From Auricularia sp. M13 (Eukaryota > Basidiomycota > Agaricomycetes > Auriculariales > Auriculariaceae), in assembly GCA_037042915.1 (NCBI GenBank), contig CM073198.1, positions 3,038,001 through 3,102,000 on the forward strand: a DNA stretch of 64,000 nt, read 5' to 3'. This document shows, piece by piece, positions 1 through 64,000 of this stretch. Within the stretch, counting starts at the first letter, position 1; each line of letters starts with the position of its first letter. A model generated the notes under the pieces. That model was not told the origin of the DNA and did not search any database. It saw only the letters and a list, made by a program, of their open reading frames with translations. The position numbers were made by a program, and so were the translations under genes.

Positions 1-811
1 CCTTCCTTGGCTGGAGCGCAAGCACATTGTGGGCAAAGTCAGAGGGTGAGCATGCCGAATGCAGCGTTTTCCCAACAAGCTGAATCGTCGTGTCCAGATT
101 TTTGCCTTACGTTGGATATGCGACCATCGCCATGGTATGTGTTCTTGCGCTTGTAGTCGACGTGTACTCAACAAATTTCATAGAACGACTTCCCGCAGTT
201 GAAATACGCTTTGCTTGGTGGTTTGGCGTTACTCGCGCTTGTACAACGAGAATGAGCATGCTTTCAATATTAACATGCTCGCCGTTTTCTTTATATACTC
301 TATTTCTGGGTTGTCTGTTCAGCGTTAAATCTGGCGAAGCAAAGCGCCACATCAATGCAACACCCAACGAGCGTGCAAACATCTCATTCAAATAGTTATT
401 TCAACCCGAGCTTCTTTCCTCCTTAAATATAGGTGAACAGGGTGTCAGCTATGTATAACCTTCCTTTGACTATGAACAGGGGGCAATGGGGAGAGAGATC
501 GACCATAGCACGCGACAACAGAGCAGGGGTAAGAACGAATGGACGAGAGAAGACAGACAGAGACGGTGCAGAGGGAGGAGAGAGGGGGAGAGAAACGACA
601 GCGGCAAACGAACCAAACAGGTTTTTCGAAGCAAGAGCCAGGTACGGAATTCATATGATGACGATATAAGCCAAAGATGAGCTGAGGTGGGGCAGGCTGG
701 GAGCGGGGTGGGTGTGGAGGATATGCAAGGCGGGTGTGCGAGACGAGACGAGACGAGACGAGACGAGCGAGCGAGCGGACGAGCGATCTAAACCAATGAC
801 AAGGCGTCCAA
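1..811. other. Intergenic, no gene seen; pentamer microsatellite
   Basis: I find no convincing coding region here. It lies downstream of the 3' end of the Zn2Cys6 regulator that reads leftward from 3948, so part is probably its 3' UTR. A purine-rich tract runs from about 480 to 620, and an AGACG pentamer is repeated in tandem about five times at 741-765, followed by a short GCGA run. The short open frames on both strands look like chance frames in low-complexity sequence. Confidence 0.6.
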
Positions 812-3800
812 TCATGAATAAGTATCGTAATTCCATTGCTGGTAGCGTGAGCCGTCGTCCGCGGCGGGCGGCCATTGTTGCTGAACTTGGAATGCTCCTG
901 AGTCTGACGAGTCATGCCCCGAGCCCTCCGCTTCTTGCGGCGCCCCAGATGCGTAATGTCCTGCGCCAGGCGTCGCGGAACTGATGCGCGAAGGTGGCTG
1001 TGGATGTGTGGGAGAGGTCTCCATCTGGGGCCCAGTCATGGCAAAGTTCATTGCGGAAGGGTCGAACGTCGGAGGCTGCGGCTGCATGGGGGGTCCGCCG
1101 TATTGCATGTGCCCTGCAGGCGCCATGTAGTAACCGCTTGGAGGCGGCGCATACGCCGGGTTGGTAGCGTACGTGGGCGGCTGGGTTGTGGGAGGTGCAG
1201 GGTATGCGGAGGGGTATGGCCCAGGTATGTTCGTCATGGAGTGCGGCTCGTTATAAGACATTGCGAAATCACTCGACGTCTCCATCGGTTGCGGCCCCGA
1301 GGCCGACGCTGAAGGCGGCCCTGAAGATGGCGCGCCGCCACCATAAGGAGTTCCGACAACGGAGGCATCGGGAGGAGAGTGACTCTGCGGTGTCGCGGGA
1401 GGTGCCGACGTTACTGGTGGCACCGAACGACGCGCACTGCTGCCGACGGATTCACGTCCAGGTGCGCTGTTCGACTCGTATTTCGAACCACCTGCATGAC
1501 GATTGCGGATACCCACGGTGGGAACATGCGACTGAGTCTTCGCGCGTTCCCGTGTACTGGACGCGCGGAAACTCGACCCATCGCTGTTCGTCCAGCCGTT
1601 CGTGGCAGGCTGGATGGACCGTTCGGTATTTGTGTGCCGGGGGCGTGAAGCAGATGCTTGAGACGTCGAAGAACTTGCACCAGGGGGTGGGGGCGGCGAG
1701 AGGCTGTGCGCCGGCGACGTGACGATGGCAGGTCCAGCGTACGGTATGTGGAAGCCGGGTTGAAGGTGCTCGTCCACCTCTGAGTGTTTGCGCTTCGTGC
1801 CAGCCCCGAAAGTAGAGCCTCTGCAAGTGTCCTCTGCCTTCTTCTGCAACAGCTCGAGAATGCGCAAAGGCTCGCTCTTCGAACCTTCCACGCCGCCAAC
1901 CATAGGTCCACGGCTGGTCGGCACGACAGGCTCGCGCATGATGCGAATTGCGTCGCTGAGGTCCTTCATGCACGGCTTGACGTACACATTGGTCGGATCC
2001 TGTATGGCCGAGTTGGCGCAGACGACAGCTGCGTGGAATAGCTGCAGATTGAAGAAGTACGACATGAATGCCAGCGAGTGCTGCGGGCCCTTCATCCGTT
2101 GTTGCAACTGGTCTGCGGCGAGGACGATCTTGTGCGCGGCGTTGGTGCAGGAGGTCAGAGCACCTCCAGTCTTGCCGATAAAGGATTTCCTGCAGAAGGG
2201 CTGGAAAACCTTGAGTATCAGGGAATTGGCGATCATCGCGAGCTCGCAGCGTTGTGCTAGCAGATAGGCGGGAAGGGAGCTATCTGGCTCCGGTTCGAGC
2301 TTGTACACCGATGGAAGTTCTGTGAGCCACGTCATGACTTCTTGTTCGCAGGATTGAGCAAGCTCGAGGGATGGCTCTAGCGCTGGCTGCTTTGGATCAG
2401 CAAAGACCCGCTTTTTCGTGTTTTTAGCGAGTTGGGCGAGCCTGGAAGAGCTTGGTCATCAACCGCGAAGACAGTGACAGCGGGAGCACTTGCCGACACT
2501 TCTGTATGAAGTACGTGCTGCTATTGCGCATAGGATACTCCGAAGGCGACGGGACGGACGCGGATTGGGGAGTGAACTGGTCGTCGTCAGCGTCGGCGGG
2601 CAGGTTCGTGGTGAAGCTGTTGTCCGCGATGGTTGGGACGTGTCCCAAGAAGTCTGATATGAACCTGCGCCAGCGCGTTAGGAGGGAATCCAGAAGAGGT
2701 CTATGGGCCGTACAAGTCATAGTAATAGACGTCCCACCACGCACGGCGCCGCATCTCGCCTTCGAACGGCGAATATCTGCCCGGAGTGTCGTCCGGGTCC
2801 ATGCACAAACCCATCTCGCGCGCGGCAGAGACCATCTTGCTCACGACGGCGTACACATGGGGGCTGACGCGCGGCTTGCCGTCATGGATCAGGAATAGGA
2901 CCTTTAATATCAGGGCGGTGATGTAGTCGAGGTCGTGAACGGTGTCCAGTCTTTCGTACACCTGGATGGCATGGTCGGCCAAAGTGTGCAAGGCATCGGG
3001 ATCGTATGACCTCGGGGTCTTGACGGCACTGGACTTGTTAGATTCCAGCCAGGATTGAGCGCCTATCGCATAGCCCATTGCTACGCAGGCGAAAAAGCTG
3101 AGGGTGGGACGCTCCGACTTGTGATGGCGAGTGAATAACGAGTGGACGCGGATGCTAAAATGGGAGAAATTGAAGGAGGGGCGGAGGAGCATAACGCCCT
3201 CGAGTTCGGTCATGAGGACTTCGCGCATGTTTTCCGGGGGCAGCAGGTCGAGCAGCTGTTGTGACACGCCCGGTAAATCGCTGTCTGGCAGGCGAAACAT
3301 GTTGAGGTCGGGGAATGCATTAGCATCGAAGAAGCGCGTCGGGTCGCGTTCCTGGACGGCGCGAAAGTTGACGTCCTTGTGTAGGTCGAGCTGCTCGAGC
3401 CATATGGCGGCAATGTCCTCCAGGTTGACGAGGATGCTGCTGCCGCCCGTGATGGCCACGAGGGCGCGGTCGAGTCCCGGCTGCGTCGCGAGCCTGAGAC
3501 GGCCGCCGGAGAGTGTCTGTAACTGGGCCTCGAGCAGCAGTACGCGGTTGTGAAGCGACTGCACGTCGCTGAGCACGCGGGTGTCAGTGCTGGCGGGCGG
3601 AATGCGCTGAGGGGGCGGGATATGCGCACATTTTCTCTGCCGCAGCGGCCGAGTAGACGCATCGGGACACGGTTTCGCGCTTGACGCAGGAACCGCACGG
3701 CGCGCGTCTGTCACACTTGAGCTTGAGCCGCTTGCACTGTTGCGGCCGGGATCGTCAGCGCCCGGGCGTGGCTGGCGCGCGCGCCGTTGAGACTGACCTC

Positions 3801-3948
3801 TGCGCAGACGACGGTGATCCTGGACCGTATCTGGCTGTAACCACGCGAAAGCAGCCGTCAGCGTCGCCCGCGCGGGGAGCGGGCGGGAGGAGACGCACGA
3901 GCCGCTGGCCATCGCGGCCGAGTGCTGGGAGGACGGTGCGGCGTCCAT
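812..3948 (-). CDS. Zn2Cys6 fungal transcription factor with fungal_trans middle domain
   Basis: Binuclear zinc-cluster regulator, expected to bind DNA in the nucleus. Model: exons 3899-3948, 3798-3834, 3630-3736, 2714-3568, 2494-2664 and 812-2441, about 949 aa. The six-cysteine cluster is split over two exons: CAEC ends one and CKRLKLKCDRRAPCGSC follows, so the phase of the 61-nt intron at 3737-3797 restores the C-x2-C-x6-C spacing. A linker and short coiled coil (SLHNRVLLLEAQL) follow. The fungal_trans domain includes a RRRAWWDVYYYDL segment just before the intron at 2665-2713. The last 250 residues are rich in Pro, Ser, Gln and Tyr, like an activation region. The intron at 2442-2493 fits GC-AG borders (GCAAGT donor). 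An upstream in-frame Met near 4056 is possible, but the Met at 3948 opens a more protein-like sequence. The target pathway is unknown. Confidence 0.85.
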
Positions 3949-4752
3949 GGGCGGCGGCGGCGGCGGCGCGGGGACGCAGGACGCGTCGCGAGGATAAGGA
4001 TGCTCGAAAAGCCTCTCTGGGGTCCGACCAGGCACCTCGCACGGCATCAAAAACACCAGATTGACCCCGCGCGGCCCGCCCTAAACCGCTATCCCGCGAT
4101 GACGCCTCGAGTCAATGCACAAACGACCAATGTCCCCCGAAAGGCCGCGATTTCTGATCCACGCCTGCCTCAACCCCTCGAGCCTGCACACGGGGTCCTG
4201 CGCGTCCCCCGACGCCATTTTTTGCACCGGGCGGGCCTGCATCTGCATCCAATCCGTGCCGAGCTGCATGCGCACATGCCGGCGCCGTCGGCTAGGCGGC
4301 ACAAGCGAGGCACATCGCTGCGACCGTCGCTTGCGAATAGCCTCTTCCAGCGCTCACACGTCATCATAGCCACTGCAGGCGATGCCCCAGGAACTCCTCC
4401 CGATGAATGGCATCGACACACAACACCGTGTCTATCTCAAAACTACTCCCGCGAACGTTTGTGTCGACAGTGAAGACATACAAAAATTGTGACTCTATCT
4501 GCAAACCAGCGCCCATATAACTTTCATCCTCCCGCGTGCCCGAGCGGCCCCGTGCGCGCACACGAAGGCACAGCACTTCGGGCTCGCTTACCGAGCGTGG
4601 AAAGCGTCGCGAAATCGAGACTACTGCACCAAATATGAACGCATGCCGACCGGCGATGTGCGCCATCTTTCCTTTGTGGAAACGCCTGACATACGCGGGA
4701 TGAACGGCGCCCTGAGCGGGATGTGTTGAGTCGAGCTGAGTGTCCTGCGTCT
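3949..4752. other. Intergenic, promoter side of the Zn2Cys6 gene
   Basis: About 800 bp between the start of the Zn2Cys6 regulator and the stop of the Obg GTPase, both on the minus strand. It should hold the regulator's promoter and 5' UTR and the GTPase 3' UTR. A GGC-rich simple tract lies at about 3950-3970. I see no gene and no clear TATA element. Confidence 0.5.
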
Positions 4753-6456
4753 CTAGTCCCAGGGCGCAGCGGAACGACTGTCGTCCCCGTCGACAGGGAC
4801 TCCGTCGTATAGGTACCCCCGCAGTAGCTCGACAACCTTCCGCAGATTGAGACTGTGCTTCGCAGACGTGGGAATGACGTCCAGAGGCACGCCGCCCACA
4901 TTCATATACGTGCGCACGAACTCCTCGAGACGCGCAAGTTTTGCACGCGCAGCCGCAACCTGATCGTCGTCGTCCGCAGCAAGTAAATCGGCCTTGTTGG
5001 CAATGACCAGCCGAGCCATGCTACTGAGCCCCGGCTTGTACGCCTCGAGTTCATTCTGCAGGACATGAAGCTCGTCCCAAGGGGCCGGACCCGAGAGATC
5101 AACGACATAGACCAGGGCCTGTGAGCGTTCGATGCTTCTGAGGAACAGATGGCCCAGTCCTACGTTATCCGACGCGTGCTCAACTAGTCCAGGATTGTCG
5201 GCAATGGTGAAGCGGCAGACTTCCTCGAGATGGCGCTGTTTCGAAGGCTTGGGACCCGCCGCTTCGCCACTCACCATCGCAGCGGCTTCGCGTACGCGTT
5301 CTACGGCAGAGTCTTCAATCACTTCGCCTTCACCGCGCCCATCGAAGCTGCCGTCCTCCCAGACCTTAACGATGCCGATTTGCGGGTTCAGCGTAGTAAA
5401 GGCGTGCGACGCCACCTCTGCCTTGGAATTCGTCAGTGCACGAAGCAGGGTGCTCTTGCCTGCGTTGGGGAAGCCGACGAGTCCGATGTCGGCCACGAGT
5501 TTCAGCTCAAGCTCGAGCGTTAGTCGCTCGCCGTCGAAGCCCCGCGTCGCGAATTTCGGGGAGCGCATTTTGGTCTGCACGAAGAAGGGGTTGCCGTAGC
5601 CGCCCGCGCCGCCTTCGGCGACCAGAACGCCGTTTTCGTCGGTGGGCCGGTCGAAGTCGAGCTCGATGGGATTTGCGCGGCGCTGTTTGTGCTCCCAGCG
5701 CATCTTGCGCTCGATGTCGTACAGCTCGCGCTCTGCGTCCTGGAACGCGGACCTGCCGAGGTTGCGGTCCTCGGACTGCGGATAGTGGACCCAGCGGCGG
5801 TCGCGCATGGCGCGCATGCCGTCCTCCTTGTCCATGGCGTTCACGCGCTCAAACTCCTCTTCCCACGCGTCCTTCATGCGCCGGGCATCTGTCACCTCGC
5901 GCACGACCGTGCCGACGGGCACATTGATGATGCTATCTTCCCCGCGCTTGCCGTGGGACCAGCTGCCCTTGCCGTGCTCGCCCGGTTGTGCGTACACGCG
6001 CGTCGAAATATTGGACAGAGTCGTGAGGCCTTCCACCGCGCGAATGTACACGTTGCCGCCTCTGCCGCCGTTGCCGCCAGAGGGCGGTCCCATTGCGATC
6101 ATAACGTCTCTATGAAACGCGACACAGCCGTCGCCGCCGCGGCCTGCGCGCTGGTCAGAGCTCTGCGGCGCCTAGACGCCAGAATTGGAACGCGCCTCCC
6201 CGGACGTGTATCAGCAGATGATCCTTGAACGTCTGCCCCTGTAGCAAGCTCAACACAGATTTGACACAGAGCAACGGGCACGCACGCCTTGTCTGCGCTT
6301 CCACTCCGTTTTGCGGCGCCGTTGCGTCTCGTAGTCTTCCTCGGGACGCGATGGCTCGTCTTCGCCAATGACAGTCACGCGCGCCGTCGTATATGGAGAG
6401 CATACAAAGCGCCAGAGCGACGCGTGCAGGTGCCGTTGACGCGCCAGCGCGAGCAT
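4753..6456 (-). CDS. MTG2: Obg-family GTPase, probably mitochondrial Mtg2
   Basis: Obg/CgtA GTPase, known in fungi as Mtg2, which acts in assembly of the mitochondrial large ribosomal subunit. Model: exons 6286-6456, 6196-6238 and 4753-6143, about 534 aa. The first 25 residues (MLALARQRHLHASLWRF) are basic and hydroxylated without acids, like a mitochondrial presequence. The Obg fold follows with glycine-rich GGDGCVAFHRD and GGNGGRGGNVYI. The G domain shows G1 GFPNAGKST, a TTLNPQIG switch, G3 DNPG, G4 NKAD and G5 SAK. The second intron (6144-6195) is best read as GC-AG, because only that border keeps the conserved VRGGRGGDGC phase. An acidic insert separates the two domains. The C terminus is short, with no TGS-like extension. 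Family is secure; mitochondrial location is inferred. Confidence 0.9.
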
Positions 6457-7101
6457 GGTTGCAAGATGCTTTCGCTGGACGCGCCGGCCCGGAAGTATAA
6501 AAAGTCGACCCTGCAAAAAAGCCTCCGCGAAACGCGGACTCCCGTCGCTGGGGCTGTTCCGGGGTCCTGGCAACGGAACGGGCTGTCGTTACGGCATCCG
6601 TTCCCGCCACCCCGAAGGCTTCGCGCGCATGGCTATTCTGGCAAACCTCTCCCAGCACGCCCTGGCTTCGAATCCCGTGTCAGTTGGCATGCTGTGCCGG
6701 AACTCTAATGCACGCATTAAACGTCAAGGGTGTATACACGATTAGGGGCTCAATGGCCTGAACTCTCCCGCTGCGCTGCATTGTTACATAGACAATGCGA
6801 ACATAATAACACTTCGGGCGCGGAAAATTGCTGCACATGATGTACCGCTCCCGCCCACTGCGCAGCAGCATCAGAGTGCGGGCTCCTTCGCCAGATATCT
6901 GGGGCGCGCGCGGGACACCGAAGGTCTGGAAGAAACGATCATTGCTCGAACAGGCCTTCCGAAATGCACGACAGCTGACTCACCCGCTGCTGTACACAAA
7001 ACGAGAATCTGGTGCGCTGTCGTCCACGCGCGTGTACGTAGGTACAGGGGTATGGTGTGGCCATGGATGTTCAGGGTAGAAAGGCTCCGGCCAGTGCACT
7101 G
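6457..7101. other. Intergenic region
   Basis: About 645 bp upstream of the Obg GTPase start and downstream of the small membrane protein stop. It should contain the GTPase promoter. No coding region or RNA gene is supported. Confidence 0.5.
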
Positions 7102-7407
7102 CTACCAGGCGGCTTCCGACGTGGTCAAGAACGCCGCGACGAGCGTGAGCGCGATAACTGCAGCTATGCTGCCAACAATCATGACCACTTCGCCGTTGCC
7201 GAACGTGAACGGTCGCTGTCGCTGTCGGCGTCCCGCGGGCAGTAGCGCTTCGAAGGCCTGGTCGTCTTTGCTCTGCACCGAGCGCAGAGCGGCGACAGCC
7301 CCAGACGGTGGGTACACGTGAGCGGGCGGAGACTGCTCTGGGTCCTTTGACAGATACGCCCCTCCGTCACCATTCGAGTGTCCGTTTTCTAGAAGGGGCG
7401 AAGACAT
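7102..7407 (-). CDS. Small tail-anchored membrane protein, unknown function
   Basis: Single-exon frame of 101 aa if it starts at the Met at 7407 (MSSPLLENGHSNG); an upstream in-frame Met at 7476 would add 23 residues. The N-terminal two thirds is polar and probably cytosolic, followed by a basic RRQRQR patch and one hydrophobic helix (VVMIVGSIAAVIALTLVAAF) only six residues before the stop. This is the layout of a C-tail-anchored protein. I do not recognise a family. It shares a strand with the Obg gene upstream but is 645 bp away, so it is probably a separate transcript. Confidence 0.5.
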   Translation of the reverse strand: MSSPLLENGHSNGDGGAYLSKDPEQSPPAHVYPPSGAVAALRSVQSKDDQAFEALLPAGRRQRQRPFTFGNGEVVMIVGSIAAVIALTLVAAFLTTSEAAW

Positions 7408-7574
7408 AGCAAGCGCGGACTGAGCTCGGGCGAATGACAAGCTTATGATTTGATTCGCCGCTTGCCGAAAGGACAACGCGACCTAAAACTCTCGTATAAA
7501 CTCCTCTCAAGCAGAAGCGACTGGAGCACTGGACCGACTAAAATACATGATTCAACACGCCGCCCTCGATCCCT

Positions 7575-9181
7575 TTAGTGGTTCAGTGCCTGGACCTTTT
7601 TGACGTGGTCGAAGATCAAAGGAGTGGCTTCGGTTTTGTTCTGCATGTAGATGGTGAAGCCGTCCTGCCAGCCACCATCAGCATCCTCGCTCGCAAACAC
7701 TGGAACTCGCTCTTACGTTCGGGCTCAGACCGACAGAAAGATCGTCCACGCCGAGCTGCCAGTACTGGTCTCCGGCCAGCCGCTGCGCAATGCTGGTTTC
7801 CTGCCACAGCCCAATCGCCTCCAGACGTGTAACATTGCTGACTTTTCCGAGGGCAGCCATACGCTCCTCGGGTGTCATCCAGCCGTACTTCGGTCGGAAC
7901 CGCCATGGTCAAACTTCGCGTGGGAGAGGACCAATAATAAGCTCGTACATACCTCCTCCATAACAAACGGCTTTCCAACCTTCCGAGCTGTCGCGGCATG
8001 GTCTTTAATAAACTGAGGCGCCCACGTCAAAGGCTCCTACGACGTCCCTGGGGTGTAAGTGCCGCGAAGTCAAGGCCTGCGAAACAGGACGTTTGAACGC
8101 ACCTTGCTCCACCAGTCGGGATACAGATGGAATGTTCCAAAATCGATGGTCCTGACGCGTGCGAACCCCTCGCTGTCCACGCCATCGGCGCCGGATTACG
8201 ACGAGTCACTGTTTCCGGGCTGGTTGAAGAACCCCTCGTCGCCAACGGTGACCAGGTGGAAGGGGTCGATGCTCTTGATGAACGCGCTCATTTCCGCCAC
8301 CCATGCCGTCAGCACCTTTGGGTCGCATCCAGCGGGCGAGCGAGGAAGGTTGCGCGTGCCGTCTGCACCGCAGCGACTTTGCCACAATCCTGTGAGCGCG
8401 TAGTACATCGGATAGATACACCAGATTTACTCACGGTTCGTTGCTCAACTCCCATGCGAATATGGCAGGCGATGGAATGTGCCGCGAGACGACAGCCCTC
8501 ACGTAGTTCTTAAACGCGACCTTGATCCTCTTGTTGGTGAAGAAGTCGTCGTGGAAGAGATCCGCCCATATTAGTGGTGTAGACGTCCATGCCACCGTAA
8601 TCCGCCCAGTTGTTGGTGAGCGCAACAGTGAGCTTCAGACCCTTCGTTTCCGCCATCTTGATGACTTTGTCCAGATGTTGCAAGCCATTCGCTCCATGAT
8701 CTGCCAATATTCAGTTCAGTATCTAGGGTTGACAAGTTCTCGCATACTGATGGTCGGCTTGCCATCGTTCCAGGACTGGAAGAAGATGCCGTTTGGGTCA
8801 TCTGCGTATTTAGGCAAACCATTCGGATCGAATGTCGCGTTCTTGTCACTGAAGCCCCAGATGCGAACGACGCTGTGCCCCGCGGCTTTGGCCTTGTCCG
8901 TGGCGAGGTTCGTGTCGCTCAAATTCTACTCCCTAGCTGAGCGAAGTTCCGCGCAGGAGGCTGCACGCACGGTGAGGAACGTCCACCAATACGCATTGGT
9001 GCCAGCAAAAAAGAATCTGGACGGGGATTTTACGCCTTGAAGACAGAAAAGGTATCAGGACGAACGGCTTGCCGTTAAGCGAGAACTCGGTGCCCCTAGT
9101 AGTGACAAAGCCAGGTAGCGCCAGTCCACGCGCGCATGAAAGGAGCACAGCGACCGATACAAGCCGTAGCGGAGAGAGCAT
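7575..9181 (-). pseudogene. GH5 (subfamily 7-like) endo-beta-1,4-mannanase, apparently decayed
   Basis: Secreted mannan endo-1,4-beta-mannosidase by family; it would cleave mannan and glucomannan in plant walls. Segments: 9062-9181 (signal peptide, then GFVTTRGTEFSLNGKPF), 8971-9016, 8748-8925, 8435-8700, 8103-8376, 7953-8036, 7717-7887 and 7575-7664. Family marks are [26 protein letters not shown], the acid/base Glu in WELSNEP, TIDFGTFHLYP and the nucleophile Glu in VMEEYGW. Three problems are visible. The first intron does not join in phase. The frame shifts by one base between [10 protein letters not shown] and HDDFFTN, near 8560-8600. An in-frame TAA lies near 8185, inside a conserved loop. 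A 48-nt GT-AG intron could hide that stop, but it would remove conserved sequence. I call a recent pseudogene; assembly error is the alternative. Both catalytic glutamates remain. Confidence 0.8.
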
Positions 9182-9825
9182 GGTTGATTACACGCGAGGG
9201 ATTGTGTCCTGGGAAGGCAGCATATATGTATACGAGGCCCTGCGTCGCTGTCAGGGCGCGGTCCGACATTTCGGCGATATTTCCACCACGAACGTCAGTG
9301 CGCTGGCTGGTACGTGCTCGTGACGCCAAGATTTGGATGGATGGGCGCTAAGTGAACAACTGCGAAGACGCGGTCTTCAAACGTTAGGTGTGGAATAGGT
9401 GCACATGCGTGAGCATCGAAGTCGACAATTTGAATGCGCCCGACGCCGGATATAGCAGCCCGTCATCGATGTGCAGCGAAGGGAGCCTTGGGTCTTGCTG
9501 ATGATATGGGATACGGACGAGCCATTGGCGGCGACCTGAACGCAAAGAGCACCCGGCGACGCGTGACAACGGTTCCAGCATCGGTCCTGCTCATATGATC
9601 CAGTCCGCTCTTAATAACCAGCACGACCAATACTGCGCGGACAACAGTGGTGAAAATGTGGGCGCAGCCTGAGACTCAGCGTAACCCTGAAGGAAACGAC
9701 GATCGCACACACGGCACCAATGATACCACAGCTATCGCGATTCGGTCCAGTGTCGCAGACCAATTCCACGCCAGTGGACGTACAACAAGGATATGAGCGG
9801 GACGAGACCAAAATGCGGAGCGGGA
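9182..9825. other. Divergent intergenic region
   Basis: About 640 bp between the mannanase start (minus) and the exopolyphosphatase start (plus), so it should hold both promoters. No coding sequence is supported. A TATATGTATA string lies near 9224, about 45 bp upstream of the mannanase ATG. Confidence 0.45.
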
Positions 9826-11321
9826 ATGCGCTTGTCCTCTCGGATCAGATTCACAGCGGGTTGCCTGGTCTTTGGCGTCGCCGTCGTCTTGCTCATGGTC
9901 AACTTTGGCTTCGTGCTCACCTACCGTTTCCCCTGGAATGTCTCGCTCAAAAGCTCTCCAGCCAAGCGGGCGCTGTCAAGTCTTCTGCCATTAAATCTGC
10001 TGCTCCAGTCCCAGCAAGTAGCGGCGCACTGCTGCAGTTCCTGCGCTCATCCAAGGAGCGTTATCTCCAGGCGCTGAACGAGGGCACGTCAACGCAGCTG
10101 GGATGGACGGTCGTCATGGGCAACGAGGCGGGAGACCTCGACACGCTCGCCTCGTCCATCGCGTACGCCTTCCTCGCGCACACCGACGACCGGCCGTTCG
10201 TCGCCCTGCAGCAGACGCCGCGCGCCGACCTGCGTCTGCGCCCGGAAAACGTTTACGCGCTGGAGCTCGCAGGGCTCGGCGAAGCAGAGCACGACGCGCT
10301 GCTGTGCATCGACGACCTGCCCAGCGACAAGCAGTTCCCGCCGCCCGGCACGCGCTTCGCGCTCGTCGACCACAACGCGCTGAACGCGCGCTTCCAGCTC
10401 GTCTCGACGCAGGAGGTGGGCGCGCCGCACGTCGAGCCCGTCAAGGTTGTCGGCATCATCGACCACCATGAGGACGAGCATGCGCATGTCGGCGACGAGG
10501 TGTCGCCACGCATCATCCAGGTCCCCACCGGCTCGTGCTCGTCACTCGTCGCGAACTACTTTCGTTCCATATCCGCGCCGACACCACCACCCGAGCTCGC
10601 AGCTCTCCTTCTAAGCGCAGCCCTCATCGACACCGACGGCCTGAAGGAGGGCGGCAAGGCCGAACCCGCTGACCACGAGGCCGCGCAGTATCTTCTGCCG
10701 CTCATCCAGAATCAGCAGCAACTCAAACCATCCGACTCCGAGGGCGTGAAGGACCTCACGCGCACGCTCAACGAGAAGAAGTTCGACGTCGAGCCGCTCG
10801 GCACGCGCGACCTCCTGCGGCGCGACTACAAAGAATACTCCATCGCGCGCGCCAACTCGTCCGACGCATCTGCGCACGTCAAGGTAGGCTTGGCCACCGT
10901 CCCGCTCGGCCTCGCGCGCGTCTTCGAACTGTCTTCCGCTCGCTCTGCTCCTGGCGACGAACCGGCCGCCGAATTCTGGTCGGCGCTTGACGCCTGGATG
11001 TCAGAGCGCCAGCTAGACGTGCTCGGCGTGTTATGCTCTTTCCGCTCGCCCAAGAAGGAGGGCAAGAAGAAGAAGACGAAGACGAAGACGGGCAAGCCCG
11101 CAGGCTCGCACCGCCGACAAATCCTCGCTGTCGTCCGGGACGGAGAAGGTGCTGGCGATCTCGCACAAACGCTGTTCGACGGGCTCGAGGGTGCAAAAAC
11201 GCTCAACCTGGAGCATCTGGCGCTCGCTGAGCTGTTGCCCTCCACCAAAGCCAAGAAAGCAGGGCGGCGACGCGCGGCCGAACGGGAGTCGTGTGCGGGC
11301 GTACGAGCAGCACAACACTGA
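9826..11321 (+). CDS. PPX1: DHH-family exopolyphosphatase (Ppx1-like)
   Basis: DHH/DHHA2 metal-dependent phosphoesterase. Yeast Ppx1 hydrolyses terminal phosphates of inorganic polyphosphate. Motifs in order: GNEAGDLDTLAS (metal-binding Asp), LCIDDLPSD, VGIIDHHEDE (the DHH signature), PTGSCSSLV and SAALIDTDGL. DHHA2 follows to the C terminus. A Lys-rich insert (KKEGKKKKTKTKTGK) near residue 420 is unusual. The catalytic frame is one long exon from about 9954. The start is uncertain. I prefer the ATG at 9826, whose short exon encodes a hydrophobic segment (LVFGVAVVLLMVNFGF), spliced over a 41-nt intron at 9913-9953, for about 484 aa with an N-terminal anchor. A start at 9720 in the catalytic frame is also open. 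Yeast Ppx1 is about 397 aa. Confidence 0.8.
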
Positions 11322-11628
11322 CGCCAGTCGCAAAGCGATTGCGCCGCTCTTCAAACCATCATCTCTGGTCAACAGAAACAGAATGAGCCGACAGAACAAT
11401 CCTAGTACTGTTACCTCTCATTTTCTAGGACTCGCACACGATATTCTGGTCACACTCTACCTCATCCATATCTCATTATCATCATCATCACCATCGCATT
11501 ATCATCTACACAGTCCGTGCTGTTTATACATATGCTCAAATTTTGGAAATCGCAGAATTGTGAGTTGGGTACATATGCAGCAAGCCAGGTGCCAGTCGTG
11601 AATTTCATGCCACACTCCAAGTCCACAC
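11322..11628. other. Convergent 3' intergenic region
   Basis: About 300 bp between the exopolyphosphatase stop and the stop of the multipass membrane gene on the other strand. It holds both 3' UTRs and a short TCA-rich microsatellite around 11470-11510. No gene seen. Confidence 0.5.
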
Positions 11629-12901
11629 TCATCCCCATACGCTCTCCTCAACCTGGCCCGGCGATTGTTGCGCATTATACTGCGGCGGCGGTGGATGCGG
11701 CGGCAGAGACGCCTCTCGCTGAGGCCGCCCGTTGGCGTGCTCATCCTCCTCCATTCGGATGCGCAGACGCTCAACCTCTTCGTCGCGGTCGGTATCGGCA
11801 TGAGCAGCCTCCTCGTCGTCCGGCGGGAGCGCGATGGCGCCTTCGCGTTTGGACGCCTGGACGTGGCGGTAGATGAGCGCGGCGACGAGCGTGACGGGGA
11901 AGAGCACGATGAACGTGATGGACGTCGCGAGCACGGGCACATTGCGCTTCGGGCCGAACGCGACGGCGACGAGCGTCCAGGTCGCGCCGACCGTCCAGAC
12001 AATGTCTCCGCGCAGCGCGACGACGAGCAGGCCGACGACGCCGGAGCTCGTCACCACTGCTACGCCCTCCCAGTGGTACTTGTCGATTTCGTTCTCTGGA
12101 TGAGCGGGCGTCCAGCTGTGTTCTGTGTGAACGAACGTGAATCAGCCGCAGTTTCTGTGAGATACGAAACAAAATGGCCGCACTCATTGCTATGAAGAGA
12201 CACTGCCAGAGGAGGAGCGTGAGCGGCATGATGAGGAATAACCGGATCGGCGCGTGTATGAACAGCGCGTCCAGCGGCCGTGAGCGCGTGACGGCGTTCG
12301 AGGACCGTAGCAGCAGATTCAAGTTGGCGTAGAGCAGCAGGACAACGAGCAGGCCCATGAGAACAGTGCTCGCGACGAACGCGCGTAACGCCTGCGGGCG
12401 TCATTCAGCACGTGTTGGGTGGCACACGAGCGGCGCAGACGCACCCAGGTCACAGCCCACGCAGCCATCACCCAGTTCGCGAGAACGACGCTGAGGCCCA
12501 GGCTGACGAGCGTATGCTGCAGGGGGTGTGAGAATACGGACCAACGGAACCCAAAAATCGACGCGCACCTTGGTCTCGTCCTTGCGCGCAATGACCAGCA
12601 GCAGACAGAAGCCTATCTGGCCCGCAAAGACCAGCATCCAGTACACGCCAACCACTATCGGGTTAGGCGTTATGGCCGTCATGTACTTTTGCGAGACATT
12701 TCCTGGGACTCGTTGAGCCGGGATTCACGGCGTGAGCGCGACGGGTCACACACCGAGCGACGGGTGGACGATAAACGCGGTGACGAGCGACGCGGCGAGG
12801 TTGATGAGCAGCGAGAGCGGCGTCAACACCTGCAGCCGCACGAGCTTCAGGTACAGCCGCACGGACGGGTCGCGCAGGTCGAGCGCGGCGGGCGGTGACA
12901 T
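11629..12901 (-). CDS. Multipass membrane protein of unknown function
   Basis: Five exons: 12752-12901, 12569-12685, 12445-12516, 12171-12391 and 11629-12115, with GT-AG introns of 52-66 nt, giving about 348 aa. Hydrophobic helices follow in order: LTPLSLLINLAASLVTAFIV, GVYWMLVFAGQIGFCLLLVI, TLVSLGLSVVLANWVM, STVLMGLLVVLLLYANLNLLL, LFLIMPLTLLLWQCLFI, SGVVGLLVVAL and ITFIVLFPVTLVAALIY. About seven spans are likely. A long acidic, then Pro-rich cytosolic tail follows (DDEEAAHADTDRDEEVERLR, then HPPPPQY). I do not recognise the family. The gene shares a 78-bp promoter region with URM1, which starts on the other strand. Confidence 0.7.
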
Positions 12902-12979
12902 CAGTCGGGCAACGCAGGATTCACCGGGAATCGCCGCGGCAGCGCGTCCCTTTCCTCCCGCCGTCGCCGTCACTCTCAA
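12902..12979. promoter_or_regulatory. 78-bp bidirectional promoter between membrane protein and URM1
   Basis: The ATG of the membrane protein (12901, minus) and the ATG of URM1 (12980, plus) are only 78 bp apart. Both 5' UTRs and the core promoter elements must overlap or extend into coding DNA. The stretch is pyrimidine-rich on the plus strand toward URM1 (CCTTTCCTCC), a common pattern just upstream of fungal start sites. Confidence 0.5.
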
Positions 12980-13343
12980 ATGCCAGACACGATCGCGCTC
13001 AAAGTCGAGTTTGGCGGCGGCCTGGAGCTGCTCTTCGACAACAAGAAGAAATACAGCGTCGAGCTGCCGCGCACGACGGGCGACAGGCCGACCAACGTGA
13101 CCCATCTCATCTCCTGGCTCAAAGACAATCTGCTCAAGGAGCGGCCAGAGCTCTTTGTCGAGGAGCAGACCGTGTATGCGCATTCTCCACTGCTCTGATC
13201 GGTCGATCGCTGAGACGACTGCTAGCCGCCCCGGAATCCTTGTCCTCATAAACGACACTGACTGGGAGCTGGAGGGCGAAGGCGACTACGAGCTCAAGGA
13301 CAGCGACGAGATCATCTTCATCTCCACCCTGCATGGCGGTTGA
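12980..13343 (+). CDS. URM1: Ubiquitin-related modifier Urm1
   Basis: Urm1 is the sulfur carrier for thiolation of U34 in certain cytosolic tRNAs and can also be conjugated to proteins. Exons 12980-13173 and 13226-13343 with a 52-nt GTATGC...TAG intron give 103 aa, the normal length of about 100. The N-terminal strand ([15 protein letters not shown]), the helix [17 protein letters not shown], the strand [16 protein letters not shown] and the C-terminal [10 protein letters not shown] are diagnostic. The Gly-Gly terminus, used for thiocarboxylate formation, is present. The 52-nt intron restores the phase at EEQTV/RPGILVL. The gene is divergent from the membrane protein, sharing a 78-bp gap. Confidence 0.95.
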
Positions 13344-13717
13344 CGATTACCCATGCACACAATGCTTTGCTCATCTTGCACACCGAGCAAGCATGGATCC
13401 CACTCGCGGCATGCTCGCATATCAGCGGCCATGGGCATGTCGCGCTGGAGCGTGAAACCGGCGGATGTGCTCCGCGTTCAGTGGTGCTGGGACAAGGAAT
13501 GTGCACGCCCGAGTTGAACGAGGTACCGGCACTCTCGACTCGATGCATCGAGCATGCAGACGGATCCATGTGCCAATCATTATATTATGTGCTACCTAAA
13601 AAGAGACTCGTAAAGCTACAGGTCCACCGAACTTCACATTGCTGCATGCGCAAGCGCACGAGACGACTCCATCGCCTCGCAGAACCCAGGCTCAATATCA
13701 TCTTCATTCTCTTCTCA
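13344..13717. other. Convergent 3' intergenic region
   Basis: About 370 bp between the URM1 stop and the stop of the coiled-coil gene on the minus strand. I see no gene. The open frame that crosses it on the plus strand continues as the antisense of the coiled-coil gene and looks like a GC-rich shadow. Confidence 0.5.
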
Positions 13718-15553
13718 CTATTGCTTCGGATGAACGATTCCCACACGGCGCGGTCGCACAGGCGGCGTCGACCCCGCGCCGGCCGTCGAGGGACGCGACA
13801 GCCCGGACCGCGTCGCAGCAGCGACGGGCGGCGGCGCGGGGAGGGACGAAATCGAGCGCGACGAGCCATGCCGCACGAATCTTCGCGCGCCGTTCCGCGC
13901 AGCAGAAAGCGGCGACAGCTTCGCCGCAGGGCGCTCGACGCCATGTCCGGTGCTGCTGTTCTCGTTCGCATTGCCCGCCGGCAGCTCGACGAACGACTGC
14001 GAAAACGCCGGCGCGAGCGCTTGCGGTTCTCCAAGCCGCTGCGCATGCGCGTGTTCGGGGTAGATGAGTCTGCGCGGAATCGCCTGCGCGTGCGCCGGGA
14101 GGCGCGGTGGGCTGAAGTTCTGCGGCGTGGGCGGGAACAGCTCGTCCGTGTCCCCGTCGGGAGTGACGGAGCGCGAGCCCTTCCAGAACAAGTCGTCCGC
14201 CTCGTCCGCGGAGGAGAACGTGCTCTCCGCCGTGGGCGAGTGCACCATATGCGCGATGATGTGATCGTAGTCGAACACCGCGCCCTTGTCGCCCTTGCGC
14301 GAGTGAGTGTGGGGCTGGGCGTCCTGCAGGCGCTGTGCGAGCGCATCACGCTCCTCCTTGACACGCCGCAGCTCGTCCGCCAGCCGCGCGGCGCGTTGGC
14401 GTTCCTCCTGCAACGCCTTCTGCATCTCGAGCGGCGTTGGCGGGAGCGGCATCGAGGGCGGCGGGCACGGCGGCGGTGGCACAGGCAGCGGCGGCAGGTC
14501 CTTCAGCGGCGCGCTCACACCTCCCGGGAATGAGCGCGAGTGCGGGGTGGGGATGCGCTCGCGCGGGGAACGCGACACATCGGTACCGATAGTCAATTTC
14601 CGCATAGCGTCCTCCGTTCTGTCGACTGATGGAGGAGAATTCGAGGTGGATCGCTGCTCATGAGAAGGGCGTGCATCGCCAAGGTTCCACAGCTCGTGGT
14701 CGGCCGTCGACTTGCGCGTGGGAGTGATGGTTGCATTAAAGTCGCGTTCGGGACGGTCGCACGCCGTCGAGCCAGCCGAGATGGAAGACGTAGGCGACTC
14801 AAGGGCCGTTGAAAGTTCGAGCGATAGCTTACTCGGCTGCGTGTGCGACGGCGGGACGGGGAACGCCATGCCGCGCACTTCGAATGCTGGCTCATGGCTC
14901 GGTGGCTCGGGCGGTGGTCGCAGGTTGAGACGCGAGGATGAAGCGCGCAGCATTGGCGGCGCAAGACTAGAATCGCGCGTCGGGCTTCCACCAAGGAGCT
15001 TGGGAAGGAATCCGAACGCGCGCGCTGCCCCTGTTTGAGCGTCGCCGGACTTGGGACCCAGCTGATCTTCTGAAGGACGTGGTGTGGGGGCGGTCACGAT
15101 GGCTGGGAGTGGTGCTGGAGACTTGGGACGGATGCGGCCATGGAGGGTGGCCAGTAGACTGGACGCGGCGTCGACTAGCTCGGAGGAGGAGTCGTTATCG
15201 CCGGAGGGATGGAACGACTGATAGGGAGAGTCGAAAGAGCCTTGTGGGGACCTGCGTATGCGTGCTGCATGAGACAAGGGCTTCGCAGGTGGAATGCCTG
15301 GTTGTTCTCACTCGTCAAAGTCGATGCCAGGGGTGCTGAGGGTAGCGTCTGGGTCTGAGGCTGGTTTCTGGTGCGAGATTTTGGACGGCCTGCGTTTGAA
15401 AAAGCTGCGTTTCTGCTTGACGACTGGGGACTGAGCCTCTGCGTGGAGCAGGACGGGAGAGGGGGACGACGAGGGCGATGTGGGCGACGAGGAGACGGTG
15501 GGCCCGCGTTTGCGGGTCATTGCAAACGGCGAGGAGCGCGTCTGCGAGGGCAT
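13718..15553 (-). CDS. Low-complexity protein with short coiled coil, unknown function
   Basis: Two exons: 15312-15553 and 13718-15251, joined over a 60-nt GTGAGA...CAG intron that keeps phase (GIDFDE/SPQGSF), about 591 aa. The N-terminal 80 residues are Ser-rich and basic (VVKQKRSFFKRRPSKI). A long Ser/Pro-rich middle includes a proline run (PPLPVPPPPCPPPSMPLPPT). One coiled coil follows (LEMQKALQEERQRAARLADE and on). The C terminus is Ser/Arg/Pro-rich and ends VGIVHPKQ. The layout suggests a scaffold or cytoskeletal adaptor, but I recognise no family. The start is chosen at MPSQTRSSPF; a Met at 15517 is an alternative. Confidence 0.6.
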
Positions 15554-15862
15554 CGAGCACCGTTCCAGCGCACGCCGAGTGGTGAGAGGAGAGCTGGCGC
15601 AGGTGCAGAACAAGAGCCAGGGGAGCGTGCAGCCGGCCGCGGGCTAAGTAGTCGATCATTTGGTGGCCCCTCTAAGGCTGCCTTTGTAGCACGGACGCAT
15701 AGTGCGCGCGCTATGCCGCACTGAGCTTTCAAGCGCGCTCCTTGTCGCGCGAGCGCCCTGGCCGCTGGCGCTGGCGGCGGGCATCACTGGCGCTGGTCAT
15801 GTGAAGGCAGGCAGCCGCGCGAAATCGATCTCCGCGACACGTGGTTGCTCTGCTTTTCCCCA

Positions 15863-16866
15863 ATGTCGCGCGTCTTCAAAACGCTGCGCAGGATGGTCTC
15901 CTGGTCGCGCGACGAGGAGACCGCGCCCCAGCTGCCCAAAGAGGCACAGGACGCGCCAGAGCAGCCAGCCTTGCGTACGCTCCAGCGAACCGCATATGAG
16001 TATATTTCTAGCTAAAATCGCATACAGCGCCCCCGCCGCCGCCCGCGCCAAAGGCCGCAAAGCGCAAGTACGCAGCCTCGGACGACGAGGGTACAGCCGA
16101 CACGCTTGCCAAGCGGCCCAAGGCCGACAACGCGGCGCCCCAGCCTGGAGAAACGTCGGCGGCCCCCGCCCTCTCAGACGTAGAGCCCAAGCCCGTGCCC
16201 GAGGCAGAGCCTGAGCCAGCTCCCTCGGAGCCCAGCGACTCGCAGTCCGTCGCTGGAGACGACGACAAGCAAAACGCCGCCGCCACCGCCGCCACACAGG
16301 ATGCCGCCGAAGACGAGCCGAAGGCAGCTCCTGACACCCCCGAGCCCGAGTCCAAGGCCGAGGACGACGCCGGCATCCCCGAGCTCGACGAGAAAGGCCC
16401 CAACGTCTTTCTCACCTGGGCAGACGGCCTCATCGGTCTGCTTGACGGCGTCGACACCGACGAACCCGTACTGTTCCTCAAGTCCCAGATCCTCGAGGCG
16501 TACAAGGAGTATCTCGCAGAGGACGCGGGCCGTCCAGAAGAGATGGACTACAGCGTTGGGTACTGGGGCGTCGAGATCGCGGAGGACGCCCAGGAGACGG
16601 ACCTCGCACACAAATTCGTCTCCAACTGGGCCAACATCCGGCAAGACCCCGCCAACAAAGGCGCCTGGTGGTGGGAGGTCACCGTCGTCAGAGACGAGCC
16701 CAAGGATGAGACACCCCGCCTCAAAGTACAGCTCGAGTCGTCGAGGCATAACGAGGACCACGAGATTGCGGGTGGCAAGCAGCTGGGCGAGTGGTGGCTC
16801 GTTGGCCTGCAGCGCGCATCGCCCGACACGGACAAGCTGATGCAAATGCACCGTGATCTCTACTAG
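15863..16866 (+). CDS. Acidic protein of unknown function with folded C-terminal domain
   Basis: Exons 15863-15974 and 16028-16866 with a 53-nt GTACGC...ACAG intron, about 316 aa. The N-terminal half is low-complexity: a proline run, a KRKYAASDDE basic patch that may be nuclear-targeting, then Ala/Glu/Pro repeats. From about residue 185 the sequence becomes globular, with GPNVFLTWADGLIGLLDGVD, EYLAEDAGRPEEMDY, a Trp-rich stretch (NKGAWWWEVTVVRDE) and GEWWLVGLQRAS before the stop. I do not recognise the family. It reads away from the coiled-coil gene, with about 310 bp between the two start codons. Confidence 0.65.
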
Positions 16867-17313
16867 GAGCATGGTATGTGTTGTGTCTGCTGCGTTCAGG
16901 CTCTCTTCATAGTTTTTTCAGCTTCAACTGCACATTGTATTGTACCGTTTAACTGTTGCGAATCTCAGTACAGGGTGGAGGGATCTATCATCGTTAGCCT
17001 CAGTCGCTGATCGCGGGCAGCGACACACGTTCGCACGTCGATTGGACATCAAAGCTGTCTTGTAAATGTTGATGTGCTTAATTTCTTGCTATCAATGTAC
17101 AGAGAGGATCGGCTGTTCATATTCATCATCATCCATTCGTGACATAGCGGGCAAAATACAGGGCAAGTCGTACAACAGCTACGTATACGGAATAGCAGCA
17201 TAAAAACGAGCAAGCACGACATAGTCCCAATAAGCATATACGGAGAGCATCGACTGTAGATGGTAAAGCAGGAGACAGCGACGACAGGAAGAAAATATAC
17301 TCTATATACAGAC
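16867..17313. other. Convergent 3' intergenic region
   Basis: About 450 bp, more AT-rich than its surroundings, between the stop of the acidic protein gene and the SCC3 stop at 17314. No gene is supported. Confidence 0.5.
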
Positions 17314-20300
17314 CTACATGGCAGCGCGGGCACGCTTCCGACGGCTCTTGAACGCACTCAGGCTCTGAGGAGAGTCGTTGTCCTCGGCCGGCTCGTCTTC
17401 GTCTGCGGAACGGCTGCGCTTCCTGGACGGGGTTGCAGGGCGTGGAGAGACGTGCCCGTTTGCAACTGGCGCATCCGCAGCCTGGTCCATGGCGTCTTCA
17501 GCCTCTGGTTCGGATAGCGCAGCAGACGCCTCCGCGCCGGATGTCGTCTCGCCTCCGACTCGACCGCAAGATTCTTGCCATTGACCTTGCGTTGAGACCT
17601 TCGCCGGGCAGCAGCAGGCGCTCGTGCAACGGCAGGACCAGCAAAGGCGTCGTCGTCGTCGGTGCCCGCAGCGCTCTTCTTGGAACCCCGGGGCTTCCTG
17701 GGAGCGCGAGCGCGGGCGGGCTTCTTGACCTTGTCGCCCTCAACAGCGGCAGCACCATTAACCTTTTCCCCGTCTGTGCCGTCCTCATCGGAAGTCGCTT
17801 CGCCAGTCTTCTTCGGACGGCCGCGTTTGCCTTTAGCCGTAGGTACAATGGCTTGAGCAGGATTGTGAGCACGTGTAACAAAAGTTATAATTGTGCGTAC
17901 TCTTGTCTTTGTTGGACAACCGCTTTTCGTACGCCCGTAACGGGTCCCATTCTTTACCCGCCCCGATGTCAAGCCGCGCAAGGGATAGCGCCTGGTCCAG
18001 ATGTGCTTTACTGGAGAATAGATTGAGTGAATGAACTGTTGTCCGCGGATTTACGCACATCTTGAGAGCATCTCGGTTCTCAATGGAGCCCAGGAGCGGA
18101 GCAAGGACTTTGAAGAATGTCAATGCTTTTCGTTTCATTTTGGCGTTGCTATTCGTGTCGTGCGTTTGAACCTGCTTGACGATCCAAGAGATGCCGTTGG
18201 TGTGCACCGCAACGAGGTATTGGCTATCGAGCCGTCGTACGACGGCCAGTTGCGCGCCGCGAATAATGAAAGCGGGCCCGAGGGCTTTCGCCAATGCTAC
18301 AGCATGTGCTTCAGTCTGCACAACATCCTCAAGATAAAGATTGAAGGCCTGCCATGATGCTTGAGCATGGGCAAACGAAGAGGTCACAGATACTTACGTC
18401 CTTCAAAGATTGGGTAACGACAGACGCAACAACGTCACCGTGCCCTTGATACATGCCTTGATCGCGCAAGAAATCCACGACACGACGGGCAGATGCGTCG
18501 AAACTCTTCTCCAGGCGATCGAAGTGGGCAAGCAGCACCGGCGCGTGCTTGATGTCGACTGCTCCGGCAGCTATGGCACCGAGGAATGCGTTCAAAATCC
18601 GGGACGTTGCATATTCGCGCTCCAGCCGCGTCAGCGAAACGGGGGAAGAATCTACGAGGACGTTAGTACTAGGCAAATGATCACGGGGTTGTTCACGCAC
18701 CATTCACTGTGTGTGGATTTGTGTTCTTCCACGACTTGCCCTTGGGCTTGCTAGGTCCTTCAGTTTCGCTGCCACTCTCCCCTCCAGACGCATCGGTCTT
18801 GTCCGCGTCTTCGCCTTCGTTGGCCGGGCCCACCTCATCCGCATACTTCTCAATCTCAGCCTGCACGAAGCCCGCACAACGATATTGTGTTTGCTCGTCC
18901 ATGGAGAGATAAAGTTTGGACGGCGACGAGCTGCTGTCGTCCGAGTCTGGTGATGGCCTGAAGAGAACGTAGAGAGTTATGAGGTAGCAGAAGGCCTGAG
19001 ATTATGCTTCAGCATCATTTATAGCACGCGAAGCAGCAGCAACAGCTTACTGCTCTTGCGACCTTCTCGCATGGCTTGGAACGCGAGCCAACAGCAAACT
19101 CAGTGAGCTTCTCGAGGAGAGTATCTCGTTGTTGCAGAAGCGTCTCCCGGGCAGCTTCGTCGTCGGGCGACGGAGCCCTATCGCGCAGCCTCCGGGCTTT
19201 CCAGATGACATGATGAGAAAGGACGTTAACACATCGTTCGACCAACTGCGAATGCATGTGAGCAAGGTCATCAATTTCGCACGCGCCAGCCTTACCTCTT
19301 CCTCTTCCTTGTATCCTAGCGCCCCGCGCTCTGCAATGGCGACAAGAATGTCCCAGGCGCTACTCTGCTTTCCGCCCTCGTCCTCTTCCATCCAATTCAT
19401 CATATCTCGAAAGCCGAATAAGATATTGATACGCATGGCGACTGCACTAAGCGCATGGATCTCGTCGTCCGAAAACGTTGCAATCTCGAGTTCATCTCGT
19501 CCGGCAACCGCATCGCGGAGCGAGGATGACAATTCATCCTCAAGCTCCAGGATTTTGGTGCTATTCGTGTTGGACAAGCTCGTCGCGGCCATGAAGTGCT
19601 TGATCGTCTCGACGGCGTGGTTGAGAACGGCAGGATTCGAGCTGGAAAGGAACTGCTTGTTCACATCATCCCACAATGCCTCATACGACGAAATGACGCG
19701 CATCTCCAGGAAGAGATCGAGGCTCAGGAATTCAGGGATGATGAGCACGTCGCATATCCGATTATCGTCCGTCTGGTATTTGGCAAATAAGCGCGATAAT
19801 GAAGTCATGAGCGTGCGCGTAATGTCGGCTTGGATTGTGTCGCCGTCATTCTTTGGCATGATCAAACACTAGGCCTCGGGTATAAAGCTGAAGGACGCAC
19901 CTTTTTGCCTTCCGCCACACTCTTCCGTATGGACGCAACAAAGACCTCGAGGGTACACCCCTCCTCCTCTTCCTCGAGGCGCCAAGCGGGATCAACCGCA
20001 TCGTCTGTAGCTTTGCTTGCTTTCTTCCGTCTGCTCGGCGTGACTGCAGCCTCTGCTTCGCCTTGCGCCGAATGGTCAAGCAGAAGATGCTCCAGCAAGC
20101 CCTCCCAGTCCGAAACAGCGCCAACCTCGTCCCACAAGCCCTCGACTGCGAAAGCTATGCGGCCTTTCTGCATCGGGCTAACGAGCAGCGCGACATCCCG
20201 ACTTGTACCGGGCTCGTCGTCATCCCGCTCAGCTTGCGCCTTTGTCTCGCTCTGAACAGCTTTCGACCAGGCGACAAGTAGAACGGCAAGCGACTTGATA

Positions 20301-22098
20301 CCCGCCCGCTGCTTGTCCTTCTGAGTGGCTTTGCGGCCGGAAAGGCGCGACTCGACATCTTCAGACCAAATCCCATGAACGAACGCACTGATGGCTTTGC
20401 GTATGCGAGCCTCCTGGTCGAAAACGAGGATGCAGAGCTTCTCGCGATGCTCTTCTTCGAGCAGTGAATGCGAGTCGATAATGCAGAGCACTTGGATGGA
20501 GGCTACGCGGATGGAGAGCTCCATGTCCGACCTCGCCATCTCTAGTAAGCGACCTTTGAAGCGCTCAGTGAAGTTGCGCAGAGTGATGATGTAGTCGTCC
20601 TTGGAGTAGAGTGCGATGAGAGACTTTACTGCCTCAAGACGCACATGCGAGTCCTGCAAGTCCTTCAGTACCCGGGTGAGCGGTAGTCAACATCACTCAC
20701 TGCATCAGAGAGAAGCCATCCAACATAACGCATGTAGCTGCCGTCTAAGAAATGTGCTGGATAGACCCGAAGCCAAGTTCCCAAGGCATGCATGCATTCG
20801 GCCCTGATATCGGGGTGGTGGTCTCGGAAACGATGCACAAATACGCTTAGTTACTGTTAGGCGATCATAATCATGGGACAACTGATGCGGCTCACCCCTC
20901 AAATAGATCTTTGAGAAATTGCTTCAGCTTGGATCGCCGAGCATTTGCTTTCTTCGACTTGGCCTCGAGCTCCTTCTCGCGGTCGGCACTGCGTCCTTTC
21001 TTCTTCTTCTCGGCGTCGCGCTGGCGAACAAGAGTCTCGGCTTCCTTGTCGGCGGCTACGGCCACTTCGCAGAGCGCGGTTTCGATTTCGAGAGCAACCA
21101 CCGTTGCAGTGTGGCGAAAACTACGCAGTTGCGAAGAGGACATTGCGATCACCCATGCATCTAGGATGGACATGAAGCTTTCGTCGTCTAACACCGCAAG
21201 GTCCGCTGCTGCAGATACGAGTCGATGGAGGAGCTCAGCAAGTGATTTGCGGAATTTCTTAAACACTGGCAACTTCGAGGCAAGCGGATATGGAAGTGAC
21301 GTCTCCTAAACAAATTATGAGCGAGCGTCCAACGTGCATGTCCGATTAGGACGGACCTTCATGAGCGCCTCTGAGAATTCGTCCAACTTGTCGACAGCGC
21401 CGTCCTCATCCATGGCTTCATCCTTGTCGACAGATGCATTGCAGCCCGCGGCACGTAGAATGCAATTGATAAGCTCAGCTAGTGCTACGTCCTTGGTCTG
21501 GGCGTAGGAATCAAGGAAGTCCTCAGCGGTTGACTGCAAGGCAGCAGCAGGGTTGATCGTCGCGTCTGAGTTAAGGAATTAGCGTCAAGATGTTATTTCG
21601 AGACTTGACTTGGCGCACTGAATAAAGCATTATCGTCGGATATTCGTGTCTCTCTGGCGACCTGTGCAGGATCGAATGCGGCGACGTCGTCGTCAGCGAC
21701 AACTTTCTTGCCCTTGCGAACAGCAGCGCGTGGTTTGGCGCTAGTTGACGCGCCGGGAGCCTTCTTCGCCAAACCGGCCTTCTTGATTGCGCGTTTGCGC
21801 TTTGGTTTATCCTCTGAAGCGTCAGAGTCGTTGTCGGCGTCGTCTCCCGCAGCTATGTCCTCTGCCGGCTCGGGCATGGCATCGTCCCCGGTCTGAGCGC
21901 CTTCATCGTCTGTCTTATCGGCAGCTGCAGTGCGCTTTCGCTTCTTGGGCCGTTCATTCGCTGTGGCGGGGCCGTTAGACGACGGTTGTGGCGGTTCAAC
22001 GACCAGGCACACGCACAGACAGTGATAGCAGCAGCCGGCTTGCGCTCGCGACCAGACCTCCGCGGCGCGGGTGGCTGGTCAACAGCAGTAGTCTCCAT
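17314..22098 (-). CDS. SCC3: Cohesin subunit Scc3 (SA/STAG family)
   Basis: Scc3/STAG binds the kleisin subunit of cohesin and is needed for sister-chromatid cohesion in the nucleus. I model 13 exons: 22017-22098, 21610-21960, 21357-21565, 20896-21305, 20701-20845, 19901-20653, 19296-19868, 19051-19245, 18701-18957, 18398-18651, 17901-18348, 17565-17851 and 17314-17529; about 1,390 aa. The N terminus is basic and acidic with an NLS (RPKKRKR). The stromalin conserved domain is clear: VFVHRFRDHHPDIRAECMHA, then LGTWLRVYPAHFLDGSYMRY, then SHVRLEAVKSLIALYS. HEAT-like helices follow. The C terminus holds an AT-hook-like KGKRGRPKKTGE and basic patches. Two introns would be unusually short (32 nt at 19869-19900, 35 nt at 17530-17564). 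The join from 19051 to 18957 is out of phase by my reading, so that part of the model needs transcript support. Confidence 0.88.
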
Positions 22099-22789
22099 AA
22101 TCTCAGCTGAGTAGCGGGTTCGCGCGAATCGCGTGACGGACGACGCGTTGTGAGCGGCTTCGACCAGAGACGCGAAACTCCGCTAAGCTCCGACAGCTTC
22201 TTCAAGCAGTCGCTCACCACGGTCTGCGCGAGCCAGAATCATTCCAAGTGCTCTGTTTCTACCCAGAAGTGACAAAATATGCCATGGGCGGACTCTCAAA
22301 GGTGATACTGTGGATGTCTGTCCGCTCAATCTGTAAAGGTTTGTAAGTAATAGACGCACACAATCGCCACGAATGAAGGCCTGCACTCGCTGCGCTTTAG
22401 CAATAGGGCTGTTCCTGCTATCGCAATTCAAATGTGCTGACTTGCACATCCTGCTGACAGCAGACGTTGTCTTGCTCGCGGCTCGGCGTCTCAGAGAGAC
22501 TAAGTTGGTACTCGTATGGTATGTCTCACCAGTACCAGTCGCAATTGTGGTAGCTAATTCGCACATATAGAGATTTGGTACGTATGTATACAGCTCGGCG
22601 ATGGCTGCACGTCCTGTTGAAGGACTCTTGGACCGTTGTCTCGTGGTTGAACACTACTATCTTCGTTCATCAATTCACGCCGCAGTGCCCGATTCAGGGC
22701 CCGATTCTGCGTCCTGGATTGAGACACGAAGAATTTCGCAAGTATAAACCGCGCTCGAGATTGAAGCTCCGACACCACGATTGTGCTTC
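22099..22789. other. SCC3 promoter side and 5' flank of family copy A
   Basis: No gene is supported. The part at about 22256-22340 is a repeat of the sequence at 31557-31640, upstream of copy B, with a few mismatches. A second short match (22731-22755) corresponds to 31641-31668. The roughly 390 bp between these two blocks in copy A is missing from copy B, so either copy A gained it or copy B lost it. Confidence 0.6.
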
Positions 22790-24179
22790 ATGCAGCCATC
22801 GCTCGAGAGCTACTACGCCGTCCGCAGGAACGGGCTCCCCGCTATTCTCAAATGGGATCTCAAGACGCCCCCTTCTACCAAAGAAAGCCGCCGCGTCTTG
22901 GATGCTCTTACTATCCTCACTTCTAGCTGTGTTACAACACCAGGCGCCTCGTATGCAGCGTCGTTCTATGCCAGCTTGGGGCAGGGCTCGCCTCAGACGA
23001 CGATCCTGTTTTCGGGTGACTCAGAAGGAGTACCTACCACTGTCAAATATTTTTTAGAGCAGGCTTTCTTGCCCCAGCTCCGCACAATCGCCTCGTCCGA
23101 CCTGATGACCCATGCGACCGCGAACGACATCGTTTTCCACGAAATCTTGTCTTTCGGATTCGATCATTGGTGGCGACTTGTCTCGACGATCAGTCTTGAA
23201 GTATGGGAAGAAGCTTTAGCACTCGTTTCGCCATCGTACGAGAACACACGGCCTGCACTCGCCGACCTGACGAAGCTGCTACGAGAGCTGTATTCGGCGT
23301 GCGAGTTGGTTAAGAACCGCAGTATCCTCCGCGAGGATTCCCTGCGGATTCGTGCTCTCTTGGCCGCCATCAACGACGCTCTGGTCGATAGTGTGCCGTG
23401 GGCGTTGGTAAATCGCGATCTCAGGAAAGACGAAACCTACGGCACGGGCTGGGGTATTCATAATATGCTGGGCGACAAGGACATGATTCCCGTTGATAGC
23501 CGTGGCATCCTCGATGATCAGGGCAACCTTGCACCCAGTAAGAATTGCCGGCTTCAGCGCAGCGTTGTTTTGATTCAACTTTCTAGATTTTTCGTGCACG
23601 AGGCATATCGCCAATGTTATTTCGCCAATGAAGTTTGCATTCAGGCTCTCCTGGCTCGTCCAGAAACGGCGTGATCTGTTCTCCAACATTGCGATCGTCT
23701 TCTGCGAACCGACACGCCTCGAAGCGCCGCTCGATACCGCCCGCGTGTGCCACTCGTACCTTCAAAAAAAAGGCTTCGCCGCTGTAACGTCAGAGCAGCA
23801 CGTAACCGGGCATCTACATCCGCCAATGAACGTGCTTCAGCATCTCCTTCCTCTCACCAACACTCGAGATATTGTCGTGTTTCCTGCTCTTGCATCGACT
23901 GTTCCGCTCTGCAGAGGATGCTATGATTTTCTGTGGGCGTTGAATAAAATGCAGAGGCAATTTTCGTTGCGGGTTGGTCTTCATTTGAGAATGCAGCACC
24001 ATTTGACTGACGAGAAGCTTTGTCAGGAATCATTCACTTTTCCAGCTTCATATGGGAAAGTTGTTTTTCCTTGGCTTGCTCCTGATCTTGGCAATATGGG
24101 CCAGCGTCATGCTGCCATACGATCTGAATGCCGCAAACTCATAGATGCCAGTCTCAGAGGTGCTTGCCTATACGCGTGA
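22790..24179 (+). CDS. Unrecognised repeated gene family, copy A (intact)
   Basis: Exons 22790-23537 and 23587-24179 with a 49-nt GTAAGA...CTAG intron give 446 aa. Copy B at 48059-49448 has the same length, intron position and about 95% identical sequence; copy C at 27.4 kb is decayed. The start MQPSLESYYAVRRNGLP is shared by A and B and echoed in C. The first exon is mixed helical (HEILSFGFDHWWRLVSTISL, LTKLLRELYSACELVKNRSI). The second has IANVISPMKFAFRLSWLVQK and Cys/His-containing stretches. I see no signal peptide, membrane helix, known catalytic motif or transposase triad, and I do not recognise a family. Two long intact frames with a shared intron suggest a recently functional gene. 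A Harbinger element is inserted 37 bp after its stop. Confidence 0.7.
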
Positions 24180-24404
24180 AGGGTGATGACAAACGGGCAT
24201 AGACAAGTATAGCTTAGAGTGCGTTCGGTAACGGGCCGGCCTGCGCCTCGGCTTCAGGCTACGCCCGGTGACCAACCTGCTGGCGGCGCTGCGCAATCTG
24301 ATGCGTCGGCATCGCTCGGCGTTACCGAACAGTTCCAGGCCGCGCTGTACACAAAGTCAAATAAAATAATCTCTGCTTCTGCTACACACGCGCATAACGG
24401 CCCT

Positions 24405-25753
24405 ATGGCCGTGCAGTCGGTTGTCGCACGTCGGACGGCAGATACACGCTCCCAGGACCCTGAAAAGCGCCGCCGTATTGCTGTGCTTGTCGTCGCTGCC
24501 GCTGCCGCTGCCGCTGCCGCCGCCGTCACTTCTGCCTATTACCACGATGCTTTCCTCACAAAGATCCGGGTCCACAACAGCATGATGACCGGCAATATGT
24601 GGGTTCAAGAGCTCCTCAATGCCGAAAGCCCGAGGCGTGTCCATGAATCCCTGGGTATGCACAAGCATGTTTTTAGACGCCTTGTTGCTGCCCTGGGCAA
24701 GTACGGCGACATCCTGGACACTAGATATGTGACAGCACAGGAGCAGGTGGCAATGTTCCTGCTTGGTGTCCGGGAGAACCGCTCCAATCGAAGCCTCCAG
24801 GAACGCTTTCAACGCAGCGGATCCACTGTCTCATAGTTCGTGGCACTGTCCTTTCGTATTCAAGTTCTCACTGCGTGAATAGTTTCTACAACAAGATGCT
24901 GCATGCGCTCACTGGCAGCAAGTTCTACACCATGTACATGGTTCTTCCTGAGGACGAGACGCCGGAGGAGATCGAGGAGGACAACCGCTTCTATCCGTTC
25001 TTCAAGGATGCACGTGGTGCTCTCGACGGCTCTTTCTTTGATGCTATCCCTCCTTGCGATATCCGCGGCCGCTACCGCAACAGGAAGGGCGACCTCACCC
25101 ACAATGTCCTTGCTGCTTGCCGCTTTGACATGCGGTTCTCATATGTTCTGACTGGCTGGGAGGGCAGCGCTTGCGACACAACTGTCTTCACCTATGCGCG
25201 TGGAGCCGACCTTGCAGTCCCGCCTGGCGCCTACTACCTCGCTGACGCTGGTTATGGACACTGTGATGCTCTGCTCGTACCGTACCGTAGTGTGCGCTAC
25301 CATCTGAAGGAATGGGCAACTTGTGGCAAGGAGTGCGCATTCTTTCAACTTGTAGTTGTCCTCTGACTTGCTTTCAGACCACAGAATGCCAAGGAACTGT
25401 TCAATAAACGCCATGCCAGTGCGCGCAATGTCATCGAGCGTTGCTTCGGTGTTGCCAAGAAGCGTTTTGCCGTTCTACGTGAACCGTGCAACCTGCCCAT
25501 CGAGGGCCAGGCTCGTATCATCCCTGCGTGTCTTGTTATTCACAACTTCATTCGCATCCACGACCCCGATGACGAGCTCTTCAACGACCCAGACCTGGGA
25601 AACGACACCGAACCGAACCAGATCAATGAAGATGAACTCGGTGGCAATGTATCCCGTGCCGAGACAAGGAGAGCAGATGCGCGCCGTGATCGCATTGCAG
25701 AGGAAATGTGGGCTGACTATTGTGAACGCCGACGACGCGGCCGTCGCCGCTAG
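24405..25753 (+). CDS. PIF/Harbinger transposase (DDE_Tnp_4 type)
   Basis: Cut-and-paste transposase of the surrounding element. Segments: 24405 to about 24833, about 24863-25332, and 25378-25753, the last joined by a 45-nt GTGCGC...CAG intron. An N-terminal region with a poly-Ala run leads to a helix-turn-helix-like stretch (ALGKYGDILDTRYVTAQEQ and a GVRENRSNRSLQERF motif). The DDE domain shows ALDGSFFDA (first Asp), YYLADAGYG (second Asp) and RNVIERCFGVAKKRFAVL (catalytic Glu), followed by VIHNFIRIHD and an Arg-rich end. Near 24834-24862 a stop is followed by a frame change over only about 30 nt, shorter than a normal intron. This may be a break or an unusual splice. The start at 24405 is the first Met after the terminal repeat. 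Confidence 0.85.
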
Positions 25754-25762
25754 TGTAGATAC

Positions 25763-26975
25763 TCAAGACGTGCGAGATGTACCTAGCCTCCGATCCTCTG
25801 CCGAAAGTAGCTCCTGCACAAATGCAACCCTGAGCTCGTCCACCGGTATCTCCAGGAGAAGGTCAACGTTGAGCTGGTCCGCAAATAGGCGAATCGCGCC
25901 AGCGCGCTGGGCAATAGGAAGGTCCGTCATGTTGGAGACAAGAATAACCGCCTCGGAGCGCCGTTTGGCGACCCTTGACTCCGCTGCTTCAGCCGATTTG
26001 TTGCCCAGGACATCGGCGAGGGTGTTGCTCAGGTTGTCGAGGCTGCCAGCAACACCATGAACTGCCGACGCACCCGAAGGCTTGCGCCCGCCCGTTGCAG
26101 TCTTCTGCCGCTTGGAGGCACCAGTAGAGCGAGTAATCTACACAAAACCTTGCATTAGCGGCGCTGAAATCGGGCTAGGCACTCACATTGTCATCGCTGG
26201 TCTCAATCTCAATGGGCTCAGATCCAGTGCTGCTACGACGGCGCTTCTTGAGCTCCTGACCAGGAGATCAGGAGTGCGAAATCAACATAGAAAAACACAT
26301 ACCTCGTTCTCCTCCTTCTCGGCCTTGCTCTTGGGCGGCTTTGTGTCGGGTTTCTTGACGGCGGGAGTTGAGAGCACAAGCGCACCCTCCCCGGTTGCAA
26401 CGACGTCGCCGATGAGGTCCGCAAGCGCGTCGTACAGTGGGAAGGCCTTCTTTCGGAACTTCTTGAACTTCTTGTTGGCCTATAGCAATTACTACACAAC
26501 ATGCAAATGAGCAGAAAGCGCACACCTTGCAAGTTTTGTCCCAAACGTCGGGCGAGGCGGTTACCATGCACCCCGCCTCATCCCAGCCCAGCCCAGAGCG
26601 TGCTCGAAGCTCCTTGACAACCTTGTAGTCCCCCTTGAGCTGATACAGAGGCAGTCACCATATAATAGCAGAAGAGACCATGCACATGGTACGTACATTG
26701 GTGAAATGGTCCTGGCACTTTGCCGCGGTCTTGACGGCACCCGGAGCATCCGGGAACTCCTCCTGGAGGGCCTCGGCACAGGCTGTCCACACGGTCTCCT
26801 TCCAGCCACTCTCGGACTGCTGGCCTTGTGCCTTCTGCTCCTTGAGTACGTCGAGCATGGCCGCCGATTGAGCAGACAGCCATTTGCATTTTTCGGCGGT
26901 GCTCTTCTTCTTCTTTTTCTTCTTTTTGTCTTGCTCCGAGTCACTGCTGCTGGTGTTAGAATCAGAGTCGGCCAT
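25763..26975 (-). CDS. SANT/Myb-like DNA-binding protein of the Harbinger element
   Basis: Second protein of PIF/Harbinger elements; in this superfamily a Myb/SANT-like partner helps bring the transposase to the nucleus and DNA. Five exons read cleanly through canonical introns from the start at 26975 (MADSDSNTSSSDSEQDKK) to the stop at 25763. An N-terminal acidic/Lys-rich tract precedes the Trp-spaced SANT-like region (KWLSAQSAAMLDVL, SGWKETVWTACAEALQEEF, VKTAAKCQDHFTN). A second Trp-rich part follows (SGLGWDEAGCMVTASPDVW), then KKFKKFRKKAFPLYDALADL. The C terminus is helical (VILVSNMTDLPIAQRAGAIR). Unlike the transposase, no break is visible. Confidence 0.8.
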
Positions 26976-27329
26976 GGCTGTGATTGGCAGCGGCAGTAGC
27001 GGTGGCGGAGCGGCGAAGCGTCGGTGTCGGTTTTGCAGCGGACCTCTAGAGCCGAGCCCCAGAAAGCGAAGCCGGACGAAGCGGCGCTTCAAGGTTTGAG
27101 GCCGGCGATTTGTTACCGAACGCACTTCGGCCCGGGATGATGCTCCGCCCGAAAATCTGGGTGTCCGCATCATTTCCGGAGCTGCGCTTCGGTTACCGAA
27201 CGCACTCTTAGCCGTTACGATGATTGTTTCTGAGTACCGAATCAATTGCTTGCTTAGCACCTATTATGTAGTATAGGCTGATAATTCTTGAGATTCAAAC
27301 GCCGGCCCTCTGCTGTTTGCCATGATGCC

Positions 27330-28138
27330 TCTTCAACATCTATGTACCTCCTATGCCGTCGCCTGAAAGCTACTACGCTCTGCGCAAGAATGGGCAACCC
27401 GACTACCCTCACCTGGGATGTTCCGAAAATGCCTCTCAGCAGCAAAGAAAGCGGTCGAGCTCTCCATGCGCTTACCAACTCACTTATACATGTGTAACGA
27501 CGCCAGACGCCTCGTACGCAGCATCTTTCTACGCCAGCGTAGGGCAGGGCTTACCTCGGACGACGATCATCTTTTCTGGTGGCTCGGAATGAGTATCTGC
27601 TACTTACTGTCAAACAGTTTTAAGAGCAGTTCTTATTGCGCCAGCCTCTGCGGATTATCGCTGGATCCGACTAAACGACACACGAAACAGCGAACGAGGC
27701 CTTTTTCCATACTATATTATCGTTCGGGTTCGTCTCGACTGTTAATCTCAATGCGTGGGTGGAGGCCCTAGAGGTCATCCCTGAGCTCTACCCATTATAC
27801 AATACGCCGGCCACGGTTGGCGAGATGACGAGGCTATTGCGAGAGCTGTATACGACATGTGAACTGGCCAAAGACCGTGGTCTGCTTCTCGAGGACTGCC
27901 TGTGAATTCGAATCCGTGGACTCTTAGTGGCCATCAGGAACCCCATCGATTTCCATGTGCAACTGCCGCTGATAACTCGCGGCTTGGACAAAGACCTCAG
28001 CTACACGGACGGCGGGAAGCTCTACACTATGCTGGATGGCAAGGCAGTGGTTCGCGTTGACGGCCGCGGTATCGTCGACCATCAAGGCCAGCTGGCATCG
28101 AGTAAGGAAGATTCCCGCTACCTTGGTAGTGGGTCTTA
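27330..28138 (+). pseudogene. Decayed copy C of the unrecognised 446-aa family
   Basis: A diverged relative of copies A and B in the same orientation. It opens with MPSPESYYALRKNGQP, matching SLESYYAVRRNGLP. Later pieces match in order: TTPDASYAASFYASVGQG, LRELYTTCELAKDRGLLLED, and DGKAVVRVDGRGIVDHQGQL against the family's DSRGILDDQGNL. The pieces lie in different frames with an internal stop near 27900, so several frame breaks are present. It is much more diverged from A and B than they are from each other, so it stems from an older duplication. The second exon is not recognisable. Confidence 0.7.
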
Positions 28139-30079
28139 GCGGTACAACACCCGCGAAATCCACTAATAAATTATTGATACTAAACCACCACTTTTGATGA
28201 CAATCTCCTTTTATGGTGCGTTCCGCCGGAGACCTTCGGCTTGGGCTGCTGCGCATCAGCCGTGGTTGACTTGGCGCGCTCCTCCGGCTCCGAATGCCGG
28301 CTTTCTTTCCTTCCACATCGTCGACTGCAGCGGCTACCTAATGACACTTGAGAAATTACTCGCTAGCCCATGTGTGGTCTGTGTTACTGTTAGCACCAGG
28401 AGAGGCCAGGACTATACTCAAGAATTGCCATGACTCCAGTACATTGCTCCTGCGGCTGCCAACATCCTTGCGCCAGCCCGACTGTGCCCACTCACATTGC
28501 TGGACGTCTAAAGTGCTCAGCACTTCGTACTAACCTAAGTTTCTGGTTGTGTGGACTGGGAGCCAACGAGGTGTTCCGCCCGTCGGAACTCAGGGTTCTG
28601 ACAGCTGTACTTGCACCCTCGCGTGTCCACTCCGGCGTTCCCTCAGTACAGGCTGCCGCAGCTTATACGTTCTGGCATGCATATTGGCTCTGGCGCACGA
28701 AAGAGCGTGCTTGCAATCCAGCTAACTCGTCTCGAGGCCTCCAATTCGACGTCGCGCCGCCCGCATACCGCCCTTGCGGCCCATCCTAAAGCAATACGGC
28801 TGCGCTTTCACTCTCGTCGGCCCGCTAAAATGCTCTGCATCGGTACTGGTCGCTTTCCACCCAACTCAGTGCCCGTATCCACCCCGACAGCCGGTTAGCA
28901 TCGATGTTCCCTTGCTACCTCACCTCGGGACTCCCATTAACCCCCTGACTCGGCTCTCATCTTCCACCTTGCGCACCATCAGCTACAACTACGCCCCTGT
29001 GTGTCTGCTATAGCTTGCACTCGGTGTCGGCTGCTGCCACTCACTCTCATGCTCAGTCTCTCAGTCATGGATAGGTGGGAGGTTTCACCCGTGAGCTGGA
29101 GGATAGTACCACTTTAAACAAGCACTGAGGGACACGGCGCCATTCTAGTCTTGGCATTCCAGGCTCTTTCCCGCTGTTTTCCACCGTCAGATCGAGTCCC
29201 CAGAGTGCACGCCCCGGTGTGCGCGCTCTCTCGCAGCCCCAGACTTGGGCCCAGTCGCCAGTGTGTTGTGTGCATATGAGAGCGGGCGCTGTGCGCCCCC
29301 TGCCTAGTGTCACGGCACCGGTCGGAATGGCATGGATCTCCGAGACGTTCCCTTGACCACTGTCTCGCACAGGCAACGCCACCTCGTGCACTCTGCCGGG
29401 TGCGAGCCGCGGACACCCTTGTTCCCGCGGTGTTGGTCTTCCCTGGGTAGCTGGCCGCAACTCGAGGCCAGCCCCGAAATACTGCTTTGTACACACAAAA
29501 CGCGCTGTCGGCGCTCCAGGAGCCCCTATACATGTATGGGATGCGGCGCGGACAATGGAGTGAGATGGAGCGGTAGTTCATTCGATGGTACCTTGCATCG
29601 AATACATTCGTCTAGCCCACTTGCCGCCGCAGGCAGGTGAAAATTCCTAGCAGTAAACCCAAGAACCTTATTGGCACATCGCATTTTTGCTTGCCCATAA
29701 ACAGGCTCGTGCGCGCTCCATTCCAGATCACATTGAGCTGGTTCGTTTAGCGTGACATAGCTTGTGGGGAACCAGAAATTCTCGGGAATGATTGGGAAGG
29801 ATTGTGCATGATTCTTGCTGATGTGAGTCCTTTAATACGGGTTAGACATGCAAGGGCAAGCTGACCTTGAGCTCCAGCTTCATTCAGGTGCCAATATTCC
29901 CCAAGATAAATCTACCATCCATCAAACAAGGTAGCGGTGCGAAAAACGAGGTGGGAACCAACCTCGCATGAGCACCGCTACCGCTTCTCATGGAATAGAA
30001 TGTTTAACTCACAGAAAAATCAGGTGTTTTCTCGATCTCAATTTGTCTATAAGGTAGCGGGTTTTGCCCTGAAAGGGCC
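28139..30079. other. Gene-poor stretch with one perfect palindrome
   Basis: I find no supported gene in these 1.9 kb. The open frames are short and composition-driven. Given the neighbourhood it is probably old, unrecognisable transposon sequence. The only distinct structure is an inverted repeat at 29930-29982, listed separately. Confidence 0.45.
29930..29982. repeat. Nested perfect inverted repeat (hairpin or cruciform)
   Basis: Arms GGTAGCGGTGC (29930-29940) and GCACCGCTACC (29972-29982) are perfectly complementary over 11 bp. Inside them a second pair, CGAGGT (29947-29952) and ACCTCG (29961-29966), is also complementary. A short GGTAGCGG string recurs at 30053-30060, near the solo LTR. 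It could be an end of a small mobile element or a structured RNA; nothing else identifies it. Confidence 0.5.
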
Positions 30080-31113
30080 CTTGGTGTTACGGTGCGCGGC
30101 GATCTTGCCCATACGCCGCTTCCGTTGGATCTCTTTCGCCGCTTCACCCGCTCCGTCGGACCGATATACCCGTTCCGCATGCCTCTCCGGACTGCTGGCA
30201 CCTCGGCTACCTTCTCTCGGCGTCACCGGACCCCTGTCAACCTCGGTCCTTGGATGCGACGCGCTATTGCCATTGTTGTCGATCACCGCTGCGTTGGTTT
30301 CCAACCAGTGTGTAGCCGTTCGTCGGTCCGTCTCCTCGGTGTCACATTACGGCCTACACCTTCGGAGATGCCGCACACCACACCTCGGGTATTGCCCTGC
30401 ATGGCCGGTGTGCGCTGGGAGTACAGGTGAAGCTGCAACGATCGTGCCGACGTACATCCGTCACCCTCTGTCCCCTGGATGCTCGACCGCTCCGGCACCT
30501 CAGACCTCGGCCGCCACACTCTCCTCGGTCCGCGCGCGGCATAGTCCATGGTCCGGAGGCTGTCCGGATGGAGTGGGAGTGTTGATTGTTGGGTGGTGCG
30601 CCCGTACCTCGCTCGCCGACGCGTTGCGCTCGCTGCTGCGCTCGCCATTACGTCGGCGCCTTTCGCCCCCGGTGTCAGTGCGTGCATACATGCAAGGACA
30701 CCTCGGTCTGTCTCGGATACCCGCCCGATACCCTCCATAGGCACGGACATCCTTTATCCCCTTCGTCCGGAGCCGTTCTGCGCCTTCGGCGCGACGCTTC
30801 ACTCTTTCTTGACCCTCCCTTGACTCCCTTTACCCCCCATTGCTTCCATTGGCTCCCGATTACCCTCGGTGACTTCCCCGATGCCTTTCCCATCGCTTCC
30901 GGACCTCTCTTTGGTGTTGGTTGGCTTCCTTTGTTGTCTGGAGCGTTCGGATCCGGTTTGCCTCCGATCGGACTATATGTACCGGCGATTGCCCTCGGAT
31001 GTACCCTAGGTTGGATCTGGTCTATTATGTGTTCGACCTTCCCCTCCTGAGTACCCTTCCTGGTCGGCTACGCCTCCTGGTCGGTGGTGTATGCAGCACA
31101 CCGTGACACTTGG
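30080..31113. mobile_element. Solo LTR (1,024 bp) with 5-bp target duplication
   Basis: A sequence from 30085 (TGTTACGGTG) to 31108 (CACCGTGACA) with near-complementary ends, flanked on both sides by CTTGG (30080-30084 and 31109-31113). The TG...CA termini, 5-bp duplication and lack of coding sequence fit a solo LTR left by recombination of a Ty3/Gypsy-like retrotransposon. No internal region remains. The ends resemble those of the solo LTR at 33196-34051, but the bodies differ, so they belong to related families. Confidence 0.75.
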
Positions 31114-31176
31114 GGCGTTATCAACCTCAGCGCGATGCATGATCTAATGCGCTGTTTCATATTTCTCATCTGTTTC

Positions 31177-31557
31177 TAAGATAGGCCCGGCCGGGGACCC
31201 GGGATATCACGTGATCTCTTGCAATATAGAAAATGAAATTAATGAGCAATTTCAGCCGCAGTGAGGGGCTAGATATCTGCTTGAAATGCTGCTCAAAAAG
31301 TGTGCAATCAGGGCGTGGTCTTGTTGGGCCGCTATTAGCTCGGCAAGCAGGGGCGCTTACACCCCTCCGTGTTATGGAACTTAAACCAGTCTCAAACTCG
31401 AAATTCTGGCCGCAGTGAAGTCTTCGTTTTGGTATTGCAAAGTATTTGAGAGCCTCAGATACTTTATAAGTCATTTATTCCGGCTGCCAATAGACTCTCA
31501 CGCTGCCGGGCGTCAGTCATCACGTGATGTCCCGGGTCCCCGGCCGGGCCTATCTTA
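31177..31557. mobile_element. 377-bp MITE with 37-bp inverted repeats and TA duplication
   Basis: A non-coding element at 31179-31555 with long terminal inverted repeats, AGATAGGCCCGGCCGGGGAC at the left and its complement at the right, about 37 bp with one mismatch, ending near ATCACGTGAT. It is flanked by TA (31177-31178 and 31556-31557). The matching upstream flank of copy A (22252-22262, TTTCTACCCAG) is the empty site, TTTC-TA-CCCAG. TA target use suggests a Tc1/mariner-like source, but no transposase is in the window. Confidence 0.85.
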
Positions 31558-31668
31558 CCCAGAAGTGACAAAATATGCCTTGGGCAGACTCCCCAAAGTG
31601 ATACTGTGGATGTCTGTCCGCTCAATCTGTAAAGGTTTGTCGAAGAATTTCGCAAGTATAAACCGCAC
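31557..31668 (+). repeat. 5' flank of family copy B, cut off by element 1
   Basis: This 112-bp stretch repeats 22259-22340 and 22731-22750 from upstream of copy A. It ends exactly at the left LTR of element 1. The continuation of the same flank resumes at 48020, immediately after the right LTR. It therefore belongs to the copy B locus, displaced by the 16.3-kb nested insertion. Confidence 0.85.
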
Positions 31669-31954
31669 TGAGGTTACGGCGTATTTCTCGAACGGAGTCT
31701 GAACGGAGGGCGAGAAAGACGGAGGAGAATTCTGGTAGATTGCAGGCAGAATCCCTCGCCTTTTATACCTGAGGCGGGATTCTGCCAAGACTATCCTAAC
31801 AACATCCAGGCACAGAGAATTTATGAAACCGAATCAAAGGACAATAGAGCTCGTTTCCTATTGTCGTTGTGTGCCTGGACGGCGCGCACTCGCTGCGAGT
31901 GCGCGGCGGCTTCGTCGGAGTTGCACGGCTGCAGCTCGGACTCAAACACCAACA
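31669..31954 (-). repeat. Element 1 LTR, left copy
   Basis: On the plus strand it begins TGAGGTTACGG and ends CACCAACA. It is 286 bp and matches the right copy apart from a 2-bp length difference in a CGCTGCG tract. It contains TATAAAA in the orientation of the element. Confidence 0.9.
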
Positions 31955-32000
31955 TGACCCCCTCGTCAGACATTTGCTCCGGCAAATGTAACGGTCGCTT

Positions 32001-33195
32001 CTAGCGACTGTGCGCGCGCTGCAGGGCGCGCTCATGCGTAGCCGCATGGTCCCTGGCGATAGCGGATCGCCGCTGCAAATCGGAGGAACCGTACCAGAGG
32101 TCGTGAGTGAGGTCGGACGGCTTGTATCGCGCAAGCCGCTCACCGTTGTACAGGTTACGCAAAATATGGCCGTTGCGAGTCTGTAACTGGTAAGTGTTCT
32201 TGTCCGTGACATCTCGAATAATGAACGGTCCGTCCCATTCAGGATGAAGTTTCGACGGACGATTGCCAACACGCCGGCGAACCAGGTCGCCGATGGCAAA
32301 GCCGCGCTCGACGTACGTTTCGTCGCGTTTGGAGGCCTCGTCCTGAAGTCTACGAAGTGCAGTCTCGTTGGCCTCTTTGCGGAACCGCTCAAGATTCTGG
32401 ACATGCAGCATCCTATGCTCTTGGATGGTACGTATTTCTTCTTCTGTTGGTGGCTTGGAAATGACCTCTTCTATCCAGTCTGTTGGTAGACGTGGCTCAC
32501 AGCCATATACCAAATAGAACGGTGACTTCCCGTGGGACCGCGAGACATGCGCGCGGTGCGCGAGCAGAGCGTCTTGTAAGTACTGATCCCAATATTCCTG
32601 ACCGCTCGGCGCTGTCTTCCTGGCGAGAATGCGTGTGAGGACATCATTGAACTTTTCCAGTCGTCCGTTTGTCTGCGGATGATACGGCGAGGTGGTAATG
32701 TGCTTGATACCCAATCGCCGCAAGAAGATCTGGACAGCGTTTGAGAGGAACTCTGCGCCATTATCCGTGAGCACTGCTGACATTTTCCCGTGATTGCAGA
32801 TAATCTTTCGTATCAGTGCTACCACGGCCTCGGCGGAACGACTTTGCAACGCTTCAGCGTAAGTCCAGTCTGTTCCGTGGTCGAGCGCAGTCAAAATGTA
32901 CTTATTGCCGTTTTTCGTAGTCGGCAACGGACCTATGAAGTCAAATGCCCAATGGTCGAAGGCATCCGGCCGCGGAAGTGGATGTAAAGGTTGTGCTGGC
33001 ACGTTCTCTCTTCGCGCGAACTGACAATGATCGCAGCGAGACAGTACGTCGTCCACGACTTTTGTCATATCCGGGAACCATGTGCGGTCGCGCAGTGCAC
33101 GGATAACGCATGGTGCTGCGAAGTGACCGAGATCTTCATGGACATCGGGCACAAGGCGTTCGGCTCCGAATAATGTGGTTGGTACGAGGAGCGTG
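32001..33195 (-). CDS. Element 1 integrase segment
   Basis: Retroviral-type integrase of element 1 with the zinc-binding region (HEDLGHFAAP, CDHCQFARRE), then the core domain with DFIGPLP, DNGAEF and the HPQTNGRLEKFND segment carrying the catalytic Asp, Asp and Glu. A C-terminal region resembles the GPY/F type (HPEWDGPFIIRDV, followed by NTYQLQTRNG). It is cut off on its 5' side by the solo LTR at 33196. Fossil of a retroelement gene. Confidence 0.88.
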
Positions 33196-34056
33196 TGTTG
33201 CGGTCATCACGGCCATCGCAAGCTCTGTCCGCTTGCCCGCGGGTTTTACGCCGCTTCGCCGAGCGTTTGGTCGCTGCTGCATACAGTCGGCGCACTGTTT
33301 ACCCTCGGACGGAGACTCGGCCAAGGTTATACGCCTCGGGCTGTTCAACTCGGGATATGATCTGCACGCCGCTCTCTACCTACCTAGGGGGTGAGACGAC
33401 CTCGGTGCATACCCCAATTCGGCTCGGTGGAGGCTTCTTACCTTCGGACCAAGGTTCGGCAGCTCTCCCCTCGCTGTATGCGTCGGATATGGGCGTTGTG
33501 GTGCTCGGGGCAGGCTCCAGAACCCCCTTTGGACCTCGGACGGACTCGGTGGGTCACCCTGAGCAACCTTGGAGGGTCGGGAACGCCTCTATTGGACTTC
33601 TCGTTGGGACGCTACCCCTCGGATGGATAATAGGCCGGTTATCATCGCCTGGTACAAGCTCGGCTACATCCTCGGACCCTCGGCCCGTGGCCTCAACAGC
33701 TCGGCGTTCTCCCCGTGTACTCGGGAGGTGCCCTCCTTCTCGGTCCGTACCCTCGGTGGGTGTGTATGTGTGTGGCATACCTCGGCACCTTCGCTCTGTC
33801 TCGGACCCTGTTCGACTGGAGGTGTGGTGGAGTGCTAGCACCGTGGGAGACGATGGTGGATGGACCCTTTAGCTCCGGGATCACCATGGACCGGATCAGC
33901 GGACCTTGGGGAGGGGTATATAGGTCGTGGGGTGTAGATGCGTGTACCTTAGGTTTGGTCTGGTCAATTGTACCGCTTGTCCGTTCTTCCTCGTCCCTCT
34001 CTCCTCTCTTGGGCGTCGGTCTCGGCGAGTGACGAGCGCTCTGCCGTGACAGCGTG
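33191..34056. mobile_element. Solo LTR (856 bp) inside element 1 pol
   Basis: From 33196 (TGTTGCGG) to 34051 (CCGTGACA), with a GCGTG duplication on both sides (33191-33195 and 34052-34056). TG...CA ends, 5-bp duplication and no coding capacity mark a solo LTR. It must be younger than element 1. A GGTATATAGG string at about 33916 may be its TATA element. Confidence 0.8.
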
Positions 34057-36512
34057 CGTCCACCATGGAGACGATAGAGCTGGCCATTGATCAGCGTGAA
34101 CTGTCCTTCGTGTCCAGGTATGTCGTGCCCCTCAACCAGCGTCTTATGCCATTGACGTATCGTACTGTAGGCATCAGTAGCGCGCGAACTGGCTTGCGTT
34201 GGTGCAGGCGGTCCAGCTACTGCGGGCGTGCGTGCGGGCAGCGACGGTTGTGCTGCCGCGAGTTTGGGCTGGGGTACTGGCGGCGGCGTCGGTCCAGGAG
34301 ACGGTGTCACAGCAGTTGGTGCGTGTGCTACGATTGTCCGTGTGCGCGGTTCAGGCGCGTCTGGTGGTTGCGATGCCTCAATGACCTTTGCACTAGGCTT
34401 TGGGCATCGCTGCGAGCGTCGTGGGACGACAGGTGATTCTGCTGTGGCGTCAGCTGCTTCAGTATTCGTACGAGCGGCGCTTCGTGTCGTTGCTACGTTT
34501 GCGAATAAAGGGGACAGTGTGTTCTCATCAGAAACGTCCTCGTGTCCCGGCCGTCGTGACAGTGCATCAGCGGCCAACTGCTTGTGGCCTGGGCGATATA
34601 CAATCTGTACATTGAAATGTGCTATGTCATCCGCAAATCGTGCGAGGCGGCGGCCCAAGTCTTTCTGTGAATGAAAGTACTTGAGCGACTCGTGGTCGCT
34701 GCGAACAAGTATAGCTGATCCTTCGACGTATCCGCGCCATTTCTGCAAGGCGTAGACCACGGCCAGCATTTCGCGTTCCTGTGCTGAATACCGCTGCTCT
34801 GTTGCAGTCATGCGTCGCGACTCGTAAGCAATGGGCCGAAGAGCTTTATCCGGGAACTTGAACGTCTTCAAGTCGAGCTCAGTGGCTTCCTTCCCCCCCA
34901 AAAGCTCTTTCGGGAGTTGCTGGAGAATCGCGCCAATGCAGTCGCCCGATGCATCCGTGTCTATGACGAATAGGGAGCCCTCTAAAGGGTGTGTGAGAAG
35001 TGGTGTGCTGGTTAGGCGCTGCTTAAGTGTGTCGAATGCAAGTTGGCACTTGTTATTCCACACGATCGCGGCGCCCTTTCTCGGTGAACCTTGAAGCAAG
35101 TCGTACATTGGTCCTGCAATCTTGGCGAACCCATTTACAAACCGCCTATAGTAGCCCGCCAGGTTGAGAAACCCCCGGACTTGCGTGATATTCGTCGGAA
35201 CTGGCCAAGACAGAATGTTTTGGACTTTGTCGGGGTTCGTGCGAATACCGTCGCCGTCGACTATATGACCCAGGTATTCCATGCTTGGAAGGGCCCATCG
35301 ACACTTCTTCTCGGACACTACCAAGTCGTGCTTGTTGAGTAACTCCAGTACCAATGTAACATGCTTCTCGTGCTCCTGCTCCGACTGCGAGAAAATGATG
35401 ATGTCGTCTAAATAGACGATTACAAACTTGTCGAGATATGGTCGTAGTATCTCGTTCATCATGGCTTGGAAGGTGGCCGGCGCATTGCACAGACCAAAGG
35501 GCATGACACGAAATTGGTAATGGCCATGCCGACAAGTAAATGCTGACTTCTCGCGATCTTCTGGTGCGATGAGGACTTGCCAATACCCGCTCTTGAGATC
35601 CAGTAGTGTAAATAACTTAGAACCTCTCAGGAGTAAATAGCAGTCGGAAATCAATGGTAATGGGTAAGAGTTCTTGGTCGTGAGCGTATTGAGTCGGCGA
35701 AAGTCGATGCAAATACGATATTCGCCGTCCTTCTTGCGCACCGGCAAGACAGGCGACGACCAAGGTGACTCAGACGGTTCGATGACACCGTCCTTGAGCC
35801 CATCTTCTATGAATTGCTTGATAGCTTCATTCTCTGGCGGCGTATGCTGACGGCCGCGAGAGCGCACTGGAGCAGCATTACCAGTGTCGATTTTGTGCAT
35901 CCATTTGCGTGGCTTTGGCCAGCGCACTTTGTCGCGGAATAGACGTGGAAACTTCTTCTTGAGTGCATCTTTGAGTCTTGCACCAAATCCTTTGCTCTGT
36001 CGTGTCTCAGAGCCGTCGTGCCAGTCCTGGCCTTTGTCTTGTGCCTCTTCATTGCCCTCTGACAACTTGCGTGCATCAGGTTGCATTGCGCTACCTACTA
36101 CATGCGAATATAGTACGAGGTCAGAGTCTTCGGGCTCATGAAACGAGGCTAAGGATACAGGAGGCGTAGTCGATACAGGTTTTTGTGATACAGTAGGAGT
36201 CGAGTCAGGTAACAGCGTCCGCGAGCATTCAGATAGATCTGTCGTTTCAGTCTCTTGCTCTGCTTCATCCGCGCTTACCAAAAACCCTGCTTGAAAGCAG
36301 GCTCTCTTTTCTCGAGGATCGCCATGCCAAGACGACGGAGGCCAGCGCGGGCGCCCGTCTTCTTGATCTCGACCTGAGCGTTGTATGGCGTGACCGTGTC
36401 GACCCAGGCCGAGACCTTGGTGTGGACGTTCTTGATCATCCAGCGGCGCTGGGTCCAGTCGGGGGTGGCGAAGTGGTCCCTGAGCCAAGGCTCCCCAAGG
36501 ATGAGGTCCCAA
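34057..36512 (-). CDS. Element 1 reverse transcriptase and RNase H segment
   Basis: Ty3/Gypsy Pol: reverse transcriptase with RKKDGEYRICIDFRRLN, LDLKSGYWQV, FGLCNAPATFQAMMN and the catalytic YLDDIIIFS, then the GYYRRFVNGFAKIAGP connection and RNase H with FVIDTDASGDCIGAILQQ, YSAQEREMLAVVYALQKWR and SDHESLKYF. A Pro/Ala-rich linker follows. It lies downstream of Gag-protease in another frame, overlapping by roughly 240 bp, as is usual where Pol is made by recoding. It ends at the solo LTR. Confidence 0.9.
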
Positions 36513-38887
36513 GGCTTTGAGACATCGAGGACCCAGGCCCAGACGGCCTCGTATACATGGCCGATCTTCAGCCAGAACAACGCGAGGGTTGACGTCTGCA
36601 GTTGTCCGGTTCCGCTAACGGTGCGGATCGGAAGCTCCTTCATGCGCGCGCCCGCGCGGACAGCCATCGCCCGCGTGATGAAGCTGGCGTTAGCTCCGGA
36701 GTCGAAGATAGCGAAGGCGTCGAAGAGCTTGTTGATTTTGACCGCATACAGCGGAATGCTGCTGCTGGTTTCGGTGACTTGAAGCGTGATGTCCTTGCCG
36801 ATATCCGAGTGCGTCAGGTACTTGTCGAAGATGCGCTCGAGTTCCTTCGACGCGGCGTCCTGGCTGTTGCGGAAGGGGTTTTCTCCAATAATGTTGACGT
36901 AGCACTCGAGGACGAGCGGCTCGTAGTCGCTGCGTAACTTGTCGGAGCCGTCGGTACTGTCGGTCGAGTACGAGCCATCGAGGTTCGAGTCCATGCTCCA
37001 ATCGGACTCGTGCTCCTCGGTGCTAGTGCTCCAGGTGTCGGTGCTCCCAAGGGTCTCACCGTCACTGAGCTCCATCGCCTCGCTGTCGTTCTGCCAGACG
37101 TCGATGACAGTCGTGCTGACGTTCAGCGGCTCGTTGGGTGCTACGAGCGCTGGGGCCATGAAGGTCGTATGGCAGCCGTACTGCTGCGGAACGCCCTGCG
37201 TGCACGTGTACCAAGGCGTGATGGTCAAGGTATCGGTCTCAAGCTCGGGGTCGACCCAGGAGGCGCGGAAGGTCGGAACCATCATGGTGCCGGCAACCGG
37301 GTCCAGGCACACGAAACCGTGGTCCTCCAGCCAGGAACGACCAACGATGATATCCCAGTTGGTGGAGCCCGGCGGATATTGCAGGATGACGGCGTTGGCC
37401 AGGAACTCGGCGCCATGAGAGACCATGAACGGAAACACGATCTCTTCATGCGGCTCGGAGCCGTCCTCAGAATTGATGACACGATGAACCGTGTCCAGCG
37501 CGCGCGTTCCATCGCGCACAGCATCGGCGGCCTCACGCGTGATGAAGTTGCGCTCAAGCTCGTTGGCGAATGCCAGGCGACGCCCACGCATGCGCCCGAT
37601 GCCTACGTTGAAAATGTTGCCTTCGCTGATGTAGGCGCGCGGGAGTTCTTCGTCTTCGAGCAGATGCAGATTAAGCTCGACTTGTTCGTGCTCAGCATGC
37701 TCATCGCTCTCGTCTAATTCTTCTGTTAGTGCCAGGTTGAACAGATCGTCAAGGACGTCACCTGGCACCCCGGTCTCGAAGTTGTTGGCGTGGAGGCGCG
37801 TTCCACGGCGGCGCTGGTCTCTTCCGCGGCCCGGCCAAGGGCTCGGGTTACGGCGGATGGGGCGCGGTTTGCTTGGCTCTGGGCAATCACGAGCGAAATG
37901 CCCAGTCTTGCCACAGTTGTAGCAGAGCGGGTCGCCGAAGGGTCTCCCGCTAGCGTGCTTGGACCCACCCCGGCGTTCCTGGATCTCGTGGCTGTCCAGG
38001 TCCATCGGAGCGTCGCCAGTGGGGATGGTCGTAGCAGCAGTGGAGCGCGGCGCGAACGAGACCTTTTTCGGAGTAGCGGCGGAACCGGTACCGCCGTGCG
38101 TGAATTTTGAGACTCTGGCGCTGCGCTCGAGGTCACGGGCGATGTTGTAGATGTCGGTCATCATTGCCGGCTTCTGGACGTTGATCTGGTAACGAAGCGA
38201 CGGCGTCAGCGCTTTTAGAAAGTACGCTTTGCGGTCGCCGAACGCCATTTCGTTATCGTCGATCTGAAGACTCACAGCGTTGAACTTTTCGATGAAATCC
38301 GACATGTTGCCCTTGTACGGTATAGCCGAGAGTTGGTCACGCAGGTCTTCACCGCGGCCGGCGGTCTCGTGATAGCGATGCACGAGTGCCGTCTCGAACT
38401 GGTCCCAGTCGAACGGCGCGCCGTCGGCAATGCCATTCTCTCGGCGGTACTGCAGGGCCCAGACCGCGGCTTCTCCCTTGAGTAAAGACGCGGCCGTCAG
38501 ACCCCAGTGCTCGCGCGGGGTGTTGTTGATCGTAAAGAGGTCACGGACTTTGGCGATAAAACCCTTGACGTTCTCCGTGACCTTACCCCTAAATTCGGGG
38601 TTCGGCGCCTTCAACGGGGTCGGCCTGACATTACCCGTGATCTGCTGGGCAGCGGTTAGCACGCGGCAGCGCTCCCAGAGCTCATTCCATGCCTGCTCTG
38701 CATGGCCGGCCCGTTCCTGTTGGGCCTGTAAATCCACCTGTGCCTGGTGCAGTGCGTCCCTGACAGCACTCACCTGGTCACCCTGCTCCTGGAGATGACG
38801 TTGAAGGAGCTCAACAGTCGTGCGGAGCGTCGAGATGTCGGTAGCGGGCAGAGCCGCGTCGCCGGTCGGAGTCGGAGTTGGATCGGC
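36275..38887 (-). CDS. Element 1 Gag with zinc knuckle and protease-like region
   Basis: Long frame with an N-terminal coiled coil (VELLQRHLQEQGDQVSAVRD), a capsid-like region (FIAKVRDLFTINNTPREHWG), a CCHC knuckle (CYNCGKTGHFARDC) and two retropepsin-like parts, the second with the active-site motif FAIFDSGANASF. The element 2 LTR begins at 38888, so the start of this gene is displaced. Fossil of a retroelement gene. Confidence 0.85.
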   Translation of the reverse strand, partial: ADPTPTPTGDAALPATDISTLRTTVELLQRHLQEQGDQVSAVRDALHQAQVDLQAQQERAGHAEQAWNELWERCRVLTAAQQITGNVRPTPLKAPNPEFRGKVTENVKGFIAKVRDLFTINNTPREHWGLTAASLLKGEAAVWALQYRRENGIADGAPFDWDQFETALVHRYHETAGRGEDLRDQLSAIPYKGNMSDFIEKFNAVSLQIDDNEMAFGDRKAYFLKALTPSLRYQINVQKPAMMTDIYNIARDLERSARVSKFTHGGTGSAATPKKVSFAPRSTAATTIPTGDAPMDLDSHEIQERRGGSKHASGRPFGDPLCYNCGKTGHFARDCPEPSKPRPIRRNPSPWPGRGRDQRRRGTRLHANNFETGVPGDVLDDLFNLALTEELDESDEHAEHEQVELNLHLLEDEELPRAYISEGNIFNVGIGRMRGRRLAFANELERNFITREAADAVRDGTRALDTVHRVINSEDGSEPHEEIVFPFMVSHGAEFLANAVILQYPPGSTNWDIIVGRSWLEDHGFVCLDPVAGTMMVPTFRASWVDPELETDTLTITPWYTCTQGVPQQYGCHTTFMAPALVAPNEPLNVSTTVIDVWQNDSEAMELSDGETLGSTDTWSTSTEEHESDWSMDSNLDGSYSTDSTDGSDKLRSDYEPLVLECYVNIIGENPFRNSQDAASKELERIFDKYLTHSDIGKDITLQVTETSSSIPLYAVKINKLFDAFAIFDSGANASFITRAMAVRAGARMKELPIRTVSGTGQLQTSTLALFWLKIGHVYEAVWAWVLDVSKPWDLILGEPWLRDHFATPDWTQRRWMIKNVHTKVSAWVDTVTPYNAQVEIKKTGARAGLRRLGMAILEKREPAFKQGFW

Positions 38888-39612
38888 TGTTACGCCCGTG
38901 CCCCGGTCCGCGGACCCCACGTGCTCTCGGCATCACTCGGCGTCATTCTACGTCACTCGGCCAACTCGGTCAACTCGGTCAAGCTCCCGAACACCCGGCT
39001 TATCTCCCCTCGTGTTCATATGCTCGGGATATGTTCTCCTCATCGTCCTCTACCTCTAGACCTCTCCCTCACTTCTCTAGCTTCTCTCCTTACTCGCATA
39101 CATCCACCTAACTCGCCTTGTCCCTACTGTATCGATAGTGTTCATATCCGGTTCGCTCCACTCGTCTTAGTCATTCGCCTCTCGTCATTCGCCCGATCCC
39201 CCGATACCTTACCCACTCGCTCTTACTCATCCTATCGGCCGATGACGACGATCTCTATTGATCTGAGGCCCCTCTCCTTCGTCTCTAGGATACACTCCGA
39301 GTACATCGGATCATCTCCCCAGGTATAAAAGACCCTCGACTTTGTATCTAGCTCCCCAGTTACGAAATCGACATAGTCGTGCCCCTCGCACACTCTATCT
39401 CTCTCTCTCTCGACTTCGCCTCTGGGTTCTCCCTCCGCCCGACTTACTCGCCTGAGTCCTCTGCTGCTCGTGGTCCCTTCGGTCGTGCTACTCGACGTAG
39501 CCGGTGTGCTCAATAACGCACCGAAGGCTCTAGTTGTTCGTTCGAGTGTTCTCTGCGCCCGGACGTTCGACTATCCTTGCAACCAAACCCCCAAGGCACA
39601 GCAGGCTTAACA
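38888..39612 (+). repeat. Element 2 5' LTR
   Basis: 725 bp, begins TGTTACGCCCGTG and ends AGGCTTAACA. A TATAAAA at 39324-39330 is likely the promoter, which would start transcription just downstream, followed by a pyrimidine-rich R/U5-like region. Confidence 0.92.
39324..39330 (+). promoter_or_regulatory. TATA box in element 2 5' LTR
   Basis: GGTATAAAAGAC in the last third of the LTR, in the element's own direction; the same string is at 47217-47223 in the 3' LTR. A TATA box at this place in an LTR is the usual U3 promoter arrangement. Confidence 0.6.
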
Positions 39613-39621
39613 GTATTTCGT

Positions 39622-39642
39622 AACTCGAGCTCCGCTCGAGTT
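39622..39642 (+). repeat. Perfect hairpin between 5' LTR and gag start of element 2
   Basis: AACTCGAGC (39622-39630) and GCTCGAGTT (39634-39642) are perfectly complementary with a 3-nt TCC loop. The hairpin lies 9 bp after the LTR and 2 bp before the Gag ATG at 39645, exactly where a primer-binding site would normally be. Confidence 0.7.
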
Positions 39643-39644
39643 GT

Positions 39645-41465
39645 ATGGCCTTTGGGACTCGACAGAATCTCAGAAGAAACCAGGAAGAACCTCATCCTCT
39701 ACTCGACTCCCCCGACGCTATCCTTCGCGAAGCCCGTCGTCAGGCTCGTCTTCGCGACCAACAACCTCCTCAGCCGGCTACGCCTTCGCCATCAGTCTCG
39801 ATGTCGGGCACTAGCCGCTTCGGATCATCTCGGCACTCGCAACCGCCGAACGATGATGACGAAATCCTCTCGCAACACACTCTCTCCGGCTCGCTTCACA
39901 CCTCGCGTTTCTCGCCGGCCCAGTCCACACTACGCGCGGACCCGAGCGGTTCCTACCCTCCCTCAAGTCACACGACGCGATCGCCCTCGCATCCCTCGAC
40001 TCACTCGCTCGGCTCTCGACACCCTCTCGCGCTCGTTCCGTACACCGGCTCTCGCTCGACTCCTCGCTTTTCGCAGCACTCCTCGTCGTTCCGCGGCTTC
40101 TTCCCATCCGGCACCCCTAACACGCCCCGGCGTGGCGGCGGGGGTGGCGGAGGAGGCGGCGGAGGTGGCGGCGGTGGAGGCGGAGGCGGCGGAGGCGGCG
40201 GTGGCGGTGGTGGTCATCGAGGTGCTCCCTCGCCCTCGTCGCACCACTCGCACCACTCGCACCACTCGCACGGCTCGCACCCTCCGAACCCTCCTCCCGG
40301 AGGTGGCGGCGGTGGGGGCGGCGGTGGCGGTAACGATCCTCCTGGTCCCCCGGGACCTCCCTTCGACCCTCCGTCGGACGGCTACGACTCGGACGTCGAT
40401 CGCGAACGACAATTCCACGATCAACACGACAACATCCCTCGTGTCTACTTCGTCGACCGCGATAGCGGCTCTCGCATCGACGCCGCCAAACCCGACAAAT
40501 TCGACGGCGAAAATGCCAACAAACTTCGCGGATTCCTCATCGACTGCGAAACCTACTTCCTCGCCAACCCTCGGAAGTACCAGACGTCCCGCGAGAAGAT
40601 TCTCTTCACCGCGACCTATCTCTCGGGTCGGGCGAAGGAATGGTGGGGCGGCTACGTTCCTCTCGTCCCGAATCCGCCTCCCGGTTACGAGTTCCTCGAA
40701 GACTGGAACGAATTCAAGAACGAACTCACGATCACCTTCGGCGTCACGAACGAACGCGAACGCGCCGAAGTCAAGATTCGACGACTGCAAATGGCCGACA
40801 ACGGCAAGGTCGCCCGCTACAAGCTCCAGTTCGACGAATACGCCAAACTGCTCGGCTGGGACGACGCTGCACTCGCCTCGCAATTCTATCGCGGACTCCC
40901 TCGCCGCATCAAATCTGTCTTCGCTGCTCAAGTAGCTCAACGCCCGGCTTCCCTGACGCCACTCGCTGCGCTCGCTCTTAGCATCGATGCCAACTACTGG
41001 ATCGATAAGGACGAGCAAGCTCTCGAGCACGCGAACGAACCCCGCAAAGCGCAGAAGACCACCTCGACCGCGACGCCTCAATCGGGCTCCCGATCGAACA
41101 CCAAGTCCAACGCGCGCTCCAACAACGGCAACAACGGCAACTCGAACAACCACTCGAACTCGAAGGGTCAGTCCTCGACCTCGGCCCGCTCGTCTTCGAA
41201 GACCACGACCAAGTCGAAGGACGACGTCGCGAAGAACCTCAACTCGAACGGCAAGCTCAACGACGCCGAACGACGCCGTCGCCTCGATAACAACCTCTGC
41301 CTCTACTGTGGCCATGCCGGCCACACCGCGTCCGAGTGCCGCAAGGCCGCTCACAATCGCGAGTCGAAGGGTCGCGCCGCTAAGGCTCAACCCGCGACTT
41401 CCTCGACGCCGGCTCCCGCTCCCTCGGGCGCCGCCGCTTCTGCCCCGGCGGAAGCGAAAAACTAA
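39645..41465 (+). CDS. Element 2 Gag, with polyglycine and His-Ser repeats
   Basis: Gag polyprotein of 606 aa. The N-terminal 150 residues are Ser/Pro/Arg-rich. A run of more than 30 glycines, then a repeated HHS triplet segment, then a second glycine run separate this from the capsid-like domain (LRGFLIDCETYFLANPRKYQ, YLSGRAKEWWGGYV, FYRGLPRRIKSVFAAQ). An Asn/Ser-rich linker leads to a CCHC knuckle (CLYCGHAGHTASEC) and an Ala/Pro tail. The glycine run is unusual for Gag. Confidence 0.88.
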   Translation: MAFGTRQNLRRNQEEPHPLLDSPDAILREARRQARLRDQQPPQPATPSPSVSMSGTSRFGSSRHSQPPNDDDEILSQHTLSGSLHTSRFSPAQSTLRADPSGSYPPSSHTTRSPSHPSTHSLGSRHPLALVPYTGSRSTPRFSQHSSSFRGFFPSGTPNTPRRGGGGGGGGGGGGGGGGGGGGGGGGGGGHRGAPSPSSHHSHHSHHSHGSHPPNPPPGGGGGGGGGGGNDPPGPPGPPFDPPSDGYDSDVDRERQFHDQHDNIPRVYFVDRDSGSRIDAAKPDKFDGENANKLRGFLIDCETYFLANPRKYQTSREKILFTATYLSGRAKEWWGGYVPLVPNPPPGYEFLEDWNEFKNELTITFGVTNERERAEVKIRRLQMADNGKVARYKLQFDEYAKLLGWDDAALASQFYRGLPRRIKSVFAAQVAQRPASLTPLAALALSIDANYWIDKDEQALEHANEPRKAQKTTSTATPQSGSRSNTKSNARSNNGNNGNSNNHSNSKGQSSTSARSSSKTTTKSKDDVAKNLNSNGKLNDAERRRRLDNNLCLYCGHAGHTASECRKAAHNRESKGRAAKAQPATSSTPAPAPSGAAASAPAEAKN

Positions 41466-41512
41466 CGGGCAGTTCCCCACGGGCATCTAGGGCCAACTGC
41501 GTCAAGCCCAAG

Positions 41513-44500
41513 ATGCCTTACACTTGGTTGAACGCTGCCGCGCTCACCGATCAAGACGCTCTCATCGTCGTCCTTTCCTCCGACGCTGTCCCATCCTTTC
41601 GCACACTCGTCGACTCCGGCTCCGAAGATCAGTTCCTCGATACTCAGTTCGCCGAGAGTCTTCGACTCCCTCAAAGTCTCTCGATCAACCGCTACGCCTT
41701 CGGCTCTTCGACGGCTCCTATCGCGGTGTTATCTCCAAATACGTGTCGCTTCCCGTCCGCTTCCCTTGCGGAACTTCGATGATCATCAACTTCCTCCTCA
41801 CCACTCTAGATCCGACTTGCTCTGCAGTGTTGGGATACCGCTGGTTGGCCCGCTACAATCCTAGGATTGACTGGTTCCATCACCGCATCTCTTTCCCCAC
41901 TCGTGTCTCGCCCTCGGATCCCTCGGGTTTCGTCCCTGGGTTCTCGCTCGACTCGGATCCTCCGACTCCGTCGTCACCTCCTCCCGCGCCACGTACTCTG
42001 CCTCCCGAACCGCCGATGGACGAAACCGCCCTTCGCGCGGCCGCTGCTCGCGTCGACATCAAGATCATCGGCGCCGCAGCCTTCGACACCTCTCGTCGAC
42101 TTCGCGGCTCGATGGTCTCGGCCATCTACATTCGAGATCCATCGGTGCCCGCTCGCTCTGCGTCTGCCAACCCGGCCTCGGAAACCGGCGAAGGCATCCC
42201 CGAGTGTTATCACGAGTTCCTCGACGTCTTCTCAAAGGAGGCCTCGAATCGACTCCCTGAACATCGGCCGTACGATCTTAAGATCGACATGGAAGAAGGC
42301 AAGCCTCTCCCATCCGGTCCGATCTACTCGCTCTCCGAGCCCGAGCAACTCGCGCTTCGGGAGTACATTCAGGATAACCTCAGCAAAGGACACATTCGCT
42401 CTTCGTCGTCCCCGGGTGGCGCCCCGGTTCTCTTCGTCAAGAAGGCCGACGGTTCTCTTCGCCTATGCGTCGATTATCGTGGGCTCAACAAGATCACTCG
42501 GAAGGACAAGTACCCGCTTCCGCTCATCTCGTCCACGCTCGACCGCCTTCGCACCGCCAAGAAGTTCACCAAGCTCGATCTTCGTGTCGGATACAGCAAC
42601 GTTCGCATCGCGGCCGGCGACGAGTGGAAGACTGCCTTTCGAACGCGCTACGGCACCTACGAGTATCTCGTCATGCCTTTCGGTCTCACGAACGCTCCAG
42701 CCGCTTTCCAGCGCTTCATGAACGACATCTTCTCCCACCTCCTCGACGTCACGGTCACCGTCTACCTCGACGACATCCTCATCTACTCGGACGATCCCTC
42801 GAAGCATGAGGAACACGTTCGAGAGGTCCTTCGACGGCTGCGGGAGAATGACCTCTTCTGTAAGCCCGAGAAGTGCGAGTTCCATGCTGACACCATCGAG
42901 TACCTCGGGTACATCATTAGCCCCGAGGGCATCAGCATGGACCCGAAGAAGATTGCCACCCTCCTCGAGTGGCCCGTTCCTCGCAACGTTCGCGACATCC
43001 AGTCGTTCCTCGGCTTCGCGAACTTCTATCGACGATTCATCTACGACTACTCCGATATCGTCGTCCCGCTCACTCGTCTCACTCGAAAGACCGCAACGTG
43101 GAACTTCACTCCGCAATGCCTCGCTGCGTTCAACGAGCTCAAGAAGGCGTTCACTTGCGCTCCCGTCCTTCACCACTTCGATCCCGCTCTTCCTCGCGTC
43201 GTCGAGACTGACGCTTCCGACTACGCGATCGCGGCGATCTTCTCGCACGTCCTCCCGGACGGCTCTGTTCACCCCGTCGCTTTCCATTCGCGCACGCTCA
43301 CTCCCACCGAGCTCAACTACGACACGCACGACAAGGAGCTACTCGCGATATTCGAGGCGTTCGAACTATGGCGACACTACCTCGAAGGGGCCGAGACCCC
43401 AATAGACGTCGTCACGGACCACAAGAACCTCGAGTATTTCTCTACCACGAAGATGCTCACTCGTCGGCAAGCTCGCTGGTCCGAATACCTTTCTACCTTC
43501 AACCTCCTCATTCGCTTTCGACCCGGTCGACTCGGCGGCAAACCCGATGCTCTCACTTGCCGCCACGACGTCTATCTCAAAAGGGGGGATGGTGGCTACG
43601 CCAGCGCAAACCCGCAGAACTTCCGACCCGTTTTTACTTCGGAACAGTTCGCCGCTTCCCTTCGCGCGACGTATGCTGAAGAGACTTTCCTTCGCGCAGC
43701 CACGATCATGGACACCCAGTCCATTCGGGATGACATTCGCGCCTCGTACGACTCGGACGAACTCGCTCTCGACATTCGCTCGAAACTCGGCACCGATGAC
43801 GCGATCAACTGGTCGGCCTCGGACGATGGATTCTTGCTGTTCAAGGGCAGGATCTACGTACCGAACGCTCTCGATTGTCGCCTTCGTATCCTTCGCGAAA
43901 AGCACGATCACCTGCTCGCTGGCCATCCGGGTCAGAACAAGACACTCAAGATGGTCGCCCGCGAGTACTACTGGCCCGACCTGCGTGACTCGATTCGTAC
44001 CTACGTCCAGGCCTGCGTCACCTGTGGGCGCAGCAAACCTCGACGACACAAGCCGTACGGTCGACTTCAACCGCTCCCGATTCCGCTTCGCAACTGGGAC
44101 TCGATCTCGATGGACTTCATCGAACAACTCCCTGAGTCCAACGGTTACACCGCGATCCTCGTCATTATTGATCGCCTCTCGAAGCAGGGTATCTTCGTCC
44201 CGACCAAGGGCAAGATCACCTCCGAAGAACTCGCGCGTCTCTTCCTCATCCACGTCTTCGCCAAACATGGCGCCCCCTCGCACGTCTCTACCGACCGCGG
44301 CTCCGAATTCGTCTCCCGCTTCTTTCGCGCACTCGGCTCGCTCCTCAACATGACCATGCACTTCACCTCGGGTCACCACCCGGAGGCGAACGGTCAAGTC
44401 GAACGCACGAACCAGACGCTCGAGCAGTACCTCCGTCTCTACTGCAACTACGAGCAGGACAACTGGTCCGAGCTACTCCCTCTCGCCGAGTTCACGTACA

Positions 44501-45225
44501 ACAACACCCCGAACGACTCGACTGGTGTCTCGCCTTTCTTCGCCAACAAGGGTTTTCACCCGAACATCTCCGTCTACCCCGAGCGCGACGTTGCCTCTGC
44601 TCGCGCCCGCGACTTCGCTGTCGACATCCACGAACTGCAGGACGTCCTGAAGGAGCAGATCGCTGCCGCTCAGAAACGTTACACTGCATCTGCGAATGCT
44701 CGACGCACTCCCCCGCCTGACTTCAAGGTCGGCGACATGGCCTACGTCCTCTCGGAGCACATCAAGACGACGCAGCCCACTCGCAAACTCGCCGATCGCT
44801 ACCTAGGCCCGTTCCCGATCGTCGATCAACCTAGCTCGCAATCGTTCACCCTCAGCCTACCCGACTACCTCGCTCGCGACACCCGGTCTTTCACGTCTCG
44901 CAACTCGAACCCCACCCTCGAGAAGCGTTCCCCGGTCAACGTCAAGAACCTCCTCCGCCCGTCGTCGTCGACGGCGAGCAAGAGTACGAGCTCGAAGTAC
45001 TCAGCGTACGCATCGACAATCGCCATCGTCACTCGCGCCTTCGTTTTCGCATTCGCTGGATCGGTCACATCGGCACTCCCGACGACCCCAAGACCACCGA
45101 GATGGGCTCCGAAAATCTCGAACACGCGCAGGAAGCAGTTCAAGACTTCTATGCTGCAAACCCCAGCGCTCCCGGCAGTTATCAAGAATTCCAGCAGATC
45201 CTCAAGAAATTCGAAAACATCTAAG
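41513..45225 (+). CDS. Element 2 Pol region: protease, RT, RNase H, integrase, chromodomain-like
   Basis: Order of parts: a retropepsin-like segment (LVDSGSEDQFLD) at about 41.6 kb; reverse transcriptase from about 42.3 kb with LRLCVDYRGLNKIT, FGLTNAPAAFQRFMNDIF and YLDDILIYSDD; RNase H with VVETDASDYAIAAIFSH and YDTHDKELLAIFEAFELWR; integrase with the HHCC region (CVTCGRSK), SMDFIEQLP, STDRGSEF and HPEANGQVERTNQTLE; and a chromodomain-like end (about 44.95-45.22 kb). This order is that of chromoviruses. About two apparent breaks interrupt it; otherwise it is very well preserved. Confidence 0.88.
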
Positions 45226-45344
45226 CACTCGCTTTTTCACTCGCTATTTCTTCGCTCACTCGCTTTTTACTCGATTCCAAGAAACAGCCCTTTATTACAT
45301 TTTGAGCGACTTTGGTCGCACCCGCTACTACTCTATCCTATCGC

Positions 45345-46583
45345 CTACTCGTCCGCGTCCTCGGTCGCTTCCTCGACCGCTTCCTCGTCCTCCTCCTCGG
45401 ACTCCTCCTCGACCTCCTCCTCGGCCTCCTCTTCCTCCTCGCTCGAAAACGGATTGTCGATCGAATCGTCGATCGATTGGCCGAACTGCTGCACTTGCCA
45501 CTGCAGCATCCGGTACAACATCCGCTCGATGTTGTGCACCAAATTGTTCGTCCACAGGGCGTGGTTCTCCACGACCCTGCGGTGCTCGGCCGTCTTCGCG
45601 CGGTCCTCGGCTGCCCTCGTCCCCAGCGTCGTCCCCTCAACGATGCGCACCTTCTTGGGGCGCTCGGGCGACGCACTCGGCGACGCCGCCCTCTTCTCGC
45701 CGCGCGGCACGAACGGCTTGCCCGAGTGCGTACACTTGCCCCGGGTCTGATGACACGCGGTGCAAGTGTTCGACCGGTGCTGCCGAACGCACTGGCCGCC
45801 GCGCTTGGCGCAAGCCTCGCACTGCTCGATGTCAGCCCCGGCGAGCAAAGCACGAACGACCAAAACTCACCTGGCTCGGGAACCGCGTCCCGTACGGCAC
45901 CTCCGGCCACCTATCCGTGAACTTGCCGCCCGCGCGCGGCTTGGGCTTGGGCTTGGGCTTCGCGGCCGGCGCCACCGGGCTCGCGAGCTCCTCGACCTCG
46001 TCGTCGTCCTCGAGCGTCTCGCCCGCCCCGAGCGACGGCGAGCGAGCGACCGCGACCGGCGCGGGTTTCGGCGCGACCTTGCGCGACGCCTGAGTCGTCT
46101 TCGCGCTCTCGACCTGCAAAATAAGCGCACCTTAGCAACGTCCCGCAATCGCGGGAGCTCGACCCATACCTCCATGGCCTTCCGCCTCTTCGGCGGCGAC
46201 TCGGTCTCCCTCGCGTCCTTCGTCGGCGCCTTCGTGCTCGTGGTCGGCGCCTTCGCCGGCGACGCCTGGCTCTTCGCCGCCTTGGCGCCCGCGTCCGCCG
46301 CGATCTTGGCCACGCGCTCGGCCAGCATCCCGAAGCGTCGCTGCGCCGCCAGGCGCAGCTCGGCCTTCGCCTGGCGTCTGCGCGCGCTGAGCGCCTCGAT
46401 CGCGTCGAGGTCCTCCTCGTCGACGGCCTCTTGCTGCAGGCCGCCGAGCGTCCGTTTTGCGTCCTCGTGCGCTGCGATCAGCGCCTCCATCGTCGGGTCG
46501 TCCTCGAGCGACCTCATGACGGCGCCGACGGTCTTGCGGTCGTACGCGGCGGCGACGTCCTCGAGCGACTCGTATCGCGGCAT
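45345..46583 (-). CDS. Antisense cargo gene inside element 2: Cys-rich acidic-tailed protein
   Basis: A gene on the strand opposite to gag-pol, between the end of pol and the 3' LTR. Exons 46170-46583, 45871-46113 and 45345-45821, with GTATGG...GCAG (56 nt) and GTGAGT...CAG (49 nt) introns, give about 377 aa in one phase. Exon 1 (MPRYESLEDVAAAYDRKT) is helical with a coiled coil (IEALSARRRQAKAELRLAAQ) and a basic PPKRRK patch. Exon 2 is Lys/Pro-rich and acidic. Exon 3 opens with a Cys cluster (CEACAKRGGQC, then CTACHQTRGKC), two C-x2-C-x6-C-like units reminiscent of a zinc cluster. It ends in a Glu/Asp tail of about 35 residues. Function is unknown; DNA or chromatin binding is a guess. It is not a standard part of Ty3/Gypsy elements. 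Introns would be spliced only from antisense transcripts and so survive in the sense RNA that is reverse-transcribed. Confidence 0.75.
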
Positions 46584-46780
46584 GGTGGGCGGCGGGCAGA
46601 AGACAAGAGTGGTTCGACGATTCAACTCCCGACCCAACCACTTTTAATCTGCGTCCGACCCGTTCCGACTCGACCCGACCTTTTGGCCCCATTCGGACTC
46701 GAGTGCGTGCTATCTCATTTTTCGTATTCACCTTGCGTTGCTGCAGTCCTTCGTGGGCTCAGGACGTAAAGGGGGGATAC

Positions 46781-47505
46781 TGTTACGCCCGTGCCCCGGT
46801 CCGCGGACCCCACGTGCTCTCGGCATCACTCGGCGTCATTCTACGTCACTCGGCCAACTCGGTCAACTCGGTCAAGCTCCCGAACACCCGGCTTATCTCC
46901 CCTCGTGTTCATATGCTCGGGATATGTTCTCCTCATCGTCCTCTACCTCTAGACCTCTCCCTCACTTCTCTAGCTTCTCTCCTTACTCGCATACATCCAC
47001 CTAACTCGCCTTGTCCCTACTGTATCGATAGTGTTCATATCCGGTTCGCTCCACTCGTCTTAGTCATTCGCCTCTCGTCATTCGCCCGATCCCCCGATAC
47101 CTTACCCACTCGCTCTTACTCATCCTATCGGCCGATGACGACGATCTCTATTGATCTGAGGCCCCTCTCCTTCGTCTCTAGGATACACTCCGAGTACATC
47201 GGATCATCTCCCCAGGTATAAAAGACCCTCGACTTTGTATCTAGCTCCCCAGTTACGAAATCGACATAGTCGTGCCCCTCGCACACTCTATCTCTCTCTC
47301 TCTCGACTTCGCCTCTGGGTTCTCCCTCCGCCCGACTTACTCGCCTGAGTCCTCTGCTGCTCGTGGTCCCTTCGGTCGTGCTACTCGACGTAGCCGGTGT
47401 GCTCAATAACGCACCGAAGGCTCTAGTTGTTCGTTCGAGTGTTCTCTGCGCCCGGACGTTCGACTATCCTTGCAACCAAACCCCCAAGGCACAGCAGGCT
47501 TAACA
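46781..47505 (+). repeat. Element 2 3' LTR
   Basis: 725 bp, apparently identical to 38888-39612. It is preceded by the purine-rich tract AAAGGGGGGATAC, the expected priming site for plus-strand synthesis. Confidence 0.92.
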
Positions 47506-47731
47506 TCGGCGGACTCCATCTCGAAAACAAAATAAGAAACAAGTAGCTACTACGCGCGGAAAAATGGGGTGGCGGCGTGGACGAATGGACCGACGCCTAG
47601 ACTGTACTACCTAGCTAGGGTTTTTGCCTTTTCTGCTCAGAGAAACCAAACCAAAAATGGAAACTATCCTACTACAAAAGGACTTTCGTACGCTGTGCTG
47701 GGAGTTCCGGTTTACCCCGCACTTGCGCAAG

Positions 47732-48019
47732 TGAGGTTACGGCGTATTTCTCGAACGGAGTCTGAACGGAGGGCGAGAAAGACGGAGGAGAATTCTGGTA
47801 GATTGCAGGCAGAATCCCTCGCCTTTTATACCTGAGGCGGGATTCTGCCAAGACTATCCTAACAACATCCAGGCACAGAGAATTTATGAAACCGAATCAA
47901 AGGACAATAGAGCTCGTTTCCTATTGTCGTTGTGTGCCTGGACGGCGCGCACTCGCGCTGCGAGTGCGCGGCGGCTTCGTCGGAGTTGCACGGCTGCAGC
48001 TCGGACTCAAACACCAACA
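47732..48019 (-). repeat. Element 1 LTR, right copy (its 5' LTR)
   Basis: 288 bp, starts at TGAGGTTACGG and ends CACCAACA on the plus strand, followed by the GCAC duplication and the interrupted flank of copy B. The adjacent internal sequence begins with the palindrome CTTGCGCAAG on the element's own strand. Confidence 0.9.
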
Positions 48020-48058
48020 GCACTCGAGATTGAAGCTCCGACACCGCGATTGTGCTTC

Positions 48059-49448
48059 ATGCAGCCATCGCTCGAGAGCTACTACGCCGTCCGCAGGAAC
48101 GGGCTCCCCGCTATTCTCAAATGGGATCTCAAGACGCCCCCTTCTACCAAAGAAAGCCGCCGCGTCTTGGATGCTCTTACTATCCTCACTTCTAGCTGTG
48201 TTACAACACCAGGCGCCTCGTATGCAGCGTCGTTCTATGCCAGCTGGGGGCAGGGCTCGCCTCAGACGACGATCCTGTTTTCGGGTGACTCAGAAGGAGT
48301 ACCTACCACTGTCAAATATTTTTTAGAGCAGGCTTTCTTGCCCCAGCTCCGCACAATCGCCTCGTCCGACCTGATGACCCATGCGACCGCGAACGACATC
48401 GTTTTCCACGAAATCTTGTCTTTCGGATTCGATCATTGGTGGCGACTTGTCTCGACGATCAGTCTTGAAGTATGGGAAGAAGCTTTAGCACTCATTTCGC
48501 CATTGTACGAGAACGCACGGCCTGCAGTCGCCGACCTGACGAAGCTGCTACGAGAGCTGTATTTGGCGTGCGAGTTGGTTAAGAACCGCAGTATCCTCCG
48601 TAAGGATTCCCTGCGGATTCGTGTTCTCTTGGCCGCCATCAACAACGCTCTGGTCGATAGTGTGTCGTGGGCGTTGGTAGATCGCGATCTCACGAAAGAC
48701 GACACCTACCTCACGGGCTGGGGTATTTTAAATATGCTGGGCGACAAGGACATAATTCCTGTTGACAGCCGTGGCATCCTCGATGACCAGGGCAACCTTG
48801 CACCCAGTAAGAATTGCCGGCTTCAGCGCAGCGTTGTTTTAATTCGACTTTGTAGATTTTTCGTGCACGAGGCATATTGCCAATGTGATTTCGCCGATGA
48901 AGTTTGCATTCAGGCTCTCCTGGCTCGTCCAGAAACGGCGTGATCTGTTCTCCAACATTGCGATCGTCTTCTGCGAACCGACACGCCTCGAAGCGCCGCT
49001 CGATACCGCCCGCGTGTGCCACTCGTACCTTCAAGAAAGCGGCTTCGCCGCTGTAACGTCAGAGCAGCACGTAACCGCGCATCTACATCCGCCAATGAAC
49101 GTGCTTCAGCATCTCCTTCCTCTCACCAACACTCGACATGTTGTCGTGTTTCCTGCTCTTGCATCGACTGTTCCGCTCTGCAGAGGATGCTATGATTTCC
49201 TGCGGGCGTTGAATAACATGCAGGAGGATTTTTTGTTGCGGGTTGGTCTTCCTTTGAGAATGCAGCACCATTTGGCTGACGAGCAGCTCTGTCAGGAACC
49301 ATTCACTTTTCCAGCTTCATATGGGAAAGTTGTTTTTCCTTGGCTTGCTCCTGATCTTGGCAATATGGGCCAGCGTCATGCTGCCATACGATCTGAATGC
49401 CGCAGACTCATAGATGCCAGTCTCAGAGGTGCTTGCCTATACGCGTGA
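48059..49448 (+). CDS. Unrecognised repeated gene family, copy B (intact)
   Basis: Exons 48059-48806 and 48856-49448 with a 49-nt intron, 446 aa, collinear with copy A. Differences are scattered (for example LISPLYENARPAVADL here against LVSPSYENTRPALADL) and no frame is broken, as if the sequence is still under constraint or the duplication is recent. Element 1 is inserted 39 bp upstream of the ATG, so the native promoter has been moved 16 kb away. Any expression now would start within or near the element 1 LTR. The downstream sequence near 49480-49500 preserves the empty Harbinger site. No known family is recognised. Confidence 0.7.
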
Positions 49449-49898
49449 AGGGTGATGACAAACGGGCATAGACATATTAGCTTAGCCGTTATGATGACTG
49501 TATCTCGTCCAGCCACAGTCGTCGCGACTTCTAGTGCGTCACTACGTTTACCATGACCGCAGAGCACAATGAGTACCGAATCAATTACTTATCGCAACCG
49601 CCTTCACTCACTGTGGATTGTCTTAGGAACCAATTGCTTTTGGAAGCACCTCCGGAAACATTGTCTTTCCAAGGCTTGGACCTACCCTTTCAAACATGGG
49701 CGAGTGTCACGCCAAAATGCGATCAACTTGTAGCAATCTTACAGCCTCGAGTTTACCGGGCCTCGTGTACGAACATAAGGCCTCGGCACTGTAATTACGA
49801 AGACTAATCGCCTGTCTCAATCGTCGTGGCCGTTGGTGCAAGGCCGCAGGGCACAATGTCAGGGCTGAGTTCGACACATAGCGGGATAAATATTGTAT
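49449..49898. other. Intergenic, 3' flank of copy B
   Basis: About 450 bp between copy B and the JIP5 stop. The first 150 bp match the 3' flank of copy A (27208-27260), with a block of about 60 bp present only here. No gene is supported. Confidence 0.55.
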
Positions 49899-51360
49899 TC
49901 AGAGCTCGTCGAAGAAAGCAGCATCGACCCCATGTGCGCGCTTATTGGCCCCATTCTCCTCCTTTGACTTTTTCTTGCGCTTCTTGCTCTGCGGTTCCGG
50001 TTCCGGCGCGTCCGAATCGCTGTCGGCCTGCTCTGCGGGGGCGCGCGCGGTCTCGAGTGCCTCATCCGCGTCCGCATCCACATCGTTGGCTTCCTCTTGC
50101 TTGTCCCAATCGCGATCGCCTCTTCGTCGGAATCTTCCAGCACATCATGCACGTCGGTAAGCTTCAACGCGTCGTCGTGGCTCGCGCTCGCCAGCCACTT
50201 CTTATGCCGGTCGAGCGCGAGCCGTTCAACGGGGAAGTCACCGTGGTCCGCGATGGCGCCGAGGAACTTGTTGGGCAGGATCTGCACAGCGCGGATGAGC
50301 CCGTCGGACGAGCCGGTGAGGATGACGTCCGAGGTGAGCGCAACGAGGGCGTCGATGGATTGTGGATGACTAGCATTTGGGGCGTGAGCGAAGGGAGAAG
50401 CGAAGGGTGAGTGAAGCAGCTGGCGTACCCCGGGAATCGGTCCACGCAGTCGCCCCAGCCGCTTTTGCGGTTGAATATTGACAGAACGCCTAGTTGCGTC
50501 CCGACGACTGCTTTCTGGTTGCTGCGACGCATGCCGTCAGCTTTTAAGATGCTCGACCACTGCTTGGGTTGCTTGCCCTTTGATAGGTACTATGGACAGA
50601 AGCTCGTCTTCTTGGTCCTCTGAGTGCGCAAAGGGCTCAGTCTTGTTTCCACGAACGTCGATAACAGAGAGCGTGCCGTCTCCACTACAAAAGTTAAATT
50701 TCAGCTCAGAGTAGGATGAACGGCGCGTACCTGGTAGCGACGAGGTGCTTTTTATCCTCCAGCCACAGGAAATCCGAAATGAAGTCGAAATGCTGCTCAT
50801 ATTTGCGCACTTCGTTCATGGTTCGTGTGTCCCAAAGCTGTAAGAGCATGGTCAGCATTATTTCGGATAGGCATTTGGGTGTTACACCGACTTTCACAAC
50901 GCCTTCGTCGTCCCCGGTTGCGAGCATATGAACCATGGCCATGGTGACACGATTTATGGGCGAGCTACAGGTGGCAAGACGGTGAGATTCGGCGGGCGGG
51001 GTATCCAAGGTGAATGCACCTCACTCGTGGGCAGCCTGCTTGCTCTCCGCAACGCTACCCTGCGCGCTGTCGATGACACTGTTGTGAAATTAGCATACAC
51101 GGTGCGCTGCGTATTACAGTTGGTACAAACTGTATTGATTTGTCTTTGGAGACCGAGAATACGCGCGTTCCGTCGTAGCTGAAGGCGAGGCCACGACAGG
51201 AACGCTTGGTGGGCCGCAAGTCCCAACGCGCCTCATGCTCGCCGTCGTCCGTGTACGAGAACGCTTTGATCTCTCCAGTAAGCAGGCCCGCGAGTACAAG
51301 ATCCGCGGATGGATGGAAGACGACGTCGAATATCTGGTTGCCGACTGGAATGTCGGGCAT
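49899..51360 (-). CDS. JIP5: WD-repeat protein Jip5 (WDR55 family)
   Basis: Jip5/WDR55 is a nucleolar WD40 protein linked to ribosome biogenesis. Seven exons are modelled: 51131-51360, 51025-51078, 50892-50964, 50731-50837, 50558-50684, 50429-50514 and 49899-50369. It starts MPDIPVGNQIFDVVFHPSAD. WD blades are visible: LAGLLTGEIKAFSY, RGLAFSYDGTRVFSVSKD, VHMLATGDDEGVVKLWDTRT, SGDGTLSVIDVRG, VVGTQLGVLSIFN, SIDALVALTSDVILTGSSDG and WLASASHDDALKLTD. The C terminus is acidic with Lys-rich KKRKKKSKEE, as in the family. Near 50090-50110 the frame changes between the DSDEEAIAIG stretch and the acidic tail without a convincing intron, so a one-base break or a 44-nt intron (GTGCTG...AAG) must be assumed. 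Family call is firm. Confidence 0.85.
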
Positions 51361-51703
51361 TTTGCGAGAGGAAATGGGAGGAAAGCAGACTGTGCGCGGC
51401 GTTCTCCGGCGCGTGCAACTCTTGAGCTCCTGCTTATTGCCATGTCTTCGCACGACGACCCGCGCGATCCCAGCCTCGAGGTCAGGCTGTCGGCGCCGCG
51501 CACGTGGACTATGGGCGGCGGTGCGTGCTATGTGCAAAAGGAGAAAACGAATGACTGAAATGAGTTCTCCAGACGCCCTGTCTTCGTTCACCATGCTTGC
51601 ATCAGGCATGGTCTTAGTCACCCGCAACAGATACCTGGGTGCGCATAGTATGCAGCTAAATCGCATTCAATATTAAAGAGGGCATTTAGCATGGCCAGCG
51701 GTC
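51361..51703. other. Divergent intergenic region
   Basis: About 340 bp upstream of JIP5 (minus) and of the possible microprotein (plus). It should hold both promoters. No other coding sequence is supported. Confidence 0.4.
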
Positions 51704-51925
51704 ATGATCAGCCTCGACGCGCTTGTCAACCAGCAGCCTCTGCGCACCAAAGACGGAGGCGGCGCCCTCCAAAGTCTCTTGTAATGTCTATCCACTTATT
51801 CCCATGGCCGACCTGTTGACGTGTTGTTATTACTTACCAGTTTCTCGCTGTCCGCGCTGTTGGTGACATACATGCCCATGTTCCTTATTGTCCCGTCCAC
51901 GCAGACGCCGCTTCCGACCCAGTAA
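51704..51925 (+). CDS. Possible 53-residue single-pass membrane microprotein
   Basis: Two short exons, 51704-51780 and 51841-51925, join in phase over a 60-nt intron (GTAATG...TTACCAG) to give 53 aa: a polar start (MISLDALVNQQPLRTKDGGG) followed by one hydrophobic helix (SLFFSLSALLVTYMPMFLIV) and a short tail. Each exon is under 90 bp, so ordinary ORF scans would miss it. The intron length and acceptor match those of its neighbours. I do not recognise a family, and chance is possible. Confidence 0.4.
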
Positions 51926-52113
51926 ACTTCAAGGATCTTTCTGTTCATTTGCACAATCTAATATTGTCTTTTTCTTTCTCTTGGAGAGAAATATGTAATA
52001 ATGTTAACGCACGTTGGAGATTGAAAGCCCGCCCGACCGCGTCTCCGGCGCACGCGTACTGTCCAGCGGAGGATCTCGCAGACAGCGGCCGAGATCTAGG
52101 AAAGCGAGAGCAC

Positions 52114-52822
52114 ATGTCGCAACGCCGTGTCCAGGGTCGCTATGCGCCTGCGACGAGTGAGGCCGCACGGCGCCAGGTGCGCGCGCTTACGTTTCTCTGT
52201 CGAAACTCGTGTGGCCGACCGTCTGCGCGCACTTAGCTCATGCAGCCAGTGACCGTCTGGGAGAAAGCCTGGGTGCCCGTCGAGTCGGCCGGCGCACCCG
52301 GCACCTCGCTCAAGATCCTCAAGTGGGTCAAAACGGAGAAAATACCAGTGCGTGTCGCGCGCCGGGTGCCTTGCATGTCGCCGCAGTCTGAACGCTGCCG
52401 TTGCAGGACTTCGCCGACGACGAGGGTGAGACGCTCGACGCGCCGCTCGCCCCGCTGCCCGACGAGCCGGAGATGGTGCTCGTCGGCGACGACGACGAGA
52501 TTGACGGGAACGCGACCGGCACGTCGCGCGCGGAGAGCGAGAGGCTGCCTGAGACGCCGCGCGTGCCAGCGTTGCCGCGGACGGCGGCGCCACGCGGCAA
52601 CGGCATCCGCTGTCCATGTCCTTCCTGCCTGGCGACGCGGGCGGCGGCGAGGGCGAGGGGCAGGATGGCGAGGACTTGGGTATGATCGCCGACCACCACC
52701 TGCAGGAGGACGCGGCGGTGTTCGACACGACGTCGATGGAGCCCATCGACGTCGGCGAGGGCATGCTCCAGGACGGGATGCTCGTCGAAGACGTTGTGCC
52801 GCTCAACGTTGGGAACGATTAA
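52114..52822 (+). CDS. BCL7-like protein (possible SWI/SNF-associated)
   Basis: Exons 52114-52176, 52246-52347 and 52407 to about 52822. The joined start (MSQRRVQGRYAPATSEAARR then PVTVWEKAWVPVE) and the motif TSLKILKWVKTEKI resemble the BCL7 N-terminal signature, where a WEKKWV stretch is followed by a KWVP-like strand. In animals BCL7 proteins are subunits of BAF (SWI/SNF) chromatin remodellers. The rest is acidic and low-complexity (EMVLVGDDDEIDG) and ends PIDVGEGMLQDGMLVEDVVP. Near 52570-52660 the frame changes. An intron from GTGCCA to GGGCAG would keep phase, but a one-base break is equally possible. The BCL7 link rests on one short motif. Confidence 0.55.
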
Positions 52823-52879
52823 TTGTGCTTGCTTGTACATACCGTTGTAACTGTGCCTCTAGAAATTCTCCGAGCCTCC

Positions 52880-53830
52880 ATGTCGTCGTCGACAGCGGCA
52901 GCGGTGCCAGACAACGGCCCCGCCGTCTACCTCCCGCGCCTGGCCGTGCACAGTTTGCTGCACGTGTACACTGCGCTCTGGCTGCCGCGCACGTCCTGGT
53001 ACTTCGTCCAGCAACCACAGCCGGAGTCGTCGCTCGATAGGCCCGAGCCTGCATACATCCGCCCGCTGTCAGCCAGCCCAGCATTGGCGCTGGCATGGAT
53101 GTGCGCGGGCACGTTTTTGCTGCAGGGTGCCTGGTGCGGCTTCATGCGCTCGCGCATATTCCTCGAGCGCGTCCCAAACCCCAGTCCTGCCGTGCTCGCC
53201 AAATGGAGAGAAAGCAAGCAACTCGTGCGCTACCAGCTTATTATTCAAGATGTACGCCGTGCTCACTGACTTGCAGGCCATTCGTGGCGCGTTTATACTG
53301 ACATTACACGGCACCAACGCCTATACCGTCCTGCTGTTCCTCTTCGGCGCACCTGTGGCAATGTATGCCGTCCAGCGCTTTCTCTGAGCCGTGCTGATAG
53401 GCCCTCACGCGCAGATATATCGGGCACACCGTTCTTCTGGCTCTGCTGCTCTCGCTACTGACAGTCTGGACGCCGGCGTACGCGCTGGGCATCTCCACCC
53501 ACGCGAAGCCTTCCGAAGCCCTCCGCGCGCGTCTGACGCGCATATTCTACGAGTTGTCGTGCGCGTTGCCATGGCTTTCCGCCCCTTGCTTTGCTCACAC
53601 TTCGTCGCAGACCGCGCACGAACGCCGAACGCGTGTTATTCTATCCTGTAGCGGGTGCGCTGCTCGGCGCGTGGGTCGGCGCATTCCTCATCGCGCTCGA
53701 CTGGGATCGGCCATGGCAGGCATGGCCGCTGACGCCCGCGCTCGGCGCCATGGCGGGTCACCAGCTCGGCGCGTTCGCGTCCTTCGTGCTTGCATTCACA
53801 TCAGCACCACCATCCACAGGAACGGATTGA
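52880..53830 (+). CDS. GPI11: GPI-anchor biosynthesis protein Gpi11 (PIG-F)
   Basis: Gpi11/PIG-F is an ER multipass protein that supports addition of ethanolamine phosphate to the GPI core. Exons 52880-53224, 53277-53362, 53415-53555 and 53611-53830, all with canonical introns in phase, give about 263 aa. Helices include ALALAWMCAGTFLLQGAW, TNAYTVLLFLFGAPVAIYI and TVLLALLLSLLTVWTPAYAL. The family signature is at the C terminus: LFYPVAGALLGAWVGAFLIA followed by LDWDRPWQAWPLTPALGAM, which is almost invariant. The start is the first Met after the BCL7-like gene, only 57 bp downstream of that stop, so the promoter must be short or lie in that gene's 3' end. Confidence 0.92.
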
Positions 53831-53908
53831 TTGGGCCGTTATGATGTCTACAATACCGTGTGGCATCTACAGTCTACAGTACAATGCGCGGTGCAGTCTA
53901 TGCACGCT

Positions 53909-55096
53909 CTATGACGAAGACGCGGCCTGTCTGAGGTCGCCGATGGACGATGTCAGATACTCCGGCACGATGGACGCGTCAGGCCCTGTAATGTCGCTTT
54001 CCTGCGCCACGCCTGGTCCGGGAGTGGTCAGTTCGACCCGGGCATATGGGATTGCAGATGGCGAGCGTACCGGTGAGCACGAGCAGTGTGGATATGCCGC
54101 CGTTCTGCCCAAATAGAATGTCCGTTTCGAGGCGGTCGCCGACCATAATGGTCCGCTTGGGATCAAAGTCATGCCTGCGCTCTCAGCAACTGCCCAGTCA
54201 CGACCTTGCGGGCGGAGACTCACTTGGCCTTGATGCAGTCCAGCATCGTGCTCTCTGGCTTCCCTATGCTGACGGGCTCGCGTTTGAGCGCGTACTTGAG
54301 CGGCGCGCTGATGGATCCCGCGCCAGGGAGGAAGCCCCCACCAGCGGGGTAGGTCGAGTCCGTGTTGGTCGCGAGGAAATGGCATCCGGGATTGCGAGTC
54401 AGGTACTGGAACGCCTTCGAGAGCTTCGTGTAATTGAAGCTGGTGTCCAGCCCGCACAGCACCGCTTCCACGCTCTCATCGTGCTTGTAGGAAGACAGGC
54501 TGTATGGGCCCAGCTTGCAGTCCTCTGGATCCTGGGAGACAGTGAGATCGGCAAGAGAGACGTGAGAGGAGACGCACTGTGCCGCCGAGGAAGGTGATGC
54601 CTTCGTCGGCGAGCTCCTCCTCAATTCCCGTCTCGCCGATGACATACACCTTCTTGTCCTTGGGCAGCTTGAGGACGCTCGAGATATACACCGCCGCAGC
54701 GAACGCTGAGCCGAATATCTCGTCCTTTGGCGTCGATGAGCGATGAGAAGCCGTGGCCTGTGCGCGATACGCACCACTTCGGCCTGCACGCCCAGCTTAT
54801 CGAACTTGGCCTTGTAGCTGCGGCGGATTTCGTGGCGTTGTTCGTGACAAAGATGATGCTCTTCTCTGCAGCGCGGTGAGACGACTAAGCGAGGAGGGGA
54901 GATGGCTCGCACGTTTCTGGCGGAGGAGCGACAGCACATCGATCGCGCCGTCGATGAGCCTGTCTCCGTGCCAGAGCACGCCGTCGCAGTCAAAGAGCCA
55001 GGTGTCGTACGCGTCCAGCAGGGCAGCGTAGTCTTCGGCGCTCGAGAGGCGCTTGGGAGCGGGCATCGCGGGCGGTCGCAGGGGAATCGCCGGCAT
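53909..55096 (-). CDS. PHO13: HAD phosphatase, PHO13 / phosphoglycolate phosphatase family
   Basis: HAD-superfamily small-molecule phosphatase; yeast Pho13 hydrolyses 2-phosphoglycolate and related metabolic by-products. Exons 54913-55096, 54775-54865, 54578-54724, 54224-54531, 54071-54174 and 53909-54012, about 312 aa. HAD motif [15 protein letters not shown], motif [13 protein letters not shown], the cap region ([29 protein letters not shown]), the motif III Lys in [10 protein letters not shown] and motif [15 protein letters not shown] are all present. All introns join in phase. Exon 2 has one base too few between TNNATKS and RRSYKAKFD (near 54825): a single-base frameshift, or a sequencing error in a CC run. 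It converges with GPI11, with 78 bp between the stops. Confidence 0.88.
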
Positions 55097-57762
55097 TGTG
55101 CGATCCGCTTTCGCGTCTCTTCCTTCCGTCTCGCACACGGCGACTATCCTGCTCCACCACGCGCGCTCGCACCGCTGGGCTGGCATGGACACCAACATGG
55201 CACCGTTCTCCGCGCGTAGCATTGCAGAACTCTGGGATATTCGCGTCCAACAGGCTGCGACTGCTGCTTTCACTTGTCGACCGAAATATCCTCCGCCGTC
55301 CTGCTGTGCTACTCTGTGGCTTTCACCATCAAATCGGGCTGGAAATGGACGTCATGCATTATGCAACGACAACCGCGACAGTCATTATCGCCTCTTCCGA
55401 GATATACTAAGTACACTGTGGCTCATCGAGCACTCTGCGCTGTCCTACGGCGCTGGGCGCTAAATATGTAGGCACGGACATATTTTCTGCGGCTCCGTGC
55501 TCGACGCTAGATGCTATTGTCGATTTTTGTCCATGGCCCTCTGGACACCCGTAGAACCCTGTCGCCACGCCAATAAGCCACTACCTCCCTGGCAAGTCCT
55601 TCCCGACGAGGGAAAGTAGAGCAGTGACTTCCTAGCAGCTCCTGGCGGTCCCTTCGCCCTGCTCCCTTGCCTATGCTCTCCTTGGGAACTCTTATCGCGG
55701 CCCCTGCGTCCTTATCTCGGCACCTTCTCGAAACCCGGCCTTCTTGCTGTCAGGCGCGCCAGCTCTCTGGGCAGCACAGGAAGGTGCCTTTTGATGCACG
55801 TCAATTGCTCAATATCTTGATCGAAGAAGTTAGGCTTGACCAGGGCCTGAGCCAGAAGTTCTTTCATCGTGTCTCGTTGAAACGCCGCTGCTCCTGCTCT
55901 CCTCCCGCTCATTCTTTGGTCTTATGCATAATCGGTCCCAGGGTCCTTTGAACAGCTATGCGACGCTCGACGCGTGGCGTATGCTAGCCATAGATAGCCA
56001 ACATGCTAATCGCAACTTTGTTGTTTGTTTCATGACGTCCCGTCATACGTCGCATTCCTGCTCATTCCAGCATAGTTGGTTTGCACGCTGAGATAGGTCC
56101 TTCCACGGCTCTGCTCGAGTTAATGAATCTACTCTGCGGGGCGACTAGGAGTCTCTGCCAGTCTCTGACGCTCAACTGATCTGCTGTGTTGCTCCTAGCT
56201 CTAATCGCACTCCATATCCTCTCGTTCATACTAGTTGCCGACTGCCCTTACTTCCCTGTCGATCGCACAGGGCACCCGCAGGCTGCAGCGTGTTCTGTGT
56301 GGTATATCGACAACGCCACCACATGGGCTGAGCGCTCGCTCTGTATCGAGCCGTGCGGTACGGTGGCTCGTTACTCGGGCCTCGGTACTGCCCCGCGCCC
56401 GTATGCAAATTCGTTCGGCAGGGGGCTGTCGCCTTGGCCCGCGAGGAGGCGGTCACCTGCCTGGTGCTCAATGACGAAGCTGATGGGAGGGTATGGTCCG
56501 ACGTGGCGCCCCGCGGGCGTGCTGGCGAGTCTCCATGTCAACATCGTGGCACCTGTCTGACGCTCTTGTTCTGACTCGAGCCAGTGGGCTTGCAAGATTC
56601 ATCATCTGGCATCATCACCCCAGCAGATTCACAAGTTGCACAATATGGCTTATGTAATGATATCTTTGGGATACCTTCACCAGCCGGTCCAGGGTACAGC
56701 GGACTCATCTAGCACAGTGTTCGCAACACAGGCCATTCGAGGGGCGCCATCCTGTCATGGCTCAGCTGCTCACACGCAACGGCTCGCTTCTGCGATAGAT
56801 TATCGCTGTCTTTGAGCACTGCGGGGCGTTATATGGGTGCCAAGCACCCCTGACTGCTCGGCAGGTGGATTCAGGCGCACTATCGTGCGCCTTTGGTCGA
56901 GCGAGGGCGAGACGAGATGGACGCCCTCCTTTTCAACTGACAACACAGACTTGGAGAGCAGCTGATCCAGCGCTCGCGCGAGAAGGATCACGAGGATTTC
57001 GTGTCCTATTCCCATCACTCTGACGGGGAACGTGACTGCGTCGCTTCAGCGCATGTACCCACACGTTCCTCAAGGTGAGTGCCAAGGTTGTCTCGATGCC
57101 TTTACCCCTACACGCAGGTTCCATAGGCTCGACTAACCCCTTGTGCTAGTGCCCTGAAGCTTCATATCTTGATCGACAATTCGAGCGACTTGCGACCAGT
57201 CTGCTCGTTGTGTCACTGCCATTATCCATGAGCGTCCTGGTACTGTATTGAGCAGTGAGCCACGGATACAGAAACCAATACATCATCAGCACTGGCACGT
57301 GTAGTTCGGGAGCGTTAGAAGGCGGGTGAGGGAATCGGTGCGGAATAGACGCTGGCATAACCGGGCGAGCTGTGCCCTGGACTTCGACAGACACGTGCAT
57401 TGGGCGGGGGTGGACTCCGGCTATCGGGCAGGCCTGGCGGGTGAGGCGCGTCTTTTCCCATGGAGGAGCATCTCCGGGGGCTTCGAGCGAGAAGCGGAGG
57501 TGACAGACATTCAGTCCCAGGAGCCGAGCTGGGGACATTGTGAGGCTTTGCCTAAGACGACTGGTGGCACTTGGACTGTTTCTCAGTGCGGGGAGCGGGC
57601 GTGGTGGCTGCAGGGCCGGGGCTGGGAGGGTGGGCTGTATGCTGCGCAGTGTTTAGTGTATTTCGGAGCGTGTGCCGGCGATGGGGCCGAGATGTCGAAA
57701 GAAGAGAGGATCATAAGCGGCATGTCCCGACGAATGGACATCTCTCCCCACGACGGCTACCC
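55097..57762. other. 2.7-kb gene-poor stretch
   Basis: I could not support any gene here. Composition is mixed and open frames are short. The longest, on the plus strand at 57326-57766, has no protein-like pattern. The 3' part should include the bZIP promoter. Old transposon remains are possible but I cannot name one. Confidence 0.4.
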
Positions 57763-58890
57763 ATGAAGCAAGCAGAACCCTCGTCTCCAGACTCGCCGCC
57801 GTCCGACGCCGCCAGCCAGCCCCAGCCGCCGCCGCGCTCGCGCAACGCAAAGGCGCAGGCCAGGCACCGCGCAAAGCGAAAAGCCTACATCGAGCAGGCA
57901 CGTCCGCCAGCCACATCCTGGCCCGCCCGTGCGACTCCCCATGCTGACCCCAGTTGCAGCTCGAGCAGACCGTGCACAGGCTGCAGGCTGCGCTCTCCGT
58001 GCCGCCGGAGCAGCTGGGAGGCGCCCATGCGCGCGTGCACGAGCTCGAGCAGGAGAATCTGAGGCTGCGCACCGAGGTCGAGGTGCTCAGAGCCCAGCTC
58101 GGCGTTCCCAGCTCGCCCGTCGACACCGTGCGACGCGGGGCCCTTGGCTTTGGCAACTCAACGTCGGACCTGCCTGGCGCCCGCGAGGGGAAGCGACGCC
58201 GGCTCTCGGCCGACACGCTCGATCCCAACATGTACTTGGCGAGTGCTTTGTTCTCTGCTATTTCCCCCCTTTCCTCCCCGTTCCCCGGCCGACCATGGCG
58301 CCGGCGACACGGTCGCTGTCGGCTCCTGAAGCCCCCCTGCACCCATCCGGCTTCCCATCCCCTCCGCGTGTTGAACTCGTGATCCTAGTTTCACCCGCAC
58401 CGCAGACCTCGTCGACCAACTCGAATAACGGCAACCTGCTCTCGCTTTCGCAGCTCTCATCGGCGGCGTCGGCGGCTTCCACCTACTCTGGTTCGGCAAA
58501 TAATTCCTCGCTCCTCAGTTTTCCGTCGTTGGGCACAACAGCAACTTCCGTAGCAGGCTCACCATTCATGGCGAGTTCATTTTCCTCGTTGCCCGACGTC
58601 ACGCCTTCGTCAAGGCGAAGTGTCGAGAGCTTTAGGGATCCTAGTGACGCGATGCGCTTGCCACAGGCCCAGCCGCCTCCCCAGCTCCCTCCGCTGAGCT
58701 ACGTCGCGCCGCCACGAAGAACCCCTGAGAATGGCAGCTACATGGTATGCATGTGCCCGCTCCCGCACGTGGTCTTAATTAGACTCAAACGCGCTCTCAG
58801 TCCTTCCAAGACACGGTGCCTAATTTCCTGTCCCAGCCGCCAGACCTCGACACCTGGAAGGGCTATTCGTCCTATGCCCGAGGATCTTGA
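57763..58890 (+). CDS. bZIP transcription factor
   Basis: Basic leucine zipper regulator, nuclear by family. Exon 1 (57763-57897) carries the basic region SRNAKAQARHRAKRKAYIEQ with the N-x7-R spacing; exon 2 starts at 57960 with the zipper (LEQTVHRLQAALSV, then HARVHELEQENLRLRTEVEV). The intron at 57898-57959 fits GC-AG only (GCACGT donor), as phase and heptads would otherwise break. After a basic GKRRRLSADTLDPNMYL segment the frame changes near 58240-58390, so another intron is needed; its borders are ambiguous. A Ser/Thr-rich region follows (SLSQLSSAASAASTYSG), then the last exon 58801-58890 (SFQDTVPNFLSQPPDLDTWK). Target genes unknown. Confidence 0.8.
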
Positions 58891-59556
58891 AGGCACCACA
58901 CCTACCGTGCACCACATTCATGCATCGTCTTCTCTTGGGCTTTAGTCTGCGAAACGAATTATTATACGAGGGCCTTATTGCTTGTCCCCCAGCTGCTGTC
59001 TTCTCTGCGTCGTGCTCAACGGACTGCCACTGTCATTGATCAGGACAATAGGGCTCTTGTCCGACTGTAGTATTTGCCATAAAATTGAAGCTCTCCTCAT
59101 ACTCCTGTCAAGCGTGCTCTGCTATATCAGCTAAGCTGAGCTGCAACAGATCCTGAGATTCTATCCCTAAGTTCCTGCGCAGCTTGCACCGTTCTTCGTG
59201 ATGAGAAAGGCGTCCAGCAATGCATACAATCACCTAGGCCTCATCAGTTTTTGAAGCCAGTAAGCCGTGGGTGATGGGGCCGCCCTTATGGCCAATTGCC
59301 GTGGGCAATCACGCCCAGAGGGGTCAGCTGGCCGGGCAGCTGGTGGGCGATCTTATCAAGATGCAAAGTGCTCAGTGACGTGCGCTGGCCCAGCACGCGT
59401 CAATGACCAAGCACGGTCACTTATGTAAATACCAGCCTCACTTGTAGATTATGTTTTAGGCTCAGGTTGTACAGATGCAACGAATAGTTTAGGTTCTAAA
59501 TACCAGGACATGTAAATACTCAATACCAGGACATGTAAATAAAGACAAGGATTCAC
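58891..59556. other. Intergenic region with short direct repeat
   Basis: About 665 bp between the bZIP stop and the stop of the unknown minus-strand gene. An AATACCAGGACATGTAAATA string occurs twice in tandem near 59498 and 59522. No gene is supported. Confidence 0.5.
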
Positions 59557-61406
59557 TCATGAAGGCGGAGGTGGGGGAGGAGTGGTACGAGAGAGAAGAG
59601 CGGCCAAGCTGTAGATGTCTGCGGCACTCAAGTAGAAGTCACAGTTTGAGCTGACGGTTGCGAGTGCCTCGGGGTAAGTGGCCCGCGGTGCAGTTGTCCA
59701 AACGACCTCTATAGCGGGCCAGAATTCCTCGCGAATGCCAAGCTGGACGAGGAGAACAACTACCGGGGCGGGCAGGATTGGATCGGGGCGGTGGACATGT
59801 GGCAGGCGGGGGCGTGCAGCGAGCGCGTTCTGCGGACCAGGCTGATTGTCAGCAGCGGCAGGCAGGGGGCTGTCAAGTCGCGTGGAGGAAGTCGATGCGA
59901 CCGGCTCGTTGCGCCGCCGCGCCTCGTCCGTCACCACGGTCTTGAGTGACGCCTCAAGGGCCTGTCGGAGCCCCTGATCGTCTTCGCCAATCTCCTCCTC
60001 GTCTTGCTCCAACGGGGAGATGAGCGAGTCAGAGCGGGCGGCATGAGGAACAATACCCACTGACACCGCCCGCTGACTTCCTCCTGCAGCAGATAGTGGC
60101 ACAGTCTCCTCGTCGGCCTTCCCCTTGCCCTTCTTGTCCCTCTTGTCCTTTTTTTTGCGCAGCACAGCGGGCTTGAGGTCACTGGATGATGGGGCCTTGC
60201 TCGCAGGATCGTCCTGCGCTGGTGGCTGGCTGCCGTCCTTGCGTCGCTTGGATGGCTTTCCGGGCTGGACAGGCGAGGGCGGCGCACGCTTGAGGTCATT
60301 TAGCGCGACGTTACGTGCCGGTGCCACCAACTCCATCTCGCGCCGCGCCTGCTCCCGGACTCGGGCCCGCCTCTCTTCCAGTGCAGCTCGTTGTTTTTCT
60401 TCCCATTCTGCAAGGGCTATCGTCTGAGAGAGCTCGGTCTGGCGAGTTTCCGCGATTTTTCGGCGAAAGTCTTTGAGGATTTGTTGTGCGGCAGAGCGAT
60501 AATAATCCCTGGCATCGATAACACGACTGGTGAAAGAGCGCGTCAACCGATCCTCCTGAGCGCCAAGGGTGTCAGGCAGGCCGATGGCCAGAATAAAGTG
60601 GGCATTTGTCGACAGCTCGAGGCGTCGCAACTGAAGCAAAAGATAAGCAAAAATCAGCCACAGGAGATGACGAAATGAATTGAATGACATACACTGTGGC
60701 CGATGTCAGTGATAGCCTCATCGAAAATACGGACACGTTCTTCGCGGTCGAAAACGAAGCGTGGATGGAGTGTGCGGTCGAGGAGACGGTCAACTGTATC
60801 GATATCCGTATTGTTGCTGGTTGGATCAGTGCGAGCATAGAATTCGAGCGTAGGTGGTGCCGTATTGAGGAGAAGGTATCGTCGGCCGACGCATTCAGGA
60901 CTATCTGGCGGAGGATGGTAATATATTGGATTGTCGAGGTCGAGTGGATTCAGGACGGGTGAGGGCGGATGCGACGGTGCGTTAGCTCCTGGCTGCGCGC
61001 CAGGTGATCGGCGCGACTCAGCGTGAGACGGGGCGAGAGACGGGGCCCGATCGTTGTCGCCAGTCTGTGGGTGAGACTGTGGGCCAGTGTCGCGAGGATG
61101 GTACGTCGTGCCAAGGCAAGTGACGGAGCTGTCAGAGCTTTCAGAGTCGATATGCAACACAGCGGCCTGCGAGTTGCTGCGGCCGCTGATCGCTGCCTGG
61201 CGCGCGGGACGGGGTTCTCGAGGAGTGTGGTCAACGTCGACCCTGCTGCTGGGCTGATACTCGTCTCCGCTGCTGTCCTGGGCTGTTCTCGAGACCGAAG
61301 ACGATGCCGAGGAGCCTGCTGCGGGGTTCCGCTTTCGGTGGGGATTTTGAGCGAGCGTGAGGGTTGAGAGCAGAGCTAGGATAAACAGGAGCACCAAGGC
61401 ACGCAT
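59557..61406 (-). CDS. Unknown protein with Lys/Glu-rich coiled coil (left member of divergent pair)
   Basis: Exons 60693-61406 and 59557-60630, 62-nt GTATGT...CAG intron in phase (DIGHS/LRRLE), about 595 aa. The first 20 residues (MRALVLLFILALLSTLTLAQ) look like a signal peptide, which conflicts with the Lys-rich, nuclear-looking remainder; translation may start elsewhere. A Ser/Pro-rich N-terminal third is followed by a globular part (RTLHPRFVFDREERVRIFDE, then FILAIGLPDTLGAQEDRLTR), a charged coiled coil (LAEWEEKQRAALEERRARVR), a Lys-rich patch and a C-terminal hydrophobic segment (ILPAPVVVLLVQLGIREEFW) ending in a proline run. I do not recognise the family. It shares a 78-bp divergent promoter with the plus-strand gene. 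Confidence 0.6.
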
Positions 61407-61484
61407 CCTGGGTGCACTGGCGTCGATTGAGACGGAAAAATGTGCGGCTACCCCGCTAGTTCTGCACAGGAGTCATCAACCGCT

Positions 61485-63199
61485 ATGCCACCCACTCGGC
61501 GTCGAAAGAAACGCACTGAATCGGGCGATGAATCCCAGGACGAGCACACAAGTCATTACCAGAGCAAAAAGTCTGCAAGGGAGCTGCACCAGAGAGTGCG
61601 CAAGCGTGTGGCCGACTTCGTCAAAGGCACCGTGGAACCCGGCATCCAGGCTATCTCAGACGAGTTTGAGATTCCAGTTTCAGATGTACGCGAGCTTGCA
61701 CACCTTGCCATGCCTGCAGTAGCAAAGCAACGGCGGTATTCGCTCTGGCAAGCTGTTGTCAGTGCACATGGCGAAGGTCAGTTCAACGTCACTGTGCTGG
61801 CTTTCTGACACTTACCACTTTATACACAGATGCAGGTAGCCTGAAAATAGGCTCAAGTTCAGCCAGAGAGGCCTATGCACGAGTCAAGGCAGCCATCGAG
61901 GACGAGGATTGGGACAATGAGGAACTCGTCATGTACGAGGCCATCCGAGACGAACTGGAGGCCAAGCGCGGTATTCCCAAAATGCCCAAGACGATATCGA
62001 AGTCAACAAGCAAGAGCGTGGAGGAAGTGACAAAGTGCGGGAAGAAGATCGCAGACATGGTGCGGCGAAGCTCTCTATAGCCAGTACAGTTCCCTGACTG
62101 ATCGTCGCAGCTCCAAACACTCCATGAACATGCAGAGGTCGAGTTCTGCGTGCTCATATGCTCGGGAAAGTCGCACATCAAGTTTCCACCACAGGTATAC
62201 CACACCGAACTTGCAACAGACTTCTTCGAGTTCAAAGCCGGGCTGGACTGCGACCGACTGGCTGAGGAAATGCAGGGCTATGCCCTCTTTGGCGCGCAAG
62301 GTACTCTGCGCATGTCTGCCATTTACGGGAGAATTGACTGACAGGGATGGATGTGCGCAGTGTACGAGCAGCTGTCGGCGAAGGATCCGCGGCACAGATC
62401 CCAAGTTTCCGCACTTTTGACACAGCAACTGCGTAAGGAGCTAAATCAGGTGTTGTCAGAACACAATTCAACGACAATTTCAGGTGAACTTACTGGAAAA
62501 CCAAAGCTGAAATTACAATGGAAGGGCTACGAGAAATTGTGCGACGAAGAAGGCATTCACTTGGTCGGATGGCCACCAGACATCACGATGCGACCCATGG
62601 AGCAAACTGCGCTCAGCCAGGCGCGTCGGTTACACGGGCTAATCAGGTCCGGCAAGCTTCGGTTTGAGAAGCGGACCTTGCCTTCGCCTTCACTTCGGGC
62701 GTCCTCCCCACCTCCTTCTTCGCCGCCGCCGCCGGCTTCTCCCCTGCGCCGTGTAGGAAACCGCGAGAATGCAGTCCCAGGCCTACGGAGCGTCGGCGCT
62801 CGGCTTCACGAGTCCCAAAATCCCGACTTGACGACGGAGCGGTCAGACGCACCAACACCGCGCAGCAGCTCGTACGCGTCAACGTCTACCGCACATTCTG
62901 CTGGTATAGCTTCTTCCTCTCGTAGTTCCATTCCTACCAGTCAGGCCACACCACATATCCCTGCCCAAATGCTCGCTCCACTATCTTCCCATTTTGCTGT
63001 CGGTCACTCTGGCTTGGCCATTCCCAACATGATTGTTCCCAGCCAGTCGTTCCTAATGCCGCCCCATCCCGACAACACATATATTGGGCAGCCTGCATTG
63101 CAGCCTGCGTCGTCACACTCAATCCCATATCCACCCGTAAACCCAGTCTTCCAGAATCCTACCTTCTTCCCTCATTATCCTCCTTTGTCTGATAACTAG
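61485..63199 (+). CDS. Unknown protein (right member of divergent pair), possibly transposon-associated
   Basis: Exons 61485-61776, 61830-62059, 62111-62300 and 62345-63199, about 520 aa. A basic start (MPPTRRRKKR) leads to helical SARELHQRVRKRVADFVKGT. A globular middle follows (AEVEFCVLICSGKSHIKFPP, then KPKLKLQWKGYEKLCDEEGI), with HLVGWPPDITMRPMEQ, and the C-terminal 200 residues are Ser/Pro/Asn-rich. The LVGWP...L..LI..G pattern reminds me of accessory proteins found beside KDZ-type transposons in mushroom genomes; this is recall, not proof. The join from 62300 to 62345 is off by one base as I read it, so there is either an indel or a different border. Confidence 0.6.
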
Positions 63200-64000
63200 T
63201 ATGCATGCCTTCACACTCTGTTATGTCTATGATACATGCCCTATGAAATTATGACCATTGCTCTCGTATGAAGTTGACTGTGCACAAGATTTCATGTGCG
63301 TCAGAAAATGAAAGAAATTCACTCAGAAAATCTGGGATGAGATGCTAAACATGGATAGCTATTTTAAACCAGCCTCAAGCATGCCTTAATCCCATCGGAC
63401 ACACATTTATGATCTTTCATGGTGGTCATGGTTTGTGTTGAACGAGGTTGAATCTGAAAGTTCGCCGATGTTCCCAACATCCAGCCCAATTACTTCCTCA
63501 CCCGAGGTAGTTTCCAAGCAAATGCAGCATTCAGTAGTTTTGTTTTGCCCAAATGATTTGAACTATCGGTTAGTTCATCTCTTGCACAATCTGCACAAGT
63601 AGCTCCTTGCGAGTTATTGTGATTGCGCGCCATACGCATTCATGCTGTCGCAGGGGCATATCCCAGCAACGAGAAATGAGAACACCGCATCGTTATCTGT
63701 TCGAGCTGACGGACACTGTCTCTGTGTCAGTCTCTCAATGTCTCCAAGTTGACAATTAGTGAAGCGTTGCACATGTTCAAGCAGTTCGACATGGAAACCG
63801 AATGTTGCAATGCCGAGCGTACATGTCCCATCCACAAACCTACCGTTATACCAGTCCAAAGGAAGCTCTGTGGTAATATCGATGGTGAGACTCGCAAGGT
63901 AGATGAATGCCAGCTCTTGGCGACATACAAAGTTTGCTCACAAGACATGACTCGAACTTCGAGCTCACAAACGAGAGACAATGCGAGATTCAAGCTCACG
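63200..64000. other. Intergenic to window edge
   Basis: The last 800 bp are relatively AT-rich. I see no coding region, RNA gene or clear inverted-repeat end. If the 59.6-63.2 kb pair belongs to a transposon, its right end is not evident here. Confidence 0.45.

Follow-up and report, generated by a model that had tools for sequence, protein, structure and literature searches.

A constrained, intron-bearing antisense gene in a young basidiomycete Ty3/Gypsy retrotransposon, a candidate regulator of the element's own DNA

Comparison among the genomic copies of an LTR retrotransposon, here called element 2, shows, as far as aligned DNA can tell, that the element carries on the strand opposite to gag and pol a coding, intron-bearing gene which occupies a fixed place in nearly every copy scored. 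The copy that gave rise to this analysis lies in a window of 64,000 nucleotides (C6:3038001-3102000 of a 52.1-Mb genome), and it is a Ty3/Gypsy element, with RT and RNase H before integrase, a Ty3-type gag and two LTRs (Table 1). We interpret the antisense gene, with slightly less than even confidence, as a resident accessory gene encoding a DNA-binding protein by which the element regulates its own DNA. A reading of the window alone had proposed a three-exon antisense frame joined over two GT-AG introns into 377 residues, and had left its role between an element-specific regulator and host cargo. The frame was confirmed in place and is backed by the comparison among copies; as to the role, a regulator fits best in view of the near-ubiquity of the gene, its constraint and its counterpart in a sister family, whereas cargo has been weakened.

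Table 1. Features of element 2, of its antisense gene and of the interrupted outer element, in window positions
Feature	Position	Strand	Remarks
Antisense gene, ATG to stop	45345..46583	-	377 aa spliced; between pol end 45224 and 3' LTR 46781
Exon 1	46170..46583	-	ATG 46583; helical, coiled-coil-like N-terminus
Intron 1	46114..46169	-	56 nt; GTATGG..TTTTGCAG; phase 0
Exon 2	45871..46113	-	Basic/acidic linker
Intron 2	45822..45870	-	49 nt; GTGAGT..GAGCAG; phase 0; ends directly before first Cys codon
Exon 3, including stop	45345..45821	-	Six-Cys cluster, basic patch, long helix, acidic tail
TATA-like ATTAAAAG	46641..46648	-	65 nt before antisense ATG; identical in 19/19 copies
AATAAA	45291..45296	-	About 50 nt past antisense stop; identical in 19/19 copies
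5' LTR	38888..39612	+	TG..CA; 725 bp; identical to 3' LTR
3' LTR	46781..47505	+	TG..CA; 725 bp
Target-site duplication TCGGC	38883-38887 and 47506-47510		Flanks element 2
gag frame	39636..41465	+	Pfam Retrotrans_gag
pol: RT, RNase H, integrase	41491..45224	+	Frame changes near both ends in the window copy
pol stop TAA, tail frame	45222-45224	+
Polypurine tract AAAGGGGGGA	46768..46777	+	Before 3' LTR; read from sequence
Four ACTCGG, candidate recognition array	46828..46871	+	In 3' LTR
Outer element direct repeats	31669-31893 and 47732-47956		225 bp, identical
Outer element gag/protease	36275-38932	-

The antisense frame starts with a Kozak ATG, and CCACCATG at the gene is likewise identical in 19/19 copies. 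The protein parts that had been claimed were borne out, since the N-terminus is helical in a single-sequence model (pLDDT 70) and the exon-3 cysteines form a double cluster spaced C-x2-C-x6-C-x8-C-x2-C-x6-C, accompanied by basic stretches, a long helix (residues 66-122 of the single-sequence exon-3 model, pLDDT 69) and an acidic tail. The same spacing is the rule for the Zn2Cys6 binuclear cluster, so that cysteine spacing and basic and acidic regions are shared with Zn2Cys6 factors, but the Pfam Zn_clus model (PF00172) found no match in the antisense protein at E up to 1, and the 35 PF00172 matches listed genome-wide all lie outside the listed copies of the antisense gene. A canonical PF00172 match is present elsewhere in the window, at 3647-3742 on the minus strand, presumably in a host transcription factor gene. 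The clean joining of the exons is no evidence by itself, because the GC-rich DNA found here allows 9,282 open two-intron models, some with longer products, and the weak value of open joins means that the case rests on comparison among copies. Those thousands of alternative joins, together with single-base indels in many copies, are what could be said for there being no gene at all, only chance open frames in GC-rich DNA; this is contradicted by the dN/dS values, the splice sites, the cysteine spacing, the promoter and poly(A) signals and a homologue in the sister family, and we find it hardly credible.

A DNA search of the genome listed at least 42 matches to the gene, of which 30 extend over its whole length at 92-100% identity. 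The genome searches scored the best candidates (40 of 57 for the gene DNA, 40 of 66 for pol ends), searching with the final portion of the antisense protein added diverged loci, and 33 gene copies were aligned, comprising 20 stretches with young copies (the window's included) and 13 further copies. The gene was found downstream of 37 of the 40 scored pol 3' ends (the best 40 of 66 candidates), at a distance of 120-125 nt in 33 copies and of 209-223 nt in four, where the listed match spans only the inner part of the gene. Pol end C10:1998669 is without a listed gene immediately downstream, and about 4.2 kb intervenes there in L013; at C11:1583864 the gene follows, by coordinates, about 6 kb further on, and at C4:4286693 no listed gene lies immediately downstream. 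The original prediction that the introns splice only from an antisense transcript also held, as none of the 33 aligned copies shows a clean intron loss; being antisense to the genomic RNA, the introns are retained through retrotransposition. Donor 1 (GTATGG) is kept in 31/33 copies and donor 2 (GT[G/A]AGT) in 30/33, while the AG of each acceptor is kept in 32/33, and six cysteines with identical spacing remain in 31/33. Full-length reading from the ATG with the Cys cluster is retained in 15 of the 33, four of them via paired frame changes. Small indels, single-base ones included, are frequent in the antisense gene of the copies as well as in gag and pol, and could be real or assembly errors. 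With regard to distant matches, C5:1398380 and C6:3471084 were judged to be due to chance, C9:2558328 was rejected as a relative for the absence of the Cys cluster, and C8:860099 and C2:1924145 were left out of the comparison.

Codon constraint was evident in dN/dS across copies, a check that had been put forward together with the original prediction. The pooled value for the antisense gene in 19 young copies (rows excluding L013) was 0.21 in frame and rose to 1.8 and 2.1 on shifting the frame; gag gave 0.16 and RT-IN 0.094, in sets of 18 rows each that hold the window copy twice and lack L013, L025 and L026 (gag 0.163 with 17 rows). A pooled whole-pol value of 0.68 was set aside, since copies were out of frame with the window's, and the RT-IN stretch was used. 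When 13 chosen copies (of 32 others) were compared with the window copy, dN/dS ranged from 0.13-0.53 in frame, 0.17-0.74 in the opposite-strand frame sharing third positions, which exceeded the real frame in all 13, and 0.74-3.43 in the remaining four frames; six diverged copies, compared in 15 pairs, yielded 0.26-0.65. Third positions account for 72/146 changes in L033 and 23/33 in L022, and indel lengths did not separate exons from introns (multiples of three 10/19 vs 4/10, p=0.70, counting indels of 2 nt or more). Substitution patterns show in this way a gene under protein-level selection and nearly as constrained as gag and pol. They bear directly on the alternative that the antisense RNA itself pairs with genomic RNA and thereby controls silencing or copy number: such a transcript would be complementary over its whole length to the 3' portion of the genomic RNA, and antisense RNAs are discussed for other elements in the available text of PMC7264820, but codon-level constraint, frame-specific dN/dS and kept cysteines need a protein, and intron 1 is poorly conserved. 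We regard this alternative as quite improbable.

The antisense gene is also, across the aligned copies, shown to be the hypervariable part of the element when set against gag, pol and the LTR. Mean nucleotide diversity over 17 young copies was 3.3% in the antisense gene, 0.8% in RT-IN and 1.1% in gag, and synonymous diversity was 0.068 in the antisense gene vs 0.025 in RT-IN and 0.029 in gag. Binned diversity was 0.09-0.12 in intron 1, 0.05-0.07 in intron 2 and mostly 0.003-0.05 in the exons, with a raised exonic value of 0.07-0.09 over the Cys-cluster stretch (45740-45820). Diverged copies D33 and D34 differ from the window by 6-21% per 100 bp in the gene, 0-10% at the pol end, 0-5% in the 200 bp before the LTR and 0-11% in the LTR (most bins 2-4%), and D36, D38 and D41 show the same gene-centred divergence less evenly. 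The 63 informative sites form blocks shuffled between copies, a pattern that would follow if old alleles had recombined on a backbone more uniform than the gene. Moreover, the Cys cluster exists in two forms, window-like in 25 copies and RAH..CNQSRGKC in seven, and no association was detected between the Cys form and sites in the LTR (best p 0.06 over 95 variable columns).

That the carrier is a young Ty3/Gypsy element was confirmed by 16 copies with two full LTRs, in which the paired LTRs differ at only 0-2 of 713-726 positions; the near-identity of the pairs implies that most differences between copies predate insertion and arose over replication cycles. The label of chromovirus, in turn, was not supported, because Pfam reports no chromodomain in the pol tail of element 2, where only a weak SH3_Tf2-1 match was found, in the stretch in which the window copy changes frame. 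In this copy the protease-like stretch (41384-41782), RT-IN (41491-45750) and the pol tail (44835-45224) are in different frames, which may reflect real breaks, frameshifting or assembly errors. A perfect palindrome, GGTCCGCGGACC, is located near the LTR start (46798-46809) and recurs in both LTRs and in 5/6 diverged LTRs read. Element 2 interrupts an outer, minus-strand Ty3/Gypsy element (31669-47956), in which an antisense gene is absent as judged by coordinates; the last long pol frame of the outer element stops near 32001, which leaves scant space for one. An antisense gene outside element 2's own family (family A) and the sister family B was likewise absent in 1.3 kb of one family with 56% RT identity. 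Outside element 2, a direct repeat of 300 nt (22747-23046 and 48016-48315, 25 kb apart) is 99% identical, and thirteen matches at the start of C6 (C6:1099-121995), mostly at 8.7-10.5 kb spacing, suggest a large tandem array.

The counterpart in family B, an antisense gene in the equivalent position of the element, was reached through a weak match (E 0.009) to L059 on C12. Its Cys exon has the spacing 2-6-14-2-6, and a likely intron (GTAAGT..AG) ends three codons before the first Cys; the part upstream of the Cys exon is helix-forming and acidic, with a first exon that has no in-frame ATG. Four family B loci pair with four opposite-strand RNase H matches, the gene-to-RNase H distance being 2.2 kb on C12 and C8, 3.1 kb on C11 and about 17 kb on C7, and their RT identities to the window's are 88, 89, 83 (partial) and 87%. 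The Cys domains of A and B align with a Smith-Waterman score of 100, which was reached by 0/2000 shuffles with the cysteines kept, and by this comparison their homology is clear. The two families have in common the polypurine tract and the first LTR bases, and the remaining B LTR hardly aligns; at RT identities of 83-89%, pol has therefore stayed similar while the antisense protein and the LTR have strongly diverged.

Sequence comparison also points to a probable homologous, stand-alone relative in host DNA, L029 (C1:9395168-9396007, some 25 kb away from the end of the contig), with a Cys cluster spaced 2-6-11-2-6, an acidic tail and, directly before the first Cys, a 60-nt GT-AG stretch that reads as an intron, the unspliced frame being also open. 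The 12 kb around L029 gave no match to element 2 at either the nucleotide or the translated level (blastn, tblastx, and tblastn with gag and RT-IN). Pairwise z scores were 2.9-4.1 with the cysteines kept, the score being reached by 0, 2 and 28 of 2000 shuffles, and the full-length profile score of -9.7 gave no support, as it was reached by 489/497 and 469/498 listed shuffles. In the same region near the end of C1 (C1:9389500-9401500, holding L045, L029 and L046), a cutinase-like frame, named by eye, stands beside the Cys-cluster gene, and two similar frames at 9396840 and 9400705 neighbour L029. A stand-alone relative whose possible intron likewise lies before the first Cys would accord with captured host cargo that brings the element no benefit, but full-length profile scoring did not favour L029, and a useless passenger would hardly be expected to stay constrained through cycles of replication, to occur in nearly all scored copies and to be found in a second family as well. 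Cargo of this kind is, in our judgement, very improbable.

The non-coding DNA of the two families is enriched in different short motifs. In family A (1,039 nt) ACTCG occurs 19 times vs 3.35 expected, and in family B (912 nt, one copy) it is not found, GTCGGA occurring there 11 times vs 0.66 expected and GCGGAA 9 times vs 0.65. The background of ACTCG is 2.0-2.6 per kb in other window DNA and in L045/L046, and the motif is also dense in A gag-pol, at 9-10 per kb; the B gene itself is rich in CGGA, and the B motifs occur inside it. In a best-6-mer control, B lay above all 301 host windows and A's value was reached by 7/300. All four ACTCGG of the candidate array are kept in 5/6 diverged A LTRs read, and three of the four in the sixth.

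Under the regulator reading, a promoter of the gene's own, situated just internal to the 3' LTR, would drive an antisense transcript, and splicing of this transcript would yield the message for a nuclear protein whose six-Cys cluster would bind zinc and which would also have a coiled coil, basic patches and an acidic tail. Acting in trans, this protein would bind short motifs, specific to the family, in the non-coding DNA of the element, namely in the LTR, the antisense promoter and the pol-gene spacer, and its binding would raise or license transcription, the protein being an activator or an anti-silencing factor. We favour this reading because of the transcription and splicing signals, the selection, the occurrence at 37/40 pol ends, the kept cysteines, the gene of the sister family, the motif richness and the precedents of Grande and Retand in the available literature. 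It is weakened because Zn_clus is unmatched, the A motif is modest and present in gag-pol, one B copy was read, the Cys forms have no LTR association and many copies carry a broken gene.

Possibly, by analogy, the protein is an anti-silencing factor working like Arabidopsis VANC. The corresponding claim, that a spliced antisense zinc-cluster protein binds LTR/spacer arrays and lifts silencing or activates, and that protein and motifs have turned over jointly between two sister families that are still 83-89% identical in RT, seems to us doubtful without being far-fetched. As a sharper form of the favoured explanation, VANC-like sequence-specific anti-silencing in which protein and motifs diverge together would account for the strong divergence of both the antisense protein and the LTR at such RT identities and for the different motifs in matching three non-coding regions of A and B, and short-motif binding with family-variable targets has its precedent in the available text on VANC (PMC5735166; PMC10398659). 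Against it, the comparison includes one B copy only, and inside family A variation in the protein goes along with an almost unchanged LTR array, and we deem it rather unlikely. An accessory replication protein, with a nucleic-acid-binding, nuclear-import or particle role and without sequence-specific regulation, is also unlikely. Zinc-cluster-like, basic and acidic parts would suit such a role, Pfam reports no zinc knuckle in the gag of element 2, so that another Cys protein could serve, and import roles for plant antisense proteins are proposed in the available text of PMC7264820; yet the protein would come from a separate antisense transcript rather than from a gag-pol product, and one would hardly expect a general helper to diverge strongly at RT identities of 83-89%.

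Searches with the full protein, residues 200-330 and alignment A1 found no homologue outside this genome in 5.8 billion proteins, which is weak evidence because the libraries may contain few fungal gene models, and the antisense protein was not found in viral contigs. PDB sequences gave no usable match (three at E 0.21-0.93), and no PDB fold matched the low-confidence exon-3 model. The VANC domains DUF1985 and DUF287 were absent among Pfam matches at E up to 1, and no plant-domain match was obtained; by Pfam, the antisense protein is neither VANC nor a Zn2Cys6 factor.

The present case makes the function of antisense accessory genes testable, as it offers a putative metal-binding domain, many very young copies and natural alleles. 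At its splice sites an antisense mRNA can be distinguished from genomic RNA, and a swap test is possible between the two sister families, which differ in protein and in candidate motifs. If the motif reading is true, this would be a fungal LTR retrotransposon with sequence-specific self-activation or counter-silencing, in parallel to plant VANDAL.

Among the titles and abstract openings found in the available full-text literature, none described a basidiomycete Ty3/Gypsy element with an antisense gene that is spliced and of zinc-cluster type, which proves no novelty because most subscription papers are outside this scope. The closest described fungal case is brtn, an extra antisense gene of Boty/BcGypsy1 in the ascomycete Botrytis cinerea (PMC7264820; PMC8365987 citing Zhao 2011; available text), which is likened to the present gene by its antisense orientation in a fungal Ty3/Gypsy element. 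An additional ORF of unknown function, with no orientation given in the available text, is drawn for fungal elements in a figure of PMC2864245, and the available text of PMC3411680 makes no mention of one. HBZ of HTLV-1, an antisense nuclear regulator of a retroelement (PMC11963269, available text), is an unrelated retroviral protein and serves as an analogy only. In plant Ty3/Gypsy elements, antisense accessory genes are known as aORF-3R and include Grande GENE23, RIRE2, Retand ORF4 (TRP28) and PvRetro13 ORF2; the Grande gene has its own promoter and a nuclear protein, and the Retand protein is predicted to bind DNA (PMC7264820, PMC11963269; available text). These genes likewise lie antisense between pol and the 3' LTR in most copies and are conserved like the element proteins, and their function is given as not established in the portion of PMC7264820 at hand. 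The fungal gene differs from them in its six-Cys cluster, acidic tail and two introns, introns not being described for aORF-3R genes in the available text of PMC7264820 and PMC11963269. VANC, encoded by Arabidopsis VANDAL DNA transposons, exerts anti-silencing; it binds short non-coding motifs, and its targets vary between related families (PMC5735166; PMC10398659; available text). It belongs to a plant DNA transposon and has the domains DUF1985 and DUF287, and anti-silencing is demonstrated for VANC and proposed here; the likeness lies in a protein encoded by the transposable element, variable between related families, with family-specific short motifs in non-coding DNA (PMC5735166, available text).
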